Assembly: GCF_902859805.1 (NCBI RefSeq)
Contig: NZ_CADIKC010000009.1
Span: forward strand, 310,001 to 374,000
DNA: 64,000 nt
Direction of reading: 5' to 3'
Origin: Paraburkholderia sediminicola
GTDB lineage: Bacteria; Pseudomonadota; Gammaproteobacteria; Burkholderiales; Burkholderiaceae
Both the position numbers and the translations under genes were made by a program. The notes beneath the pieces were generated by a model. That model was not told where the DNA came from, ran no database searches, and worked only from the letters and a program-made list of their open reading frames with translations. How positions within the stretch are numbered: the stretch's first letter is position 1; the number at the start of each line of letters is the position of its first letter. Shown here one piece after another: positions 1 through 64,000 of the stretch.

Positions 1-22
1 ATGAATCGGTAGGGATATGGCG

Positions 23-859
23 ATGAAGCTTAATGTGAGACCAAATGGCTTTGTACGGGTGGCTCGGTGCGTCGCTCCCGGCATCGCGCTCGCACTGCTC
101 GGCGCTTGCGCAAAAGATATCGGCTATGGTGTCGGCGCACAGGCGGAACGCCAGGCGTTGATCCAGCAAGCTAATCGGGACCCCGCGCCGGACACTCCGG
201 GAATGTATCTTGGCCTGATCGACCGCATGCAGTCGCAAGGGCTGTACTTCGCGTCGCTCGCGCATATTGACGCCTACGAAAAGCAGTACGGAGTGACGCC
301 CGACACGATTCTATTGCGTGCCGACGCCTTGCGCATGACCGATCAGCCCGCGGCGAGTGCGGTCGCGTACGAACGATTGCTGCAAACGCCGCTTGCGTCG
401 CGTGGACACCGTGGCTTGGGGTTGATTGCAGGCGCATCAGGCGATTTCAATCGTGCTGCAGACGAGTTGCTGCAGGCGGCGCAACTGGCGCCGACAGACG
501 CTTCAGTGCTATCGGATCTCGGCTACGCGCGCATGCGTGCCGGTGACATCAGGGGCGCTCGTGTTCCGCTGATGAAAGCCGCGGAGCTTGACCAGAACAA
601 CCCGAAGATCGCCAGCAATATTGCTCTGTATCTGCTCGTCGAGGGGGAGACGGACCGGTCGCAAGCATTGATGAATCAGCAGAAGTTTTCGCTTGATGTG
701 CGTACGGCAATCCGCAATGAAGCGGCCAAAGTCGTCGCCGCCGCGCGCACGCAGGCACAGGGAGCAGGGCGGTCGCAAGGGGTCCAGCCAGGGACTGTCG
801 CCAGTACGCAGGGAACGATGGAACCCGCGCCGCGCTTGCTGCAGCGGTTCGCACAATAA
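23..859 (+). CDS. tadD: TadD-like TPR lipoprotein of the Tad/Flp pilus
   Basis: Tetratricopeptide-repeat lipoprotein, probably the TadD pilotin-like component that helps the outer-membrane secretin of a Tad (Flp) pilus assemble. The N-terminus has a hydrophobic stretch ending in a lipobox-like LLGAC, so the mature protein should be membrane anchored in the periplasm. TPR-like helices cover roughly residues 75-220 (for example LGLIAGASGDFNRAADEL and LGYARMRAGDIRGA). The ATG at 23 is preferred over the ATG at 17 because the AGGGA at 11-15 lies 7 nt upstream of it. It is followed closely by DUF3613 and TadG-like genes, so the remaining tad genes are presumably left of the window. The family call is firm; the subunit name is inferred from context. 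Confidence 0.82.
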   Translation: MKLNVRPNGFVRVARCVAPGIALALLGACAKDIGYGVGAQAERQALIQQANRDPAPDTPGMYLGLIDRMQSQGLYFASLAHIDAYEKQYGVTPDTILLRADALRMTDQPAASAVAYERLLQTPLASRGHRGLGLIAGASGDFNRAADELLQAAQLAPTDASVLSDLGYARMRAGDIRGARVPLMKAAELDQNNPKIASNIALYLLVEGETDRSQALMNQQKFSLDVRTAIRNEAAKVVAAARTQAQGAGRSQGVQPGTVASTQGTMEPAPRLLQRFAQ

Positions 860-884
860 CAGGCCGACGGGCAGGAGAGACCAT

Positions 885-1232
885 ATGAAATACCTGGGAA
901 AAATTAGGCGAGTGCGGAGGCTGGCGTGCTGGGCGTTGATCGCGGCGCTGGCAGGCGGCACGCTGGAAATTGCGCACGCTCAGGCCGTATCTGCACCGCC
1001 GGTCGCACGCAGCGAAGTCGGTCATGCGGCGACGGCATGGCTCGATCTGCAACGTAGTAATAGTCAGGCCGCTCCGGAGCAGCCAATGCTCGGCGAAGAG
1101 GCTGGTCTGGCGTACCGGCGTTACATGGGGTCGTTCAATTCGAAAATTCCCGAAACCTACGGCTCGGCGATCAATCAAGGCAGCGGAGGCGGGCAGGGCG
1201 GCGGCATGAGCGGGCAACTGCCTCAGAATTGA
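885..1232 (+). CDS. DUF3613 family exported protein of the Tad locus
   Basis: Small exported protein of 115 residues with a Lys/Arg-rich N-terminus, a hydrophobic core (about residues 13-25) and a probable signal peptidase site after AHAQA. The mature part is short and ends in a Gly-rich tail (GGGQGGGMSG). It resembles the DUF3613 proteins found in Burkholderia and Ralstonia Tad clusters, whose biochemical role is unknown. The ATG at 885 has the good ribosome site GCAGGAGAGA just upstream; the longer open frame upstream overlaps tadD and is not coding. It sits 25 nt after tadD and 1 nt before the TadG-like gene, so it is almost certainly cotranscribed with them. Confidence 0.75.
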   Translation: MKYLGKIRRVRRLACWALIAALAGGTLEIAHAQAVSAPPVARSEVGHAATAWLDLQRSNSQAAPEQPMLGEEAGLAYRRYMGSFNSKIPETYGSAINQGSGGGQGGGMSGQLPQN

Positions 1233-1233
1233 T

Positions 1234-3024
1234 ATGTTGTCACGGATTGCATCTCTCCCCTACGTCCGGCGCTTGCGCATATTGCGCGTGCGCCGCGTGG
1301 CCGGCATGTCGTCACGCTCACAACGCGGTGCTGTTTCAATTCTGGCGGCGGTATGGGTGAGCGTCGCGGTTATAACGATGGCTGCAATCGATATCGGCCA
1401 CTTCTACTATGTGCGTCGCGACTTGCAACGCATCGCAGATCTGGCCGCCGCGGCAGGTGTGCAAACGATCGGCAGCGCGGGAAGCTGTGCAGCGGCAATG
1501 AACTCGGCGCAGTTGAATGCGACGAACGCGAATGGTTTGTCGAGCAACGGCTCCATTCAGTCAACCTGCGGCCGATGGGATCCGTCGGCGAACGCCGCGC
1601 CATCGTATTTTGTCGCGGGTAATACGCCGCTTAATGCTTTGCAAGTGGTGGTCAGCCAGCCTGTATCGTTTTTGTTTCTCGTCGGGCAGACCCGCACGCT
1701 GACGGCAACAGCAACAGCACAAGCAACAAATATCCGGTCCTTTTCGCTTAGCACTTCGGTGGCCAGCCTGTCGGGCGGCATGATAAACGGTCTGCTGAAT
1801 GCTTTGCTCAACACCAGCCTCAATCTGGATGTAGCGTCGTATCAAGGTCTGGCGACAGCTCAAATCAAGTTGCTTGATCTTGCGACCGCACTTGGCGTGA
1901 GTTCGATGAATGACCTGCTCAATGCACAGGTCACCGTTGCGCAACTCGCGAAGGCAATGGCAACCGTGCTGGGCCAGGGCAATATCGTCAGCGCCAACGT
2001 CACGAGCGCGTTGAACACAATTGCGAGCGTGTCGACCGGTACAACGACAATCCATCTGGGCAATACTTCTTCGCAGACCGGGGGGTTGCTGGCTGTTGGT
2101 CTCGGCGACCCACAGGCGGCAGCCACGGCCACGGTTAACGCACTCGATGTGCTGATGGCGGCAGCCGAGATCGCGAATGGGACTTCAGCCATCAATCTTG
2201 GCGCGGCGCTCAATCTCAGTCCGATTGCGAGCGTGACTGCACAGGCCCAGGTTATTCAGCCGCCCGTCATCGCGGTGGGAGAGGCCGGCACCTATCCGGA
2301 CGGCAGTTACCGGACTAGCGCGCACTCCGCGGTGGTGCGGTTGTACCTGAACGTGGCGCTCCTCAACTTGAGCATTCCACTGGTAGCAACCATCAATGCG
2401 TTGAATTTGCCGATCTATGTCGAAGTTGGGCAGGGGAACGCTTATTTGCAGACCACGCAGTGTTCGACCCAACTTGCGAGCAGCTATAGCTGGATTTCAA
2501 CGACGCCTGGGGTAGCGGCCTTGTGTATTGGAGGCGACGCTGCCAGCAATATGACCAACGCAACCGTTCCAACCAGCTGCAACCAGCCTGCGCAGATCAC
2601 CTCAGTGTCGTTGCCTCTGCTTGGGCTGGGACTGGCGAATGTTTCGGTCCAAAGCGCGTCGGGCGGTGGACTCAATCTCAGCGTGCAGCCGCCGTCCGCC
2701 ACTGTTTTCAAGTTCAACGGCGTGCAAGGTGACAGCGATGATTATCAGACTACCAACAGCAACGGTTTGGGCTCCGCGGTCGGCGGCCTTCTCACGCAAC
2801 TCGCCAGCGGGCTTTCGGGGACGATCCACGTAACGGTGTTGGGTTTGGACGTCACCGGTGTGGCCACACCACTGGTCAATGGATTGGTGACATTGTTGAC
2901 ACCAGTCCTGCAATCGCTGGACGCGCTGCTTATTCCTCTTTTACAACTCCTCGGTGTCCAGATCGGTGTAGCGACGGTCCACGATCTCGGGCTTGCCTGC
3001 GGTCAGGCACAACTGGTCAATTGA
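1234..3024 (+). CDS. tadG: TadG-like pilus protein (Flp pilus assembly, membrane-anchored)
   Basis: Protein of up to 596 residues with one N-terminal transmembrane segment (about residues 33-57) directly after an [10 protein letters not shown] motif. This is the layout of TadE/TadG pseudopilin-like proteins of the Tad pilus. The long remainder is rich in Ala, Thr, Ser, Leu and Asn, with few charged residues, as expected for a periplasmic domain. The ATG at 1234 follows the previous stop by 1 nt and suggests translational coupling; an internal ATG at 1306 (MSSRSQ) would also keep the membrane segment and may be the true start. It is the last structural pilus gene before the sigma-54 activator. 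The family call is good, but TadG versus a paralogue is inferred. Confidence 0.75.
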
Positions 3025-3034
3025 TTTCGCGCTT

Positions 3035-4426
3035 ATGAGAACCAACCCCAAAATCGAGGAACTCGATATCTACGTCTGGGAAGGCAAGGCCGACATCGTC
3101 GACCGGGTCGCGCGCTGCATGGCGAGCTTCGACGTCGAAGTGATCCGCGCGGACGATATCGCGATCTCGCCTGAGCGGACTGCGCTGCGGCCGTCGCTCG
3201 CGATCATCAGCGTTTCGGTGATCGACAGCGGCGCGCTGCTCATGCGCGACTGGCAGGCCGCGCACGGCATTCCCGTCGTGTGGGTCGGCGCCGCGCCGCG
3301 CGACCATGATCCGGCGACATACCCATCCGACTATTCGCACATCCTGCCGCTCGACTTCACCTGCGCCGAATTGCGCGGCATGGTCATGAAGCTGGTGCTG
3401 CAATTGCGCGCGCACAGCGCCAAGACGCACGAGTCGGATGCGATGATCGCCAACTCGGAGTGCATGCAGGCGCTGCTGCACGAAGTCGACACGTTTGCCG
3501 ACTGCGACACGAGCGTGCTGGTGCATGGCGAAACCGGTGTCGGCAAGGAGCGCATCGCGCAACTGCTGCACGAAAAACATACCCGCTACGGCCAGGGGCC
3601 GTTCGTCGCGGTGAATTGCGGCGCGATTCCGGACGGTCTGTTCGAATCGCTGTTCTTCGGCCACTCGAAAGGCTCGTTCACGGGCGCAGTGGTTGCGCAC
3701 AAGGGCTACTTCGAGCAGTCCGACGGCGGCACGCTGTTCCTCGACGAAATCGGCGATCTGCCGCTCTACCAGCAGGTCAAGCTGTTGCGCGTGCTCGAAG
3801 ACAGCGCAGTCACGCGAATCGGTTCGGCAACACCGGTAAAGCTCGATTTCCGGCTGGTGGCGGCGACCAACAAGCATCTGCCGCAACTGGTCAAGGACGG
3901 CACCTTCCGCGCCGATCTTTACTATCGGCTTGCAGTGATCGAGTTGAAGATTCCGTCCCTCGAAGAGCGGGGCGCGGTCGACAAGATTGCGATCTTCAAG
4001 GCGTTCATTGCGCAGATCGTCGGCAGCGAGCGTCTTTCCGCCTTGCCGGACCTGCCGTACTGGCTCGCCGACGCGGTGGCCGACACCTACTTCCCCGGCA
4101 ATGTGCGCGAACTGCGCAACCTGGCCGAGCGGATCGGCGTGACGGTACGCCAGATCGGCGCGTGGGATGCAGCGCGCCTGCAGCGGCTGCTCGCGCTCGC
4201 GCGCACCAGCCAGCCGGTGCCGGCGGAGAGCGCCGCCGAGGTGCTGGTGGACCGCAGCAAATGGGACATGGCCGAGCGCAATCGCGTGCTGGCCGCGCTC
4301 GACGCAAACGGTTGGCGCCGGCAGGACACGGCCCTATATCTGGGGATCAGTCGCAAGGTTTTGTGGGAGAAGATGCGCAAATACCAAATTTTTGATGAAG
4401 AGCCCGAAACACGCGAAAGTGAGTAA
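3035..4426 (+). CDS. Sigma-54-dependent Fis-type transcriptional activator
   Basis: Bacterial enhancer-binding protein of about 463 residues. The N-terminal 125 residues look like a receiver-type fold, but the strand-3 position reads IISVSVID and shows no clear phospho-acceptor Asp, as in VpsR/FleQ-like regulators. The AAA+ domain carries Walker A GETGVGKE (about 165-172), the sigma-54 contact loop as GSFTGA (213-218, usually GAFTGA), Walker B TLFLDE and an arginine-finger region. A Fis-type helix-turn-helix ends the protein ([15 protein letters not shown]). The ATG at 3035 is chosen because the upstream frame overlaps tadG. Its position suggests it controls the Tad locus. It could instead respond to a second messenger. 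Confidence 0.85.
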
Positions 4427-4473
4427 TAATGAGACGGTTGTACTAAAACAAAAACTGTTCAAGCAGGATTTAC

Positions 4474-5178
4474 ATGGACCGAAAGTCGAAACTACGGCAG
4501 ATTGCCCTGGCAGCATTCATCGCGATGGGGGCCGTGCAGGGCGTGAATGCGCAGGCTCTGCCGGATAGCGGGTCGAGCGCTGGCGTCGTTTCCCAGCCGG
4601 GCACGACAACAGCGTTGCCGTCCACTCAGACGCAGACGAGCGCCCTGACACCGGACGAAGCCAAGCAGTCTGCAGCGGGCAATGTGGCGGAATTGCAGCA
4701 GATGATCCGGGGTTCGGATCTGAGCGAATTGCGCACGACATACAACGGCAGCTATGGAGCGAGCTTGCTGTTTTATGGCAAGGAGATGACGTACTACGTG
4801 GCGTTGTTCCAGCAGAAGAACTTCTGGCGCGTCATCAAGACGCAGGACGCCACGCGTGCGGACATGATCTATAAGGATTTTGTGCGTCAGACGCTGCAAC
4901 TGTCGGACGTCGAGATTCGCCGCACGCAGCTGGAAGCGCAGAAGGCGTTCACGGAGCGGATGATCGCGTTGTCGCAGGATCGTGCCAACCGCTTGCAGGC
5001 CGACCTCGACGTTGCGCATCAGCAGCAGACGATTGTCGCGAACCAGCAGCAGCAGACCCGCGCCGAAGCAACGGCGCTGGCACAGCAGAAGGCTAGTGCA
5101 CAAGACCAGCTGCGCGCCGCACAACGCCAGGTCCGCGAACTGCAGCGTCAACTGGAAAGTGGCCTGCCGTCGCACTGA
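4474..5178 (+). CDS. DUF2968 family exported coiled-coil protein
   Basis: Exported protein of 234 residues matching the DUF2968 family found in Burkholderia; no function is known. A signal peptide (MDRKSKLRQIALAAFIAMGA, cleaved near VNAQA) is followed by a Ser/Thr/Gln-rich linker, a small folded region (about 75-130, with YNGSYGASLLFYG) and a long helical stretch. That helix (about 140-228) is rich in Gln, Ala, Arg and Leu and looks like a coiled coil. The AGGA before ATG 4474 is a plausible ribosome site. It lies 47 nt after the sigma-54 activator on the same strand, so readthrough is possible, although a separate promoter cannot be excluded. Confidence 0.75.
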   Translation: MDRKSKLRQIALAAFIAMGAVQGVNAQALPDSGSSAGVVSQPGTTTALPSTQTQTSALTPDEAKQSAAGNVAELQQMIRGSDLSELRTTYNGSYGASLLFYGKEMTYYVALFQQKNFWRVIKTQDATRADMIYKDFVRQTLQLSDVEIRRTQLEAQKAFTERMIALSQDRANRLQADLDVAHQQQTIVANQQQQTRAEATALAQQKASAQDQLRAAQRQVRELQRQLESGLPSH

Positions 5179-5199
5179 AAGCGATGGCCGGAATACCGG

Positions 5200-5640
5200 A
5201 AGATGGGCGGGCAAGGCGGCTTTGAGAGCGCCGCCCACCCATCGAACGCACAAACGGCGCACGAGCCGAACATACGAACGGACGCAAAAGCCGTTTAGTA
5301 CCGCAAGTCACCCACCCCGCAGCAAAAAGCCTCGTTTCCGAAGCATCCCCACCGCAAGCGCAGAAATCCCACGCTCGGTTTCCCATGCAAACCCGTCCGC
5401 GACGCACGCAGTGCGGAGTGGGAGCTGATGAGTCCTTTGTCACTAACGCCGAATGCGCGAGGGCACGGATTCCAGTCGCACCACTACCCGCAGCAGACCA
5501 CGGTGCCCACTTAGCATTAGCGGTTTGAGCCGCTTTCTTTTGCCTACTTTTCTTTGCGGCAAGCAAAGAAAAGTAGGTGCCGCCCCGCACAGGGGCAACG
5601 CTAATAGACCACAAACAAAACAGGAAAGGCACCACCCCAA
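5200..5640. repeat. Burkholderia-type dispersed intergenic repeat
   Basis: This stretch after the DUF2968 gene has no credible gene. It contains a sequence I recognise as a recurrent intergenic element in Burkholderia sensu lato: an AGCGG/CCGCT hairpin (5519-5534), a long perfect palindrome (5543-5577) and a following segment with the CCCCGCACAGGGGC inverted repeat. Open frames crossing it give Arg-rich proteins that turn up repeatedly as spurious predictions in these genomes. Recognition of the family is from memory; the palindromes are seen directly. The outer limits are approximate. Confidence 0.55.
5543..5577. repeat. Perfect 15-bp inverted repeat with 5-nt loop
   Basis: The left arm CCTACTTTTCTTTGC (5543-5557) and right arm GCAAAGAAAAGTAGG (5563-5577) are exact reverse complements separated by GGCAA. 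It would form a strong hairpin on either strand but has no trailing T tract, so a simple intrinsic terminator is not the obvious reading. It is the core of the dispersed repeat. Confidence 0.85.
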
Positions 5641-5687
5641 GGCGCCCCACCAAAAACACGCGCCCCGCGAGGAAAACCACCCTCAAT

Positions 5688-5879
5688 CTAATGCCCTTTC
5701 TTCCCCGCCGAAGGCACCTGATCAACAGCTGAGTGCCGCGGCTCACTCACATCAACTGCAATCGGATCACTAGCGGGGAAACTTTCTTCAAGAGCCTCAT
5801 CGAGCCGACTATCGGCGGACTCAGCGGCCGGCTGCACCGCTTCCTTGGGATGAGTTGCATGCTGCTTCTGCTTGGTCAT
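5688..5879 (-). CDS. Small conserved protein with ESFPASDP motif
   Basis: Hydrophilic protein of 63 residues with no signal peptide. The centre carries LDEALEESFPASDPIAV, a motif shared by a family of very small proteins widespread in proteobacteria and of unknown function. The tail is Lys/Gly rich (SAGKKGH). The ATG at 5879 is preferred to the in-frame GTG at 5891 because that GTGGAG is better read as the ribosome-binding site. It stands alone, pointing left into the dispersed repeat. That it is a real gene is likely; its function is unknown. Confidence 0.6.
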   Translation of the reverse strand: MTKQKQHATHPKEAVQPAAESADSRLDEALEESFPASDPIAVDVSEPRHSAVDQVPSAGKKGH

Positions 5880-6193
5880 AACGTGCTCCACGAGAAGAGA
5901 TTCAACAACTCAGGATAGCGCAAAGCAACCTCAGGCAGAGCATCAGCCGAACAACCCGATTCCCCCACCGTAAGCATTTCCTTCAAACCCCAAAAAAACA
6001 GAAACCACCAAGCAAAAAACAAAACTTAAAACCAACCCGCATCAAGTCGTTCTCCGAGTGTCGCCTGACAACAAAAAGCATCCGCCGGCCACAAGGCCCG
6101 GCAAAAAAAACCGCACGGCATACCGTGAACGGGCAACGTCCAAGCTCGGGAGGGGAGCAAACAGAAGCAGCGAACAACAAGGCAGCGAACGAC
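5880..6193. other. Intergenic, strongly A/C-skewed region
   Basis: Between the small ESFPASDP gene and the next rightward gene. The + strand is unusually rich in A and C and poor in T, with several short A runs (for example around 5990-6030 and 6104-6111). It should hold the divergent promoters, but no clear -35/-10 pair could be assigned. Open frames here are Arg/Lys-rich and unconvincing. Confidence 0.5.
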
Positions 6194-6421
6194 ATGGACC
6201 GAAAAAAACCGGCGCGCGCGCAGCGCTTCAACGCGTCACACGTGGTGGAAGCCGAACTGGAACATCTGGATTGGGCGACAAGGCAACCGGCGCTACGCAT
6301 GCTGGACGCCGTGTACTGGCGCCGCCGCGTGCTGGCGGTCAAATGTGGATTTGAGCTGACGGAATTGCAGGTGATGCGGCTGGAGAAAATCTTGCAGCGG
6401 CTCGGCTATCCGTCGGAGTAG
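6194..6421 (+). CDS. Small hypothetical protein
   Basis: Predicted protein of 75 residues from the ATG at 6194, without signal peptide or membrane segment. It is rich in Arg and Leu and looks helical (AELEHLDWATRQPALRMLDAV and LQVMRLEKILQRLGY), consistent with a small folded cytoplasmic protein. The longer frame from 6125 adds a low-complexity N-terminus and is less likely. It ends 20 nt before the stop of the convergent hfq2. No family was recognised; amino acid composition and termination at a natural gene boundary are the only support. Confidence 0.45.
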   Translation: MDRKKPARAQRFNASHVVEAELEHLDWATRQPALRMLDAVYWRRRVLAVKCGFELTELQVMRLEKILQRLGYPSE

Positions 6422-6441
6422 CCGGCCGCTAGAACGGCGAT

Positions 6442-6942
6442 TTATTCGTTGCCGCCGCTGGTGCCGCCATTACCGCCATGGCTGCCGCCGCCGTGGTTGC
6501 CACCGTCGCCGCCGCCCGTGCCGAACAGACGCCGGCGGCGTGTGACGACCACCGGACCGTCAGACGTGCTGCTGCTACTGCGATCGGGCGCAGGGCGATC
6601 CGAAGACGGCGCGCCATATGACTCGCGCGGTTCACGCGGCTCACGGTGATCGCGCGGTTCACGCGAGCCGTGCGGACCACGTGTGGTGTGCTCGCCGTGC
6701 GAAGGCCGCCCCCCGGCGCGCGGCGCCGGACGCGTGCCGGTGTCGAGCTGGATCGTCGAGATCGCGCGCTTGTAGATGCCTTGCAGGCCGACAGGCGTGC
6801 GCAGCATCACCAGATACTGATCGAACGACTCGATGCATCCTGTCAGGCGAATGCCGTTGACAAGATAGATCTCGACGCGCTTTCGTTCTTTGCGCGCAGC
6901 GTTCATGAAGTCGTTTTGCGGATGCGATTCTGCGGAAGCCAT
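6442..6942 (-). CDS. hfq2: Hfq-family RNA chaperone with long Gly-rich tail (Hfq2 type)
   Basis: RNA chaperone of the Sm-like Hfq family, which helps small RNAs pair with mRNAs. The Sm core occupies about residues 10-66: Sm1 carries [20 protein letters not shown], and Sm2 reads IYKRAIST where classical Hfq has VYKHAIST, so the usual His is Arg. The conserved N-terminal Gln and Phe are present (HPQNDF). A tail of about 100 residues follows, first Arg/Glu/Pro rich and then Gly rich. Burkholderia cenocepacia has a second, long Hfq (Hfq2) beside the short housekeeping one, and this matches that type. The ATG at 6942 is preferred to 6948. Confidence 0.88.
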
Positions 6943-7310
6943 GGACAATTCAGGTTAGAAAGACGGTTGTTCGCCGCGATTCTACCCTGTGTGGGGGCAG
7001 AACGCGTCGGCGGGCGAACTGCGTCCACTATAACGGCTTGCGCGCACATAAGCATCTGATAACTATTAGCTGTAACGTTGAGTTACGAATCTGCCCACGA
7101 ATAGCGCTTTCACCGGCCAGGTTCGGCCGGACCCGCGCTGGGGCACGCCCGAGCGGGGTAACGGAAAAAGATAGCCCGTGCCGGTGCTGTACATGGAATA
7201 AATCACGGCCCGCTCACGTTAAGTCAGGCATGGCAGCGTTGCATTTCGCACGTGGCCGATCGGATCCCCGGTTCGCAGGCGCCGGCCGGGCGCTCATCAG
7301 GAGACTGACC
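6943..7310. other. Divergent intergenic region with candidate ECF promoter
   Basis: Separates hfq2 (leftward) from the small lipoprotein and sigma factor genes (rightward). A GGAATAAA box at 7195-7202 followed 16 nt after GGAATA by CGTT (7217-7220) has the shape of an ECF sigma promoter and could mediate autoregulation of the downstream sigma operon. This is pattern matching only. No other strong signal was seen. Confidence 0.35.
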
Positions 7311-7454
7311 ATGAAAGTATCCCGCATTCTTTCCGCCACCTTCGTGCTGCTGGCGCTCGCGCTAGGCTCGCTCGCAACGAGCGGCTGCACCTCCGCGACG
7401 GACAGCAGTGCTTCGGGCGCCAGCGGTAACTCGGGCAGTGGCGGCGGCTACTGA
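7311..7454 (+). CDS. Small lipoprotein upstream of ECF sigma factor
   Basis: Predicted 47-residue lipoprotein. A hydrophobic signal segment (ILSATFVLLALALGSL) runs into a lipobox LATSGC, and the short mature peptide is Ser/Gly rich. The ATG at 7311 has a clear ribosome site (CAGGAG, ending 8 nt before). It ends 3 nt before the TTG start of the sigma factor gene, so the two are probably cotranscribed. Its role is unknown; a small envelope lipoprotein made as part of the sigma regulon is one possibility. Confidence 0.6.
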   Translation: MKVSRILSATFVLLALALGSLATSGCTSATDSSASGASGNSGSGGGY

Positions 7455-7457
7455 ACG

Positions 7458-8012
7458 TTGCCACGCCGGGTGAGTTTCGAAGCGGAAGTGATTTCGTGGC
7501 TCCCGCAGCTGCGCCGCTACGCGCGCGCACTGACGGGAGACCGCGCATGGGCCGACGACCTCGTGCAGGATACGGCGGAGCGCGCGCTCGCGCGCTGGTC
7601 GGCGTTCCGTCCGAACAGCAACCTGCGCGCTTGGCTCCTGACGATCCTGCGGCATCTTTATATCGATCAGCTGCGCGGCCGCCGCGAGATTGCCGTCGAC
7701 GACGAAAGCGCGCCGTGGCGCAATCTCGAAGCGCCGCATGGCGAGGTCGACGGTCTGGTGTTGCGTGATCTGCAGCGCGCGCTGTATTGCCTGCCGGTCG
7801 AGCAGCGGGAAGTGCTGCTGCTGGTTTGCGTGGAGGAACTGTCTTATCAGGAAACGTCGAAAGCGCTCGGCGTGCCGATCGGCACGGTGATGTCGCGGCT
7901 GTCGCGCGCGCGGGAACATATGCGCGTGCTGATGACGGAGGGGCCGCTCGAAGGGGGCGCTGTGGGGTTGGCGCGAAAAGTCCCGCCGTTGAAAGTAGTG
8001 AGAAATCCGTGA
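7458..8012 (+). CDS. ECF-type RNA polymerase sigma factor
   Basis: Extracytoplasmic-function sigma factor of about 184 residues. Region 2 is seen at residues 20-75 (RALTGDRAWADDLVQDTAE, WLLTILRHLYID), and region 4 with its helix-turn-helix at about 113-160 (LPVEQREVLLLV, GVPIGTVMSRLSRARE). The first in-frame start is TTG at 7458; a GTG at 7470 is equally possible and would remove four residues. The stop overlaps the start of the anti-sigma gene (TGATG at 8010-8014), which implies translational coupling. The stress or signal sensed is not evident. Confidence 0.9.
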   Translation: MPRRVSFEAEVISWLPQLRRYARALTGDRAWADDLVQDTAERALARWSAFRPNSNLRAWLLTILRHLYIDQLRGRREIAVDDESAPWRNLEAPHGEVDGLVLRDLQRALYCLPVEQREVLLLVCVEELSYQETSKALGVPIGTVMSRLSRAREHMRVLMTEGPLEGGAVGLARKVPPLKVVRNP

Positions 8013-8854
8013 TGAATAACGACCACGATTCCAGCTTGCCTGAAGGGCCCGATCTTCGAGCGCTGTCGGCGTTTGTCGACGGCGAATTGCCGCCCGGGGA
8101 GCGCGCCGCGATCGAGGCGCAACTGGCGCAGCAGCCGCAGGCTGCCGCGAGAGTGGCGGCGTGGCGCGCGCAGAAAGCGGCGCTGCAGGCGCTGTGCGGC
8201 GCGCCGCAGCGCAGCGAGCACAGTGAGAGCGCCGGACAGGGCGACGCGGACGACGAGCCGGCTTTCATCGTTGTGCGGCGGACGACGCCGTGGTGGCAAC
8301 GCGTCGGTCTTGCGGCGTGCTGGCTCGCGGCCGGCGCGGGTCTCGCGCTAGCCCTGGGGCCGCTCGCTCCGCGTCTGACGGGCGGCGCGTGGAATGGGCT
8401 GGGCGGCCAGCCGCCGAGCTTTGCCGAGCGCGCCGATATCGCCTACGCGGTGTACACGCCCGAGCGGCGTCATCCCGTCGAAGTCGCCGCGAACGAGGAA
8501 GAGCATCTGATCAACTGGCTGTCCAAACGCCTGAACCGGCCGCTGTCGGTGCCGTCATTGCAGGAGTACGGTTACTCGCTGGTGGGCGGGCGTCTGTTGC
8601 CCGGCGAAGCGGGACCTGCCGCGCAGTTCATGTACGAAAATACCAGCGGCGCGCGCCTCACGCTGTACATCACCGGAATTGCTCGCGACGAAACCGCATT
8701 CCGCCTGTTCCGCGACGGTAACCGCCGAACCTTCTACTGGGTTAGCGACCGCATGGGCTACGCGCTATCCGGGCCGATTTCGGAAGACAAGCTGCGCTCG
8801 ATTGCCATCGAAGTGTGCAGCGCGCTCGGCGGCAAGCCGGAGGCCTGGCAGTAG
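8012..8854 (+). CDS. Anti-sigma factor, single-pass membrane protein
   Basis: Protein of 280 residues beginning with a short cytoplasmic anti-sigma-type domain (LRALSAFVDGELPPGERAAI, about residues 15-50). It has one transmembrane helix (about 93-113, VGLAACWLAAGAGLALALG) and a periplasmic domain of about 165 residues. No HxxxCxxC zinc motif is present, so it is not a ZAS-type redox sensor. The ATG overlaps the sigma factor stop by one base, the usual arrangement of a sigma/anti-sigma pair. By family logic it should hold the sigma factor inactive until an envelope signal arrives; the signal is unknown. Confidence 0.85.
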   Translation: MNNDHDSSLPEGPDLRALSAFVDGELPPGERAAIEAQLAQQPQAAARVAAWRAQKAALQALCGAPQRSEHSESAGQGDADDEPAFIVVRRTTPWWQRVGLAACWLAAGAGLALALGPLAPRLTGGAWNGLGGQPPSFAERADIAYAVYTPERRHPVEVAANEEEHLINWLSKRLNRPLSVPSLQEYGYSLVGGRLLPGEAGPAAQFMYENTSGARLTLYITGIARDETAFRLFRDGNRRTFYWVSDRMGYALSGPISEDKLRSIAIEVCSALGGKPEAWQ

Positions 8855-9103
8855 CGCTGAACGCACGGCAGGCACATCATCGGATTGCCGCTGCAACACG
8901 TGGTAACAGAAACGCGGTGCGTTCGCGCGCGCCGTCGGAATAGGGTCGCGCGGCGCTACGTTTACTCGATGCAGGATCATGCTGTCCCGCCTTGCAATCT
9001 CGCTGGTACGGCAGGGTCTCGTGCGAGGCAAACCGACGGGGTCTTTACGGTGTCGATACGCTTTTTGCGAGTCGCAACGCCGGCGCGTCGAGGCAGCGAA
9101 ATC

Positions 9104-9583
9104 ATGCTTACTTCTCATCAGTTCGGCACGGGGCTGCGTTTCGGCGTAGCGTGTCTGTGCCTGGGCGCCGTTTACGCGGCGCCGGTCGAAGCGCAATCGG
9201 ATGCGCCGTCGACTGACACGTCGACCTGCCGCTTCGTGGTGGGTCAGGCGGAAATCGACGGCGTCATGCAGCAGGTCAGCGGCCGCGCTTGCCTGCAGCC
9301 CGACGGCAGCTGGCAGATCGTCGAAGACGATGCCGCTGCGCTGGCCTTGGCGCCGGCGCCGGTGTATTACTACGATCCGTGGTACTGGGGACCGCCGGTG
9401 ATATTTGGCGGTGTGTCGGTCGTTTTCGTCGACCGCTTTCATCATTTTCATCACATGGATCATGTGCATTATGTGCGCGGATCATTTGGAATGGGCGGGC
9501 ACGGTGGCTGGCATGGCGGCGGGTCGACGCACATGTGGGGCGGCATGTCGCATGGCGGTGGTGGCGGTGGAATGCACCGCTAG
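9104..9583 (+). CDS. Secreted His/Gly-rich protein of unknown function
   Basis: Exported protein of about 159 residues. The ATG at 9104 gives a normal signal peptide cleaved near PVEAQ; the longer upstream frame is Arg-rich and not credible. The middle region contains two cysteines and a short beta-like segment (FVVGQAEIDGVMQQVSGRACL), then a Tyr/Trp/Pro patch (VYYYDPWYWGPP). The C-terminal third is His and Gly rich (FHHFHHMDHVHY, HGGWHGGG), which suggests metal binding. No family was recognised. It lies 45 nt before the flavoprotein gene on the same strand. Confidence 0.6.
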   Translation: MLTSHQFGTGLRFGVACLCLGAVYAAPVEAQSDAPSTDTSTCRFVVGQAEIDGVMQQVSGRACLQPDGSWQIVEDDAAALALAPAPVYYYDPWYWGPPVIFGGVSVVFVDRFHHFHHMDHVHYVRGSFGMGGHGGWHGGGSTHMWGGMSHGGGGGGMHR

Positions 9584-9628
9584 CTTGCCGCCGCACCTGC
9601 GCACACGTATCGCCGCAAAGGAGATGCC

Positions 9629-11206
9629 TTGACGCGTAGCTTGCCGCCGAAAGTTTCCGCCGCCGGGTTCGATCGCGCGCTCGCCGGCTGGCGCGCGATC
9701 GTCGGCGAGTCGCACGTGGTGACCTCGGCCGCCGGGCTCGCCTCCTACCTCGATCCGTTCGCGCCCGGCGAGCGCGAAGCGTTCTCCGCGTCGGCCGCGC
9801 TGCTGCCCGCATCGGTCGACGAGATTCGCGCGGTGTTGCGGATTGCCAATCAATTTCGCATTCCGTTGTGGACGGTCTCGACCGGACGCAACTTCGCGTA
9901 CGGCGGCGCCGCGCCGCGGCTGGCGGGTTCGGTCGTGCTCGATCTGCAACGGATGAATCGCATCATCGAAGTGAACGAGACGCTCGCCTACGCGTTGGTC
10001 GAACCAGGTGTCAGCTACTTCGATCTCTACGCGCATCTGCGCGAAAAAGGCTACAAGCTGTGGGTCGATCCGCCCGCGGCGGGTTGGGGCAGTGTGGTCG
10101 GCAATACGCTCGAGCGCGGTTTTGGCTATACCGCGTACGGTGATCACGCTGCAACGCAGTGCGGCATGGAAGTGGTGCTTGCCAACGGCGACGTGTTAAG
10201 AACCGGGATGGGCGGAATCGAAATCGGCACCGCGTGGCAACTGTATCAACCAGGCTTTGGGCCTTCCTTCGATGCGATGTTCATGCAGTCGAACTACGGC
10301 ATCGTCACCAAGCTCGGTGTCTGGCTGATGCCCGCGCCGCCCGCGTATCTGCTCGGCGAAATCCAGTTCCGGCACGAAGAGGACCTCGAAACGATCGTCG
10401 ATATTTTGCGGCCATTGCGGCTCGATGAAACGATCCGTAACAACGCAGTGATCGAAGGCGGTTTGCGCCGGGCCGCGGGACTCTCGGCCCGGCAGCAGTG
10501 GTACGAAGGCAAGGGTGCGATGCCCGAAAGCGCGGTGGCGGCCATGCTCGACAAGCTGAACGTGGGCCGCTGGAATCTTCATTTCGCGCTATACGGCACG
10601 CCTGAATTGATCGACGCGCGTTATGCGATCGTGCAGCGCGCGTTCGCTCGCGTGCCGCAGGCGAAACTGTCGGCGGTTCGTTATAAGGGCGATGCGCAAC
10701 CCACCGCGGGCGGCGATCGCAACCTGGCGGGCATCCCCGCGATGAGCGCGTTTCGCATGCTCGACTGGCGCGGCGGCGCGGGCGCGCATGTGGACTTCGC
10801 GCCGGTGTGCCCGGCGACCGGGCGCGACGCGCTGCGCCAATATTCGATGGTCAAGACGCGCGCGGCGGAATACGGCTTCGATTACTACGGCGGTTTTACG
10901 GCAGGCGTGCGTCATCTGCATCACATCTTCGCGGCGATCTTCGACCGCGACGACGCCAATCAGGTCGAGCAGGCTGGTGCTCTATTGCGTTCGCTGATGA
11001 GCGATGCGCGCGCGGCAGGTTACGGCGAATATCGCGCGCATCTCGCGTATATGGATTTCGCGGCGGCGCAGTACAGTTTCAACGACGGCGCGTTGCTGCG
11101 GCTCTCGGAAACAATCAAGGACGCACTGGACCCGAACGGTATTCTCGCGCCGGGCAAGCAGGGGATCTGGCCGGCGGCGTGGCGCGACCGGCGGGGTTAT
11201 ACGTGA
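9629..11206 (+). CDS. FAD-linked oxidase of the vanillyl-alcohol oxidase / 4-cresol dehydrogenase family
   Basis: Flavoprotein of 525 residues related to vanillyl-alcohol oxidase, eugenol oxidase and the flavoprotein subunit of p-cresol methylhydroxylase, which oxidise the side chain of para-substituted phenols. The FAD-binding PCMH-type domain is seen with WTVSTGRNFAYGGAAPR and NTLERGFGYTAYGDH. The C-terminal cap includes GEYRAHLAYMDF, whose Tyr-Arg pair matches the active-site pair of the family, and DPNGILAPGKQGIWP. The start is TTG at 9629 with a strong AAAGGAG site 6 nt upstream. No cytochrome c gene is adjacent, which favours an oxidase over a dehydrogenase. The substrate is not known. 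Confidence 0.85.
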   Translation: MTRSLPPKVSAAGFDRALAGWRAIVGESHVVTSAAGLASYLDPFAPGEREAFSASAALLPASVDEIRAVLRIANQFRIPLWTVSTGRNFAYGGAAPRLAGSVVLDLQRMNRIIEVNETLAYALVEPGVSYFDLYAHLREKGYKLWVDPPAAGWGSVVGNTLERGFGYTAYGDHAATQCGMEVVLANGDVLRTGMGGIEIGTAWQLYQPGFGPSFDAMFMQSNYGIVTKLGVWLMPAPPAYLLGEIQFRHEEDLETIVDILRPLRLDETIRNNAVIEGGLRRAAGLSARQQWYEGKGAMPESAVAAMLDKLNVGRWNLHFALYGTPELIDARYAIVQRAFARVPQAKLSAVRYKGDAQPTAGGDRNLAGIPAMSAFRMLDWRGGAGAHVDFAPVCPATGRDALRQYSMVKTRAAEYGFDYYGGFTAGVRHLHHIFAAIFDRDDANQVEQAGALLRSLMSDARAAGYGEYRAHLAYMDFAAAQYSFNDGALLRLSETIKDALDPNGILAPGKQGIWPAAWRDRRGYT

Positions 11207-11249
11207 GGCGCGTAAGGCGCGTGAGTCAGCGAGCGAGGGGGAACAGGCG

Positions 11250-11657
11250 ATGGACCGACGCGCTTTCATGATGACCGGCGCATGGCTCTCGAGCGCGGCA
11301 GGGGGCGCGTGGCCGTGGCTTGCCGATGCAGCTGCTCGCCGTGACACGCTCGCCGTGATCGATTCCACGCTCGCGGGCGGCCCGGCATTCGCCGACTACG
11401 TGGCACGCATGAAGCTAAGCGTCTTCGAAGCCGGTGACGACATCGGCGCGCTCTGGTACACGACACTTGCGCTGCGTTTCAGGCAGACGCCCGCGCAAAC
11501 GCCAGCGTCGCTGATCGGCCTCACACGCGCATCCGATTACTTCGTGCTCAGGGAACTGGCCACCCGCGTAGGCCAACTGATCGAGCACAGCCATGAGCAG
11601 GGCGCGGGGCCCGTCGCACATGTCGCCTTCGCACTGACGCCCCGCCTTATCCTCTAG
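11250..11657 (+). CDS. Small exported protein with Tat-like leader
   Basis: Protein of 135 residues whose N-terminus, MDRRAFMMTGAWLSSAAGG, resembles a twin-arginine leader, with cleavage probable after ADAAA. The mature part is about 105 residues, mostly helical, and has no CxxCH haem motif or cysteine pair, so it is not the cytochrome partner expected for p-cresol methylhydroxylase. It lies 43 nt after the flavoprotein gene and is probably cotranscribed with it. Tat export would suit a cofactor-binding or prefolded subunit. The family was not recognised. The stop is only 4 nt from the stop of the convergent DUF1571 gene. Confidence 0.6.
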   Translation: MDRRAFMMTGAWLSSAAGGAWPWLADAAARRDTLAVIDSTLAGGPAFADYVARMKLSVFEAGDDIGALWYTTLALRFRQTPAQTPASLIGLTRASDYFVLRELATRVGQLIEHSHEQGAGPVAHVAFALTPRLIL

Positions 11658-11661
11658 AACC

Positions 11662-12687
11662 CTAGAACTTATAAGCCTTGTTCTTCGGATCGAAAGTCGA
11701 GTCGTCGAACGTTTTCGGCGTGATGCTTTCGAAGACGATCTTCTCGAAGATCTTGCCGTCGTTGTCATAAGACTCGACAGTGCGGAAATACGGATGCCGC
11801 AGATCCAGCCCGAGCGTTTCTTTCTTCGCATAGAACTGCGGCTGGCCGTTCGGCGTTTCGAAGGTGAAGGCGACCACGCGCACGCCGTCGATCGTTTTCA
11901 CTTCCACCTGGGTCGAGCGCGGTAAGCCGGCCTCAATGAATTTTTTGCCTTCGGAGAGGTACTGACCGGCTATGTATTCGGTGCCCAGATCGCGCACCTG
12001 GTGGTTCGATTGTGCACGGGCGAGCGCGCCGTTCAGTGAGGTCCATAGCGGCATCACGTTCATGATGCCGCCAAGGTGGCCATACATTTCGTCGGTGCGT
12101 TTGGACTCGTCGTAGATGATTTCCTGGCCGGCGTGCGCGCCGTCGGGCAGCCACTTCGCGTAGATTCGCAGCGGATCGTGGGCGATGCGCACCAGCATGT
12201 GATCGGGCTTGTCGGGCCACTGGCCGTGAATGCGTTCCGAGCGCGACATGGTGAACTCGTACGACGGAAAACCGTTCGGCCCTTCCTTGATGTAGCGCGG
12301 CAACGCAAGCGGATCGAGCGACTGGAACAGGGCGACCAGTTGCGCGTCGTCGAGCTTCTCCATGGCGCCGCTCTGTTGCGCGGCGCGCAGCCACTTGACC
12401 TGCTGATCGAGCGTGAGCTTGCCAGCCTGCGAGGACGGGATGGAGGGCGCCTTGACGTTGCTGGCGGTGTCGAGCGCGGGCGGCGTGTCGTCGTTCTGCG
12501 CGAACGCCGCCGGGGTTGCCAGCATGGCGACACTGGCCACCAGCGCGCCGATCAGCAGTCTCCGTGACGAAACCGCACGCCATGAGGCGGCGAGAGACGC
12601 GCCCAACGTAGCGGTCTCCGACGAAAAACGGGCGAGGCGCATGAAGGCCGGCGAGCGGCTCGAGCGTACGGACATGCTGTGCTTCAT
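11662..12687 (-). CDS. DUF1571 family exported protein
   Basis: Exported protein of 341 residues matching DUF1571, a family of unknown function often found with lipid genes in Burkholderia. After a long Ser/Arg-rich N-terminus, a signal segment (LLIGALVASVAMLATPAAFAQ) precedes a mature domain of about 270 residues with conserved stretches such as SRSERIHGQWPDKPDHMLVR and GQEIIYDESKRTDEMYGH. The ATG at 12687 has GGAGAG just upstream; the ATG at 12675 is an alternative. The gene follows fadD by 50 nt on the same strand and is probably the last gene of the fatty-acid degradation cluster. An outer-envelope lipid role is only inferred. Confidence 0.78.
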   Translation of the reverse strand: MKHSMSVRSSRSPAFMRLARFSSETATLGASLAASWRAVSSRRLLIGALVASVAMLATPAAFAQNDDTPPALDTASNVKAPSIPSSQAGKLTLDQQVKWLRAAQQSGAMEKLDDAQLVALFQSLDPLALPRYIKEGPNGFPSYEFTMSRSERIHGQWPDKPDHMLVRIAHDPLRIYAKWLPDGAHAGQEIIYDESKRTDEMYGHLGGIMNVMPLWTSLNGALARAQSNHQVRDLGTEYIAGQYLSEGKKFIEAGLPRSTQVEVKTIDGVRVVAFTFETPNGQPQFYAKKETLGLDLRHPYFRTVESYDNDGKIFEKIVFESITPKTFDDSTFDPKNKAYKF

Positions 12688-12737
12688 GAATCTCTCCGAA
12701 AGGATGGCGCAAGGCGTGGTACCAGGCGCCTTGCCTG

Positions 12738-14543
12738 TCAGGCAGGTTTTTGCTTCGCGAGTTCCTCGTCGCGCAGCGCGCGGCGCAGAATTTTGCCGAC
12801 ATTGGTTTGCGGCAGCTCGTCGCGGAACTCGACGAGCTTCGGCACCTTGTATCCCGTGAGGTTCTTGCGGCAATGGGCGATCACCTGTTCCGCGGTCAGC
12901 GACGGATTGCGCTTGACGATGAATACCTTCACGCGCTCGCCTTGCGCGGCATCGGGCACGCCGATTGCGGCGACTTCGCGCACATCCGGAAGCATCGCGA
13001 TCACGTCTTCGATTTCGTTCGGATAGACGTTGAAGCCCGACACCAGGATCATGTCTTTCTTCCGGTCGATCAGGCGGATGAAGCCGCGCGAATCCATCAC
13101 GCCGATGTCGCCGGTAGCGAGCCAGCCGTCGTCGTCTATCGCCTTGGCGGTTTCTTCCGGGCGATTCCAGTAGCCTTTCATCACCTGTGGACCCTTCACG
13201 CACAGTTCGCCGGCTTCACCAATGTTTGCCCACGACCCGTCGTCTTTCCTGAAGCGTACGTGCGTGGACGGCGCGGGCAAACCGATCGAGCCTTCGAAGT
13301 CGCGCAGATTGGTCAGGTCCACCGGATTCATCGACACGATCGGCGAGCACTCGGTCAGCCCATAGCCTTCGATGATCGGCTTGCCGGTGACCGCCTTGAA
13401 GCGATCGGCGACCGACTTCTGCGTGGCCATGCCGCCGGCCATCGCGAGTTTCAGGTTCGAAAAGTCGCGCTTGCAGAACTCTTCGTTGTCGAGGAACGCG
13501 TTGTAGAGCGTGTTCACCGCGGTGATGCCGGTAAATTTCTCGTGACGGATGATCATCATCACGCGCTTCATGTCGCGTGGATTGGCAATCAGGATGTTGC
13601 GCCCGCCGAGGCCCATGAAGATCAGGGCGTTCACCGTCAACGAATAGATGTGATAGAGCGGTAGCGGCGTGAGCACCGTTTCGATATCGCCGCTCAACTG
13701 CCCTTCGGACCAGACCTTCGCCTGCAGCAGGTTGGCGATGATGTTCCTGTGCGTGAGCATCGCGCCTTTGGCCACGCCCGTGGTGCCGCCGGTGTATTGC
13801 AGGAAGGCGATGTCATTGTGCGTGGGTCGCACAGGTGTCAGCGGCCGCGTGTAACCGATCGAGAGCGCGTCCAGCAGCGGCACCGCTTTCGGCAGCTTGT
13901 ATTCCGGCACCATCTTCTTCACATGGCGCAGCATGAAATTGAGCAGACGTCCCTTCAGATTCAGGCCGTCGGCGAGCAGATCGCCGAGACCCGTCACGAT
14001 AACGTTCTGTATTTTGGTGCCGGGCAGTGCGTCTTCGACGGTCTTCGCGAAGTTCTCGAACACGATGATGGTTTGCGCGCCGCTGTCCTTCAACTGATGC
14101 GCGAGTTCGCGCACCGTGTAGAGCGGATTCACGTTGACCACTACGCCGCCCGCCTTGAGCACGCCGAACAGCGACACTGGATACTGGAACGTATTCGGCA
14201 GCATGATCGCGACGCGCTCGCCGGGCTTCACGCCGATGCTTTGCAGATACGCGGCAAACGCAGCCGCCTTGCGGCCGAGCTCGCCATACGTCATGTTCGC
14301 GCCGACGCTCACATAGGCAACGCGCTCGCGAAACTGCGCGATGCATTCGTCGAAGAACTGCGCGACCGACTCGTACTGGTTGACGTCGATCTCATGCGGG
14401 ACGTCTGCCGGATAGGACGTGTACCAGATGCCGTCGGTATTGGGCGCGCGATTCGCCGCCTGACTGGGCGCCGGGTCCGCAGTATTTGCGAGCGGTGCGG
14501 ATCCGGCGGGGGGCGAGAGCGGGACTTGCGTGGGCTGGGTCAT
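12738..14543 (-). CDS. fadD: Long-chain fatty acid:CoA ligase (FadD-type)
   Basis: Acyl-CoA synthetase of 601 residues that activates free fatty acids with ATP and CoA before beta-oxidation. It shows the AMP-binding signature LQYTGGTTGVAKGAMLTHRN, the adenylate motif IEGYGLTECSPIVS, the hinge GWLATGDIG and the C-terminal catalytic Lys region NVGKILRRALRD. The N-terminus carries about 35 extra Pro/Ala/Ser-rich residues before the domain starts. The length is otherwise normal. The gene is between the thiolase and DUF1571 genes in a leftward cluster containing all beta-oxidation steps. The long-chain preference is inferred from the family and context. Confidence 0.9.
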   Translation of the reverse strand: MTQPTQVPLSPPAGSAPLANTADPAPSQAANRAPNTDGIWYTSYPADVPHEIDVNQYESVAQFFDECIAQFRERVAYVSVGANMTYGELGRKAAAFAAYLQSIGVKPGERVAIMLPNTFQYPVSLFGVLKAGGVVVNVNPLYTVRELAHQLKDSGAQTIIVFENFAKTVEDALPGTKIQNVIVTGLGDLLADGLNLKGRLLNFMLRHVKKMVPEYKLPKAVPLLDALSIGYTRPLTPVRPTHNDIAFLQYTGGTTGVAKGAMLTHRNIIANLLQAKVWSEGQLSGDIETVLTPLPLYHIYSLTVNALIFMGLGGRNILIANPRDMKRVMMIIRHEKFTGITAVNTLYNAFLDNEEFCKRDFSNLKLAMAGGMATQKSVADRFKAVTGKPIIEGYGLTECSPIVSMNPVDLTNLRDFEGSIGLPAPSTHVRFRKDDGSWANIGEAGELCVKGPQVMKGYWNRPEETAKAIDDDGWLATGDIGVMDSRGFIRLIDRKKDMILVSGFNVYPNEIEDVIAMLPDVREVAAIGVPDAAQGERVKVFIVKRNPSLTAEQVIAHCRKNLTGYKVPKLVEFRDELPQTNVGKILRRALRDEELAKQKPA

Positions 14544-14681
14544 CGGTCGTCTCCTGAAGCAGTCGCTTCATCGGTTTGTATGCTGGTCTTGCAGCCAGTC
14601 ATTGAAGTCATCAAGGCCGCAATCAAAACGGTCATTGCTGCAGCCTTCGAAATAAGGCATTCATTGAAACACGCGCGACGC

Positions 14682-15983
14682 TCAGCGTTCCAGAATTGCC
14701 ACCACGCCCTGGCCACCCGCCGCGCAGATCGAGATCAGTCCGCGCGCGGTGCCGGCCGGCTTGTCGAGTTGCGCGAGCATCTTTGCGAGTCCGGCGACGA
14801 TACGGCCGCCCGTGGCGGCAAACGGATGGCCGGTGGCAAGCGAGCTGCCATTCACATTCAATTTTGCCCGATCGATCGCGCCGAGCGGCCCGGGCAGACC
14901 GAGCTGCGTGCGGCAATACTCGTCATCCTGCCACGCCGCGAGCGTGCACAACACTTGCGCCGCGAAGGCTTCGTGAATTTCGTATAGATCGAAGTCCTGC
15001 AAGGTGAGCCCGGCGCGCGCCAGCATGCGCGGCACTGCGTAGGCGGGCGCCATCAGCAAGCCTTCCTTCTTGTCGAAAAAGTCGACGGCGGCGGTTTCGG
15101 ACCAGCTCAGATACGCCAGCACCGGCAGGCCATGTCTGGCTGCCCATTCTTCGCTTGCGAGCAGCACGGCGGAAGCGCCGTCGGTCAGCGGTGTCGAATT
15201 GCCGGCGGTCAGCGTACCCGCGTCGCGATCGAATACCGGCTTCAGACCGGAGAGTTTTTCGAGCGTCAGGTCGGAACGCAGATTGTTGTCGCGCGCAAGG
15301 CCGCGATACGGTGTCATCAGATCGTTGACGAAACCACGTGCGTAAGCCTCGGTGAGCTTGCGGTGACTCTCGTAAGCGAGCACGTCCTGCGCTTCGCGCG
15401 AGATGTTCCAGCGCTTGGCCATCAGCTCGCAATGCTCGCCCATCGAAAGCCCTGTGCGCGGCTCGCCGTTGCGCGGCAACAGCGGCTTGAAGAACATGCC
15501 CGGCCGCAGTTTGGCAAGGGCACCGACACGTTGGCCGGTGCTCCTGCTGCGATTCGCTTCCAGCAGGATCTTGCGCATGCGCTCATTGACACCGATCGGT
15601 GCATCGGAGGTCGTATCGACGCCGCCCGCGATGCCCACTTCGATCTGCCCGAGCGCGATCTTGTTTGCGACGAGAATGGCCGCTTCCAGCCCGGTGCCGC
15701 AAGCCTGCTGCACATCGTAGGCAGGCGTTTCCCTGGCGAGCGTGGTGGACAGTACGGATTCACGCGTCAGGTTGAAGTCGCGCGAATGTTTGATGACGGC
15801 GCCGGCCGCCACTTCGCCCAAACGTTCGCCGTGCAGGTTGTAGCGGTCGATCAGGCCTTGCAGCGTGAAGGTCAGCATGTCGTGGTTCGACGCGGTCGCG
15901 TAAGCGGTGTTCGAGCGGGCAAACGGAATCCGGTTACCGCCGATGATGGCGACGCGGCGCACGGCGGGCAGCGGGTTGGACAT
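14682..15983 (-). CDS. fadI: Acetyl-CoA C-acyltransferase (FadI-type thiolase)
   Basis: Thiolase of 433 residues that cleaves 3-ketoacyl-CoA with CoA to release acetyl-CoA, the last step of the beta-oxidation cycle. The nucleophilic cysteine is in QQACGTGLEA (Cys95). The His of YEIHEAFAAQ, the motif NGSSLATGHPFAATGGR and the C-terminal catalytic Cys of ISICAAGGQG (about Cys420) are all present. The length matches FadI-type thiolases better than shorter biosynthetic ones. It is followed by fadD after 138 nt and preceded by the MaoC hydratase gene, consistent with a single catabolic unit. Confidence 0.9.
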   Translation of the reverse strand: MSNPLPAVRRVAIIGGNRIPFARSNTAYATASNHDMLTFTLQGLIDRYNLHGERLGEVAAGAVIKHSRDFNLTRESVLSTTLARETPAYDVQQACGTGLEAAILVANKIALGQIEVGIAGGVDTTSDAPIGVNERMRKILLEANRSRSTGQRVGALAKLRPGMFFKPLLPRNGEPRTGLSMGEHCELMAKRWNISREAQDVLAYESHRKLTEAYARGFVNDLMTPYRGLARDNNLRSDLTLEKLSGLKPVFDRDAGTLTAGNSTPLTDGASAVLLASEEWAARHGLPVLAYLSWSETAAVDFFDKKEGLLMAPAYAVPRMLARAGLTLQDFDLYEIHEAFAAQVLCTLAAWQDDEYCRTQLGLPGPLGAIDRAKLNVNGSSLATGHPFAATGGRIVAGLAKMLAQLDKPAGTARGLISICAAGGQGVVAILER

Positions 15984-16093
15984 GCTTGGCTCCTTTGGGT
16001 CGTTCCCTGGTTATTGAATGGGGCGAACGGTGCGAACGAGACGAATGGTGAGTCGTGTACGGTGACGAAAACATGCGCGTACCTGTGCGGCCC

Positions 16094-17014
16094 TCATAGC
16101 AACTTCCATTGCATACGGCCGCGCAAATGCGGTTTTTCTCCGGCAATATCGCGCACCTCGATGTCGCGCTCGATCAGCGAAGGCGATGCGCTCCAGAGCG
16201 ACGCCTCGCCCGGCAGCAGCATCGGCAATTTGAATTCGGCACTCAAGGTGGCCTCGGCGAGCGGTTTCGGCGGTTGCAGCGCGGCGGCGGCGCGCGCCAG
16301 CGTCCACATGCCATGGGCAATCGCACGCGGGAAGCCAAATGCCTTCGCGGATAGGGCGGTGAGGTGAATTGGGTTGTAGTCGCCGGACACGCGCGCATAG
16401 TCGCGGCCCAGTTGCGGCGGCAGTTGCCAGCGCGAGATGCGTTCTAGCGCGTCGTGCCCGAGTTCCAGCGGCGCGAGCGGACTGCCGCTCGCCGGCACGC
16501 CGCGCTTCAGATAGACGCTGTCACCATCCCAAACCGCTTCGCCGCGGCGGTACATGCGGGTATGCAGCACGAACGCCTGGCCCTTGTCGTGACGCAGCAG
16601 CGCGCCGAATTCCACCTCGACGCGCAGCATGTCCTTATAGGTGAGCGGCCGGCGCAGCCGCACGTGGTTCGCCAGATGCACGAGGCCGAGCGCCGGCCAG
16701 GGAAACGCCGGGTCGGTGAGCATCAGCAGATGCAGCGGGAAGGCCAGCAGATGCGGATACGTGAGCGGCACGCCATGTTCGGGGATGAAGCCGCAGACCC
16801 GCGAATAACGCCAGATCGGCCCGGGGTCGAGGGCCACCGCCGGACGCACGAGGCGCAATGCCGGCAGCTGCGTGTCACGCCCGCGTTTGACGATGCCGGA
16901 CAACGCGCGCCCATACAGCTTCGCTGGCGCGGGCAATTGCTCGATGACGACGGTCTTCGGCCGGGCCGCGCCCGCTGCGTGACCACCCCGGAACGGATCA
17001 CCCGGTTCACCCAT
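16094..17014 (-). CDS. MaoC-type enoyl-CoA hydratase
   Basis: Hot-dog fold hydratase of 306 residues with two hot-dog repeats, as in type-2 enoyl-CoA hydratases. The second repeat contains the hydratase signature YARVSGDYNPIHLTALSA with the catalytic Asp and His, then the IAHGMW segment. The reaction is hydration of trans-2-enoyl-CoA to (R)-3-hydroxyacyl-CoA. The ATG at 17014 lies 2 nt after the fabG stop, and the longer upstream frame overlaps fabG. Together with fabG, fadE and thiolase it completes an R-specific beta-oxidation route. Confidence 0.85.
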   Translation of the reverse strand: MGEPGDPFRGGHAAGAARPKTVVIEQLPAPAKLYGRALSGIVKRGRDTQLPALRLVRPAVALDPGPIWRYSRVCGFIPEHGVPLTYPHLLAFPLHLLMLTDPAFPWPALGLVHLANHVRLRRPLTYKDMLRVEVEFGALLRHDKGQAFVLHTRMYRRGEAVWDGDSVYLKRGVPASGSPLAPLELGHDALERISRWQLPPQLGRDYARVSGDYNPIHLTALSAKAFGFPRAIAHGMWTLARAAAALQPPKPLAEATLSAEFKLPMLLPGEASLWSASPSLIERDIEVRDIAGEKPHLRGRMQWKLL

Positions 17015-17016
17015 GA

Positions 17017-18429
17017 TCACGCTCCAATCAGGCTTTGTCCGCACACGCGCACGATCTGGCCGCTCACGCCCGCCGATCCCGGATGCGCGAGCCACGCGAT
17101 GGTCTGCGCGACATCCACCGGCTGACCGCCCTGGCTCATCGAGTTCATCCGGCGGCCGGCTTCGCGGATGGTCAACGGAATCTTCGCAGTCATCTGCGTT
17201 TCGATAAAGCCGGGCGCGACCGCGTTGATCGTGATGCCGCGCGCGCGCAGATGCGGCGCCATGCTTTGAACCCGGCCGATCACGCCGGCTTTTGACGCGG
17301 CGTAATTGGTCTGGCCGAGATTGCCGGCAATGCCGCTGATCGACGACACGCCGATGATGCGGCCGCCGTCGCGCAGAATGCCTGCCGCGAGCAGGGCGTC
17401 ATCGATCCGCTCCTGCGCGGAGAGGTTGATGTCGATTACGCTTTGCCATGCGGCGTCGGTCATCTTCGCGATGGTTTTGTCTTTCGTGATGCCCGCGTTG
17501 TGCACGACGATGTCTACGCCCTGCTCGTCGAGCGCCGCGGCGATCTGCGCGGGCGCTTCGGGCGCGGCGATGTCGAAGGCGAGAGCGGTGCCGTTCAGTT
17601 GGCGCATGGTCGAGTCGAGCGCTTCGCGCGCCGACGGAATGTCGATGCCGATCACGTGAGCGCCTTCCGCGGCGAGCACGCTCGCAATCGATGCGCCGAT
17701 GCCGCGCGCCGCACCGGTCACGACGGCGCGCCGGCCCGCGAGCGGCTGGTTCCAGTCGAGCGCCTGCAAGGCGTCGGCGCCGGCGCGCACGCCGACGCGC
17801 ACCACCTGGCCCGAGACATAAGCGGAGCGTGGCGATAGAAAGAAGCGCAACGTCGCTTCGATACCGTTCTCGGCGCCTTGCTCCACGTAGACCAGATTCG
17901 CGGTAATGCCACGCCTTGCTTCCTTGCCGAGCGAACGCGTGAGGCCTTCGAGCGCGCGCTGCGCGGTCCATTGGCGCGGAGTTGCGCAGGTTTCCGGCGG
18001 CCTTCCCAGCACAATGATGCGGCCGCACTTGCCGAGCGAGCGCAATGTGTCGTGGAAGAATCCATGCAGCGGTTCAAGCTGGCTGCTGTCTTCGATCCCG
18101 CTCGCATCAAACAGCAGGGCAGTGAGCTTGCCGTGCGAACCGGACTCAGCCGGTTCGAAACGGCCCGTCATCAGACCATGGCGATTCGCGAGCGGCACCC
18201 ACAGCCCCGCGCTTTCATGCGCCACGCTGGTCATGCCGACGCTCGCCACGAGATTCGCGAGCGCATCGAGCAGATGCGGTTCGCGGCCCGCGCCGATCGC
18301 GATCAGTCCGTCGAACTCGGGGCGGTCGGCACGATAGCGGTGCAGCACCTCGGGCTTCGGTAAGCCCAGGGAGCGCGCGAGGCGCGCGCCGAACGGCGAG
18401 TTGACGAAGTTCAGGTATGAGTCGTTCAT
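17017..18429 (-). CDS. High-molecular-weight 3-oxoacyl-ACP/CoA reductase (FabG4-like)
   Basis: Short-chain dehydrogenase of 470 residues, about twice the normal FabG length. The C-terminal half is a complete SDR with the cofactor motif VVTGAARGIGAS, the NNAG-equivalent VHNAGIT, the Ser of GVSSISG and the catalytic Tyr/Lys in NYAASKAG. The N-terminal 200 residues look like a degenerate Rossmann domain without a glycine-rich motif. This resembles mycobacterial FabG4, which uses NADH and acts on CoA substrates. With the MaoC (R)-hydratase next door it probably oxidises (R)-3-hydroxyacyl-CoA. The ATG at 18429 is chosen over the upstream in-frame start at 18453. Confidence 0.85.
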   Translation of the reverse strand: MNDSYLNFVNSPFGARLARSLGLPKPEVLHRYRADRPEFDGLIAIGAGREPHLLDALANLVASVGMTSVAHESAGLWVPLANRHGLMTGRFEPAESGSHGKLTALLFDASGIEDSSQLEPLHGFFHDTLRSLGKCGRIIVLGRPPETCATPRQWTAQRALEGLTRSLGKEARRGITANLVYVEQGAENGIEATLRFFLSPRSAYVSGQVVRVGVRAGADALQALDWNQPLAGRRAVVTGAARGIGASIASVLAAEGAHVIGIDIPSAREALDSTMRQLNGTALAFDIAAPEAPAQIAAALDEQGVDIVVHNAGITKDKTIAKMTDAAWQSVIDINLSAQERIDDALLAAGILRDGGRIIGVSSISGIAGNLGQTNYAASKAGVIGRVQSMAPHLRARGITINAVAPGFIETQMTAKIPLTIREAGRRMNSMSQGGQPVDVAQTIAWLAHPGSAGVSGQIVRVCGQSLIGA

Positions 18430-18553
18430 ATTATTGGTTGCTCCGCTGGCCACGCTCCGAAGGAAGTCCCATGGGGGACTTCAAACGTGTGTCAGTGTGC
18501 ACCCAGTTTGAGGCATCTGGGTGAGCCCCGCCTGGATGTTTTTTTCAAGGCGC
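18430..18553 (-). other. fadE-fabG spacer with two hairpins
   Basis: The 124-nt gap between fadE and fabG holds two inverted repeats: GAAGTCCC/GGGACTTC around ATGG (18463-18482) and CACCCAG/CTGGGTG (18500-18523). Neither has a T tract. They could be an RNA-processing or attenuation element that separates fadE expression from the downstream genes. Only the repeats are seen directly. Confidence 0.4.
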
Positions 18554-21052
18554 TCAGGCCGCGAGCTCCAGCGCTTTTTCGAGCGCGTCCTTGCGCTTTT
18601 GCAAATTGGCGAGCATGTCGAAGTCGGCCGGGAAGTCGTCGACCTTCACGACTTGTGCGCCATACCGCGCATAGTCCTCGAGCACGCGGCGATCGTCGGC
18701 GTCGATCAGGCCTTTCTGTCGCGCCGTCTCGGTCCACGCGGCCAGTTGCGGCAGGCTCTGCGGCATCGGTTCGAGCAGGCCTTGTTTGACCGCGTCGCGC
18801 AATTTCTGGTCGATCTCCGTGAAGCGCGGGTTCAGCTCGAAGACGAGCTCACCGTAGCCGAGCGCGTCGACATCCGGATGCGGCACATACGAGTCGGACA
18901 CGAGGCGGTTGCGTGCCGCGCCCGGTGTTTGCATCAGTTCGGCGATCTCGGTGCCGAGGCGATCGGACGGCTCGCGATGCGGCAGGCCGAACGGAAATGC
19001 CAGCACGCGTACGAGACCCGCGGCAAGGCGGTTCGGGTAGTTCGCGAGTACGCCGTCGAGCGCCTGTTGTGCCTTGTACAGCGAATCTTCGACGCCCCAG
19101 CGCACCAGCGGCAGGTCTTCTTCCTGACGGCCTTCGTCTTCGAAACGCTTGAGCGTTGCGGAGATCAGGTAGAGCTGTGAGAGCACATCGCCGAGGCGCC
19201 CGGAGATGCGCTCCCGCCGTTTCAGATCGCCGCCGAGCACGAACATGGAGACGTCGGCGAGCAACGCGAACGCGGTGGAGATGCGAGTGGCCGCGCGGTA
19301 ATACGACAGCAGCGGGGCGTATGCCGTGCGCGGTTTGGTGATGAACGCGCCGCCCGTGACGCCATAAACGAAACTGCGCACCACATTGGAGAGCGTGAAG
19401 CTCACGTGGCCGAAGAAAGCCGCATCGAAATCGCGTAGCGCCTTGCTGCGATCCGTTTCCCGCGTGGCCTCCATTTCCTTCAGCACGTACGGATGACAGC
19501 GAATCGCCCCCTGGCCGAAGATGATCAGGCAACGCGTGAGAATGTTCGCGCCTTCCACGGTGATCGCAATCGGCACCTGCTGATACGCGCGGGCGAGGAA
19601 GTTCGACGGTCCCATGCAGATGCCCTTGCCGGCGGCGACGTCCATGCCGTCGTTGATGACCATGCGGGCGCGTTCGGTGATGTGATACTTGGCGATCGCC
19701 GAAATCACCGAGGGTTTTTCGCCGAGGTCCACCGCATGCGCGGAGAGGCGGCGCGCGGCGTCCATCACGTAGAGATTGCCGCCCATGCGGCCGAGCGCTT
19801 CCTGCACGCCCTCGAACTTGCCGACGGGGGTGCGGAACTGGCGGCGAATCGCGGCATAGGCGCCGGTGCCGCGCACGGCGATCTTCGCCATCCCCACATT
19901 CGACGACGGCAGCGAAATCGCGCGGCCTGCTGCGAGACACTCCATCAGCATGCGCCAGCCGTTGCCGACTTGCGCGCGGCCGCCGATCACCCAGTCGAGT
20001 GGAATGAAAACGTCTTTGCCCGAGTTCGGACCGTTCTGGAACACGGCATTAAGCGGCCAGTGACGGCGGCCGATGTTCACGCCCGGATGGTCGGTCGGAA
20101 TCAGTGCGCAGGTGATGCCGGGCTCTTCCTCCGAGCCGAGAAGATGGTCCGGATCGAGCGCGCGGAACGCAAGGCCGAGTACGGTCGCGATCGGTCCGAG
20201 CGTGATGTAGCGCTTGTCCCACGTCACGCGAAACCCCAGCGTTTCGCGGCCTTCGAACGTCCCCTTGCAGACGACGCCGACATCGGGAATCGCCGCCGCA
20301 TCGGAACCGGCGTAGGGGCTCGTCAACGCGAAGCAGGGGATATCGTCGCCGCGAGCGAGGCGCGGCAGATAGTGGTTCTTCTGGTCTTCGGTGCCGTAGT
20401 GCATCAGCAACTCAGCCGGGCCGAGCGAGTTCGGCACCATCACCGAAACGGCGGCGGCCGAGCAGCGCGTGGAGAGCTTCATGATGACCTGCGAATGCGC
20501 GTAAGCGGAGAACTGTTTGCCGCCGTACTGTTTCGGAATGATCATGCCCAGAAAGCCGTGCTCCTTGATGTACTGCCAGGTTTCCGGCGACAGGTCTTGC
20601 CACACCATGCTGGTTTCCCAGTCGTTCGCGAGATCGCAGAGTTGCTCGCATTCGACATCGAGAAACGCCTGTTCTTCGGCAGAGAGCGTGGCCGGACCGT
20701 AGCCGAGCAGCGTATCCCAATGCGGGCGTCCGGAGAATAGTTGGGCGTCCCACCAGACGGTGCCGGCTTCGATGGCGTCGCGCTCGGTCGGCGACATCTC
20801 CGGCAGGATCTTGCGGAAAATGTCGAGCACCGGTTTCGTGAGCCATGTACGGCGCAGCGGTTTGATCGTGAGGACGAGGGCGGGGAGCACGAAGACGATC
20901 GCGAGCAACGTTGTCGCCACCGGTCCCGCTGCTCCGCTGACATGCGCGGCCGCCACCCAGACGATCATGAAGGCAAGCCACCATGAGGCCCGCGCCTGAA
21001 CGTAGACGAGTGCGAGAGCGGCAATGACTAACACTAGGATGAACCACGGCAT
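18554..21052 (-). CDS. fadE: Acyl-CoA dehydrogenase, FadE type
   Basis: Large acyl-CoA dehydrogenase of 832 residues, close to the 814 of E. coli FadE, catalysing the first oxidation of acyl-CoA. Two or three N-terminal hydrophobic segments (about 1-65) are followed by the flavoprotein domain: LTSPYAGSDAA for substrate and FAD, NGWRMLMECLAAGRAISLPS, and VEGANILTRCLIIFGQGAIRCHPY. A FadE-specific C-terminal domain ends the protein. The ATG at 21052 has AGGAGG 7 nt upstream, which decides the start. It is the first gene of the leftward degradation cluster and lies next to a divergently controlled TetR gene. Confidence 0.9.
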   Translation of the reverse strand: MPWFILVLVIAALALVYVQARASWWLAFMIVWVAAAHVSGAAGPVATTLLAIVFVLPALVLTIKPLRRTWLTKPVLDIFRKILPEMSPTERDAIEAGTVWWDAQLFSGRPHWDTLLGYGPATLSAEEQAFLDVECEQLCDLANDWETSMVWQDLSPETWQYIKEHGFLGMIIPKQYGGKQFSAYAHSQVIMKLSTRCSAAAVSVMVPNSLGPAELLMHYGTEDQKNHYLPRLARGDDIPCFALTSPYAGSDAAAIPDVGVVCKGTFEGRETLGFRVTWDKRYITLGPIATVLGLAFRALDPDHLLGSEEEPGITCALIPTDHPGVNIGRRHWPLNAVFQNGPNSGKDVFIPLDWVIGGRAQVGNGWRMLMECLAAGRAISLPSSNVGMAKIAVRGTGAYAAIRRQFRTPVGKFEGVQEALGRMGGNLYVMDAARRLSAHAVDLGEKPSVISAIAKYHITERARMVINDGMDVAAGKGICMGPSNFLARAYQQVPIAITVEGANILTRCLIIFGQGAIRCHPYVLKEMEATRETDRSKALRDFDAAFFGHVSFTLSNVVRSFVYGVTGGAFITKPRTAYAPLLSYYRAATRISTAFALLADVSMFVLGGDLKRRERISGRLGDVLSQLYLISATLKRFEDEGRQEEDLPLVRWGVEDSLYKAQQALDGVLANYPNRLAAGLVRVLAFPFGLPHREPSDRLGTEIAELMQTPGAARNRLVSDSYVPHPDVDALGYGELVFELNPRFTEIDQKLRDAVKQGLLEPMPQSLPQLAAWTETARQKGLIDADDRRVLEDYARYGAQVVKVDDFPADFDMLANLQKRKDALEKALELAA

Positions 21053-21334
21053 GACGTTTCCTCCTGTTTCGATGGTGCGTGCGAACGCATCCACGGGTCG
21101 CGGACGGCTCGCGTTCTATTGATCTTCTAACTGGCGATGTTGCTGCTACGTCGCGTGCTCAGGGCGCTTTTGCGTTGCGCCCCTGCTGCGTTTTCCGTGT
21201 CGTTTTTTCAATTCGACAGCGTGACGTTGTTTAGGTGCGGGACTTAGACGTGCTGCTCGGATATGCGCTATTCGTTCATGTTCTTGCACGCGGGCGGCCC
21301 ATCGCGGCGCCGCCCGCATCAGCTTCAGTTCCAG

Positions 21335-22228
21335 TCAGGCCGTGCCGTGCAACGCGGGCTGAAATGAGCTCGCCTCAACGTCGCCGCTACGGCGTTCACC
21401 GTCCGAGACCGCCGACGCTGACGATTCGAATCCGCCAGATTCACTCGATCCGCCTGACGCCGGTTGCGTACCCGCCATACCTGCAGCAGGATTCGCGCCT
21501 TCCGTCTGGCCTTCCGGGGCGCCTTCGGTGGCGTCGCCCAGCACGGCGGCGAACGTGGCCAGTTGCGTGCCGTCGGGCAAGGGCGCTTTCAGTGCGGCGA
21601 CCATCAGCGAAGCAAGGCGCGCGATCAATTGCAGGTCGTTCATCGACTTGCCCTGCGAGAACTCCGAGATCAGGCTGTCGGTATCGGTGCCGGCCAGCAC
21701 TCCGGATAACGCGCCGATCGCGAAGTGCAGACGCCAGCCGAGTTCTTCACGCGGCAGATGCGGCAGCGCACGCTGGAACGCATCGAAAAAGCGCACCGCC
21801 ACGGACTCGTAATGCGCATTCAGAAAGTCGCGAATGAACGAGGATGGATCCGTGTAGGCGCGCCCCAGCAAGCGCAGAAACGCCTTGCCGCCGACCCGCG
21901 GATCGCGCGAGAGCCGCAGCGCCGGAATGAACATGGCGCCGAGCACGTGCTCGCAGGTCAAGCGCGCGCCGAGCATCTGGTCGAAGCGGTCGAGCAGCTT
22001 GAGCCGCTCCTGGTTGAGCCGGTCGAGCCGGCGCGACAGCATCGAGTGAATCAGCGATTCCTTGCTGCCGAAGTGGTAGTTGACTGCAGCGAGATTCACT
22101 TCGGCCCGCGAAGTAATCTGGCGCAGGGACATGGCCTCATAGCCGCATTCGATGAACAGTGTTTCGGCGGCGTCGAGGATGCGGGACTTCGTGTCGCCGG
22201 CATGCCGGCCTGTTGTGCGAACTGCCAT
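21335..22228 (-). CDS. TetR-family regulator of the fatty-acid degradation cluster
   Basis: TetR-type repressor of 297 residues. The N-terminal helix-turn-helix spans about residues 10-60 (RILDAAETLFIECGYEAMSLRQIT, then NLAAVNYHFGSKESL). The ligand-binding domain resembles PsrA-like lipid sensors (residues 70-215), and a low-complexity Ser/Gly/Ala tail of about 70 residues follows. The ATG at 22228 has GGGAGA upstream. It points left toward fadE, 282 nt away, and has a perfect palindrome upstream of its start. Acyl-CoA as ligand and fad genes as targets are inferred from the family and position. Confidence 0.8.
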   Translation of the reverse strand: MAVRTTGRHAGDTKSRILDAAETLFIECGYEAMSLRQITSRAEVNLAAVNYHFGSKESLIHSMLSRRLDRLNQERLKLLDRFDQMLGARLTCEHVLGAMFIPALRLSRDPRVGGKAFLRLLGRAYTDPSSFIRDFLNAHYESVAVRFFDAFQRALPHLPREELGWRLHFAIGALSGVLAGTDTDSLISEFSQGKSMNDLQLIARLASLMVAALKAPLPDGTQLATFAAVLGDATEGAPEGQTEGANPAAGMAGTQPASGGSSESGGFESSASAVSDGERRSGDVEASSFQPALHGTA

Positions 22229-22272
22229 TTTGCGTCTCCCAGTTGCCGGGCATCCGGCCCGCAAACAAGCGA

Positions 22273-22290
22273 TTCAAATGACTATTTGAA
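22273..22290. promoter_or_regulatory. Palindromic operator for the TetR regulator
   Basis: A perfect 7-bp inverted repeat, TTCAAAT-GACT-ATTTGAA, lies 44 nt upstream of the TetR start codon. Size, symmetry and position fit a TetR dimer site used for autoregulation. The same palindrome was not found in the gap before fadE, so direct control of fadE through this site is unproven. Confidence 0.55.
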
Positions 22291-22426
22291 ACAGCCGTTT
22301 TTTTCAGGATAAAGAAGGATCGGGACTGCGATCAAGGTTCGGTGTGGACTAACTCCTCTAGAAGACCTGACGAAGGTCCGTTTTTGCAATGCGCGCGGGC
22401 GCGTCAAACCGCGCGGAAATAAAAAA

Positions 22427-22454
22427 GGCCGTTCCGATCGAAATCGGAACGGCC
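22427..22454 (-). terminator. Intrinsic terminator downstream of the MFS gene
   Basis: A perfect 12-bp stem GGCCGTTCCGAT/ATCGGAACGGCC with a CGAA tetraloop. On the minus strand it is followed by six Ts (22426-22421). It is oriented to end leftward transcription from the MFS transporter gene, whose stop is about 210 nt upstream. Confidence 0.88.
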
Positions 22455-22663
22455 TCGTATTGCTTGCTACCTGTGTTTGGCCTTGCGTTTTTTTCTGGCA
22501 CCGGGTTCGCGTGATCCTGCTTTGCGTTTGCCCGGCGCCTGTAGTGCTGTTTATGCTGCTTTACGACGGTTCGAGCCGCCTTTGTAGCTATTGTGCCCGA
22601 TAACGCGCCGGCGAAATAGCTGTTTAGTTCGAACGCTTAAAGCTGTGCCGCGAGGCGGCTTCC

Positions 22664-23884
22664 TCAGGTGCTCGCCGCGACCTCTTTCGCCGATTGTGTC
22701 ATATCGATGCCGCGGCGTTCGCGGCTGAACGGAATCAACGCGGCGATCACCACCGCCACAATACCGATCACGACGGCCATGATCAGAGCGTAGTTGTTGC
22801 CGTGAGCTTCGGCGGCGCTCGCTTGCAGCGGGCCGTTCACCGACGCGATCAGATTGCCGAGCTGGTACACGAGACCCGGGAACGTCGCACGAATTTCATC
22901 GGGCGAGATTTCGTTCAGGTGCACCGGAATCACCCCCCATGCGCCTTGTACGGAGATCTGCATCAGGAAGGCGCCGGCCGCGAGCAGCACAGGCGTGGTG
23001 GAGAAGGCCCACAGCGGCAACACCGGCAACGCGATCAGGGCGGCAATAAAGATTGCGCGCTTGCGGCCGATCTTCTCCGAGAACCAGCCGAAGAACAGGC
23101 CGCCGCAAATCGCGCCGATGTTCAGCGTGATCGTGATCAACGACACCGTATGCGCGTCGAATCCATGCTGCACGCGCAGGAAGGTCGGATACAGATCCTG
23201 TGAGCCGTGCGAGAAGAAGTTGAACGCGGTCATCAGCACGATCGCGTAGAGCGACAGGCCAATGTTCTGCTTCAACGTGGCGACAAGACCCGGGCGCACT
23301 TTCTTCTCGAGCGTCTTGAAGGCCGGCGACTCCGGCACGTGCGCACGCACGTACAGCACGAGCAATGCCGGCAGCACGCCGACGAAGAACATGCCGCGCC
23401 AGCCGATGTATTGATAGAAGACGCCGAACACGACCGAGGCGAGCAGGTAGCCGCTCGGATAGCCGGCCTGCAGGAGACCCGAGACGATGCCGCGCGACTT
23501 GGGCGGCACGGTTTCCATCGTCAGTGCGCCACCCACACCCCATTCGCCGCCCATCGCGATACCGAACAGCGCGCGCAGCACGAGCAGGGTGGTCAGGTTG
23601 GGCGAAAAGCCGGACAGCAATTCAAGCAACGAGAAGCATGCGATGTTGACCATCAGCGTCGGACGGCGGCCGTACTTGTCGGCGAGCCAGCCGAAAATCA
23701 ATGCGCCGACCGGACGCATTATCAGCGTCAGCATAATGCCGAAGGCAACCGTCGGGATTTTTGTATTGAATTCCGCCGCGATATCTTTCAATACGAACAC
23801 CATTAGAAAGAAATCGAATGCGTCGAGGGTCCAGCCCAGATAGGCGGCGATCGTGACGTTTCTCTGTTCCCGTGTCCAGCTCAT
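22664..23884 (-). CDS. MFS transporter, sialate/lactate (SHS, JEN1-like) type
   Basis: Major facilitator transporter of 406 residues with twelve predicted membrane helices. The N-terminus GWTLDAFDFFLMVFVLKDIA and the loop GWLADKYGRRPTLM match the family of lactate and sialic acid:H+ symporters related to yeast Jen1. The second conserved loop reads GWFSEKIGRKRAI. The likely substrate is a monocarboxylate such as lactate or pyruvate; the family is wide enough that this is only an inference. It is monocistronic, with a clear terminator at 22427-22454. The region upstream is AT-rich and holds the divergent promoter for the MAPEG gene. Confidence 0.8.
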   Translation of the reverse strand: MSWTREQRNVTIAAYLGWTLDAFDFFLMVFVLKDIAAEFNTKIPTVAFGIMLTLIMRPVGALIFGWLADKYGRRPTLMVNIACFSLLELLSGFSPNLTTLLVLRALFGIAMGGEWGVGGALTMETVPPKSRGIVSGLLQAGYPSGYLLASVVFGVFYQYIGWRGMFFVGVLPALLVLYVRAHVPESPAFKTLEKKVRPGLVATLKQNIGLSLYAIVLMTAFNFFSHGSQDLYPTFLRVQHGFDAHTVSLITITLNIGAICGGLFFGWFSEKIGRKRAIFIAALIALPVLPLWAFSTTPVLLAAGAFLMQISVQGAWGVIPVHLNEISPDEIRATFPGLVYQLGNLIASVNGPLQASAAEAHGNNYALIMAVVIGIVAVVIAALIPFSRERRGIDMTQSAKEVAAST

Positions 23885-24291
23885 TGATTGTTCTCCTGAG
23901 TCTCCAATAACCCGTGTTTGACGACGGGCGGCTCTGCAGCCCCGTGCGACCCGTGGTGCGGGCTTCGAGCGAGTGTACGCCGAGCGTTAAACGCTTGCAT
24001 GGTTGATGCCGCGTTTATCCGTATTAATCCCTGGAGCGAATTCCGGTGCGAATCTCAATGCATGGCGAATGTCGGCTTAATGTAATTATTGTATTAATCA
24101 CGTTTGATGCATTGTTTGTTATTTGTAATGTGTTTTTGCCTTTAAGAGGCGGGGAATCAGGTCAATCTGACTGCGTCCTGGCGAGTGTTTGTAGAGGCGG
24201 CGCTCGCGGGATTCAGGTTGGCGACAGCGGATGCACGCGGGTATAACAGCGGCTCGCGGCATTCGCGCCGCGCATACAAGGAGACTGACGA
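23885..24291. other. Intergenic, AT-rich divergent promoter region
   Basis: Gap between the leftward MFS gene and the rightward MAPEG gene. The part around 24010-24145 is clearly AT-richer than its surroundings, with TTAATGTAATTATTGTATTAAT-like runs, and should hold both promoters. An open frame at 24046-24246 has no ribosome site or recognisable domain and is not called. No stable palindrome was identified. Confidence 0.45.
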
Positions 24292-24672
24292 ATGACGATT
24301 CCGCATTTATGCCTGCTCATCGTGGTGGTGCTGCCGTTCCCGTGGATCATGCTGGCGAAGGTCAGCAAGCGCTACGACAATGCCGTGCCGCGCGCTTATC
24401 TCGCGGGCCTCCAAGGCTGGCGTGGGCGTGCTCACGCTGCGCATCAGAACGCGTGGGAAGCATTGGCGATGTTCACCGCAGCGATCGTCGTCGCGGGGCA
24501 GGCGGGCGGTTCGGGTTCGAGTCCATGGATCAACTGGCTGGCGATTACCTTTGTCGTCGCGCGCGTGCTGCACGGCGTTCTGTATGTGGCGAACCTGGCG
24601 TCGCTGCGCTCGTTGGTATGGTTTGTCGGCGTCGCTTGCGTGGTGTCGATGTTTTTCGTGTCGGTGAACTGA
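24292..24672 (+). CDS. MAPEG-family membrane protein
   Basis: Integral membrane protein of 126 residues with four hydrophobic helices, as in the MAPEG family (membrane-associated proteins in eicosanoid and glutathione metabolism). The helix 2 signature, with AHQNAWEALAMFTAAI, is the usual bacterial form. Bacterial members are assumed to bind glutathione, but many have no tested activity. The start has a clear AAGGAG site 8-13 nt upstream. It appears monocistronic, 220 nt before the ClC gene. Confidence 0.8.
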   Translation: MTIPHLCLLIVVVLPFPWIMLAKVSKRYDNAVPRAYLAGLQGWRGRAHAAHQNAWEALAMFTAAIVVAGQAGGSGSSPWINWLAITFVVARVLHGVLYVANLASLRSLVWFVGVACVVSMFFVSVN

Positions 24673-24892
24673 GGGACACGAAGCGTGGGGCGGGACCGAT
24701 AGATGTATGCGCATGCATCGTCGGTTCTCACGATCCGGGTTGGTTCAAATGTTTACGTTTCCATTGCAGGAAGCGGGTGCGTGCAATCTATGCGCATGAC
24801 GCATCAGTCGAGTAGAAAAAGCAATTTGATTCATGTTGCGACGCGGAATAAGATGATCGCTATTCCGTTAATTCCGCCTCTGTCGACGCACC

Positions 24893-26224
24893 ATGTCAGT
24901 CAAATCAATCACTTCGGAGCCACGGCGCCGCGCGCGCAATCCACTTGCGGCGCTGGCCTTCGTCACGTTGCTGACGGGGATCGGCGCCGGTCTCGGCGGC
25001 ATGTTGCTCGCCTTGCTGCTGCACGGTATTCAGCACCTCGCGTATGGCTACAGCGTGACGCACGTAATCAGCAGCGAGAGTTTCCTGGAAGGCGTTACCG
25101 GTGCCACACCTGAGCGGCGTGTACTTGTCCTGACGATGTGCGGACTGGTTGCAGGGCTCGGCTGGTGGTTGCTGTATCGCTTCGGGCGGCCGCTCGTGAG
25201 CATTCGTCAGGCTGTCAAATCCGACGATCCGCGTATGCCGGTGGTGAGCACTATCGTGCATGCCCTGCTGCAGATCGTGACGGTAGCGCTCGGCTCGCCG
25301 CTCGGACGCGAAGTTGCGCCGCGTGAGATCGGTTCGGTACTGGCCGGCTGGCTCTCACATCGCGCGGGCTTATCGGTTGAGCAGAGCCGGATCATGGTCG
25401 CGTGCGGTGCCGGTGCGGGTCTGGCCGCTGTCTACAATGTGCCGCTTGGCGGCGCGGTGTTCGTGCTCGAAGTTCTGTTGGGCACGTTTGGCTGGAAGGC
25501 GCTGGTGCCGGCTGTGGTGACGTCGGCCGTTGCGGCGCTGGTCGCGCAATTCGGTCTGGGCAACGAGCATCAGTATCTGGTGCCGTCGTTGACGGTGAGT
25601 ACCTCGCTGATCGTCTGGTCTGTGGTGTGCGGTCCGATTTTCGGCGCTGCGGCGTGGGGCTTTACGGAGCTCACGAAACGCGCGCGGGCAGAGGCGCCGA
25701 AGGATTGGCGATTGCCCGTATTGTCGTTGTTGAACTTCGCGATCATCGGCGTGCTGGCGATGCATTTTCCGCAGTTGCTCGGCAATGGCAAAGGGCCTGC
25801 GGGACTGGCGTTCGACGGCAACCTGACGATGGCGCTCGCGGCGATGCTGCTGGTGCTGAAGGTGGTGATCACCGCGAGTAGTTTGCGCGCGGGTGCTGAG
25901 GGCGGCTTGTTGACGCCCGGGCTTGCGAATGGTGCGTTGTTGGCGATCGTCCTCGGCGGAGCCTGGAGCCTGTTCTGGCCGGGTGCTTCTTCAGGCGCAT
26001 TTGCTATTGTCGGCGCGACGGCGTTTCTGGCCGCCTCGATGCAGATGCCGATTACGGCGGTGGTACTCGTTTTTGAGTTTACTCGTGTGAGCCACGACTT
26101 TCTGATTCCGGTTCTGTTTGCTGTCGGCGGCGCTGCGTTGAGTTTTCACGCATGCGCGAAGTGGGTGCCTGTGCTGCAGTTCAGTGCTGGTTTCAATTGG
26201 GGTGGGGCTGGCAAAGCGCGATAA
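24893..26224 (+). CDS. ClC-family chloride channel or H+/Cl- antiporter
   Basis: ClC-type anion transporter of 443 residues with about ten hydrophobic segments. The selectivity region GSPLGREVAPREIGS includes the gating glutamate after Arg (E148 of E. coli ClcA), which suggests gated or proton-coupled transport. GAGAGLAAVYNVPLGGAVFVLE and the late helix GATAFLAASMQMPITAVVLVFE match the family. There is no C-terminal CBS pair. It ends 29 nt before the left copy of the 46-bp repeat, so in an ancestor without the island it would have lain beside the tRNA-Leu gene. Confidence 0.88.
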   Translation: MSVKSITSEPRRRARNPLAALAFVTLLTGIGAGLGGMLLALLLHGIQHLAYGYSVTHVISSESFLEGVTGATPERRVLVLTMCGLVAGLGWWLLYRFGRPLVSIRQAVKSDDPRMPVVSTIVHALLQIVTVALGSPLGREVAPREIGSVLAGWLSHRAGLSVEQSRIMVACGAGAGLAAVYNVPLGGAVFVLEVLLGTFGWKALVPAVVTSAVAALVAQFGLGNEHQYLVPSLTVSTSLIVWSVVCGPIFGAAAWGFTELTKRARAEAPKDWRLPVLSLLNFAIIGVLAMHFPQLLGNGKGPAGLAFDGNLTMALAAMLLVLKVVITASSLRAGAEGGLLTPGLANGALLAIVLGGAWSLFWPGASSGAFAIVGATAFLAASMQMPITAVVLVFEFTRVSHDFLIPVLFAVGGAALSFHACAKWVPVLQFSAGFNWGGAGKAR

Positions 26225-26253
26225 GTTTTTTTGCCTTTGCCGGACAGCCCAAA

Positions 26254-26299
26254 AACAAAAAACCCCGTGAAGCGCTAAGGCTTAACGGGGTGCTTTGTT
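26254..26299. repeat. Left copy of 46-bp direct repeat (candidate attL)
   Basis: Forty-six bases identical to 35787-35832, the terminator of the first tRNA-Leu gene. The core CCCCGT...ACGGGG forms a hairpin flanked by an A6 run. Here it lies just after the ClC gene with no tRNA beside it. A perfect direct repeat flanking an 9.5-kb accessory gene block is what site-specific insertion next to a tRNA would leave. Confidence 0.8.
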
Positions 26300-26477
26300 C
26301 CATGTATTTGTTGACGTACTCATTAGGCGCTGGCGGAGCACGGACTGTTGTGATGCAAGGGAGCTTTGGCCTCCCTCTTGCTGATCTCGACAGTCCCTTA
26401 ATCCGACGTGCCGCGCCTGCGCGAAGCGCTTGATGTGGCTGAAAGGTTTCCTTCGACACGAGTCGGCGATGTCGCGA

Positions 26478-27125
26478 TCATGCGCTCGAAGCCGGTCGGG
26501 ACGAGATTCTTTCGTACCACTTCTTAAACGATTGGTGCGTTTCTGAAATCGGCATTTTCAGGGCACTCGCCGCGAAATCGACGGTAACGAGGGTCGTAAT
26601 GTCTGCTGCTGAGAAATCATTGCCTGCAACGAACGGGACACTTTCGAGCCGTGCATTGAAATCCGCGAAGAAGTTCGACACGCGCTGCTTGCTACGCTCG
26701 ACCAGTGCGGGAATCTGCTCGTAATCGTGCGGGCCCGACAATGCTCGTCCTTTCAATCCGGGCAGAGCATTTCGGACCGCTTCCATGACCGAGGCGAAAC
26801 CATCCAGCTCCGCGCGTCGCTCCCACATGGTGACGAGTGCCTTGCTCTTGGCTGTCACCCCAAGAAGGGGCTCGTGTGGATAGGTTTCCTCAAGATAGCG
26901 CCAGATAGCAGGCACTTCCGTGATAACCGTTCCATCGGCGAGCTGTAGCGCAGGAACCTGCATTCGTGGATTCACGGCCTTGAAGGCGTCTGAAAATTGC
27001 TCCTTGCTACCAAGATCAATCGCTGTTCGTGCAATTTCAATACCCTTCTCGGCGACAAAGAAGCGAACACGCCGGGCGTTCGGTGAACCTTTGGATTCGT
27101 ACAGGAGAGGTGTTTCGATTGGCAT
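26478..27125 (-). CDS. Glutathione S-transferase family protein
   Basis: GST-like protein of 215 residues. The N-terminal thioredoxin fold (residues 5-80) carries SKGSPNARRVRFFVAEKGI, with the Ser/Asn region that usually contacts glutathione, the cis-Pro in QVPALQLADG and the following TEVPAIWRYLEE. The all-helical C-terminal domain has the N-capping-type FSAADITTLV. The ATG at 27125 (MPIETPLL) is preferred to the longer frame. It is the leftmost gene of the candidate island and lies downstream of NIPSNAP in the same direction, so it may help detoxify electrophiles formed or used by its neighbours. The substrate is unknown. Confidence 0.82.
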   Translation of the reverse strand: MPIETPLLYESKGSPNARRVRFFVAEKGIEIARTAIDLGSKEQFSDAFKAVNPRMQVPALQLADGTVITEVPAIWRYLEETYPHEPLLGVTAKSKALVTMWERRAELDGFASVMEAVRNALPGLKGRALSGPHDYEQIPALVERSKQRVSNFFADFNARLESVPFVAGNDFSAADITTLVTVDFAASALKMPISETHQSFKKWYERISSRPASSA

Positions 27126-27251
27126 TTTGTTAATCCATTCTGTTTGTTGGGTGACGGCCGCTGGTGGGTCAAGTCGCGCGCCACGGAGAGATCCGCTTCC
27201 GTGTACTGAAGTCATATCAGTGGAATCGACGACATGGTCCGGGAAGGTCGA

Positions 27252-27587
27252 CTATTGATTTGTGACTGAAGGCGGTTGGAAGAAGGGAACAGGCTTAAGG
27301 ATCAGATTTTCCATATCGACAAGTGTGTCTTCTTCCAGCGCGACGCGCCTATATGCTTGCCAGTCCGGATCTGCTTCCATGGCGTCGCGGCGTTGCTCGC
27401 GATCCGCCAAACTATCGTATTGCCAGAGATGAACAACCCGGCTAAGCGGCCCGATATGGGTCACAAAGAAGCCATAGGGTTCACCAAGATATTTTCGCTG
27501 AAGCGGTAACGCCAGGCGTTCGTAGGTCTCCAGAAATCGGGCGAGCCGGTTCGGCTTGATGGTGTATGTACGGTGATCGAAGATCAT
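27252..27587 (-). CDS. NIPSNAP-family small protein
   Basis: Protein of 111 residues of the NIPSNAP family, a dimeric alpha/beta-barrel fold related to antibiotic-biosynthesis monooxygenases. The conserved DHRTYTIKPNRLARFL start and VVHLWQYDSLADREQRR core are visible. The biochemical role in bacteria is not established. Its start overlaps the stop of the upstream flavin oxidoreductase by 4 nt (ATGA type), so the two are translationally coupled and probably act in one pathway. Confidence 0.8.
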   Translation of the reverse strand: MIFDHRTYTIKPNRLARFLETYERLALPLQRKYLGEPYGFFVTHIGPLSRVVHLWQYDSLADREQRRDAMEADPDWQAYRRVALEEDTLVDMENLILKPVPFFQPPSVTNQ

Positions 27588-28681
27588 TCTTCTGCCTCGT
27601 ACATCGGGTAATCGGCATAGCCATTTTTCCCACCGTAGTAAAACGTGTCGCGGTCATAGGGATTGAGCAGGAGATCGCGCTTCATGCGCTTGGGAAGATC
27701 CGGATTTGCGAGGAAGTGCCTGCCGAACGCGACAAGGTCCGCGTCGGCCGCGCGGATGATTGCTTCAGCACCGCTTGCGTCAAAGCCACCAGCGGCGATC
27801 ACCGGACCACCGAATAGCGGTCGGAGCTGCCCGGCCGCCACGGGGCTCTGCGAATCGTCTGAAACGTTTCCTGTGACCCGGGGTTCAATGACGTGAAGAT
27901 AAGCCAACCCATATGCGGATAGCGCGCGGGCAACGTAAGGGAAAGTCACGGCGGGTGAGCTGTCGCCCATGCCGCCGAACTTATTGCTTGGTCCAATGCG
28001 AACACCGACACGATCAGGACCCCAGACGCTTGCCACTGCATCGACAACTTCGAGGAGGAAGCGGGCGCGATTTTCTACCGAGCCACCGTATGCATCCGTA
28101 CGGAGATTGGAGTTGTCCTGAAGAAACTGGTCGATGAGATAGCCATTCGCGGCGTGTAGTTCCACACCGTCGAAGCCGGCCGCTTTCGCTCGCCGGGCCG
28201 CTTGACGATAGTCGTCAACAAGCCCCGGGATTTCGACGAGTTCGATTGCTCTCGGGACAGACGCGGCACTAGGGCCGCTCGCCAGAAGGGCTCGAACGTC
28301 GGCATGGGTTACGGACGGCGCTATCGGCGCCTGGCCATTTGGCTGAAGGTCGACATGCGATTGTCGCCCAACGTGCCAAAGTTGCAGGAAGATCCGTCCA
28401 CCCTTCGCATGTACTGCGTCGACAACTCTCCGCCATCCTGCCACCTGTTCGTCGGTATAGATTCCGGGTGATCCATAACCCCCATTCCCTGCTGGCGTGA
28501 TGAAAGTGGCCTCCGCTATCAGAAGCCCTCCTTGAGATGCACGCTGTTCGTAGTATGTGACCATCAGGTCGCCCGGCACATTGCCGGGCACGTCTGCCCG
28601 CATTCTCGTGAGGGGCGCAAGCACCACACGGTGCGACAGTTCGACCGCGCCGATGCGGATCGGTGAGAAAAGCTTTGACAT
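27584..28681 (-). CDS. Old yellow enzyme family NADH:flavin oxidoreductase (alkene reductase)
   Basis: FMN-dependent oxidoreductase of 365 residues of the OYE/NemA/xenobiotic reductase class, which reduces activated double bonds or nitro groups with NAD(P)H. FMN-contacting VLAPLTRMRAD, the LWHVGRQSH motif, the substrate-binding His/Asn pair and Tyr in ELHAANGYLIDQF, and the C-terminal FGRHFLANPDLPKR are all present. The length is normal. It is the first gene of the leftward set OYE-NIPSNAP-GST. The natural substrate is unknown; enones, nitrate esters and nitroaromatics are typical for the family. Confidence 0.88.
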   Translation of the reverse strand: MSKLFSPIRIGAVELSHRVVLAPLTRMRADVPGNVPGDLMVTYYEQRASQGGLLIAEATFITPAGNGGYGSPGIYTDEQVAGWRRVVDAVHAKGGRIFLQLWHVGRQSHVDLQPNGQAPIAPSVTHADVRALLASGPSAASVPRAIELVEIPGLVDDYRQAARRAKAAGFDGVELHAANGYLIDQFLQDNSNLRTDAYGGSVENRARFLLEVVDAVASVWGPDRVGVRIGPSNKFGGMGDSSPAVTFPYVARALSAYGLAYLHVIEPRVTGNVSDDSQSPVAAGQLRPLFGGPVIAAGGFDASGAEAIIRAADADLVAFGRHFLANPDLPKRMKRDLLLNPYDRDTFYYGGKNGYADYPMYEAEE

Positions 28682-28747
28682 ACGGGTTCCTGTAAATAAC
28701 GTGGAAAGCAGCGCTTTCCAGGCGCGTCAGAATCGAATCGGCGACCG

Positions 28748-29494
28748 TCAGCTCGCTGTCTTGCCGCCGTTTACTCTGATGATTTGTCCGGTGATAAAGG
28801 CGGCCTTATCTGACGCGACAAAGACAATGGCATCGGCGATTTCCTCAGGCGTTGCGCCGCGCTTGAGCGGTACGGCGGAGTAGAACGCCGCACGCTGGTC
28901 GGTTGAACCAGTGAGGCGATCCAGCATTGCTGTCTCGGTTGGTCCAGGCGCCACCGCATTTACGCGGACACCGTAAGCCGCGGCCTCGATCGCAGCGGAC
29001 TTGGTGATCCCTTCCACAGCGTGCTTACTGCCCGCGTAGAGCGAGAGGTTGGCGGCGCCGCGCTCGCCGAGCGTCGATGAGATGTTGATGACATTCCCGC
29101 TGCCCTGACGCTGCATCACGCGCAAAGCGTGCTTAAGCCCCCACAGCGTGCCCAGCACATTGGTGTCGAACAAGGCTGTGTAAGCGTCGGCAGATACATC
29201 GGTAACGGGGCCTGGCTTGCCCTCGACACCCGCATTGTTGACGACGACGTCGAGCCGGCCGAAGCGCGCCACCGCCTTGTCGACGAGGGCGTTCACTTCG
29301 TCTTCGCGACGTACGTCAGCAACGACGAACTCGGCCTCGGCACCGAGGCGGCGCAATTCCTCTTCCAGCGCTTTACCCTCGTGCTCCCTGCGACCAGAAA
29401 CCACCACTCGTGCCCCGTCCTGCGCAAAAGCGATCGCCGCGGCTCGACCAATTCCCGTCAGGGCGCCGGTAATTAAAACAACACAATTCGTCAC
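28748..29494 (-). CDS. Short-chain dehydrogenase/reductase
   Basis: Classical SDR of 248 residues using NAD(P). The cofactor loop is LITGALTGIGRAAA, followed by NNAGVEG, the catalytic Ser of NISSTLGE and Tyr/Lys in YAGSKHAV. The C-terminus ends GQIIRVNGGKTAS, the normal FabG-like ending. It lies upstream of the OYE gene by 66 nt in the same direction and divergent from the LysR gene, so it may be a LysR target. The substrate cannot be read from the sequence. Confidence 0.85.
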   Translation of the reverse strand: MTNCVVLITGALTGIGRAAAIAFAQDGARVVVSGRREHEGKALEEELRRLGAEAEFVVADVRREDEVNALVDKAVARFGRLDVVVNNAGVEGKPGPVTDVSADAYTALFDTNVLGTLWGLKHALRVMQRQGSGNVINISSTLGERGAANLSLYAGSKHAVEGITKSAAIEAAAYGVRVNAVAPGPTETAMLDRLTGSTDQRAAFYSAVPLKRGATPEEIADAIVFVASDKAAFITGQIIRVNGGKTAS

Positions 29495-29675
29495 GTTAAG
29501 TCCTCAAAGGTATGGGTTGACCGTTGTTGCTCGGGTTCGCATGGCGTCACCCTGCCAAATTCACGGTCAATTCTGGGTCGCAGCTCAAATGTGGCTTAAG
29601 CGTAGAATGTTTCAGCGGTTCGGGATAAGACTTTGTATATCTGGAGCCATATTTGGCAGGCATGGAGAGAGAGCA

Positions 29676-30599
29676 ATGGAGCTTCGACATCTTCGCTACT
29701 TTGTCGCTGTTGCGGAGACGGGTAGCTTCACGACGGCGGCCGAACAGAGGCTGCATACGGCCCAACCCTCCCTCAGCCGTCAGATCCGTGATCTTGAGGA
29801 GGAGGTGGGTGTCGATTTGCTGATACGCGGCGCCCGCGGAGTTGAATTGACAGCGGCAGGTCAGGCTTTTCTCGAGCACGCTCGCGGAACGTTAGCGCAA
29901 GCGCAATCCGCCATTGATGCGGCTCGACGGGCGGCGCGTCGTTTAAAGCCCGTATTTGCGCTTGGATTCCTTACTGGGCAGGAGATAGAGTGGTTGCCGG
30001 AGGCGATGCGGGTTCTCCGCGACGAACTCCCGAAAATTGAGGTTACGGTCTCCAGCCAATACTCACCGTCGCTTCGCGATGCCCTGGTCAAAGGCGATCT
30101 CGATCTCGCATTCATGCGGCCAGAGCCAAACGTACCGGAGCTGGAGTACCGGCTTGTTGTCAAGGAGCCGTTGGTGGTGGTTTTGCCAAGCGATCACCCT
30201 CTTGCGGCTTGCGAAAAGATCGCTCTTCAGCAGTTCATTGGCGAGACATTCATCATTGTTTCGCACACCGCTCCTACTGTCCGGACCGTCATCGACGAGT
30301 TTGTCCTGCAGTCAGGCCTCGACATACGTGCAAGCTACGAAGTGGATAATCTCGCGATGGCGGTGTCATTGGTGGCATCGACGCGCGGTCTTGCGTTGCT
30401 TCCGTGTTACGCCAGGAATTTCCTTCCCTCATCGTTGACAAGCCGTCCACTTGCTGTTGAATCGCCGACTATCGACCTGGTCATCGGCTATAGCAGGGCC
30501 AACACTTCGCCGATATTGAGTTTGTTTCTTTCCAGAATCGACCATCTACTCGCCCGCTGCAGATCCATAGCGGCAGAAAATCAGGCATCCATAGCATAG
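29676..30599 (+). CDS. LysR-family transcriptional regulator
   Basis: LysR regulator of 307 residues. The winged helix-turn-helix occupies residues 1-60 (MELRHLRYFVAVAETGSFTTAA, QPSLSRQIRDLEEEVG) and the effector domain about 90-290. It resembles HcaR/BenM-type activators of aromatic or organic acid metabolism, but the ligand is not evident. The ATG at 29676 has GGAGAGAG upstream. It is divergent from the SDR-OYE-NIPSNAP-GST set, the usual layout for a LysR activator and its target operon. A 10-bp inverted repeat (29551-29560 and 29651-29660) lies in the shared promoter region. Confidence 0.87.
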   Translation: MELRHLRYFVAVAETGSFTTAAEQRLHTAQPSLSRQIRDLEEEVGVDLLIRGARGVELTAAGQAFLEHARGTLAQAQSAIDAARRAARRLKPVFALGFLTGQEIEWLPEAMRVLRDELPKIEVTVSSQYSPSLRDALVKGDLDLAFMRPEPNVPELEYRLVVKEPLVVVLPSDHPLAACEKIALQQFIGETFIIVSHTAPTVRTVIDEFVLQSGLDIRASYEVDNLAMAVSLVASTRGLALLPCYARNFLPSSLTSRPLAVESPTIDLVIGYSRANTSPILSLFLSRIDHLLARCRSIAAENQASIA

Positions 30600-30725
30600 T
30601 TGCTACGACACAGCGACGCCCGCTCATACGCATTTTCATTTGCCCTTGTATTGGGAGCGATGACGGCTTCACTTCCTCCATTCCCAGAAAAAAGGATTTC
30701 GAGTCTTTCCATTTGCGGGATCTTT

Positions 30726-30764
30726 AACGGAGAGCCAACTGCGTTAGCTCATCAACTCTCCGTT
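30726..30764. terminator. Hairpin between convergent LysR and SDR genes
   Basis: A 9-bp perfect inverted repeat AACGGAGAG/CTCTCCGTT with a 21-nt loop, between the stops of two converging genes. The position suits a shared terminator, but no T tract follows on either strand, so the call is weak. Confidence 0.3.
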
Positions 30765-30820
30765 GTGTCCGCAGGAACCTTGACCTTCTTCAAATCCACA
30801 CGCCGAACATATCCCCGGGC

Positions 30821-31561
30821 TCAGGCATTCATCCCACCATCAACAGTAAGATTCGTCCCGGTAACGTACGAGGCCTCAGGCCCGGCAACGAACGCTACCA
30901 TCGCAGCAATCTCCTCAGCGCGCCCGTAGCGGTCGAGCGCCGTGGCGGCCTTCTGCGGCATCGCCCAATCGCCGGAGGCGGGATTCAAGTCGGTATCGAT
31001 CGGTCCCGGCTGGACATTGTTGACCGTGATGCCCCGGCCGCCCAACTCTCTGGAAAGCGCCTGGGTGAACATCCTGACGGCCGCTTTCGTGGCTGCGTAG
31101 GGCACCAACCCGGGCGCGATAGCACGCTCGCCCACCGCCGAGCCGATCATGATGATGCGGCCACCATCGCTAAGGTGCCTCAGCGCCGCCTTGGTCGTAG
31201 CGAAAACGCCGCGGATATTGATGTTGATCACTCGATCCATCTCTTCCAGCGTCGTGTCTTCGAACGGTTTCGGAATGGCCGTGCCGGCGTTGTTCACCAG
31301 CACATCAAGCCGACCGAAGGTTGCAAAAGTTTTTTCGACCGCGGCTTCGACAGCTTTGACGTCAGCAGCGTCCGCCTGGATTGCAATAGCCTTTCCGCCA
31401 TTGAGTTCGATCTCTTTGACCACTGCCGATGCCGCGCTTGCGTTCTTCGAGTAGGTAAAGGCCACACTCGCTCCATCCGCGGCCAGACGTTTCGCGATTG
31501 CCGCACCGATACCGCGTGAGCCACCGGTAACGAGTGCCACTTTTTTGGCTAATGCAGACAT
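30821..31561 (-). CDS. Short-chain dehydrogenase/reductase
   Basis: SDR of 246 residues. The cofactor motif is VTGGSRGIGAAIAK, then NNAGTAIPK, Ser in IMIGSAVGE and catalytic Tyr/Lys in PYAATKAAV; the end is GTNLTVDGGMNA. It is close to FabG-like reductases of unknown substrate common in regulator-controlled accessory operons. It is transcribed divergently from the MaoC gene at 31838, whose promoter carries the TetR-type operator, so it may belong to the same regulon. It differs clearly from the other two SDRs in this block. Confidence 0.85.
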   Translation of the reverse strand: MSALAKKVALVTGGSRGIGAAIAKRLAADGASVAFTYSKNASAASAVVKEIELNGGKAIAIQADAADVKAVEAAVEKTFATFGRLDVLVNNAGTAIPKPFEDTTLEEMDRVININIRGVFATTKAALRHLSDGGRIIMIGSAVGERAIAPGLVPYAATKAAVRMFTQALSRELGGRGITVNNVQPGPIDTDLNPASGDWAMPQKAATALDRYGRAEEIAAMVAFVAGPEASYVTGTNLTVDGGMNA

Positions 31562-31766
31562 TTGATTTCCTTGAGTATGCGTGAGCGATTCACCGCGTCA
31601 CTGAATCAGAAAATAGATTTGCAGTACAAACGTTCGATGTATGGTGCTGCAACGATTGTAGGTTTCCGTGACGGGCGCGACAAAGACCTTGTAAGCAGGG
31701 CGCCATGCGTTTTGAGCATGGCAGAAGAGGGCAAGTCTGCATGCTCTCCTCGTTCCGATTTCTCGC

Positions 31767-31823
31767 TTGACAAAGTAACAGACCTGTCCGTAATATAAAA
31801 ATTAGTTACAGGTTAGTCACTTT
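31767..31823 (+). promoter_or_regulatory. Promoter with paired TetR-type operators, upstream of MaoC gene
   Basis: TTGACA (31767-31772), an 18-nt spacer and TAATAT (31791-31796) form a near-consensus promoter. AAAGTAACAGACCTGT (31772-31787) overlaps the spacer, and AGTTACAGGTTAGTCACTTT (31804-31823) follows the -10 box as a partial palindrome. The same arrangement occurs at 33847-33899, so one regulator probably binds both. Confidence 0.7.
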
Positions 31824-31837
31824 ATTGTGAGCAGGTC

Positions 31838-32308
31838 ATGGATCAGTTGAACAGGCAGCGCTATCTGGAAGATTTTGCAGTGGGGCAGACGTTCGGCTCA
31901 GGGCGGCTGCGCATCGACAAGGAGCGGGTCCTCGCGTTCGCTGCCGAGTTCGATCCGCAGCCCTTCCATCTCGATGAGACTGCGGCGCGCCACTCGATTT
32001 TCGGTGGTCTGGCCGCCAGCGGCTGGCATACCGCGGCTGTGACAATGCGGTTGATGATCGAGACCGAACTCAGGCCGGCTGGCGGCTTCATTGGCGCCGG
32101 CCTCGACGAGTGCCGCTGGCCCCGGCCCGTGCGCCCCGGTGACGAGTTGCGGGTCGAGTGCGAGGTGATCGACGTGCGACCGTCAAAGTCTCGCCCGGAG
32201 CAGGGCCTGATCAAGCTCCGAACGACCACGCTGAACCAGGACGACGAGGCAGTGCTCGTGCATGTTGTGAACATGGTTGTGCCGCGCCGGCAACACCATT
32301 CGTCTTGA
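31838..32308 (+). CDS. MaoC-like hot-dog fold dehydratase
   Basis: Single hot-dog domain protein of 156 residues of the MaoC/acyl dehydratase class. EDFAVGQTF at the start, [14 protein letters not shown] (the Asp/His hydratase site) and [12 protein letters not shown] match the family. These enzymes usually hydrate or dehydrate acyl-CoA or act on modified acyl groups; the substrate is unknown here. It is first in a two-gene unit with the beta-hydroxyacid dehydrogenase 20 nt downstream and is preceded by a TetR-type promoter-operator. Confidence 0.83.
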
Positions 32309-32328
32309 TACCGGAAGGCGGGATATTC

Positions 32329-33210
32329 ATGGACATCGGTTTCATCGGCTTAGGTACCATGGGACAGCCCATGGCGCTCAATCTGGCCCGCGCAGGCACA
32401 CAACTCATTGTCTGGAATCGCTCGGCTGACAGATGCGAGTCTTTGCGAGTCACGGGCGCAACCGTCGCGACGAATCCTGCCGAGATATTTGAACGGACCC
32501 GCGTGGCATTCCTGATGCTGGTCGATGGCGACGCGGTCGATGCCGTCCTCGGCCGCGGCACATCGCAGTTCGGCGCGAACGCTGCGCACCACACGATCGT
32601 CCACATGGGGACGACTTCGCCTGACTACTCGCGCGGACTCGACTCCGACATTCGCAAAGCCGGCGGCAGGTACGTGGAAGCGCCCGTCTCGGGCTCGCGC
32701 AAACCCGCCGAAGCGGGGCAGCTCCTGGCGATGCTGGCAGGCGAAGACGCGGCCATCGAAAGCGTCCGCCCTCTGCTCGAGCCAATGTGCCAGCAGACAA
32801 TGGTGTGCGGCCCGGTTCCGAACGGGCTTCTCATGAAGCTCGCGGTGAACCTGTTTCTAATGACCACAGTCACCGGCCTTGCGGAAGCGGCTCATTTTGC
32901 CGAACGGTATGGTCTCGACATGCAGCAGTTCCGCACCATCGTCGACGCCGGTCAGATGGCGAGCGGCATCTCGCGCGTAAAAATACACAAGCTGGTGACA
33001 CGCGATTTCGAAGAAGTGCAGGCGTCGATCGTCAATGTGCTGGAGAACAATCGCTTGATTGCGGATGCGGCCAGAGCAGGTGGAGTCGCATCACCGCTAT
33101 TGGACGTTTGCTACGCGCTATTCGGCGAGACCCGGGCGTTGGGGCACGGGCAATCCGACATGGCGGCCGTCGTCCACGCATTCGAGGCAAGAACCGATTC
33201 CAGCAAGTGA
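32329..33210 (+). CDS. Beta-hydroxyacid dehydrogenase (3-hydroxyisobutyrate/glyoxylate reductase type)
   Basis: NAD(P)-dependent dehydrogenase of 293 residues of the 6-phosphogluconate/3-hydroxyisobutyrate dehydrogenase superfamily. It has the Rossmann motif [14 protein letters not shown], the substrate loop [16 protein letters not shown] and the catalytic Lys in [10 protein letters not shown]. The loop type is closer to GLYR1-like glyoxylate/succinic semialdehyde reductases than to true HIBDH. The ATG at 32329 follows a GGAAGGCGGG site. It is 20 nt after the MaoC gene, and its stop is 10 nt before the stop of the convergent TetR gene. Confidence 0.85.
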
Positions 33211-33220
33211 TCGCGTTCGA

Positions 33221-33814
33221 TCAGGCCAACAACTTAGTGGCGGCATCAATGAGGTCGCCCTTCACATTGCCCGACTCCGCTATCGGACCAGTGACATATG
33301 CGCCGTTGATGATCAGCGCTATCTGAGACGCGGTGCGGTTGGGATTGCTGACACCCAGCCTGGCGACGATTGCTGCCAGCCTCGCCTGCATTTCCTCTTT
33401 GTTGTCTCGGGCGATAACCCGGCCAGGATGGTTGTCGTCGGGAAACTCCGCCATCAGATTAAGGAAGGGGCAGCCACGAAAGGCCGGGTGCGCAATCCGT
33501 TTCGCGATTCCAGATAGCAGCGCCTCCAACAAGGCACGCGGGTCATCGGCGTGCTTCTTTTCGACGTCATCCCACCACGCCCAGAACAACCGATCTTTCT
33601 CAGCGGCGAAAGCGCAGATCAAAGCGTCCTTGGAGTCGAATACGCGATAGAGGCTCGTCTTCGATACCCCGGATTGTTCGACGACCGTGTCGACGCCGAT
33701 GGCACGTATGCCCTCACGGTAGAACAGATCGCTTGCCGTCGCGAGGATCCTGTCGCGCGCGCTCACTTCGCCCTTGGGCGGGGCTCCCCGCCGGGGTCGG
33801 GCTCCTGCCTTCAT
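33221..33814 (-). CDS. TetR-family repressor of the island oxidoreductase genes
   Basis: TetR regulator of 197 residues from the ATG at 33814, chosen for its AAGGAG site; an upstream TTG at 33853 overlaps the operator region and is unlikely. The helix-turn-helix spans about residues 20-65 (DRILATASDLFYREGIRAIGVDTVV, GVSKTSLYRVFDSKD). The C-terminal domain contains FRGCPFLNLMAEFPD, typical of TetR proteins with a conserved Cys that sense electrophiles or thiol-reactive compounds. It is divergent from the quinone oxidoreductase gene, and the intergenic region carries its likely operators, shared with the promoter at 31767. Confidence 0.85.
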   Translation of the reverse strand: MKAGARPRRGAPPKGEVSARDRILATASDLFYREGIRAIGVDTVVEQSGVSKTSLYRVFDSKDALICAFAAEKDRLFWAWWDDVEKKHADDPRALLEALLSGIAKRIAHPAFRGCPFLNLMAEFPDDNHPGRVIARDNKEEMQARLAAIVARLGVSNPNRTASQIALIINGAYVTGPIAESGNVKGDLIDAATKLLA

Positions 33815-33846
33815 ATCCGCAAACTCCTTCGATTCAGATTTTCTGA

Positions 33847-33899
33847 TTGACAAAGTAACAGATCGGTACCTAGTATGAAAGTTACAGGTCTGTTACTTT
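33847..33899 (+). promoter_or_regulatory. Promoter with paired TetR operators, upstream of quinone oxidoreductase
   Basis: TTGACA (33847-33852), an 18-nt spacer and TAGTAT (33871-33876) make the promoter. AAAGTAACAGATCGGT (33852-33867) lies in the spacer. The 22-bp near-palindrome at 33878-33899, AAAGTTACAG-GT-CTGTTACTTT, has one mismatch between arms. Both elements match those at 31772-31823 in sequence and in spacing. Confidence 0.75.
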
Positions 33900-33912
33900 A
33901 AAGGATATACCA

Positions 33913-34881
33913 ATGCGTGTGATCGAAGCGGAAACCTTTTCGGGTTATGACGGGTTGCGGCAGATTGAATTACCCAGGCCGCAACCGGCGAAGGGCAGGG
34001 TGTTGGTTCGTGTGACGGCTGCTGGTGTCACGCCCCTCGAACACACGCTCCTGTCTGGTGGACACCCTCGAGCCAAGGCGCCGCTGGTGCTGGGCAATGA
34101 GGGCGTCGGTGTCATCGAGGACGCAGGCGATTCCGGGCTCGCGGTGGGAAGCCGCGTGATGTTCACCGGGCCCTACGGCGTTGGCGAGAATGGCACGTGG
34201 CAGGAATGGCTGCTGGTGAGACCGGAACATCTGGCGTTGTCTGACTCGATCGGTGACATCGTCGCGGCCAGCATTCCGGTGGCTTATCTGACCGCGCAGA
34301 TCAGTCTCGCCGACGCCTGCTTCAAGCCAGGTATGACGGTGCTGGCTCCGGGAATCGGCGGGTCGGTCGGCAACGCGACCTATCAGCTCGCACGGGCGCA
34401 GGGCGCCAGCAAGGTGATCTCCACGGCCGGCAGCGCGGCGAAGGCTGCGAGAGCGCGTGAACTTGGCTTCGAGGACGTGATTGACCTTACCGAGGAGGGT
34501 CTCGCTGACGGCGTTCGTCGAATAACGGCCGGCAAGGGCGTCGATATCGTCATCGATAGCATTGGCGGTGCTGTAACGAGTGAGGCGTTGGGCAGCCTGG
34601 GGCACGGCGGTGTCCTGATCACGTTGGGCTATTCCGCCGGCCGAAAAACCACGATCGATGTCACGAACCTGATCTGGAAGCGCGCGCGGATGGCGGGCTT
34701 CTCCCTGTTCGCCCAGTCACCGGCCGCGATTGCCACTGCGTGGCAGCACATCATTCCGTTAGTCGTAAGCGGATCAGTCAAGCCGATCGTCGAGCGGATC
34801 TACCCCCTCGCTGAAGCACGCGAAGCCTTGCGTCATCTGATAGAGGATCGGCCGTTTGGCAAAGTCGTTTTGACGATGTGA
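33913..34881 (+). CDS. Quinone oxidoreductase-like medium-chain dehydrogenase
   Basis: Zinc-independent medium-chain dehydrogenase of 322 residues, QOR type, which reduces quinones or enones with NADPH. The N-terminal GroES-like domain includes GVTPLEHTLLSGGHPRAK and LVLGNEGVGVIED without the cysteine zinc ligands. The nucleotide-binding region carries PGIGGSVGNATYQLAR. The length is normal for the family. The start has an AAAGGATATACC ribosome region and lies 14 nt after the TetR operator, so it is the likely first target of that repressor. Sensing of and protection against reactive quinones would fit the pair but is inferred. Confidence 0.85.
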   Translation: MRVIEAETFSGYDGLRQIELPRPQPAKGRVLVRVTAAGVTPLEHTLLSGGHPRAKAPLVLGNEGVGVIEDAGDSGLAVGSRVMFTGPYGVGENGTWQEWLLVRPEHLALSDSIGDIVAASIPVAYLTAQISLADACFKPGMTVLAPGIGGSVGNATYQLARAQGASKVISTAGSAAKAARARELGFEDVIDLTEEGLADGVRRITAGKGVDIVIDSIGGAVTSEALGSLGHGGVLITLGYSAGRKTTIDVTNLIWKRARMAGFSLFAQSPAAIATAWQHIIPLVVSGSVKPIVERIYPLAEAREALRHLIEDRPFGKVVLTM

Positions 34882-34965
34882 CCGACATGACTTCCGGCTA
34901 TTTTTTGGCAACCGCCCGCCCGGAGGCGCTGCCAGCCGGTATTGGCAATCAACGGAGTAGTTGCT

Positions 34966-35697
34966 ATGGATAAGTTGCAGGGAAAGGTGGCCGTCATTAC
35001 CGGCGGCTCGTCAGGGATAGGTCTCGCTGCCGCGAAGCTCTTTGTCGCCGAGGGCGCCTACGTCTTCATCACCGGCCGTCGTCAGAAGGAGCTTGACGAA
35101 GCCGTCAGGGCCATCGGGGGCAATGTGACTGGCATCCGTGGAGACGTCGCCAATCTGGATGATCTTGATCGTCTCTATGAGAGCGTCAGCTCGACGGCGC
35201 GAAGAATCGACATCGTCTTCGCCAACGCTGGCATCGCTGAGTTCGCCACCTTGGACAATATTACTGAAGCGCATTTCGACAAACTGTTCAGTACCAACGT
35301 GAAGGGAGTGCTTTTCACCGTCCAAAAGGCTCTGCCGCTCTTGAACAACGGTGCATCGATCATTCTCACGGGCTCCGTCGCGAGCGCCAAAGGGACGCAT
35401 GCCTTCTGGGTATACGGCGCGACCAAGGCCGCTATCCGCAATTTCGTGCGAGGATGGACTGTGGAATTGAAGGACCGTGGCATCCGTTCAAACGTCCTTA
35501 GCCCGGGGCCAATTGATACGCCGATCATTGACCAGCAACCCCCGGACGCTATTGCGAGAATTTTATCTACCATCCCGATGGGGCGCATGGGGCAAGTCGA
35601 TGAAGTTGCCAAGGCGGCTTTGTTTCTCGCTTCGGACGATTCGAGTTTCGTCACGGGCATCGAACTTTTCGTGGACGGGGGTAGAGCGCAGATCTGA
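34966..35697 (+). CDS. Short-chain dehydrogenase/reductase
   Basis: SDR of 243 residues with VITGGSSGIGLAAA, ANAGIAEFA in place of the usual NNAG, the Ser of LTGSVASAKG and catalytic Tyr/Lys in VYGATKAAI; it ends ELFVDGGRAQI. The ATG at 34966 has CGGAG upstream. It is 84 nt after the quinone oxidoreductase gene and probably in the same TetR-controlled unit. It is the last gene before the right copy of the 46-bp repeat. The substrate is unknown. Confidence 0.85.
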   Translation: MDKLQGKVAVITGGSSGIGLAAAKLFVAEGAYVFITGRRQKELDEAVRAIGGNVTGIRGDVANLDDLDRLYESVSSTARRIDIVFANAGIAEFATLDNITEAHFDKLFSTNVKGVLFTVQKALPLLNNGASIILTGSVASAKGTHAFWVYGATKAAIRNFVRGWTVELKDRGIRSNVLSPGPIDTPIIDQQPPDAIARILSTIPMGRMGQVDEVAKAALFLASDDSSFVTGIELFVDGGRAQI

Positions 35698-35786
35698 GCG
35701 ATAGTGGAGCAGCCAGTTCTCGGTGCAGTTCGGCAGAATCCTCAAGGCGAGCCCGTTCGTTAGCGGAGCGCAAGGAAATTCTGGGC

Positions 35787-35832
35787 AACAAAAAACCCCG
35801 TGAAGCGCTAAGGCTTAACGGGGTGCTTTGTT
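35787..35832 (-). terminator. tRNA-Leu terminator and right copy of 46-bp repeat (candidate attR)
   Basis: Read on the minus strand, CCCCGT and ACGGGG pair around an inner AAGC/GCTT stem, followed by TTTTTT, an intrinsic terminator for tRNA-Leu that begins 15 nt after its CCA end. The whole 46 nt are duplicated exactly at 26254-26299. Confidence 0.85.
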
Positions 35833-35847
35833 TCACTTGAAGAGGGG

Positions 35848-35934
35848 TGGTGCCCAGGAGAGGACTCGAACCTCCACGGTGTTGCCACCGCTAGGACCTG
35901 AACCTAGTGCGTCTACCAATTCCGCCACCTGGGC
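35848..35934 (-). tRNA. tRNA-Leu (anticodon CAG), copy 1
   Basis: An 87-nt tRNA with encoded CCA. The acceptor stem GCCCAGG/CCTGGGC is fully paired, the anticodon stem CTAGG/CCTAG encloses TTCAGGT (anticodon CAG), the long variable arm of a class II tRNA is present and the T-loop reads GGTTCGAGTCC. It differs from copy 2 at three positions and has its own promoter and terminator. Confidence 0.95.
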
Positions 35935-35955
35935 ACGTCTTCAAGCTAGACCGCT

Positions 35956-35983
35956 ATTTTAGCGCGCTGATGCAGCGTGTCAA
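35956..35983 (-). promoter_or_regulatory. Sigma-70 promoter of tRNA-Leu copy 1
   Basis: On the minus strand TTGACA (35983-35978), a 16-nt spacer and TAAAAT (35961-35956) lie 22-49 nt upstream of the tRNA 5' end. Confidence 0.8.
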
Positions 35984-36146
35984 TCCCTACATACAAACTG
36001 ACTATCGCTTCATCAACCGCCCGGTTGGATCATTCAGCGAAGCAAAACTTCACTGCGCAATCACTGCCAACTCGCGTTGACGCAACCGTCCTGCCAACTA
36101 CCTGACCCAATCGAAAAACCAGAACCGGACCACATAGCCTCACACA

Positions 36147-36190
36147 AAAAGTAAAGCCGCCGATGCGAAACATCAGGCGGCTTTACTTTT
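36147..36190 (-). terminator. Terminator of tRNA-Leu copy 2
   Basis: A perfect 15-bp stem AAAAGTAAAGCCGCC/GGCGGCTTTACTTTT with a further GATG/CATC pairing inside. It starts 6 nt after the tRNA CCA end and is followed on the minus strand by TTTTT, so it should end leftward transcription efficiently. Confidence 0.85.
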
Positions 36191-36195
36191 GAATC

Positions 36196-36282
36196 TGGTG
36201 CCCAAGAGAGGACTCGAACCTCCACAGTGTTGCCACCGCTAGGACCTGAACCTAGTGCGTCTACCAATTTCGCCACCTGGGC
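36196..36282 (-). tRNA. tRNA-Leu (anticodon CAG), copy 2
   Basis: An 87-nt tRNA with encoded CCA and the same cloverleaf as copy 1. The acceptor stem GCCCAGG/CTTGGGC includes one G-U wobble. Anticodon loop TTCAGGT, long variable arm and T-arm are intact, so it should be functional. It lies 261 nt from copy 1 on the same strand but has its own promoter. Confidence 0.95.
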
Positions 36283-36306
36283 AGGTGATGAACAGCAAAG
36301 AACGCC

Positions 36307-36334
36307 ATTATAGCGACAGATTCAGGGCTGTCAA
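36307..36334 (-). promoter_or_regulatory. Consensus sigma-70 promoter of tRNA-Leu copy 2
   Basis: Minus strand TTGACA (36334-36329), a 16-nt spacer and TATAAT (36312-36307), both perfect consensus hexamers, 25 nt upstream of the tRNA. Confidence 0.88.
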
Positions 36335-36586
36335 GCGTTTCTCAAAACTCGCTTAAACATCGCCGCAGCGAGCCTGCGCGCGCCTCACAGCGACTATTGA
36401 CGGGCCGCTTGGCGCACAAGACGGGTGTTAGAATGCCTCGCAGTAGTTCGTTGGCACGGTGCACACGCCCGTCGGACTCAGACTTGAACGAGCCGGACCC
36501 GAGCAGTCATTCCAGTGCAATCGCAAGTGCAACTTAAGCGCTACCCAAGCGCCTCTTAAGCCCAGCCACATCGCCGACCGACGTCC

Positions 36587-39103
36587 ATGCAACGAGAAAA
36601 AATCATCGACAAGCCCTTGAGCAAATTCCCGTATCCGATCCCGAGCCGCGAAGAAATCCTGGGCGTCCTGCGCACGAGTGAAGCGCCGCTTGCCGCGAAC
36701 GACATCGCCGAAGCCCTGTCGATCAAGCGCCAGGAGCGCGAAGGATTTTTCAAGCGCCTAGGCGCCATGGAGCGCGACGGCCAGATCCGGCTCGATCAGC
36801 GCAATCTCTATCAGCTGACCCATCCGTCGAACTTCGTCGCGGGCCGCGTGCAGGGTCATCGTGACGGCTACGGTTTTCTGATTCGCGACGACGGTCAGGA
36901 CGATCTGTTCCTGCCCACCGGCGAAATGCAGAAGGTCATGCACAACGATCGCGTGCTCGCGCGCATTGTCGGCTATGACCGCCGTGGCCGGCCGGAAGGG
37001 CATATCGTCGAAGTCACGGACCGCGCCAACAAGCGCGTGATCGGCCGTCTGCTCAACGAGAACGGCGCGCTGATCGTCGCGCCTGAAGACAAGCGCATCG
37101 GCCATGACATCCTGATCGCGCAGAACACCAAGAAGGCCAAGGTCGGCCAGGTGGTGGTGGTCGAACTCACTGATTTCCCGAGCCGTCACTCGCAGCCGCT
37201 CGGCCGCGTGGTGGAAGTGCTCGGCGATATCGACGACCCCGGCATGGAAATCGAAATCGCGGTGCGCAAGTACGGCGTGCCGCACGAATTCAGCCAGTCC
37301 GCGCTCGACGAAGCGGCCAGGCTGCCCGACGAAGTCCGTCCGGTCGACGCGCGTCATCGCATCGATCTGCGCGACGTGCCGCTCGTCACGATCGACGGTG
37401 AAGATGCCCGCGACTTCGACGACGCGGTCTATTGCGAGCCGGTTCAGGTCGGCCGTGGCGAAGGCTTCCGCCTGATCGTCGCGATTGCGGACGTCTCGCA
37501 TTACGTGCATCCGAAGAGCGGCCTCGACGCGGACGCGCTCGAGCGCAGCACCTCGGTGTACTTCCCGCGCCGCGTGATTCCGATGCTGCCGGAAAAGCTG
37601 TCGAACGGTTTGTGCTCGCTGAACCCGAACGTCGACCGTTGCGTGCTGGTGTGCGACATGATCGTCACCGCGCGTGGCGAAGTGAAGGCGTATCAGTTCT
37701 ATCCGGGCGTAATGCACTCGGCGGCGCGGCTCACCTATACGGAAGTGGCCGCGGTGCTGAAAAACACCAAGGGCCCGGAGGCCGCGCGTCGCGCCGCCTT
37801 GCTGCCGCAACTGCAGAATCTGTATGGCGTCTACAAGTCGCTGTTCGCCGCGCGCCAGAAGCGCGGTGCGATCGACTTCGATACGACCGAGACGTACATC
37901 GTCTGCAATGCGCAGGGCAAGATTGAACAGATCATTCCGCGCACCCGCAACGACGCACACAAGCTGATCGAGGAATGCATGCTGGCCGCGAACGTCTGCG
38001 CGGCCGACTTCCTCAAGCGCAACAAGCACCCGGGTCTGTTCCGCGTGCACGCCGGGCCGACCGCCGAAAAGCTCGAGAATCTGCGCACGTTCCTGCGCGG
38101 TATGGGCCTTTCGCTCGCCGGTGGCGACAAGCCGCACGCCAGCGATTACGCCGCGCTGATGGCGCAGATTCGCGAGCGGCCGGACGCGCAGATGTTGCAG
38201 ACCATGTTGCTGCGCTCGATGCAACAGGCTGTCTACAGTCCGGACAACATCGGCCACTTCGGTCTCGCGTACGAGGCCTATGCGCACTTCACGAGCCCGA
38301 TTCGCCGCTATCCGGACCTGCTCACGCACCGCGCGATCTACGCAATTCTGCAAGGCCGCAAGTATCAGCCGGAGCCGCCGCAAGGCGTCGAGTTGAACAC
38401 GGCGCTGTCGCCGCGTGCCCGCGCAATGCAGCAGGCCGACGAAGAAAAACACGGCGTTCGCAACAAGTCGAAAGACGTGGCGATCTGGGAAGAACTCGGT
38501 CTGCATTGCTCGGCGAACGAACGCCGCGCAGATGAAGCGTCGCGCGACGTGGAAGCGTGGCTCAAGTGCTACTTCATGCGCGACAAGCTGGGTGAAGAGT
38601 ATGGCGGCATGGTGAACGGCGTAACGTCGTTCGGCATTTTCGTGCAACTCGATTCGCTCTTTATCGAAGGCCTCGTGCACGTCACCGAACTGGGTTCGGA
38701 TTACTTCCAGTACGACGAGATCAAGAACGAATTGCGCGGCGAGCGCACCGGGATTCGTTATCGTCTGTCGGATCGGGTGCGGGTGCAGGTGAGCCGCGTC
38801 GACCTCGATGCGCGCAAGATCGACTTCCGCCTCGTGCGCGATACGCCGATCAAGCCGCCGGCAAGTCGTCCGGCTCTCGCCGACAAGACATCCGGCGAAA
38901 GCGGCGGTGCACGCGTGCGCTCGTTGCCGCCGGTGGATAACGGTGCAGGTGGCGCAGCAGCGCCAGGCGGACGGCGCAAGAAGGCCGCGCCGGCGCAAAC
39001 CGCGGCCGTCAAGGAAGCGCGCGCGGCACGCGGTGCAGCGAAGAAACATGGCGGCGCGCCGGCCAAGTCGGCTTCGAAACCGCAGGCCCGCAAGAAGCGC
39101 TGA
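36587..39103 (+). CDS. rnr: Ribonuclease R
   Basis: 3'-5' exoribonuclease of 838 residues of the RNB family, which degrades structured RNA and takes part in RNA quality control. It has an N-terminal winged-helix region (PIPSREEILGVLRT, about 15-80) and cold-shock domains with GHRDGYGFLIRDDGQDDLF. The RNB catalytic centre with clustered Asp residues is TIDGEDARDFDDAVY (about 268-282), followed later by YAHFTSPIRRYPDLLTHR. An S1 domain (VNGVTSFGIFVQLDSLF) and a basic Lys/Ala/Arg-rich tail complete it. rlmB follows 198 nt downstream, the same order as in E. coli, which supports cotranscription. Confidence 0.96.
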   Translation: MQREKIIDKPLSKFPYPIPSREEILGVLRTSEAPLAANDIAEALSIKRQEREGFFKRLGAMERDGQIRLDQRNLYQLTHPSNFVAGRVQGHRDGYGFLIRDDGQDDLFLPTGEMQKVMHNDRVLARIVGYDRRGRPEGHIVEVTDRANKRVIGRLLNENGALIVAPEDKRIGHDILIAQNTKKAKVGQVVVVELTDFPSRHSQPLGRVVEVLGDIDDPGMEIEIAVRKYGVPHEFSQSALDEAARLPDEVRPVDARHRIDLRDVPLVTIDGEDARDFDDAVYCEPVQVGRGEGFRLIVAIADVSHYVHPKSGLDADALERSTSVYFPRRVIPMLPEKLSNGLCSLNPNVDRCVLVCDMIVTARGEVKAYQFYPGVMHSAARLTYTEVAAVLKNTKGPEAARRAALLPQLQNLYGVYKSLFAARQKRGAIDFDTTETYIVCNAQGKIEQIIPRTRNDAHKLIEECMLAANVCAADFLKRNKHPGLFRVHAGPTAEKLENLRTFLRGMGLSLAGGDKPHASDYAALMAQIRERPDAQMLQTMLLRSMQQAVYSPDNIGHFGLAYEAYAHFTSPIRRYPDLLTHRAIYAILQGRKYQPEPPQGVELNTALSPRARAMQQADEEKHGVRNKSKDVAIWEELGLHCSANERRADEASRDVEAWLKCYFMRDKLGEEYGGMVNGVTSFGIFVQLDSLFIEGLVHVTELGSDYFQYDEIKNELRGERTGIRYRLSDRVRVQVSRVDLDARKIDFRLVRDTPIKPPASRPALADKTSGESGGARVRSLPPVDNGAGGAAAPGGRRKKAAPAQTAAVKEARAARGAAKKHGGAPAKSASKPQARKKR

Positions 39104-39301
39104 AGTCGTTTGACGGCTTGAACCGCGCGCATCGGGTACGTTCGAACGTACCGGTTGCGCGCGGTCTTCGTTTCATCGCAATCAAGCCAGGTAGCGAGAC
39201 ACCAGGTAGCAAGACACGCTACTCAGGCATCAAAGTAAGCAGGCTCGTATTCATCACAGCAGCGCGCTTTCAGGGCGCGCTCAATCAAAGGTTTGTCAGT
39301 C

Positions 39302-40048
39302 ATGTCACGTCTCAAGGTTCTATACGGTTTCCACGCAGTGACCGCACGTATGCGGCACGATGCGTCGACGGTCGAAGAGGTTTATTACGACGCCACGCGC
39401 AAAGACCGTCGCATGACCGAGTTCCTGCACGCGGCGAAAGAAGCCGGAGTGCGTCTGATCGCCGCCGACGAAACGCGTCTGTGGGGCCTCTCGCATACCG
39501 AGCGGCACCAGGGCGTGGTGGCGCGTGCGGGCGATATGCCGCTCGCGCAGAATCTGGCCGAGCTGCTCGACGGCATCAACGGTTCGGCGTTGATTCTCGT
39601 GCTGGACGGCGTGACCGATCCGCACAACCTCGGCGCCTGCCTGCGCGTGGCCGATGCGGCCGGCGCGCACGCGGTGATCGCGCCGCGTGACCGCGCGGTG
39701 GGCTTGAACGCGACAGCTGCAAAAGTGGCGAGCGGCGCGGCCGACACCGTGCCGTACATCACCGTCACGAATCTGGCGCGCGCGCTGCGTGAGTTGAAGG
39801 ACGCCGGCGTGTGGGTGGTCGGTACCGCCGGCGAGGCCACCAAGAGCCTCTACGAGACCGAACTCGACGGTCCGGTCGCACTGGTGATGGGCGCCGAAGG
39901 CGAGGGCATGCGCCGCCTCACGCGCGATACCTGCGACGTGGTCATGCAGATTCCGATGGCGGGTACAGTCGAGAGCCTGAACGTGTCCGTGGCGAGCGGT
40001 GTTTGTCTGTTCGAAGCAGTGCGTCAGCGCTCGGTGAAGAAGAAGTAA
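39302..40048 (+). CDS. rlmB: 23S rRNA (guanosine-2251-2'-O)-methyltransferase
   Basis: SpoU/TrmH-class methyltransferase of 248 residues that methylates G2251 in the peptidyl-transferase P loop of 23S rRNA. The N-terminal RNA-binding domain starts [11 protein letters not shown]. The trefoil-knot catalytic domain shows motif 1 [16 protein letters not shown], motif 2 [10 protein letters not shown] and motif 3 [17 protein letters not shown]. The ATG at 39302 is preferred to the TTG at 39293. It is 198 nt after rnr on the same strand. Confidence 0.95.
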
Positions 40049-40109
40049 AGCGGAAATAAAGCGGAAGTAGGGCGCTGCACGCCCGCTCCGCCTTCGAATC
40101 CCCGACCCG

Positions 40110-41348
40110 TCAGCGCGCCGTGTGAGCGATGGCGAGCGTCATCTGCTTCAGATAGCCGTCGAGCGAGAAGTTGCACTGCGCATCGGCGAACGCCTGGTCG
40201 GCGAGACGCTGGGCAAACTCCGGCGCCGCGCGCAGCGTTTCAACCGCATCGACAAAGCCCTGCACGTCGCCGGGCTTCACGAGCCAGCCGTTCTTGCGAT
40301 GCCGCAGGATTTCGGTGACGCCGCCCGCTGATGCCGCGACGACGGGCCTCGCAGCCGCCATGCCTTCGATGATCACGCGCCCGAACGGTTCGGGTTCCGT
40401 CGACGTATGCAGGATCACATCCATCGCTTTCATCCACGTCGGCATATCGTCACGGAAGCCGGCGAAATGGACACGGTCTTCTATGCCGAGCTGCTCGGCC
40501 TGGCGATGCAGACTCTGCGCATAGGCGTCTTCACCGAACAGCGCGGCGCCGACGAGCACAAGGTGTACGTCCGGCATGCGCGCCAGCGCGGCGAGTGCAA
40601 TGTGCTGTCCTTTCCACGGCGCGAGACGCCCAAACAAACCGGCGAGCCAGGCCTTCTCCGGGAGACCGAGGCGGCGGCGCAGCATGGTCATGTCGCTGGC
40701 GTCGATTTGACTGAATTCACTGGCATCGATGCCGTTGTGGACGACCGGCACCGCGTCGGCGGAGAGACCGGTGAGCGCGATCAGCGAATTCGCCGACGCC
40801 CGTGAATTGGCGACCACATGATCGACTGCATGCCGCACGAGCCACTTCACGATAAACAGTTGCACGCGCCCGAAGTGTTCGCGCGACATGATGTCGTGCA
40901 AATGCCAGATCACGCGTTTGCGATGCAGCGGTTTGCCGAGCGCGCCGAGTACGAGTGCCTTCTGCGTGTTGAGAAACAGCACGTCGAATTGTCTCGCCTG
41001 CTCGGCGATCGCGTGCACCTGCCGCCAGATTCCCGGCAGTGCGCGCAGCCAGTTGAGCTGCATCGCGTCGCGATTGATACCCGAGACGCGCGCCTCGTTG
41101 ATCACCTGCACACGTACGCCCAACGCTTCGAGCCGTCCGCGAAACGGGCCTTCGGAAAGCAGCACGACCTTGCCGCGAGCGGTACATGCGGACGCGAGCG
41201 GTAGCAACGAAAATTCGGCGCCGCCGAGCTGACCGCTCTGGTCGACGAACAGCACGGTGGGCGCTTCAGGAATGTCCTGCGTGGCCGTCTCTGTTTGCGC
41301 GGGTTGGGCGAGTGGAAAGTGACTGGTGAGTTCGGAGGCATTCATCAT
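40110..41348 (-). CDS. Glycosyltransferase family 4, paralogue A
   Basis: GT-B fold glycosyltransferase of 412 residues. The N-terminal acceptor domain begins VLFVDQSGQLGGAEFSLLPLA. The C-terminal GT1-type donor domain has GLFGRLAPWKGQH and the nucleotide-sugar motif TEPEPFGRVIIEGMAAARPVVA with the EX7E glutamates. It is closely similar over its whole length to the gene at 42417-43715, and both are preceded by the same 17-bp motif. The substrate is unknown; cell-surface or exopolysaccharide assembly is likely from the glycosyltransferases nearby. It faces rlmB tail to tail. Confidence 0.85.
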   Translation of the reverse strand: MMNASELTSHFPLAQPAQTETATQDIPEAPTVLFVDQSGQLGGAEFSLLPLASACTARGKVVLLSEGPFRGRLEALGVRVQVINEARVSGINRDAMQLNWLRALPGIWRQVHAIAEQARQFDVLFLNTQKALVLGALGKPLHRKRVIWHLHDIMSREHFGRVQLFIVKWLVRHAVDHVVANSRASANSLIALTGLSADAVPVVHNGIDASEFSQIDASDMTMLRRRLGLPEKAWLAGLFGRLAPWKGQHIALAALARMPDVHLVLVGAALFGEDAYAQSLHRQAEQLGIEDRVHFAGFRDDMPTWMKAMDVILHTSTEPEPFGRVIIEGMAAARPVVAASAGGVTEILRHRKNGWLVKPGDVQGFVDAVETLRAAPEFAQRLADQAFADAQCNFSLDGYLKQMTLAIAHTAR

Positions 41349-41413
41349 CGGGCGTGTAGGATAGCGAAATGAGTTTTATGGTGCGGTCAACAAGGTGCGA
41401 CCGTTGTGCCCTC

Positions 41414-41430
41414 ATTATTCGCGGACTGTC
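41414..41430. repeat. Motif shared upstream of both paralogous glycosyltransferases, copy A
   Basis: ATTATTCGCGGACTGTC, identical to 43779-43795 and at nearly the same distance (about 65 nt) from the start codon. It lies in the 295-nt gap between the glycosyltransferase and rpiA. It may be a leftover of the duplication or a common regulatory site; the rest of this gap shows no clear signal. Confidence 0.6.
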
Positions 41431-41643
41431 ACATGTTCAGTGTGGCCGTGCGTACGCACTGTGACTGACATGACCCTTACACTGGCTGGCTGGGCGTGGG
41501 GCGATTGACAGGTTGCGGGGTCGTGAACACGGATCGCTCAATGGGAACGCAGTGGTTTTTTTCAGCGAATCCGCCCGATAAATCCAGCCTGGCGGCGCCA
41601 CTCCGGTAAACTTGTCGTTTTTTACAGCTCGCCTGCATTCCCC

Positions 41644-42339
41644 ATGACCCAAGACGAACTCAAGCAACTGGTCGGCCAGGCCGCCGCCGACTATGTGAAC
41701 GCCAACGTGCCGGAAGGCTCCGTGATCGGCGTCGGCACCGGCTCCACCGCGAACTGTTTCATCGACGCGCTGGCCGCCAGCAAGACCCGTTATCGCGGCG
41801 CCGTGTCGAGCTCGCTCGCCACCACCGCGCGTTTGCAATCGCACGGCTTCAAGGTGCTCGACCTGAACGAAATCGATTCGCTGCCGGTGTATGTGGACGG
41901 CGCCGACGAAATCGACCACAGCGGCGCGATGATCAAGGGCGGCGGCGGCGCGCTGACGCGCGAGAAAATCGTCGCGTCGGTGTCGGACGTATTCGTCTGC
42001 ATCGCCGATGCGAGCAAGCTGGTTGACACGCTCGGCAACTTCCCGCTGCCGATCGAAGTCGTGCCGATGGCGCGCACGGCAATCGGCCGCCGCGTGACGG
42101 CGCTCGGCGGCGTGCCGGTGGTGCGTGTGACCAAAGAAGGTGTGCCGTTCATTACCGATAACGGCAACGAGATTATCGACGTCAAGGGTCTGCGCATCAG
42201 CGACCCGCGCACGCTGGAAATGCACATCAACGCATGGCCGGGCGTGGTGACGGTGGGCCTGTTCGCGGGCCGCGGCGCGAATCTGTGCATGCTCGGCACG
42301 GATACGGGCGTCGAGACGATCGAATACAGCAAGAGCTGA
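41644..42339 (+). CDS. rpiA: Ribose-5-phosphate isomerase A
   Basis: Isomerase of 231 residues that interconverts ribose 5-phosphate and ribulose 5-phosphate in the pentose phosphate pathway. Conserved motifs are [22 protein letters not shown], the phosphate loop [12 protein letters not shown] and GVVTVGLFA near the end. The length is standard. It is the only rightward gene between two leftward glycosyltransferase paralogues and appears monocistronic, with a hairpin after its stop. Confidence 0.96.
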
Positions 42340-42364
42340 TCATCGCAGTAAAGCAGCCGGACGC

Positions 42365-42384
42365 GAGCCTGCTTAAGCGGGCTC
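42365..42384. terminator. Hairpin between convergent rpiA and glycosyltransferase
   Basis: GAGCCTGC-TTAA-GCGGGCTC forms an 8-bp stem with one G-U wobble, 25 nt after the rpiA stop. The T content after it is modest on the + strand, so it may be a weak bidirectional terminator. Confidence 0.5.
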
Positions 42385-42416
42385 GTTCTGCTGTATTGAC
42401 CAAACGTCGACCAGCA

Positions 42417-43715
42417 TCAGCGCGCGGCGCGCCCAATCGCTTGCATCATCCGTTGCAAATACTGATCGACTGAAAACTCGGTTTGCGCATCGACCAGCGC
42501 CTGATCCGCGAGGCGCTGCGCCATGGCCGGATCGGTACGCAATGCGCCGATCGCATCGGCCAGTGCTGCCACGTCCCCCGGTTTCACGAGCCAGCCATTG
42601 CGCTGATGCCGCACGATCTCGGTCACGCCACCTGCGGCCGCTGCAATCACCGGGCGCGCTGCCGCCATGCCTTCAACGATCACCCGCCCGAACGGCTCCG
42701 GCTCCGTTGACGTGTGCAAGACCACGTCCATCGCTTTCATCCACGCGGGCACGTCGTCCTGAAAGCCCGCGAAGTGCACGCGATCCGCAACGCCCAGTGC
42801 CTCGGCCTGCTCATGCAGGCGTTGCGCGTACGCGTCCTCTCCGAATAGCGGTGCACCGACCAGCACCAGGTGTACGCCGGGCAGCCGCGCCATTGCCTCG
42901 AGCGCAATGTGCTGACCTTTCCACGGCGCGAGACGGCCGAACAGACCAGCAAGCCACGCATGCTCGGGCAGACCCAGTTGCCGGCGCAGCGCGGCCATGT
43001 CGCTGCCGTCGATGCGTTTGAACGCGTCGGCGTCGATCCCGTTGTAGATGACCGGCACCGAGTCAGCCGCGATGCCCGTCAGCGCAATCAGCGAGCGCTT
43101 TGATGCCTGCGAATTCGCAACCACGTGGTCAACCGCGAAGCGCACCAGCCACTTGATGACGCTTAACTGCACGCGTCCGAAATGTTCGCGCGTGAGGATG
43201 TCATGCTGATACCAGATCACCGGTTTGCGATGCAGCAGCTTGCCGAGCGCGCCGAGCACGAGCGCTTTTTGTGTGTTGAGAAACAGCACGTCGAAGGTTC
43301 GCGCGTGCGCCGCGATTGCGCGGACCTGGCGCAGGATGCCGGGTACAACGCGCAGACAGTTCAACCCGGACGCTTGTCGGGCGATGCCCGCTACGCGTGC
43401 GTCGTTTATCACCTGCACGCGTGCACCGTGCGCTTCGAGGCGCGCGCGAAATGGGCCGTCGGAAAGGAGCAGGACTTCGCTGCGTGCGGTGCAACTGCCG
43501 GCCAGCTGCAGGAGCGCGAATTCAGCGCCGCCGAGTTGGCCGCTCTGGTCGACGAATAGCACGCTCGGCACGCTCGGCATGATCGGCGATAGGGTTGCCG
43601 GGCCTGCCGCCGATACAGATGCCGATGACGCCGGCGCGGCAGATGGATCGATCAGGGCCGGCTGAGGCAGCGGCAAGGAATGGGCGAGAGGCGTAGCGTC
43701 GATCGTCGGGCGCAT
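42417..43715 (-). CDS. Glycosyltransferase family 4, paralogue B
   Basis: GT-B glycosyltransferase of about 432 residues, a close paralogue of the gene at 40110-41348. Both share VDQSGQLGGAEF, NTQKALVLGALGK, GLFGRLAPWKGQHIAL and STEPEPFGRVIVEGMAAARP. The start at 43715 is chosen because it aligns with the paralogue; longer upstream frames add Arg-rich sequence. The region before the domain is a longer Ala/Ser/Pro linker. The duplication flanking rpiA and the shared upstream motif suggest one copied transcription unit. Donor and acceptor sugars are unknown. Confidence 0.85.
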   Translation of the reverse strand: MRPTIDATPLAHSLPLPQPALIDPSAAPASSASVSAAGPATLSPIMPSVPSVLFVDQSGQLGGAEFALLQLAGSCTARSEVLLLSDGPFRARLEAHGARVQVINDARVAGIARQASGLNCLRVVPGILRQVRAIAAHARTFDVLFLNTQKALVLGALGKLLHRKPVIWYQHDILTREHFGRVQLSVIKWLVRFAVDHVVANSQASKRSLIALTGIAADSVPVIYNGIDADAFKRIDGSDMAALRRQLGLPEHAWLAGLFGRLAPWKGQHIALEAMARLPGVHLVLVGAPLFGEDAYAQRLHEQAEALGVADRVHFAGFQDDVPAWMKAMDVVLHTSTEPEPFGRVIVEGMAAARPVIAAAAGGVTEIVRHQRNGWLVKPGDVAALADAIGALRTDPAMAQRLADQALVDAQTEFSVDQYLQRMMQAIGRAAR

Positions 43716-43778
43716 AAAGTGCAAAGTCGGGCGAAGTGATCGGACTCGCCGTTCGCAATAGGCGAATAGCGAGTCTTT

Positions 43779-43795
43779 ATTATTCGCGGACTGTC
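43779..43795. repeat. Motif shared upstream of both paralogous glycosyltransferases, copy B
   Basis: Same 17-bp sequence as 41414-41430, 64 nt upstream of paralogue B. Beyond the exact match, the next 60 bases show scattered similarity to the region beyond copy A, consistent with a duplicated promoter. Confidence 0.6.
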
Positions 43796-43891
43796 GCGCG
43801 TCGAATGTGGGCATACGCACGCACGGCAAATGATGCGGCACTTACACTCGTTGCTATGGCCATGGGCAGTTAATCAATAGGCGGGGAGATC

Positions 43892-45109
43892 ATGAAAGTG
43901 GCGATCGTGCACGACTGGCTCGTCGCACCTGGCGGCGCCGAGAAGGTGCTCGAACAGATCATCGAGTGCTTTCCCGATGCCGATCTCTTCAGCCTCGTCG
44001 ATTTCCTCGAAGACCGCAGGCCGGTCGGCGGCAAACCTGTCACTACGTCGTTCATCCAGAACCTGCCGTTTGCAAGGCGCCACTATCGCGCGTATCTGCC
44101 GTTGATGCCCCTCGCGGTCGAGCAGTTCGATCTCTCGGGTTACGACCTCGTCATTACGAGCTCCTATGCAGTCGCCAAGGGCGTATTGGTTGGCCCTGAT
44201 CAGACGCATGTGAGCTACGTGCATTCGCCGATGCGCTACGCGTGGGATCTGCAGCACCAGTATTTGCGCGAAGCGAATCTGACGCGCGGACCGAAGTCAT
44301 GGCTCGTACGTGCGTTGCTTCATTACCTGCGCGGCTGGGATTCGCACTCGGCGAACAGCGTCGATCGTCTGATTGCGAATTCGCAATTTGTCGCGCGGCG
44401 CGTGATGAAAACTTACCGGCGTGATGCCGCGGTGATTCCGCCTCCTGTCGACGTGCACAAATTCGAATTGTGCACGCACAAGGAAGACTTCTATCTGACC
44501 GCCTCGCGCATGGTGCCTTATAAGCGCATTGATCTGATTGTCGAAACCTTCAACGCGACGCCGCACCGCAAGCTGATCGTGATCGGCGACGGACCGGAGA
44601 TGGCGGCGATTCGCGCCAAGGCCGGTCCGAATGTGACGATCCTCGGCTATCAGCCGTTCAAGGTTCTCAAGGATCATCTGCAACGCGCGCGCGCCTTCGT
44701 GTTCGCCGCCGAGGAAGACTTCGGCATCGTCGCGCTTGAAGCGCAGGCATGCGGCACGCCGGTCATTGCATTCGGCAAGGGCGGGGCGCTCGAAACGGTG
44801 GTGCCGATCGGCGAGGCGCAACCTACCGGCGTGTATTTCGCACGCCAAACGGTCGTGTCGATGCTCGACGCGATCGACCGCTTCGAGCGGCAGAAAGAAC
44901 AGATCACGCCGGCGGCGTGCCGCGCGAACGCGGAACGTTTTTCCGCAGCGGTTTTCCGGCGTGCCTTCATGGCCGAAGTGACGCGCACGATCGCGGCATC
45001 GGGTTGGCGTCTGCGGGTCGCGGCGGCAGAGCGCGTCGAGCCCGATCTGGCCACCGAGGATCTCGCCTGGCCTGGCGAACGCGCGCAAGGAAGCAGTTGG
45101 GGGCGCTGA
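43892..45109 (+). CDS. Glycosyltransferase family 4 (mannosyltransferase-like)
   Basis: GT-B glycosyltransferase of 405 residues. It begins MKVAIVHDWLVAPGGAEKVLE and has SYVHSPMRYAWDLQHQYL, NSQFVARRV and the donor region FGIVALEAQACGTPVIAFGKGGALE. This is the pattern of WbaZ/WcaI-like mannosyltransferases of surface polysaccharide pathways. The GGGGAG at 43883-43888 supports the ATG at 43892. It is divergent from paralogue B. The sugar specificity is not determinable from sequence alone. Confidence 0.85.
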   Translation: MKVAIVHDWLVAPGGAEKVLEQIIECFPDADLFSLVDFLEDRRPVGGKPVTTSFIQNLPFARRHYRAYLPLMPLAVEQFDLSGYDLVITSSYAVAKGVLVGPDQTHVSYVHSPMRYAWDLQHQYLREANLTRGPKSWLVRALLHYLRGWDSHSANSVDRLIANSQFVARRVMKTYRRDAAVIPPPVDVHKFELCTHKEDFYLTASRMVPYKRIDLIVETFNATPHRKLIVIGDGPEMAAIRAKAGPNVTILGYQPFKVLKDHLQRARAFVFAAEEDFGIVALEAQACGTPVIAFGKGGALETVVPIGEAQPTGVYFARQTVVSMLDAIDRFERQKEQITPAACRANAERFSAAVFRRAFMAEVTRTIAASGWRLRVAAAERVEPDLATEDLAWPGERAQGSSWGR

Positions 45110-45151
45110 CGCGGGCGCGCTCGCGTGCCATGCAGCGCGACAGATTATCTC

Positions 45152-45190
45152 TTTATTCGCATATTGCGAACTTCACAATATGCGAATAAA
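45152..45190. promoter_or_regulatory. Double palindromic operator upstream of higBA
   Basis: Two 15-bp arms, TTTATTCGCATATTG and CAATATGCGAATAAA, are perfect reverse complements around 9 nt. Each half is itself a small palindrome: TTCGCA-TAT-TGCGAA (45156-45170, perfect) and TTCACA-ATA-TGCGAA (45172-45186, one mismatch). This is the arrangement expected for two HigA dimers. It lies about 140 nt before higB. A terminator for the preceding glycosyltransferase is the alternative. Confidence 0.55.
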
Positions 45191-45328
45191 ATGACTTCGT
45201 CGTACCGCAGTAAGCCATAGTTAGCTGTTCGGCCTATGCCATCCAGATGACTATCGGTGTTGATCCCGTCCCTTTAGCCTCGCAGGTAGGGCGTGCTTGT
45301 TCAGCGCGCGTACATGCGAGGAAATACG

Positions 45329-45628
45329 ATGCGGGTCATTTCAAAGAAGGCTTTGCTGGACTTCATAAAGAGACATCCGGAGGCGCGCAGTGCGTTGTTG
45401 ACGTGGTACTCACTGGCGCAGGCTTGCCTCGCGTATGGCTATAACGACCTGAAGCAGACGTTCGCGGGCGCGGACTACGTGCCGCCGCAATACACTGTTT
45501 TCAATGTGGGCGGCAACCGGTTCAGGATCATCGCGGCGATTCACTACAACAGGCAGTCGTTGTTCGTTCGTCACGTATTGACGCATACGGAGTACGACCT
45601 TTGGACGAGGAAGAATCTAAACTCATGA
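45329..45628 (+). CDS. higB: HigB-type mRNA interferase toxin
   Basis: Small basic toxin of 99 residues of the HigB family, which cuts mRNA on the ribosome. The family core is visible: ALLDFIKRHPEARSALLTWY near the start, VFNVGGNRFRIIAAIHY in the middle, and FVRHVLTHTEYD at the end with the usual catalytic-region His residues. The ATG at 45329 has GCGAGGAAA upstream. The stop overlaps the antitoxin start (ATGA), giving toxin-first, antitoxin-second order, which is characteristic of HigBA. Confidence 0.9.
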   Translation: MRVISKKALLDFIKRHPEARSALLTWYSLAQACLAYGYNDLKQTFAGADYVPPQYTVFNVGGNRFRIIAAIHYNRQSLFVRHVLTHTEYDLWTRKNLNS

Positions 45629-46047
45629 ATGCCGATCGCCTTCCGGGAGCCTTTCCCGACATCGCTCAAATCTGGGCCGCCTTGCAAACCCAGTTGCCGA
45701 TCACGCCCATTCGCAACGAGCAGGACTATCAGAAGATGGTGCGGCTCGCCAACGCGCTCGCCGATCATCTGAACGGTAACGAGGAGGATCCGCTGGCCGA
45801 TCTGTTTGCGATCGTCACGGACCTGATCGAAAGCTGGGAAGTGAACAACGTGACGATCCCGAAAGCGGAGCCGCGCGAGGTGTTGCGGCATCTGCTGGAA
45901 ACGCACGGGCTCAAGCAGAAGGACCTGATCGGTATCGCGTCGCCCACCGTGGTGAGCGATATTCTCGCGGGCCGGCGCGCCATCAGCAAAAAGGTGGCGA
46001 AGGCGCTGGCCGTGCGTTTTCATACCGACGTCAGCGCGTTTCTGTAA
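45625..46047 (+). CDS. higA: HigA-type antitoxin with helix-turn-helix
   Basis: Antitoxin of 140 residues. The N-terminal part (1-80) is acidic and should bind the toxin. The C-terminal XRE-type helix-turn-helix (about 90-135) reads LLETHGLKQKDLIGIASPTVVSDILAGRRAISK. It neutralises HigB and represses the operon through palindromes such as those at 45152-45190. The ATG at 45625 overlaps the toxin stop by 4 nt; the in-frame TTG at 45601 is unlikely. Confidence 0.9.
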   Translation: MNADRLPGAFPDIAQIWAALQTQLPITPIRNEQDYQKMVRLANALADHLNGNEEDPLADLFAIVTDLIESWEVNNVTIPKAEPREVLRHLLETHGLKQKDLIGIASPTVVSDILAGRRAISKKVAKALAVRFHTDVSAFL

Positions 46048-46085
46048 GCGGACGCGGCGCGGCGTCAGCCGTGCTTCATAAAAAA

Positions 46086-46112
46086 GGGCTGCGCCTCGAT
46101 CCGGCGCAGCCC
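46086..46112. terminator. Terminator between converging higA and wzc-like gene
   Basis: A perfect 10-bp stem GGGCTGCGCC/GGCGCAGCCC with a 7-nt loop. On the minus strand it is followed by six Ts, so it ends the leftward exopolysaccharide operon; on the + strand only TTT follows, but it may also serve higBA. Confidence 0.85.
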
Positions 46113-46138
46113 TTTCGCGTTACCGCTTATAACCCGAT

Positions 46139-48526
46139 CTATTTTGATTCGTGGCTATCGAGCGGATCGCCGGCGGAGTAGGTGTACGCATACGCGTAGT
46201 CGTACGTGCCGTTTCTGTTGTGGCTCTTGAGCGGCACCGCATTCATCACGCCGCCCACCACCCGCGCCCGCGCGCGCCGCAGCTTCTTCAGCGCCTCGGC
46301 CACGTGGCTTTCTGTGTGAGCGCCGGAGCGCATGACCAGCACCGTAGATCCGGCAATATGCGCAATCACCGCCGCGTCGGCCACCGCCAGCAGCGGCGGC
46401 GTATCGACGATCACCAGATCGAACTCCTGCTCAAAGCGGGCGAGAATTTCGCCGAAGCGCAACGACGTCAGAATCTCGGATGGATTCGGCGGATAAGCGC
46501 CCGTCGCGATGAAGTGCAAGCCATCTACGCCCGTGGCGCGAGCCGCGACTTCAAGATCGACCTGACCGGTCAGCAGTTCGGTCAGGCCGCCATTGGGCGA
46601 GCGGCCGAGATACTGCGCAAGGCGGCCGCGCCGCAGATCGGCGTCGATCAGCAGCACGCGTTTGCCCGATTCCGCAATCAGTGCCGCCAGATTCGCGCAT
46701 AGAAAGCTTTTGCCGTCCGAGGGCGCCGGGCTTGTTATCGCCACGATGCGGTTGGGCGCGTCGACCAGGCCGAACTCCAGCGTCGCGCGCAATCCGCGCA
46801 GGCTCTCCACTGTCGAGTCGTACGGATGGGTCTTCACCAGCAGCGGCCGCATGGGTATCTTGCCCGACGCAACGACCGTTTGCGTGCCGACTTGCACTTT
46901 GTCCTGGCGACCCGCCGCCGAACCGGACCGAAGTATTCGCGTCCTGGCCGACGCCCGCGCCGACACTTCGGTCGGCGTCGACTTCGGACTAGGCAGAGCC
47001 GCGGCGCGCGCGGCAGTCAACTGCCGGTCGCTACGCGCCTGTTCCGGGCTGAAGGCGATCGAGCCGAAGATCGGCAACTGGAAGCGCCGCTCGACGAACT
47101 CGGGGTCGGCCACGCCGGTAAAGAACGTGCGGCGGCAGAACGCGAACAGGATGCCGGCGATGACACCGAGTACCGTGCCGGCCGAAATGATCAACGCCGA
47201 CTTCGGCCGCACCGGCGATGACGGCAGCAACGCCTCATCGATGATATGCACGTTGCCGATCGTTCCGGCACGCGAAATCGACAGCTCCTGGGTTTTGTTC
47301 AGCAACGCCACGTAGATTTCCTCGGCGACCTTCGCATCGCGCTGCAAGGCGAGGGCGTTTCGTTCGGAACTCGGCAGCGTGGTGAAGTGATCTTCGAAAC
47401 GCGCTTTTTCCCGCATCATTGCCGCTATTTGCGAGTCGATCTGCAGCACTTCCGGGCTCTCTGCGGTGAAGCGTTGCAGCAATTGCGCACGCATGATACG
47501 CAGCGACGCAATCTGCTTTTCGTAGTCCAGACCGCCGGCGAGGTAGACCCCGGCTTCCTGGGTCGGCTGGAACGAACCGACTTTCGACTGGTATTCCGAA
47601 AGCGCGGTTTCGGCCTTTTTCACTTCAGATCGCAGATGCGGCAGTTCGCTGTTCAGAAAGCTCAGCATGCGGCTCGCTTCTTCCTGGGCGCGGTCGGTGC
47701 GCTGCTTCAGATACGACGCGGCCACCGCATTGGTGATCGCCGTGATTGCGTGCGGATCGGTGCCCATGTATGACAGTTGCACCACACCGGTTTCACGGCC
47801 TTTCTCGCTGACCTGGAGACCGGAGGAGAGTCCCGCCACGGCGTCCAGCTGGTTGAAGCGCGTGACGTAGAACTCCGTGCCCGGGCGCGCCACCAGCGTC
47901 GTGACGAGCAGCGTCACGCCGCTGCCGCTGGCTTCCTGGCCGGCCACGCCGGTCAGGATGTGTTGACCGAACGCGTCGGTCAGTTCATAGCGGCCGTAGT
48001 CGAGCGCGTGCAGTGTCAGTTGCGCGCCTTCGAGCGACTTCGGCACCGTGATCGAATTGACCGCGAATTGCTCGCCGCCCCAGGCATACGAAGTCATGCC
48101 GAACGCCGCGCCAAGCGGATGGCCCGGACGCGCGAAGAAAGACGAGATCTTGCCGAGTACCGGCATGGTCTTCGGCGCCACACTGAAGTTCAGCTTGAAC
48201 TGCTCGACCACCGGCTCCACGACTGCGCGGCTCTTGATGATTTCGATTTCCGCGTCGGTGTGCATGGGGCCCACAGACGGCATGAGCGACAGCGCAACCT
48301 GACTCGGCGTGCCGTTACCGGTCTGCGGGTCGACCTGAAGCAACGCGTCGGCGGAATAGATCGGCGTAGCAATCTTGCTATAGACCACCGCGGCCAGGAT
48401 GATGCAGCCTGCGATGCCGATCACCCACCAGATCTGATCGATGACGATGCGCAGCAGGTCGCGCAGTACTGCGTCCTCGTCGCCGCCTGGCGCCGGCCCT
48501 TGGTCCAGCATGTCGTACGTACTCAT
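46139..48526 (-). CDS. Polysaccharide co-polymerase tyrosine autokinase (Wzc/BceF type)
   Basis: Inner-membrane tyrosine autokinase of 795 residues that controls chain length and export of an exopolysaccharide. The N-terminal Wzz domain has membrane helices near residues 35-55 and 445-465 with a long periplasmic coiled-coil region between them. The cytoplasmic BY-kinase domain has Walker A SPAPSDGKSFL (about 592-602), Walker A' VLLIDADLRRG (about 625) and Walker B LVIVDTPPLLAVADA (about 707). It ends with a tyrosine cluster (YDYAYAYTYSAG), the autophosphorylation sites. It is last in the operon after the wza-like gene. A cognate low-molecular-weight phosphatase was not seen. Confidence 0.92.
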   Translation of the reverse strand: MSTYDMLDQGPAPGGDEDAVLRDLLRIVIDQIWWVIGIAGCIILAAVVYSKIATPIYSADALLQVDPQTGNGTPSQVALSLMPSVGPMHTDAEIEIIKSRAVVEPVVEQFKLNFSVAPKTMPVLGKISSFFARPGHPLGAAFGMTSYAWGGEQFAVNSITVPKSLEGAQLTLHALDYGRYELTDAFGQHILTGVAGQEASGSGVTLLVTTLVARPGTEFYVTRFNQLDAVAGLSSGLQVSEKGRETGVVQLSYMGTDPHAITAITNAVAASYLKQRTDRAQEEASRMLSFLNSELPHLRSEVKKAETALSEYQSKVGSFQPTQEAGVYLAGGLDYEKQIASLRIMRAQLLQRFTAESPEVLQIDSQIAAMMREKARFEDHFTTLPSSERNALALQRDAKVAEEIYVALLNKTQELSISRAGTIGNVHIIDEALLPSSPVRPKSALIISAGTVLGVIAGILFAFCRRTFFTGVADPEFVERRFQLPIFGSIAFSPEQARSDRQLTAARAAALPSPKSTPTEVSARASARTRILRSGSAAGRQDKVQVGTQTVVASGKIPMRPLLVKTHPYDSTVESLRGLRATLEFGLVDAPNRIVAITSPAPSDGKSFLCANLAALIAESGKRVLLIDADLRRGRLAQYLGRSPNGGLTELLTGQVDLEVAARATGVDGLHFIATGAYPPNPSEILTSLRFGEILARFEQEFDLVIVDTPPLLAVADAAVIAHIAGSTVLVMRSGAHTESHVAEALKKLRRARARVVGGVMNAVPLKSHNRNGTYDYAYAYTYSAGDPLDSHESK

Positions 48527-48549
48527 AGTGATACTCCGTCGCGAGCGTT

Positions 48550-49743
48550 TTATCTGGACAACTGCACCGTGTAGAACAAGGTCTGCAGGGTCGGCGTGAT
48601 CTGTTCGAGTGCGCGGTTAAAGCGTGCTGCATTCGAGACCTGCACGTACACCACATCCTTCGGCTGTAATTCGAATTTGGTCATCAGCATCAAGGCGTCG
48701 ACCTGCGTCATGTCGAGCTGATAGACGTCAGGCGTGAGCGTCTTGTCGGCGCCGCGTACCACGTACACAAAGCGCGGGTCGCCGGTTTTGACGTCGAGGC
48801 TGCCGGCGCCGGTGAGCGCATCGGCGAGCGTCAGGCGGCCACGGTTCATCGGCAGCGAGGTCGGCTTGTTCACTTCGCCGAGTACGAAAACGCGGCTGTT
48901 CGAACGGTCCGGCACGTCGATGATGTCGCCGTCTTTCAGCAGTACGTTCTGTTGCGGATCGCCGGTTTCGAGCAGTGCGGCGACATCGACCGTATAACGC
49001 TTGCCGTTGCGGGTCACGCCGACGTTCTGCAGATCCGCATCGGGCAGCGCACCGCCCGCGCGATTGATCGCATCGAGCACGGTGAGCGGCGCATCGGTAA
49101 TCGCTTCGGAGGAGGGCGTGCGCAGATTGCCGGTCACCTGCACCGACTGGCTGTTGAAACCCGAGACGCGCACGTCGAGCTGAGGATTACGAATCGTCCT
49201 CGCGAGGCCCCGCGTGAGCGAATCCTGAACCTGCTGGGCGGTCATGCCGAGCACCTTGATGCGGCCCACGCGCGGGAAAAAGATCGTGCCGTTGTTGGCG
49301 ACGCGCACGGTCAGCCCGCCTTCGCCGCCGCCTGACAGCGTCGGTGAGACCGGTGTCGCCCCCTGTGTCTGCGTAGGACCCGGCGAAGGTGTTGCGCTGC
49401 CGCTGACGCTCGGCAGTGGCGGCACGCCGCCAAGTGTGCCGCCGGTCAGTTCCGGGTGATCCCAGACGATGATGTTCAACTGGTCGCCGATGCCGAGCCG
49501 GTAGTCGTAAGCTCCGCGCGTCTGAGGCGTGAGGCAGGACAACGGGCAGGCGGCCGGTACCGCGGCTGCGCGTTGCTGGCGAAAATAGCCGACGTCGATC
49601 GTGTGCACCGGAAACTTCTCGGCAGTTTGCTCAGGCGGAGCGGGCTGCTCCAGACGTTTGGTGTCCAGATAGGGGCCCGGCGCCAATGAACAGGCGCATA
49701 GCGTTGTGGCCGCGAGCCCTGCGGCAATTGTTTTGATAGTCAT
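48550..49743 (-). CDS. Outer-membrane polysaccharide export lipoprotein (Wza/BceE type)
   Basis: Export lipoprotein of 397 residues that forms the outer-membrane channel for exopolysaccharide. The signal peptide ends in the lipobox TTLCAC. The Poly_export domain begins near YDYRLGIGDQLNIIVWDHPELT, followed by repeated SLBB domains (VQVTGNLRTPSSEAI; VFVLGEVNKPTSLP). A Pro/Ser/Gly-rich insert (about residues 110-145) within the first domain is unusual. The ATG at 49743 is the obvious start. It is 23 nt upstream of the kinase gene, its functional partner. Confidence 0.92.
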   Translation of the reverse strand: MTIKTIAAGLAATTLCACSLAPGPYLDTKRLEQPAPPEQTAEKFPVHTIDVGYFRQQRAAAVPAACPLSCLTPQTRGAYDYRLGIGDQLNIIVWDHPELTGGTLGGVPPLPSVSGSATPSPGPTQTQGATPVSPTLSGGGEGGLTVRVANNGTIFFPRVGRIKVLGMTAQQVQDSLTRGLARTIRNPQLDVRVSGFNSQSVQVTGNLRTPSSEAITDAPLTVLDAINRAGGALPDADLQNVGVTRNGKRYTVDVAALLETGDPQQNVLLKDGDIIDVPDRSNSRVFVLGEVNKPTSLPMNRGRLTLADALTGAGSLDVKTGDPRFVYVVRGADKTLTPDVYQLDMTQVDALMLMTKFELQPKDVVYVQVSNAARFNRALEQITPTLQTLFYTVQLSR

Positions 49744-49780
49744 TTTGGTGGTCCCTCGCGTGAAGCAGCGCACTGTTCGG

Positions 49781-50734
49781 TCAGCGCGCCGCCTCCTGCC
49801 ATGCCCCGCGCATTGCGCGTAAACCCACTCTCCATTTGCGAAGCGCGAGTGCCACGCCGCCGCGCTCGAATGCCAGCGACAATGCGCGCAGGAACCCCGG
49901 GTCCGCACGATTGCCGATCAGCGTCGAGTAAACGACGAACGCCCATCGGCCGGGTGGCGTCAGGTATTCGCACATGATGAGTCGGAGATTGAATGACGCG
50001 TTATAGAAAGCGGCGTCGTTAAATGTGAAGCGCTGGTCTTCGTCGCTGCGCTGGGCCGGAAAGTGATCGACCAGTAGTGACGGGTCGTAGATCAAAGTCC
50101 AGCCGCGCCGTTTTACGTCGAGGCTGAAGCCCATTTCGCAATGCACCTGCGCGCCGGTGCCGCGCAAGCGCTCATCAAAACGCACGGTGCCGATCGCCTC
50201 GCGGCGAAACGCCATGTTGACGCCCTTGAGCACCTGCACTTCACGTGCGGCGCCATGGCCAATGTGATGATTCCCGATAGTGCGGCCATACCAGCGCACG
50301 AGGCCGACGCACGGCTTCTGCCCCTGCAGGATGCCATTGCGTTCATGCACGATGTCGCGTCCGCCAAGGCCGCCGAGTGCCGGATCGTTTCCGAACGCGC
50401 GGGCGATCCGCGCGATCCAGTCGGAATGCGGCGCGGCGTCGTCGTCGGTAAAGCAGAGCACGTCGCCGCTGGCGCTGTCGATGCCGAGGTTGTAGGCGGC
50501 GACCACGCCCGGCTTGTGCACCAGCACGATCCAGCGGCGCGGGTCCGGCCGGTTCGCTTCGCTCGTGCGCAGCCAGTCGAGCGTCGCGTAGTCGTCGTGA
50601 CGTGCGATCACGATCACTTCGTCGGCGCGGCGCTCCTGTGCGTCGAGCGCCGCGAGGCAGCGTGCGAGATCGGCGGTGCGCCGGTACGTCGGCACGATCA
50701 CGGAGACTTTCAGGGACGGTTTCCGGAATGGCAT
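49781..50734 (-). CDS. Glycosyltransferase family 2
   Basis: GT-A fold glycosyltransferase of 317 residues. The N-terminal nucleotide-binding region is KVSVIVPTYRRTADLARCL, with the DXD-like metal site in CFTDDDAAPHSDW. The middle carries NMAFRREAIGTVRFDERLRG, typical of rhamnosyl- and galactosyltransferase-like members. It has no membrane helix. It starts 2 nt after the stop of the initiating transferase gene, which suggests it adds one of the next sugars of the repeat unit. The sugar is unknown. Confidence 0.85.
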   Translation of the reverse strand: MPFRKPSLKVSVIVPTYRRTADLARCLAALDAQERRADEVIVIARHDDYATLDWLRTSEANRPDPRRWIVLVHKPGVVAAYNLGIDSASGDVLCFTDDDAAPHSDWIARIARAFGNDPALGGLGGRDIVHERNGILQGQKPCVGLVRWYGRTIGNHHIGHGAAREVQVLKGVNMAFRREAIGTVRFDERLRGTGAQVHCEMGFSLDVKRRGWTLIYDPSLLVDHFPAQRSDEDQRFTFNDAAFYNASFNLRLIMCEYLTPPGRWAFVVYSTLIGNRADPGFLRALSLAFERGGVALALRKWRVGLRAMRGAWQEAAR

Positions 50735-50736
50735 GA

Positions 50737-52122
50737 TCAGAATGCGTTTCGCCCGACGAAACCCTTGAAAATCGTGATGAACACGATCTTCATGTCGAAC
50801 CAGAACGACCAGTTATGGATGTAGAAGAGATCGAACTTCACGCGCGTCTCCATCTTTTCAACCTTGGTGGTGGCGCCGCGATAGCCGTTCACCTGTGCCC
50901 AGCCGGTAATGCCCGGCTTGATCCGGTAGCGGTTCATATAGCCGTACACCTGATCCTTGTAGAGATCGTCGTGTTCGACCGCATGAGGACGCGGGCCGAC
51001 CACCGACATCTGGCCGAGCAGCACGTTCAGGAATTGCGGCAGTTCGTCGAGACTGGTGCGGCGCATGAAGCCGCCGAGTTTCGTGATGCGCGCGTCGTTG
51101 CGCGCGGCCTGTGTGACCTGGCCGTGCGCTTCGTGGTGCACCGTCATCGAGCGGAACTTGTAGATCGCGAACGGCTGGCCATCCACGCCTTTACGGGTCT
51201 GGCGGAAGAACACCGGTCCGGGCGAGCTCAGCTTGATGCCGATCGCGAGCGCGACAAACACGGGCGCGAGCGCGAGCAGCGCGGCCGCGGCGAACAGGCG
51301 GTCGAAGATCAGCTTGGGCCACATCTGCGGCGAGGAGATAGGCGTGGCGTTCAGGTTGAGCGTCGGTAAACCGACGACATCGACTAGCGCGTGGTTGAAC
51401 AGCGAGAGGCTGCGGACATCGGGGATGAAGCGCAGGTTCACGAAGTCATGTTTGAACGTACGCGTGAAGCGATAGATTGTGTGTTCTTCCGAGAGCGGCA
51501 GAGCGAGCCACACTTCGTTCACATGCTCTTCGCGCACCTTGGCGGCGAACGCTTTCAGATCGGTCAGCACCGGCAGGCGATTGAGACGCGCGCCGTACGT
51601 GCCGGCCGCTTCGATACTGGTATCGAAGACGCAGACGGGCTTGAAGCCGGCTTGCGGCGCACGGTCCAGATGCGCGAGCAGCGTGCGCGAAAAACCGGGT
51701 GCGCCGACGATCGCGACCGTGCGGAAGTTCATGCCGCGCCGGCGCACGCTGCGCAGGCCAACATGCACGAGGCACTTGGTAAGAATGATCAGGGCGCCGG
51801 AGATCAGCGTCGAGTAGCCGAACCACAGCCGCGAAACGGCATCCATGCGGTGCAAGGTGAAGGCCAGCACGAGGGCGGTGGCGACCACCACCAGCCACGC
51901 GGCGGCAACTCTCAACAGCATCGAAGGCAGCGCCTTGCCGCGCCACGTTTCATAGACGCCGAAGCCGGGAAACATCAGCAGCACGAGCACGCAGTTGAAG
52001 GCGATCAGCAGGCGCTCGGTGTCCGACAACGCAATCGGCGTTGAAAAGCGCATCCCGTGAGCGAGCAGCCCGCCCGCAATCACAAAGAGTGCGTCGAGAC
52101 ATCGCGCAGTATTCCTGAACAT
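50737..52122 (-). CDS. Undecaprenyl-phosphate hexose-1-phosphate transferase (WcaJ/BceB type)
   Basis: Polyprenyl-phosphate glycosyl-1-phosphate transferase of 461 residues that starts repeat-unit assembly by loading a sugar phosphate, probably glucose, on undecaprenyl phosphate. Four N-terminal helices (about 10-125) and a Rossmann-like CoA-binding-type region ([16 protein letters not shown]) precede the catalytic domain, which has its own membrane hairpin ([20 protein letters not shown]). Motifs [36 protein letters not shown] and [15 protein letters not shown] are complete. It is the first structural gene of the leftward operon. Confidence 0.93.
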
Positions 52123-52167
52123 GATGATCTACCCCGTAATCGAACAATGCAGCCTTCTGTTGACTGC

Positions 52168-52902
52168 TTACTCGACAGTTTCAGCCTGACGCAGACGCGG
52201 CAGCAGGCGGTCGAATTCCCGCTTGACGAGGCCGTAGCATTCGCAGGCGCGCGCTTCGAGACCTTTGCGGTCGAGGATCCTGATGTGGCCGCGGCTGTGA
52301 TGAATCAGGCCTTCGTCGTGCAACTTGCCGGCTGCTTCGGTGATGCCTTCGCGGCGCACGCCGAGCATGTCAGCGATCAGTTGCTGGGTAACCGTCAGAT
52401 CATTCGATGCCACACGGTCCACTTCGATCAGCAGCCAGCGGCACAGTTGCTTGTTCAGCGCATGGTGGCGATTGCAGGCGGCGGTCTGCGCGACCTGCGT
52501 GAGGAGGGCGTGCATGTACAGCAGCATCAGGCGGCGCAGGAAGTCCGAGCGTGCGAATTGCTGCTTGAGCGCTTGTGCGCTCATCCGGTAAGCGAAGCCG
52601 GCGCATTGCACCTGCACGCGGTTCGGCATGGTTTCGCCGCCCGTGAGCACCGGCACGCCGGTCATGCCTTCGCGGCCGACCGCGGCGATTTCGACCGAGC
52701 TGCCGTCTTCCATCGTCGAGAGCATCGAGATGATTGCAGTGGTCGGGAAGTAGACGTGATGGATCCGTTGACCTGAGTCGCACAGCAGTTGCTCGGTGCG
52801 CAGATGAACCAGTTCGAGATGAGGGGCAAGTGCTTGCCATTCGTGGGACGGCAACGCGCCGAGCAAATGGTTGCCGTGCAGATCTGATTGAAGTGTCAAC
52901 AT
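52168..52902 (-). CDS. Crp/Fnr-family transcriptional regulator
   Basis: Regulator of 244 residues with an N-terminal cyclic-nucleotide-type beta-barrel (about 15-130, HHVYFPTTAIISMLSTMEDGSSVE) and a C-terminal winged helix (about 165-225, LTVTQQLIADMLGVRREGITEAAGKL). The barrel lacks the classical cAMP-binding arginine signature and the Fnr cysteines, so the ligand is unclear. The ATG at 52902 has GAGGA upstream. It is 45 nt before the initiating transferase gene in the same direction, so it may be cotranscribed with and regulate the exopolysaccharide operon. Some Burkholderia Crp/Fnr proteins that control exopolysaccharide bind c-di-GMP; whether this one does is unknown. Confidence 0.85.
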   Translation of the reverse strand: MLTLQSDLHGNHLLGALPSHEWQALAPHLELVHLRTEQLLCDSGQRIHHVYFPTTAIISMLSTMEDGSSVEIAAVGREGMTGVPVLTGGETMPNRVQVQCAGFAYRMSAQALKQQFARSDFLRRLMLLYMHALLTQVAQTAACNRHHALNKQLCRWLLIEVDRVASNDLTVTQQLIADMLGVRREGITEAAGKLHDEGLIHHSRGHIRILDRKGLEARACECYGLVKREFDRLLPRLRQAETVE

Positions 52903-53532
52903 GATCGGTCCTCGCTGAAGCCGCGCGCAGCGCGACCTCGTGTTTTTGATCCGATGCCTGCATCCTTGAATGAACGACGTGCCGCCTGGCGAGCAGCGAT
53001 GGATGAACAGGTACGGCCCCGTATTGGCCTGATGCGCCGCCGCCGTTCTTGTAGATCTCGTCACGGCGCCGCAGTGTTGCGCTCTCTCTTTAGCGAGGAG
53101 CGTGCCAACCTTGGGGAAAACGAGTGCTGGTGCGGCGCAGCGAAGAAACCCCGAGCAGCGCGGGGAGCCAAAAGTGGCTTTTTGTTTCAATTCTGTACAA
53201 CGCCCGCTTAACGCACGACCCCGGTGAGGGGCATTTTTATTCGAGCCAAGTCCTTGATGGGATTGGGTTGGCGGCTGATGGGCGCCCCTTTGCGGGGGCT
53301 GTCTCACGGATGAACCAGCCTTTGTGTGTGCGTTATCGGGGGCCGTCCGGGTTGTGCCGGATTTGATTCAGATGTGTTCCATGTGTTGCGTACGGTGGCG
53401 TACGCAACGCCTTTTTTGCAGACCAGAACGTCGCAAAAAAACCAACAGTGATTCAGCAGACCAGACAGATGGATTCGCGCAGCGCGAGGTTCTGCGCGCC
53501 TTGCGAAGGAGCGGCTAGTGCAGCGACGACAA
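52903..53532. other. Intergenic region with hairpins and no credible gene
   Basis: A 630-nt gap between two leftward genes. It contains CCCCG-type pairing near 53146-53164, a hairpin AGCCA-AAAG-TGGCT followed by TTTT (53166-53182) and a stronger terminator at 53385-53417, both oriented for rightward transcripts although no rightward gene is present. Frames across it have poor composition. A rightward small RNA is possible. Confidence 0.5.
53385..53417 (+). terminator. Rightward intrinsic terminator without an upstream gene
   Basis: GTTGCGTAC (53385-53393) and GTACGCAAC (53400-53408) pair perfectly around GGTGGC, followed by GCC and TTTTTT. It has the full form of an intrinsic terminator on the + strand but follows no rightward coding gene. 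Confidence 0.75.
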
Positions 53533-56157
53533 TCAACCGTAGAGGATGGCGGATATCGCATTGATCGCGCGGACTTCGCCTGCGGGCGCCAGACATGTTG
53601 CATCAGCTTTAAACGCCGCGTTAGATGCGTGCGCAACGAGTTTTTCAACGGGGACGAGCGGCACGACGCAGGGGCGGTTAGGCGGCAGATGAAACCAGTC
53701 GTGCGCGGCGCGGTAATGCGTGTCAATGATATGAACGAAGCGCGCAAAGCGCTTCGCTTCGATAATCAGTTGCCAGCCGTCGGCGCTACGCTCGACGCGC
53801 ACCGTCAGACCGAGGTCGTATCGTTCGCGGGCGCGCCGCTCCGGCAGATGAACCGCTTCTGACACGATCCTGCCGCTCGCCGGATCGCGCAGTGTCGCAA
53901 TCGTGACGTCGTGGGCGCGCGGCCCGAAGCGGTAGGCGTGCGTGAAATCGAAGAACTGGCCAAGGTGCGCTGCCGCGCCGATACGCTGCGCGCTGTGCGG
54001 CGCCAGTTCGACCGCGTGGCTGGCCGACGCGACCTTGACGCTGCCTTCGCGCAGGCAGACCAGATCCAGCTGGGCGTGCAAAGGTTCGGCACGTTCGTTC
54101 AACAGATGAATATCGAGGCCGTTGAGGCCTTCGTCGGTCATGACCATCTGGATGGGTTGCAGCGTCCGCGCGAGGCCGTGCAGGGCGCTTTTAGGCCGTC
54201 CTGTGGCGTCGATCAAGCCCCAGCCTGCGCCCGGGCGCAGATCCTGAAGCTGCCAGACCAGTGCGCCGCCGCACGTCGAGCCGGCGCGCCGCCATTCGGC
54301 GAACACGTCGCTCATCAGGTCGGCGACCACCGCGCGCGACAGATCCAGGTAGCGCTCAGGGTCTTCGTAACGCAACTGCGCCGGCTCGATGCCGTAGAGC
54401 GTCTGCAGATAATGGTCGCGTACATCGTCGAAGTCCCAGCCGGCGCCGGGGTCGCGCGGCACGGCTCGTTTCCAGCGCGGATCGTGCAGATGGATCGTGC
54501 CGAGTGCTTCGTGCAAGGTGGCGTCGTCGGGCACGTTGGCGAAGGCGAGGCATTCGGCGGCGAAGCGGACCTGCGCGCGGCGCACGTCGTCGAGCGGGCG
54601 TTGATAGGCGCCAACTCCGTAGTAGTGCGTGATGCCTTCGTTAGTCGAAAACGGCCACGCGCCACCCGAGGGCGAGTTGCTCACATACGGTACATCCGGC
54701 CGCTCGCGGGCGGCGATGGCGGGCAGCTGTTCGGTAAACAGTGGTTGCGTGCGCATCGAAGCGGGCAGGCCGAACATGGCCGCCTGCTGGTCGACTTCAC
54801 TGCCGCCGCACAACACCGCGAGCGAGGCGAAGCGCCGTGTGCGGGTCAGAAATTGCGTTGCTTCGCGCTCGATGGAAGCCGTAAAGGCGGCATCGGTCGG
54901 GTAGTCGAAATTCGCCAGCGCGAAGTCTTGCCAGATGAGGAGGCCGTACGCGTCAGCCAGTGCGTAAAACGCGTCGGACTCGTACACCATCGTGCCGCCT
55001 ACCCGCAGCATGTTCATGCCGGCATCGCGAGCGAGTGCGAAAGTGTGGCGCAGCTGAGCCTCGGTGCCGGTCAGCGTGACGAGATCCGCGCTGGTCCAGC
55101 AGGCGCCACGGCAGAACACCGCCGTGCCATTTACGCGCAATGCGAAGCCCATGCCGTCCGCGCCGCGATCCACTTCGATGCTGCGAAAGCCGACAGATCC
55201 CAATGAGTGGGATATCGCGTCTTCGTCATCAAGCTGCAACGTCAGAGGATATAGGGTGGGCTCGCCATGCGTGTGGGGCCACCAGCGTTCGGCATGCGGT
55301 ACACGCACACTGCCGGTCAGTGTATATGCATCACTCCATTGCAAAGACGAAACACAACTGCCGCAATTTAACTTTGCGACGCACGCGTCGACGTCATGCG
55401 GATGCACGAAATGTAGCGTTATCGAAACAACGCCGTCGTCGTCTTCGAGACGGCTTGTCAGATCAATCGTGTCGAAGGCGTGCGGCGCGTCGCTCAACAT
55501 TTCAATCGGCCGCCATGGACCGACGGCCTGCACCGATGGACACCATCCCGGCATATGGCCAAGCAGCGTGGTGCGCACGTTACGCAAAGTGGACGGCGTG
55601 ACAAGACGCGGCCGCCAGCGCGCGCGTGAGCGTTTGGCCGCCAGCGCCGGGGTCAGCGAGCGAAAGCACAGCGCGAGTGTCGCGCTGCCGTGCAGTTCGA
55701 TGTCGAGATCGTGCGCGACGAACATCGAATCGGACTCAATGCGTCTGATGCCGTCGATCCAGACTTCGGCGAGCGTGGCGAGGCCGTGCAGGCGCAAGCG
55801 GCGTTTGCCTGTGCCTGTCAGCGTGAGCTTGTACCAGTGGTCATCGAAGGCAAGCGGCGGCGGATTGACGGCGTCCAGCAGGCCCGCGGCACGGCGCGCG
55901 CTCGCCACCGTACCGGGCACCTGTGCGGCGAGCCAGCCCTGCGCGGGCAAGTCGGTGGGGCAGACGCATGCACCGGCCGGCGTGCTGACGCACTGCCAGC
56001 CTGTGTCGAGTTGCTGTGGCCAGAGGCCCTCAGGTGAGGCAAGCGCCGTGATAGCGCAGGCAGCGGCATCAACTTCGGCGGCCTCCGGCGTCTTGGCAAA
56101 GGTCGCCGGACGCGAGCCGCCTGCATCCGGTACCAGGTCATTCGTCAGCACATCCAC
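53533..56157 (-). CDS. Glycoside hydrolase family 2 protein, beta-mannosidase-like
   Basis: GH2-type enzyme of 874 residues with an N-terminal jelly-roll sugar-binding domain, a linking domain and a TIM barrel from about residue 340. The barrel shows FCRGACWTSADLV, GMNMLRVGGTMVYESDAFY and GLLIWQDFALANFDYP. The predicted acid/base is Glu454 (LCGGSEVDQQ) and the nucleophile Glu535 (RFAAECLAF). The family's usual RVWGGG reads RVGGTM here. There is no signal peptide, so it should act in the cytoplasm, unlike secreted polysaccharide hydrolases. It is the last gene of the carrier-protein operon, 30 nt after the DUF1839 gene. A transglycosylase or editing role is possible. Confidence 0.82.
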   Translation of the reverse strand: MDVLTNDLVPDAGGSRPATFAKTPEAAEVDAAACAITALASPEGLWPQQLDTGWQCVSTPAGACVCPTDLPAQGWLAAQVPGTVASARRAAGLLDAVNPPPLAFDDHWYKLTLTGTGKRRLRLHGLATLAEVWIDGIRRIESDSMFVAHDLDIELHGSATLALCFRSLTPALAAKRSRARWRPRLVTPSTLRNVRTTLLGHMPGWCPSVQAVGPWRPIEMLSDAPHAFDTIDLTSRLEDDDGVVSITLHFVHPHDVDACVAKLNCGSCVSSLQWSDAYTLTGSVRVPHAERWWPHTHGEPTLYPLTLQLDDEDAISHSLGSVGFRSIEVDRGADGMGFALRVNGTAVFCRGACWTSADLVTLTGTEAQLRHTFALARDAGMNMLRVGGTMVYESDAFYALADAYGLLIWQDFALANFDYPTDAAFTASIEREATQFLTRTRRFASLAVLCGGSEVDQQAAMFGLPASMRTQPLFTEQLPAIAARERPDVPYVSNSPSGGAWPFSTNEGITHYYGVGAYQRPLDDVRRAQVRFAAECLAFANVPDDATLHEALGTIHLHDPRWKRAVPRDPGAGWDFDDVRDHYLQTLYGIEPAQLRYEDPERYLDLSRAVVADLMSDVFAEWRRAGSTCGGALVWQLQDLRPGAGWGLIDATGRPKSALHGLARTLQPIQMVMTDEGLNGLDIHLLNERAEPLHAQLDLVCLREGSVKVASASHAVELAPHSAQRIGAAAHLGQFFDFTHAYRFGPRAHDVTIATLRDPASGRIVSEAVHLPERRARERYDLGLTVRVERSADGWQLIIEAKRFARFVHIIDTHYRAAHDWFHLPPNRPCVVPLVPVEKLVAHASNAAFKADATCLAPAGEVRAINAISAILYG

Positions 56158-56187
56158 GGCGATTTCCTGAAGCTCGAAACGAGCTCG

Positions 56188-57249
56188 TTACAGCACAAGC
56201 GCGGCAAGTGGCGGCAGCGTCTTTTCATAGGCGCTTTCGAGAACGTCGAAGCAGTCTTCACACGAATCGCGGCGTCCGCGCGTGATCGCCCGCACGAGCC
56301 TGAACTGCATCACCATCGACTCCGACGCGATACGCTGCGCCGCCTCCGGGATCGATGCCGGCATGTCGAAACCTTGCGCGGAAAGCCACAACAGATACTT
56401 CGAAAGAAATTCGAAGTTCGCGCCGAGCTGCCGCATCAGGTTGAACGAGTAGGGATGAAAGAACGCCTCGCCGCGTTCGAGCAGCGTATCGAGATGTGCG
56501 GGAAACGCGGCGCGCCACTGCGAGATCGGATTGGTCAGCGGCCGCCTGGCTAGATGCGCGCACAACAATTCCGCCGAGGCTTCGGCGAGCGCCGTGCCTT
56601 CCAGCGCGGGCCGCGCCTGCTTGGCGAATTCAACATACGGAAACAGCAGATCCGGCTGCTGCGCGAATTGCGGCAGCTTGCGGAACACGCCGTCGTAGTC
56701 TTCACCGTCCAGCAGGTGATAGCCGGTGTTGTGGAAATAGCCGAGGCGGCGCGCCGGCGGATCGATGAAGTCGATCCCCACCGTGGTTTTCGGATGCTCA
56801 CGCCGATACGACGTGGCGCGTGTATTCGGCAGATAATAGCCGTCCACTTCCACCAGCACGGTGTGGCCGCGCAAAGTCTGCGCGAGCACGCGGGCTTCGA
56901 GCGAGTCGTAGATCGCCAGTTCCTGCACCTGGGTGCCGTACAGCCGCTCGAGGTCTTCGAGCGGAAATTTGAAGAAGGTGAACTGATCGCCTTCGAAGTC
57001 CTGCGTGACGGTAAAGCCGAACGCGGCGCGCGGATCGAGTCCGAAGCCGTGCAGCAGTTCGATCCACAGGTCGACGTAGCAGTTGGTCTCCTGCCAGACG
57101 CGCTCGCCCTGATGCAGCGCGTGCGGCGCATGCTGGCGCAGCGGCGTGGCAGGCGCGCTCGTGCTGCCCTGAGCCGGCAGGTCGAGCCGGCGGGGCAACG
57201 CAAAGGCGGACGAGACGCCCTTCGGCGCGGGGATCAGGGATGGATTCAT
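56188..57249 (-). CDS. DUF1839 family protein
   Basis: Cytoplasmic protein of 353 residues matching DUF1839, of unknown function. Conserved stretches include ERVWQETNCYVDLWIELLHG, DFEGDQFTFFKFPLEDLE, VLVEVDGYYLPNT and YFHNTGYHLLDGEDYDG. The acidic and aromatic clusters and the single early Cys in ETNCYVD resemble a catalytic pocket and recall peptidase or transferase folds, but no class can be assigned. Its start overlaps the stop of the amino acid:[carrier protein] ligase by 4 nt. I expect it to use the aminoacylated carrier protein, for example as a transferase. That is inference from gene order. Confidence 0.8.
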   Translation of the reverse strand: MNPSLIPAPKGVSSAFALPRRLDLPAQGSTSAPATPLRQHAPHALHQGERVWQETNCYVDLWIELLHGFGLDPRAAFGFTVTQDFEGDQFTFFKFPLEDLERLYGTQVQELAIYDSLEARVLAQTLRGHTVLVEVDGYYLPNTRATSYRREHPKTTVGIDFIDPPARRLGYFHNTGYHLLDGEDYDGVFRKLPQFAQQPDLLFPYVEFAKQARPALEGTALAEASAELLCAHLARRPLTNPISQWRAAFPAHLDTLLERGEAFFHPYSFNLMRQLGANFEFLSKYLLWLSAQGFDMPASIPEAAQRIASESMVMQFRLVRAITRGRRDSCEDCFDVLESAYEKTLPPLAALVL

Positions 57250-58301
57250 GCGCTGTCTCCAGCACCCTGTTCCACCACCGTGGATGCCGACTGTATGCCT
57301 TGCGCCACGCGCGCCTCCGTGTCGCCCCACAGCAGCGCGCGCACGTCGTCCGGCCATGCGTTGACGTCGAGCCCGTGATGGCGGAATAGCGCCAGCGTGA
57401 TGCGCTCCATGCCAAAGCCGACGCAGCCCGTGTGCGCTACCGCACCGTCTTCGCACTCGATCTTCCAGATCGCGCCGAAGTGCTCCATGTGATAGTTGAA
57501 CGAGAGGCAGGCGGTCTTGCCGCGCGGATCGGCGACCGGAATCAGCAGTTCGAACTTGAGCGCCTGGGCACGCTGACTATCGGCGACGATCTTGCCGCCG
57601 CGGCCGAAGAACGGATCGTTGGCGAGATCCACTTCCACCGGCAGTTGCAGCAGCGTAATCAGCAGCGAGCCGCGTTCGACCCACATCTGCCGGAATGCCA
57701 TCACCTGTTCGGCGCTGCCGAGGCGTACGTATTCGCGCTGCCGGAACATCTGCATACGGCCGGGATCGAGCGAAGGTTCATGGCGGAAGCAATACGACAG
57801 CACGTCGATAGTGCGGCCGTCTGCGGGCAGCGGGCCGCGCCGCGCCATCACCGGATAGATCGGATAGCAGGCGGCCGGCGTGAGGACCACGCGGGTCGGT
57901 TTCTGCTGCGCCATCCATTCGTCGCTGCGATCGTCGTCGCTTTCGGTCATCGCGTCGTCGAGTGCGCGCAACAGACGCTGGTGGCCCATGTCGTTGCCGC
58001 AGAACGAGTGGATCGTGCCGGCGAGGTTCGGGAAGCTCTTCAGATACTCGCTGTCTTCGAAATCGGTGCGGCGCATGGCGGGCGGAAAGCGCAGCACTTC
58101 GGGCTGCTGGTCCGCGCCGAGATGCGTGATCGCTACGTTCAGACGGTCCACCACGTCTTCGAAAACCTGGCTGCGGCCGTACAGGCCGTTTTCACCGGTA
58201 TCGATCAGGAGGCCGGCGGCCAGCAGTTCGTCGCGGAAAGTCGGCGCAGTGGATTCCGGCGCTGCAGTGGCCAGCGCGGCGGTATCGGTCATCGTGTTCA
58301 T
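57246..58301 (-). CDS. Amino acid:[acyl carrier protein] ligase (seryl-tRNA synthetase-like)
   Basis: Class II aminoacyl-tRNA synthetase homologue of 351 residues that lacks a tRNA-binding domain. Such enzymes from Bradyrhizobium and Agrobacterium load glycine or alanine onto the phosphopantetheine arm of a small carrier protein. Motif 2 (SYCFRHE... FRQREYVRLG) and motif 3 (GFGMERITLALF) are present. The zinc ligands of the family appear as Cys145, Glu190 and Cys293, with the spacing I recall for the characterised enzyme. The ATG at 58301 follows the dehydrogenase-like gene by 1 nt. Its carrier protein is encoded two genes upstream. The amino acid used here is unknown. Confidence 0.9.
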   Translation of the reverse strand: MNTMTDTAALATAAPESTAPTFRDELLAAGLLIDTGENGLYGRSQVFEDVVDRLNVAITHLGADQQPEVLRFPPAMRRTDFEDSEYLKSFPNLAGTIHSFCGNDMGHQRLLRALDDAMTESDDDRSDEWMAQQKPTRVVLTPAACYPIYPVMARRGPLPADGRTIDVLSYCFRHEPSLDPGRMQMFRQREYVRLGSAEQVMAFRQMWVERGSLLITLLQLPVEVDLANDPFFGRGGKIVADSQRAQALKFELLIPVADPRGKTACLSFNYHMEHFGAIWKIECEDGAVAHTGCVGFGMERITLALFRHHGLDVNAWPDDVRALLWGDTEARVAQGIQSASTVVEQGAGDSA

Positions 58302-58302
58302 G

Positions 58303-59601
58303 TCAGGCTCTCCCCGGGGCGGCAGGACGTTGTGCGAGCAACAGGCTCGCCGTGTTCTGCGCAATGCGGTCGTTATTGATCATTAGCGGCGCGGAGTAAA
58401 GGTCGCGCAGATGCCGTCCCACGCTGTATTCCGTGCCGTTCTTGTAGCCCGCCATGCCGCAGATCATCAGCACTTCCTGCACGACCTGCAGCGCGGTGGT
58501 CGAGATGCTGGTCTTCAGCGTGTTCATGTCGGAAGCGAAACCGAGCATCGCCGAGAGCGGCGCGTCGGCCTGGCAGCCGCCGTGTTTCGCATGATGGGCG
58601 GTGCGCGCCGCTTCGAGCGCGACCGACAGGCGCGCCTGCATCATCTGCAGCAGGCCGACCGCTTCGGCGAGGCGCAAACCGGCCGGTGGAATCGAGCCGG
58701 GCTTCGAGCGGGCTTGCGCACGAAAGAAGGCTTTCGCGCGATTCACCGCGTCGCTGGCCACGCCGGTCCATACCGAAGCCCACAGCGTGTGCGAGACCGG
58801 CAGCATGGTCTGATCCGCGATATCGGCGAAGGGCGTCGGCAGGATCTGCTCGGCGAGACCTGTGGCGACGAGCCGGAAGCCCTCGCTGCAGGTGCCGCGC
58901 ATGCCCATCGAATCCCAGCCGCCGCGCTTTTCCAGCTGCGTTTCTTCGCGTAACGCGACGATCAGCACCTGGTCGGCCGCGGCCGACTCGGCGGTGCGGC
59001 GCGCGGTGACCAGAATGCCGTCGGCGTGCGCGCCGTATGAGATCGTCGGTGCGAGCTTTTCGATGCGAAAGCGCTGCTGGCCGTGCTCTCCATCGAGTTC
59101 GACTGAGCAGGCGCTGGTGCGCATGTTGCCGCCGATGGTTTCCTCAGAGGTCGCCGAAGCCAGCAGCCATTGATGTTCAACCAGTTGCGCGAGCAACTGC
59201 CTGTGCCATGCCGACTCGCTGCCATACGCCTCGATGCAGGCGACCTGGATCTGGTGCATCGCGTACACCATCGCAGTGGAAGCGCAGCCTTGTGCAAGCG
59301 TTTCGCAGATCGCAGCGATATCCGCGAGCGAGAGCCCTTCGCCGCCGAACGCGGCCGGCACCATCACCGACAACAACCGTTCGCGCTTGAGCGCCTCGAA
59401 TGCTTCGTGGGGAAAGCGCGCTTCGCGGTCCACCGAATCGGCGAACTGCGCGGCCACGGCGGCGCAACGCTGCGCCGCGGCGCGCCAGCCTGGTTCGGTT
59501 TCCACCGCGCTCAGCACGACGCTTGCGCTGGCAGGCTGTTCCGCAGCGGGGTCGGCGAGCGGCGCCGCCACCGCGGCCGTGTCCAGCAGCGGGGCGTTCA
59601 T
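58303..59601 (-). CDS. Acyl-CoA dehydrogenase-like flavoprotein paired with carrier protein
   Basis: Protein of 432 residues with the acyl-CoA dehydrogenase fold: LLSVMVPAAFGGEGLSLADI at the N-terminus, SATSEETIGGNM in the middle strand region and MAGYKNGTEYSVGRHLRDLY at the C-terminus. Where catabolic enzymes have the catalytic YEGT-type Glu, this reads MINNDR, as in the type-2 C-terminal group that includes flavin monooxygenases. An Ala/Pro/Ser-rich N-terminal extension of about 35 residues is present. It overlaps the carrier protein gene by 4 nt and precedes the ligase by 1 nt. Related proteins oxidise aminoacyl groups on carrier proteins, so an aminoacyl-S-carrier substrate is plausible. 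Confidence 0.83.
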   Translation of the reverse strand: MNAPLLDTAAVAAPLADPAAEQPASASVVLSAVETEPGWRAAAQRCAAVAAQFADSVDREARFPHEAFEALKRERLLSVMVPAAFGGEGLSLADIAAICETLAQGCASTAMVYAMHQIQVACIEAYGSESAWHRQLLAQLVEHQWLLASATSEETIGGNMRTSACSVELDGEHGQQRFRIEKLAPTISYGAHADGILVTARRTAESAAADQVLIVALREETQLEKRGGWDSMGMRGTCSEGFRLVATGLAEQILPTPFADIADQTMLPVSHTLWASVWTGVASDAVNRAKAFFRAQARSKPGSIPPAGLRLAEAVGLLQMMQARLSVALEAARTAHHAKHGGCQADAPLSAMLGFASDMNTLKTSISTTALQVVQEVLMICGMAGYKNGTEYSVGRHLRDLYSAPLMINNDRIAQNTASLLLAQRPAAPGRA

Positions 59602-59849
59602 GCTGCCGCCTTCGCCTGTTGCAACTCGGTGACCGCGGCGGCCATTGAATCGATGCTCGAGAACAGCCGGCGCGTCAGCATGCGGTCCGGAATCTCGATG
59701 CCGAATTCGTCTTCGATGGCCAGCATCAGATGCACCGTCGCGAGCGAGGACAGGCCCGCTGCGTATAGATCGGCGTCGTCGGCCAGGGTATCGGGCGAAA
59801 CGTCAAGACGTGCCGATTCGGAAAGGATGCGTCGCAATGCGCTTTTCAT
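59598..59849 (-). CDS. Acyl carrier protein-like carrier for amino acids
   Basis: Four-helix carrier protein of 83 residues. The phosphopantetheine site is Ser35 in AAGLSSLATV, where the usual Asp of the DSL motif is Ser. Helix 2/3 (VHLMLAIEDEFGIEIPD) is otherwise typical. It is first in an operon with the dehydrogenase-like flavoprotein and the amino acid:[carrier protein] ligase, so it is the likely partner loaded by that ligase rather than a fatty-acid ACP. The ATG at 59849 gives a normal carrier length; the longer frame from 59966 adds basic sequence that lacks the fold. Confidence 0.88.
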   Translation of the reverse strand: MKSALRRILSESARLDVSPDTLADDADLYAAGLSSLATVHLMLAIEDEFGIEIPDRMLTRRLFSSIDSMAAAVTELQQAKAAA

Positions 59850-60158
59850 AGTGATGTGCCCCCTTGGTGGGTCGAAATAGTTCTTAACTGTCGCTTGACT
59901 CTGTTGTTTGACTCTGTGGCTTAACTCGCACTTGAAGGGTGAAGGGCCCGTCGTTCTCCGGCTCAAGCGCCGCCGTGCTCCGTTGCCTCGTATTTAAGGA
60001 TCGCGAAAGGCTAGCGTCAGTGCGATTCCGCACGGAACCACGCGGTTTGCGGACGTACCGTGTAGCCATGCAAGACAACGGGGCCTGCCTGTTGAGTTGG
60101 CCCATCGAAGGCTGACCCATCGAAGCCTGCGTCGTTAAACACATCGCTAGGGAACGTG
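59850..60158. other. Divergent promoter region of the carrier-protein and GNAT operons
   Basis: A 309-nt gap. It has two copies of TTGACTCTGT 13 nt apart (59895-59904, 59908-59917) and two copies of CCCATCGAAG 15 nt apart near 60101-60125. Either pair could be a regulator site or tandem slippage. No clear -35/-10 set was assigned. Confidence 0.4.
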
Positions 60159-60692
60159 ATGAACTGGAAAACGCTGGAATTCGAACAGCTCACCGCGCGG
60201 GAGTTGTATCTGATATTGCGGGCGCGCAGTGCGGTCTTCGTGGTCGAACAATCGCATGTGTATCTGGACGCCGATGGCCACGACGAAACGTCGTTGCATG
60301 TCTTCGCGGTCGAGGACATGTCGCGGCCCATGCCGATCCTGGCGTATGCCCGTCTGCAACCAGGCGACGCCGAAGATCCGGAAATCGTCATCGACAAGGT
60401 GCTGACCAGCCCGCTGCGGCGTGGCGATGGCACCGCCGGATTGCTGATCGAACGGGTGCTGCATGCGATCGCCGAACACTGGCCGGGCCGTGCCGCGCAC
60501 GTCACGGCGCCGATCGGGTTGCGCGGCTTTTACGAGCAATTCGGCTTTCGCAAGACGGAAGGCCCGTATCTCGAACACGGCGAGCCGTTTATCGGGCTCA
60601 CCCGTCAGCCGCGTGGCGGCCAGCCGCTGTTCGGCAGTCTGCGCCGTGAACGCGATGGGGTTGCGTTCGTGAACACGTTCGAGTTGCTGTGA
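60159..60692 (+). CDS. GNAT-family N-acetyltransferase, ElaA-like
   Basis: GNAT protein of 177 residues resembling ElaA. The start LTARELYLILRARSAVFVVEQ, the strand LHVFAVED, and the acetyl-CoA loop region RRGDGTAGLLIERVL (motif A) are visible, then GLRGFYEQFGFRKTEGPYLEHG. The activity of ElaA-type enzymes is not firmly known. The ATG at 60159 is preferred to the preceding GTG. It is first in the rightward half of the exopolysaccharide locus, so it could acetylate a sugar amine or an aminoacyl group. Confidence 0.82.
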   Translation: MNWKTLEFEQLTARELYLILRARSAVFVVEQSHVYLDADGHDETSLHVFAVEDMSRPMPILAYARLQPGDAEDPEIVIDKVLTSPLRRGDGTAGLLIERVLHAIAEHWPGRAAHVTAPIGLRGFYEQFGFRKTEGPYLEHGEPFIGLTRQPRGGQPLFGSLRRERDGVAFVNTFELL

Positions 60693-60777
60693 CGATGCGC
60701 ACGTCTGGCAAGCGACACCAGGAGACGACCGCAAGCCGTGCGATACGACGGACGGCCGGGCGCGTCGCGTGGCTGTC

Positions 60778-62313
60778 ATGGCCGGGGGTTCAGCCATGAT
60801 GAGCATACCTTCCACGATGGTGCGCCCGCCGCCCGCGCGGCCGGACTCGCCTGCCGCAGCGCCGTCGCGCGCGGCTGCGACGGTGCGCGGCGGCATACGC
60901 CATCCCACGTATCTGCCGATCGCGCTGTTCGCCATTACGCTGTTGCTGGTCGTCCTGCACCAGGGGCGGCTGGTCGAAATGTTCTACCCGGTTGGGTCCT
61001 TCCTGATTGCGCTGCGCTTCTACCGGCGCTCACCGGCGCACTACCTGGGTTTCGTGTGCTGGTTGTTCTTTCTCTCGCCGGAGGTGCGGCGGCTCGCGGA
61101 CTTCGTGAACGGATCGTTCAATCCGAAAAGCCCGGTGATGATCGCCCCGATGCTCGCGGTCGCGCTGTCCGGATGCGCGCTCATCACGAATTTCCGTGCG
61201 CTCGGGCAGCGTCGCACCATGCCGCTCGTGCTGATCGTGCTCGCGCTGTTCTATTCGTATCTGGTCGGCATGGTGCAGGTGGGACCGGCTGCGGCGACGT
61301 TCACGCTGGTGAACTGGCTGTTTCCGGTGCTGGTGGCGTTTCGTCTCGTCGTCACCTGGCAGGACTATCCGGACTATCACCGCGTGCTGCTCAAGACGTT
61401 CGTCTACGGCGGTCTGGTGATGGGCCTCTATGGCGTGATCGAGTATCTGTCGCCGCCGCCGTGGGACATCTTCTGGCTGATTGCATCGCAGATGGAATCT
61501 GAAGGGCACCCGGTGCCGTTCGGGATGCGCGTAAGCAGCACGATGAACTCTTCAGGCCCGTTCTCGCAGACGATCATGGCCGTGCTGCTGATGTCGCTCG
61601 CTGCCCGTGGCAGGATGCGCGTCGCCACCGGACTGATGGGCATCCCGGCGTTGATGTTCACCTCGGTGCGCAGTGCGTGGGGCGGTCTCGCGATTGGCCT
61701 CGTGTACCCGCTCACGATGCTGGACGGTCGCAGCCGGCTGCGGCTGATCGGCGGGGTACTGGGCTTTGCGATGCTGTGCGCGCCGCTTGCGATGGTCGAT
61801 CAGGTCTCCGAAAACTTCATGCAGCGATTCAACACAATCCAGGATCTCGGTCATGACAATAGCTACCAGGTCCGCGCGGAGCTCTACAAGCAGTTCATCT
61901 CGGTGGCGTTGACCGACATCGCCGGGCAGGGACTCGGTATGACCGGGCTCGGCACCAAACTGTCGAGCGACGATTCGCTTCAGTTGACCGTGGTCTTCGA
62001 TAGCGGTCTGCTGGAAGTGCCGTTCGTGATGGGATGGCCGGGTACGCTGCTGTACACGACCGGCATTGTGATGCTGCTGTGGCGGGCCTTCCGGGCAAGC
62101 CGACAGCGCGCGAGAGACCGCTTTGCGATTTCCGGCGTTGGCGTCGCGATCGCGATGTTCGCGATGATGGTGTTCGTCAATACATTGATCGGGCTGCCGG
62201 GGATGTTCTTTTTCGTCGGCGTGATATTGCCGGTCATCGGCCTGCGTCACGCGCGGGAGGCACACGCTGCCGGGCCGGCTGCGTCGGTGCGACTCGCGGA
62301 GGAAGGGCGATGA
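60778..62313 (+). CDS. Wzy/O-antigen polymerase-like membrane protein
   Basis: Polytopic membrane protein of about 511 residues with ten or more predicted helices and a large periplasmic loop (about 215-285 and around 340), the layout of Wzy polymerases and O-antigen ligases. A helix pair LMGIPALMFTSVRSAWGGLAIGLV includes the Arg typical of the family. It has a Pro/Ala-rich N-terminus of about 40 residues. Starts at 60769 (GTG), 60778 and 60796 are all possible. It polymerises repeat units made by the neighbouring glycosyltransferases. Its stop overlaps the next start (ATGA). Confidence 0.75.
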   Translation: MAGGSAMMSIPSTMVRPPPARPDSPAAAPSRAAATVRGGIRHPTYLPIALFAITLLLVVLHQGRLVEMFYPVGSFLIALRFYRRSPAHYLGFVCWLFFLSPEVRRLADFVNGSFNPKSPVMIAPMLAVALSGCALITNFRALGQRRTMPLVLIVLALFYSYLVGMVQVGPAAATFTLVNWLFPVLVAFRLVVTWQDYPDYHRVLLKTFVYGGLVMGLYGVIEYLSPPPWDIFWLIASQMESEGHPVPFGMRVSSTMNSSGPFSQTIMAVLLMSLAARGRMRVATGLMGIPALMFTSVRSAWGGLAIGLVYPLTMLDGRSRLRLIGGVLGFAMLCAPLAMVDQVSENFMQRFNTIQDLGHDNSYQVRAELYKQFISVALTDIAGQGLGMTGLGTKLSSDDSLQLTVVFDSGLLEVPFVMGWPGTLLYTTGIVMLLWRAFRASRQRARDRFAISGVGVAIAMFAMMVFVNTLIGLPGMFFFVGVILPVIGLRHAREAHAAGPAASVRLAEEGR

Positions 62314-63503
62314 GCGGCAACGCAATGCGCATCCTGATCGTGACGCACCAGGTGACGAAAAATGACGGCCAGGGGCGCGTCAACTACGAAATTGCCCGCG
62401 CGGCGCTTGCGGCCGGGCATGAGGTGACGTTGCTCGCGTCGCGGGCTGCGCCGGAGCTGCTGAATCATCCACGCGTGCGGTTCGTGAAGATCGGTGAGAG
62501 CCGGCTGCCGACGCGCCTGATCCAGTATCAGGTTTTCGCGTGGCGTAGCGGTGCGTGGATCCGCGCGCACCGAAAAGCGTTCGATGTGATCCATGTGAAT
62601 GGTTTTATTGCATGGGCGCGCGCCGACGTGAACGCGGTTCACTTCGTACACGACGGCTGGTACCGCTGCGGCTTCTATCCGTTCCGTTTCTTCCATGGCC
62701 CGTATCACGCGTATCAGGTCGTCTACACAAGGCTCAATGCGTGGTGTGAGAAGTGGGCGTTCCGGCATGCCGAGGTCGTCGTGCCGGTGTCGGAGAAAGT
62801 CGGCACTGAGGTGTGCTCGCTCGGTATCGACACAGCGCGGCTTCAGGTGATCTACAACGGCGTCGATACCGATGAATTTGCGCCCGGCGCGTCGCAGCGC
62901 GAGCATTTCGGCTTACCGCAGGCGCCGTTCATGCTGTTGTTCGCCGGCGATCTGCGTGTGTCGCGCAAGAATCTCGACACGGTGTTGCGGGCACTCACCG
63001 CGACACCCACGCATGTGCATCTGGTGGTCGCCGGGATTCTGCGCAACAGTCCGTATCCCGCGCTGGCTGCCTCGCTCGGACTTGAGGAACGTGTGCACTT
63101 TACTGATCTGGTCACGGATATGCCCGCGCTGATGCGTTCGGTCGATGCCTTTGTGTTTCCGTCGCGTTACGAACCAATGGGGCTGGTATTGCTCGAGGCG
63201 CTGGCGGCGGCGTTACCGGTTGTCACCGTACGGACGGCGGGCGGGGCCGAAGTCATTGCAGCCGACTGCGGCATCGTACTCGAGCATCCGGACGATAGCG
63301 TCGCGTTAGCCGCGGCGATCATGCGTCTTGCCGACGATCGCGCGCATGCGCGGCAGATGGGACTCGCCGCGCGCGAACTGGCCAGAACGCTCAGTTGGCA
63401 GGCAATGGCGAGCCGCTACCTGTCACTCTATGAACGGCTCGCCGCACGACGTGCGGTGAGCGCAATGGCGACTCCACGTGCCACGGTATCGGTGGAATCA
63501 TGA
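62310..63503 (+). CDS. Glycosyltransferase family 4
   Basis: GT-B glycosyltransferase of 397 residues. It begins with MRILIVTHQVTKNDGQGRVNYE, has VNGFIAWARADVNAVHFVHDG, and the donor domain with VIYNGVDTDEF, LLFAGDLRVSRKNLDTVL and YEPMGLVLLEALAAALPVV (EX7E). It is tightly coupled to the polymerase gene upstream (4-nt overlap) and to the next glycosyltransferase gene (4-nt overlap), so it belongs to the exopolysaccharide unit. The sugar it transfers is unknown. Confidence 0.88.
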   Translation: MSGNAMRILIVTHQVTKNDGQGRVNYEIARAALAAGHEVTLLASRAAPELLNHPRVRFVKIGESRLPTRLIQYQVFAWRSGAWIRAHRKAFDVIHVNGFIAWARADVNAVHFVHDGWYRCGFYPFRFFHGPYHAYQVVYTRLNAWCEKWAFRHAEVVVPVSEKVGTEVCSLGIDTARLQVIYNGVDTDEFAPGASQREHFGLPQAPFMLLFAGDLRVSRKNLDTVLRALTATPTHVHLVVAGILRNSPYPALAASLGLEERVHFTDLVTDMPALMRSVDAFVFPSRYEPMGLVLLEALAAALPVVTVRTAGGAEVIAADCGIVLEHPDDSVALAAAIMRLADDRAHARQMGLAARELARTLSWQAMASRYLSLYERLAARRAVSAMATPRATVSVES

Positions 63504-64000
63504 GCGCATCGATCGATTCGCTGCAGATCGGCATGCATTGGTTCAACGAACGGCCGGGCGGACTTGACCGCATGTTCCTGGCCTTGATCGAATCTTTGCC
63601 AGCGCAAGGCGTCAGCGTGCGCGGCATGGTTGCCGGCACACCCGGCGTGTTCGAGGCGTCGGGCGGCCGCGTGCACGCTTTCGCACAGGCAAACGCACAA
63701 CTCGGCAGACGTCTGTGGCATGCGCGCGCACAGTCGCAAAAGCTCAGGGACGCGCGCATGCCCGATGTTGTCGCCACGCATTTCGCGCTCTATGCCGCAC
63801 CGACCGCGGGCGTGTTCAGCGGTGTGCCCAGAGTTGTGCATTTTCATGGACCGTGGGCCTCGGAATCCGGAATGGAAGGGCGCGGGCGGCTGTCACGCAT
63901 AACGCGGCATGCGCTGGAGCGCATCGTGTATCGAGGCGGAACGCGTCATATCGTGCTGTCGCATGCGTTCGCTGACATTCTGCGAACCCGCTACGGTGTG
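63500..64000 (+). CDS. Glycosyltransferase family 4, N-terminal part (cut by window end)
   Basis: Open for all 167 codons to the window edge, so the C-terminal donor domain is not visible. The N-terminal GT4-like domain is recognisable: GMHWFNERPGGLDRMFLALI, then PDVVATHFALYAAP, VVHFHGPWASESG and HIVLSHAFADIL. The ATG at 63500 overlaps the previous stop (ATGA). It is the fourth gene of the rightward set GNAT-Wzy-GT4-GT4 in the exopolysaccharide locus. Confidence 0.8.
   Translation, partial: MSASIDSLQIGMHWFNERPGGLDRMFLALIESLPAQGVSVRGMVAGTPGVFEASGGRVHAFAQANAQLGRRLWHARAQSQKLRDARMPDVVATHFALYAAPTAGVFSGVPRVVHFHGPWASESGMEGRGRLSRITRHALERIVYRGGTRHIVLSHAFADILRTRYGV

Follow-up and report, generated by a model that had tools for sequence, protein, structure and literature searches.

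Amino acid ligases that load carrier proteins have been described since 2010, and to our knowledge their pathway is not settled. The window that we analysed (a stretch of 64,000 nucleotides from Paraburkholderia sediminicola) contains such a ligase within a five-gene operon, and the operon lies among exopolysaccharide (EPS) genes. An initial annotation of the window had proposed that the loaded amino acid is passed to a sugar.

Organization and genomic context of the operon

The coordinates (Table 1) bear out the tight coupling that had been described for the five genes, all of which lie on the minus strand. The carrier protein and flavoprotein genes overlap by 4 nt, the flavoprotein and ligase genes are separated by 1 nt, and the ligase and DUF1839 genes again overlap by 4 nt; the junction of DUF1839 and GH2 is a 30-nt gap. 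The EPS genes reported on both sides were found as well, although the Wzy-like polymerase scores below the Pfam cut-off. The CRP/FNR-type gene between GH2 and WbaP was absent from the initial annotation. We infer that its B. cenocepacia counterpart is BerA; thus, a BerA-like CRP regulator adjoins the EPS genes, as in loci of the Bep/Bec type. Past the window, on the same contig (L161), the EPS locus continues with more glycosyltransferases (GTs), an NHL-repeat protein, Wzx, an AT3 acyltransferase and an MBOAT protein; it also includes an SGNH-like protein, recognized by eye, and a 630-aa tandem alpha/beta protein (TANDEM) about 16 kb from the operon.

Table 1. Genes of the operon and its surroundings (positions within the window)
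Feature	Position	Strand	Evidence
Wzc-type co-polymerase/kinase	46139..48526	-	WZC_N, GNVR, Wzz
Wza-type export protein	48550..49749	-	Poly_export, SLBB
GT2 glycosyltransferase	49781..50734	-	family match
EPS initiating sugar-phosphate transferase, WbaP type	50737..52122	-	Bac_transf 225 bits
CRP/FNR-type regulator	52168..52902	-	48% identity to CRP beside WbaP in B. cenocepacia
GH2 beta-mannosidase-like enzyme	53533..56157	-	GTG at 56157; GH2 family match
DUF1839 protein, predicted Cys-dependent condensing enzyme (C57, T143, H173)	56188..57249	-	DUF1839 443.8 bits
Amino acid:[carrier protein] ligase, class II synthetase-like	57246..58301	-	ATG at 58301; PRK07080 533.7 bits (curated cut-off 357)
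ACAD-like flavoprotein	58303..59601	-	acyl-CoA dehydrogenase N domain
Carrier protein, 83 aa, phosphopantetheine Ser35	59598..59849	-	ATG at 59849; PP-binding 8.7e-11, PRK07081 126 bits
GNAT, ElaA-like, divergent from operon	60156..60692	+	family matches
Wzy-like polymerase	60769..62313	+	Wzy_C 25.6 bits, below Pfam cut-off
GT4 glycosyltransferase	62304..63503	+	family match

A ligase-based scan of Paraburkholderia, Burkholderia and Caballeronia records yielded 78 loci. All five genes were present in 75 of them, and order and strand were identical in 74; of the exceptions, L058 and L079 lie at contig ends, whereas L077 and L078 are symbiont copies that have become fragmented. The ordered set was also found in 12 of 13 loci from outside the family, and at the remaining one (L125) the contig ends at the start of the locus and the carrier protein is gone. 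Such recurrence of order and strand is beyond chance, and these sequences indicate that the five-gene cassette is old and fixed. DUF1839 was present in 16 of 398 genomes sampled phylum-wide, and PRK07080 scored above its cut-off in 4 of 369 sampled class-wide.

Linkage to EPS genes was estimated in 150 genomes of the window's family, 60 of which bear DUF1839 (85 loci). At no fewer than 54 of the 85 loci, in at least 44 of the 60 genomes, a PF02397 initiating transferase is encoded at most 20 kb from DUF1839, compared to about 2% expected for a random position. At least two further EPS genes of the window's types occur within the fetched flanks of 62 of the 78 related loci; CRP is present in 62 and GNAT in 60. 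However, constant linkage to Wzy, Wza and Wzc, as it had been put forward, is not supported. In Caballeronia-like g3, 12 genomes carry the intact operon away from the EPS locus and 2 others carry it at that locus. Among the matches listed, PF02397 was found within 20 kb of none of the 13 distant loci. Five of these (L108, L111, L113, L114, L118) have polysaccharide genes (GT, Wzx, Wzz-like, sugar-transfer ATP-grasp); at the other eight, no GT, Wzx or Wzz gene was found among the neighbours tested, which were mostly housekeeping and transport genes, with AT3 at L125. With the 12 g3 genomes and these eight distant loci, the opposite outcome that the initial annotation had named, i.e., five-gene operons commonly found outside polysaccharide loci, was partly observed.

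Ligase branch and the DUF1839 active site

By the curated PRK07080 cut-off, the window's ligase is a member of this family. Its closest PDB relatives are ligase 1 (292 bits) and Bll0957 of Bradyrhizobium (286 bits across residues 15-325). Residues C145, E175 and C293 are kept in all 94 aligned sequences, and they correspond to what we take to be the Cys/Glu/Cys metal-ligand positions of Bll0957. The latter enzyme is specific for Gly, which by this kinship is also the likely amino acid of the window's ligase; we found no settled pathway for Bll0957 in the literature consulted. Ser35 of the carrier protein is kept in 77/77 aligned sequences. In the flavoprotein, the position that alignment and a sequence motif match to the catalytic Glu of MCAD-type enzymes is Ile or Val in 92/92, and this Glu appears to be missing. 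The flavoprotein matches dehydrogenases and DszC/TdsC-type monooxygenases equally well, its model is close to both, and it is predicted to oxidise the carrier-bound amino acid. The GH2 enzyme keeps E454 and E535 in 89/89 aligned sequences, and inspection by eye revealed no export signal.

Over most of its length, DUF1839 shares the fold of CcbD. The likeness to the lincosamide condensing enzymes CcbD and LmbD extends over about 270-290 residues and includes a Cys, a His and a carrier-protein partner; CtaG and AziU2/U3 are alike by fold and BtrH by class. CcbD takes an amino acid from its carrier and joins it to an acceptor that is an amino sugar, whereas AziU2/U3 act on a carrier-bound substrate without condensation. 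Differences should also be noted: identity to CcbD/LmbD is about 14%, these enzymes belong to antibiotic pathways, and the acceptor of DUF1839 is only predicted. A DUF1839 profile search against the PDB returned a single weak match, a 145-aa 'cysteine protease' chain (E 0.5). The putative catalytic residues are well conserved (C57 in 94 and H173 in 97 of 97 aligned sequences), and they are 116 residues apart, compared to 117 in CtaG, a likeness of spacing and not of superposed residues. The third triad position is T143 in 95/97, whereas it is Glu in CcbD; the triad has been given as C(T/S)H (PMC10318531). Judged from fold and residues, DUF1839 is predicted to be a Cys-dependent aminoacyl-carrier-protein:sugar condensing enzyme.

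We aligned the window's DUF1839 with 84 others from 60 genomes and surveyed Cys57. A copy without Cys57 occurs in 25 of the 60 genomes, 22 of which also hold a Cys57-bearing copy. In g4, by likeness kin of Cupriavidus metallidurans (L131), the in-operon DUF1839 lacks Cys57 and Thr143 in nine of ten two-copy genomes and the second copy, mostly nearby within the same EPS locus, retains both; G859 is the exception to the two-copy pattern, and G823 (g483) and L131 repeat it. Where the operon has moved, in the 12 g3 genomes, the EPS locus has kept a Cys-less DUF1839, which neighbours CRP, GNAT and WbaP. Such copies presumably have another use.

Three genomes, of three genera, are without an adjacent ligase, and the sole DUF1839 of each is without Cys57; PRK07080 had no match in two of them (G834, G751) and a distant match only in G774. 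Per genome, Cys57 is present in 57/57 where the ligase is seen and in 0/3 where it is absent (Fisher p 2.9e-5, relatedness ignored). It should be noted that three ligase-less genomes are few and that related genomes are not independent. The carrier protein and the flavoprotein are still there in these three genomes, and GH2 is absent; hence, Cys57 tracks GH2 nearly as well as it tracks the ligase, with one case separating the two (G783, where no GH2 was seen and Cys57 is kept). Since Cys57 is lost where the ligase is absent, the catalytic site of DUF1839 appears to act in the ligase branch.

Tandem alpha/beta protein and variant loci

TANDEM (L161:13866-15758) scores 72 and 78 bits against hydr1_PEP and hydr2_PEP (TIGR03100 and TIGR03101; cut-offs 168 and 203), i.e., it is related to these families and is not a member. 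It was found in 59 of 60 genomes with DUF1839 versus 5 of 90 without (p 1.4e-34, relatedness ignored and two weak matches excluded), within 30 kb of DUF1839 in 45 of the 60, and within the fetched stretch of 10 of the 13 distant loci. Its second domain has Cys at the nucleophile elbow in 58/59 sequences, Asp524 in 56/59 and His557 in 59/59; the elbow of the first domain has Arg in 53/59. Alpha/beta enzymes with a Cys nucleophile include PHA synthase and dienelactone hydrolase, and acyl transfer by TANDEM is therefore plausible by analogy. At L108 and L111, TANDEM and a Wzx-like flippase are fused in one reading frame, which we counted as one event because the two are 91% identical.

Loci of other composition contain TANDEM or its kin. 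L232 and L233 have the order carrier protein, flavoprotein, ligase, TANDEM, whereas at L234 and L235 TANDEM is accompanied by two ligases amid GTs and Wzx; DUF1839 and GH2 are absent from all four, so that DUF1839 is not the sole possible transferase. Paraburkholderia locus L236, which has Wzc and GDP-mannose dehydratase nearby, combines a carrier protein and TANDEM with an adenylation enzyme for amino acids that stands alone (TIGR01733, 346 bits against a cut-off of 317), and PRK07080 has no match in that genome. We also examined the neighbourhood of ligase_PEP_1 (TIGR03098) in 15 of the 19 genomes with an over-cut-off ligase of this family. Carrier protein, hydr2-like and hydr1-like genes occur together, in this order, in 7 of the 15, and the elbows are those of TANDEM (Cys in 8/8 hydr1-like, Arg in 7/7 hydr2-like proteins found around TIGR03098). 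In contrast to the window's locus, the ligase of these EPS-type loci is AMP-forming, and hydr1 and hydr2 are separate; their tie to exosortase A comes from family names only. Probes for the window's ligase, flavoprotein, DUF1839 and GH2 matched in none of the 15. The variants L232-L236 thus point to a common core that consists of TANDEM and a carrier charged with an activated acid, to which DUF1839 and GH2 add a further layer.

These loci speak for an alternative in which the group on the carrier reaches the glycan through TANDEM instead of DUF1839, and DUF1839 and GH2 make or process another intermediate, e.g., a sugar-amino acid building block. The ligase-TANDEM operons L232 and L233, the adenylation enzyme of L236, the TIGR03098 loci without a DUF1839 match and the fusion with Wzx all agree with it. 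Conversely, it does not lead one to expect that Cys57 tracks the ligase or that DUF1839 has the CcbD fold, and TANDEM is not within 30 kb of DUF1839 in 15 of the 60 genomes; we regard this alternative as rather unlikely.

Bep/bec loci and a possible route to the glycan

A B. cenocepacia region (L128) reads WbaP, CRP, CRP, the five genes, a sigma-54 activator and GNAT. We take it for Bep, between berA (BCAM1349) and berB (BCAM1342), as these are assigned in the accessible part of PMC9684580; by count, we infer that BCAM1343-1347 are the five genes, and the window's GNAT is a probable counterpart of Bcam1341. The window differs in gene order from Bep and from the homologous bec locus of B. pseudomallei. 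Bep and bec have a published biofilm role. According to PMC5507470, transposon insertion in becG ('acyl-CoA dehydrogenase domain') of B. pseudomallei leads to smooth colonies and less biofilm (OD 0.84, wild type 1.25), and the biofilm screen recovered all of the 18 bec genes except 3. The becG insertion may be polar. The library also contained becF, whose position suggests that it is probably the gene of the carrier protein, but the screen did not recover it.

The becG phenotype bears on a second alternative, in which the product of the operon is a small metabolite of lincosamide or butirosin type, built of sugar and amino acid and secreted, and the operon is found at EPS loci because regulation or the supply of sugars is shared. 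Structural relatives of DUF1839 do belong to antibiotic pathways (AziU serves one), and the operon occurs outside EPS genes in Caballeronia-like and several distant genomes. However, the enrichment of DUF1839 near EPS initiating transferases, the Cys-less DUF1839 that stays at the EPS locus after the operon has moved, the TANDEM-Wzx fusion and the biofilm phenotype itself make this explanation improbable.

In Dlt systems, too, a carrier protein is charged with an amino acid that is destined for a surface polymer, and the EPS locus of the window and L161 also has MBOAT and SGNH-like genes. Dlt uses a DltA-type AMP-binding ligase, to which the window's class II synthetase-like enzyme is not homologous, and MBOAT-SGNH pairs commonly O-acetylate EPS. 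That the adjoining MBOAT and SGNH-like proteins of L161 accept the aminoacyl group of the carrier protein and attach it to the polymer as an ester, in the periplasm, is very improbable, because the MBOAT match to DltB (175 bits) is far under the cut-off of 375, phmmer with this MBOAT matched 0 of 123 loci (a single-sequence probe misses distant kin, and many loci have 10 kb flanks only), and the accessible part of the bep gene table (PMC3584217) names no MBOAT.

We moderately favour the reading that the operon is part of a carrier-protein glycan-aminoacylation module. The ligase would adenylate a small amino acid, likely Gly given its kinship to Bll0957, and load it on the carrier protein; the flavoprotein would then oxidise the tethered aminoacyl group, by oxygenation or imine formation. 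Cys57 of DUF1839 may take up the acyl group for transfer to a sugar, at either an amino or a hydroxyl group, much as CcbD acylates an amino sugar; this step is suggested by the fold, the active site and the co-loss. The Cys nucleophile of TANDEM probably makes or completes the transfer on a lipid-linked repeat unit before Wzx flipping. In the weakest step, GH2 might trim a beta-linked sugar off a cytoplasmic intermediate. The product would be an EPS or other surface glycan with an amino-acid-derived group, encoded beside a BerA-like CRP regulator. The proposal that the amino acid is passed to a sugar thus gains indirect support from the DUF1839 fold, the Cys57 pattern and the enrichment near EPS transferases, and it loses the constancy of EPS linkage.

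Several observations speak against such a module: in some lineages no EPS genes were found close to the operon, the ligase-less genomes still have the carrier protein and the flavoprotein, and the probable carrier-protein gene becF was not recovered in the screen. Moreover, the accessible part of PMC7084887 gives the Bep polymer of strain H111 as a Gal-Glc-Gal-Man repeat without an amino sugar and mentions no amino acid; therefore, H111 needs an ester lost in alkali or another acceptor. That polymer was extracted with 0.3 M NaOH and its spectra were recorded in NaOD (PMC7084887); under such alkaline conditions an ester would be cleaved, whereas an amide would stay in place.

The amino-acid-to-sugar hypothesis is not new, since a 2010 note added in proof predicted it from the neighbourhood of StRS paralogues: carrier protein, redox enzyme, a conserved ORF (e.g., Atu2574, which would correspond to DUF1839), glycosidase and liposaccharide genes. 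In the accessible part of that source (PMC2922099), the prediction takes up one paragraph, which contains no structural comparison and no covariation of active-site residues, and mentions neither a tandem partner nor kinship to exosortase-A systems nor a Bep/Bec assignment. The present analysis contributes evidence from structure, genome comparison and locus content, together with TANDEM and the caution about alkali.

More tentatively, and with doubt prevailing, glycan aminoacylation may be widespread and modular in Proteobacteria: interchangeable activators (synthetase-like ligase, stand-alone adenylation enzyme, or the AMP-ligase of exosortase-A-type loci) would feed a carrier that works with a CcbD-like enzyme, and a conserved Arg/Cys alpha/beta pair would decorate lipid-linked EPS units just before Wzx acts. 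Such a system would be a cytoplasmic counterpart of Dlt, and its base-labile amino-acid esters would have been missed in alkali-prepared polymers. If the favoured module is right, carrier-loading ligases feed surface polysaccharides, DUF1839 acquires a reaction, and the 'hydrolase 1/2' pair of exosortase-A-type loci gets a likely acyltransferase and partner role. Biofilm polymers extracted with alkali may then have lost a substituent that they naturally carry and that influences their charge and the properties of the matrix.

Tandem protein and its partners

In two fetched loci (L234 and L235), the protein with two alpha/beta domains lies between two ligase genes, amid glycosyltransferases and Wzx; neither a carrier protein nor a flavoprotein was recognised in these loci. 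A different, stand-alone activating enzyme accompanies the tandem protein in L236, a locus from the genus of the window, and the synthetase-like ligase had no match in the genome of L236. The tandem domains are also found fused to a flippase in two distant loci, L108 and L111, the two fusions being 91% identical.

Features in the window and in fetched loci
Feature	Locus	Coordinates	Strand	Position
Free-standing amino acid adenylation enzyme together with carrier protein and tandem protein	L236	7513-11308		close to Wzc
Wzx-like flippase + tandem alpha/beta domains, single reading frame, ~1094 aa	L108	14414-17698
Wzx-like flippase + tandem alpha/beta domains, single reading frame, ~1094 aa	L111	2456-5737
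AT3 acyltransferase, SGNH-like protein, MBOAT, consecutive	L161	10014-13749		right of window, operon's EPS locus
Two small ORFs	window	45293-46047	+	Wzc on one side, glycosyltransferase on other

Reduced and relocated operons

In L173, L179 and L180, the ligase, GH2 and the DUF1839 cysteine (Cys57, the predicted active-site residue) are gone, and the carrier protein, flavoprotein and tandem protein remain. Elsewhere (L176, L199, L208, L210, L214, L223 and others) the catalytic operon is relocated, yet a DUF1839 without the cysteine still adjoins CRP, GNAT and WbaP.

Other neighbouring genes

On the contig of the window (L161), the MBOAT scored 175 bits against DltB. The two small ORFs of the window, judged by eye, look like a HigBA-type toxin-antitoxin pair; the second had no Pfam match. 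Upstream of the operon in L108, L109, L111 and L112, there are EpmA-like, EpmB-like and EF-P genes, assigned by Pfam for L108 only and via clustering for the other three. These genes represent a further use of a synthetase paralogue.
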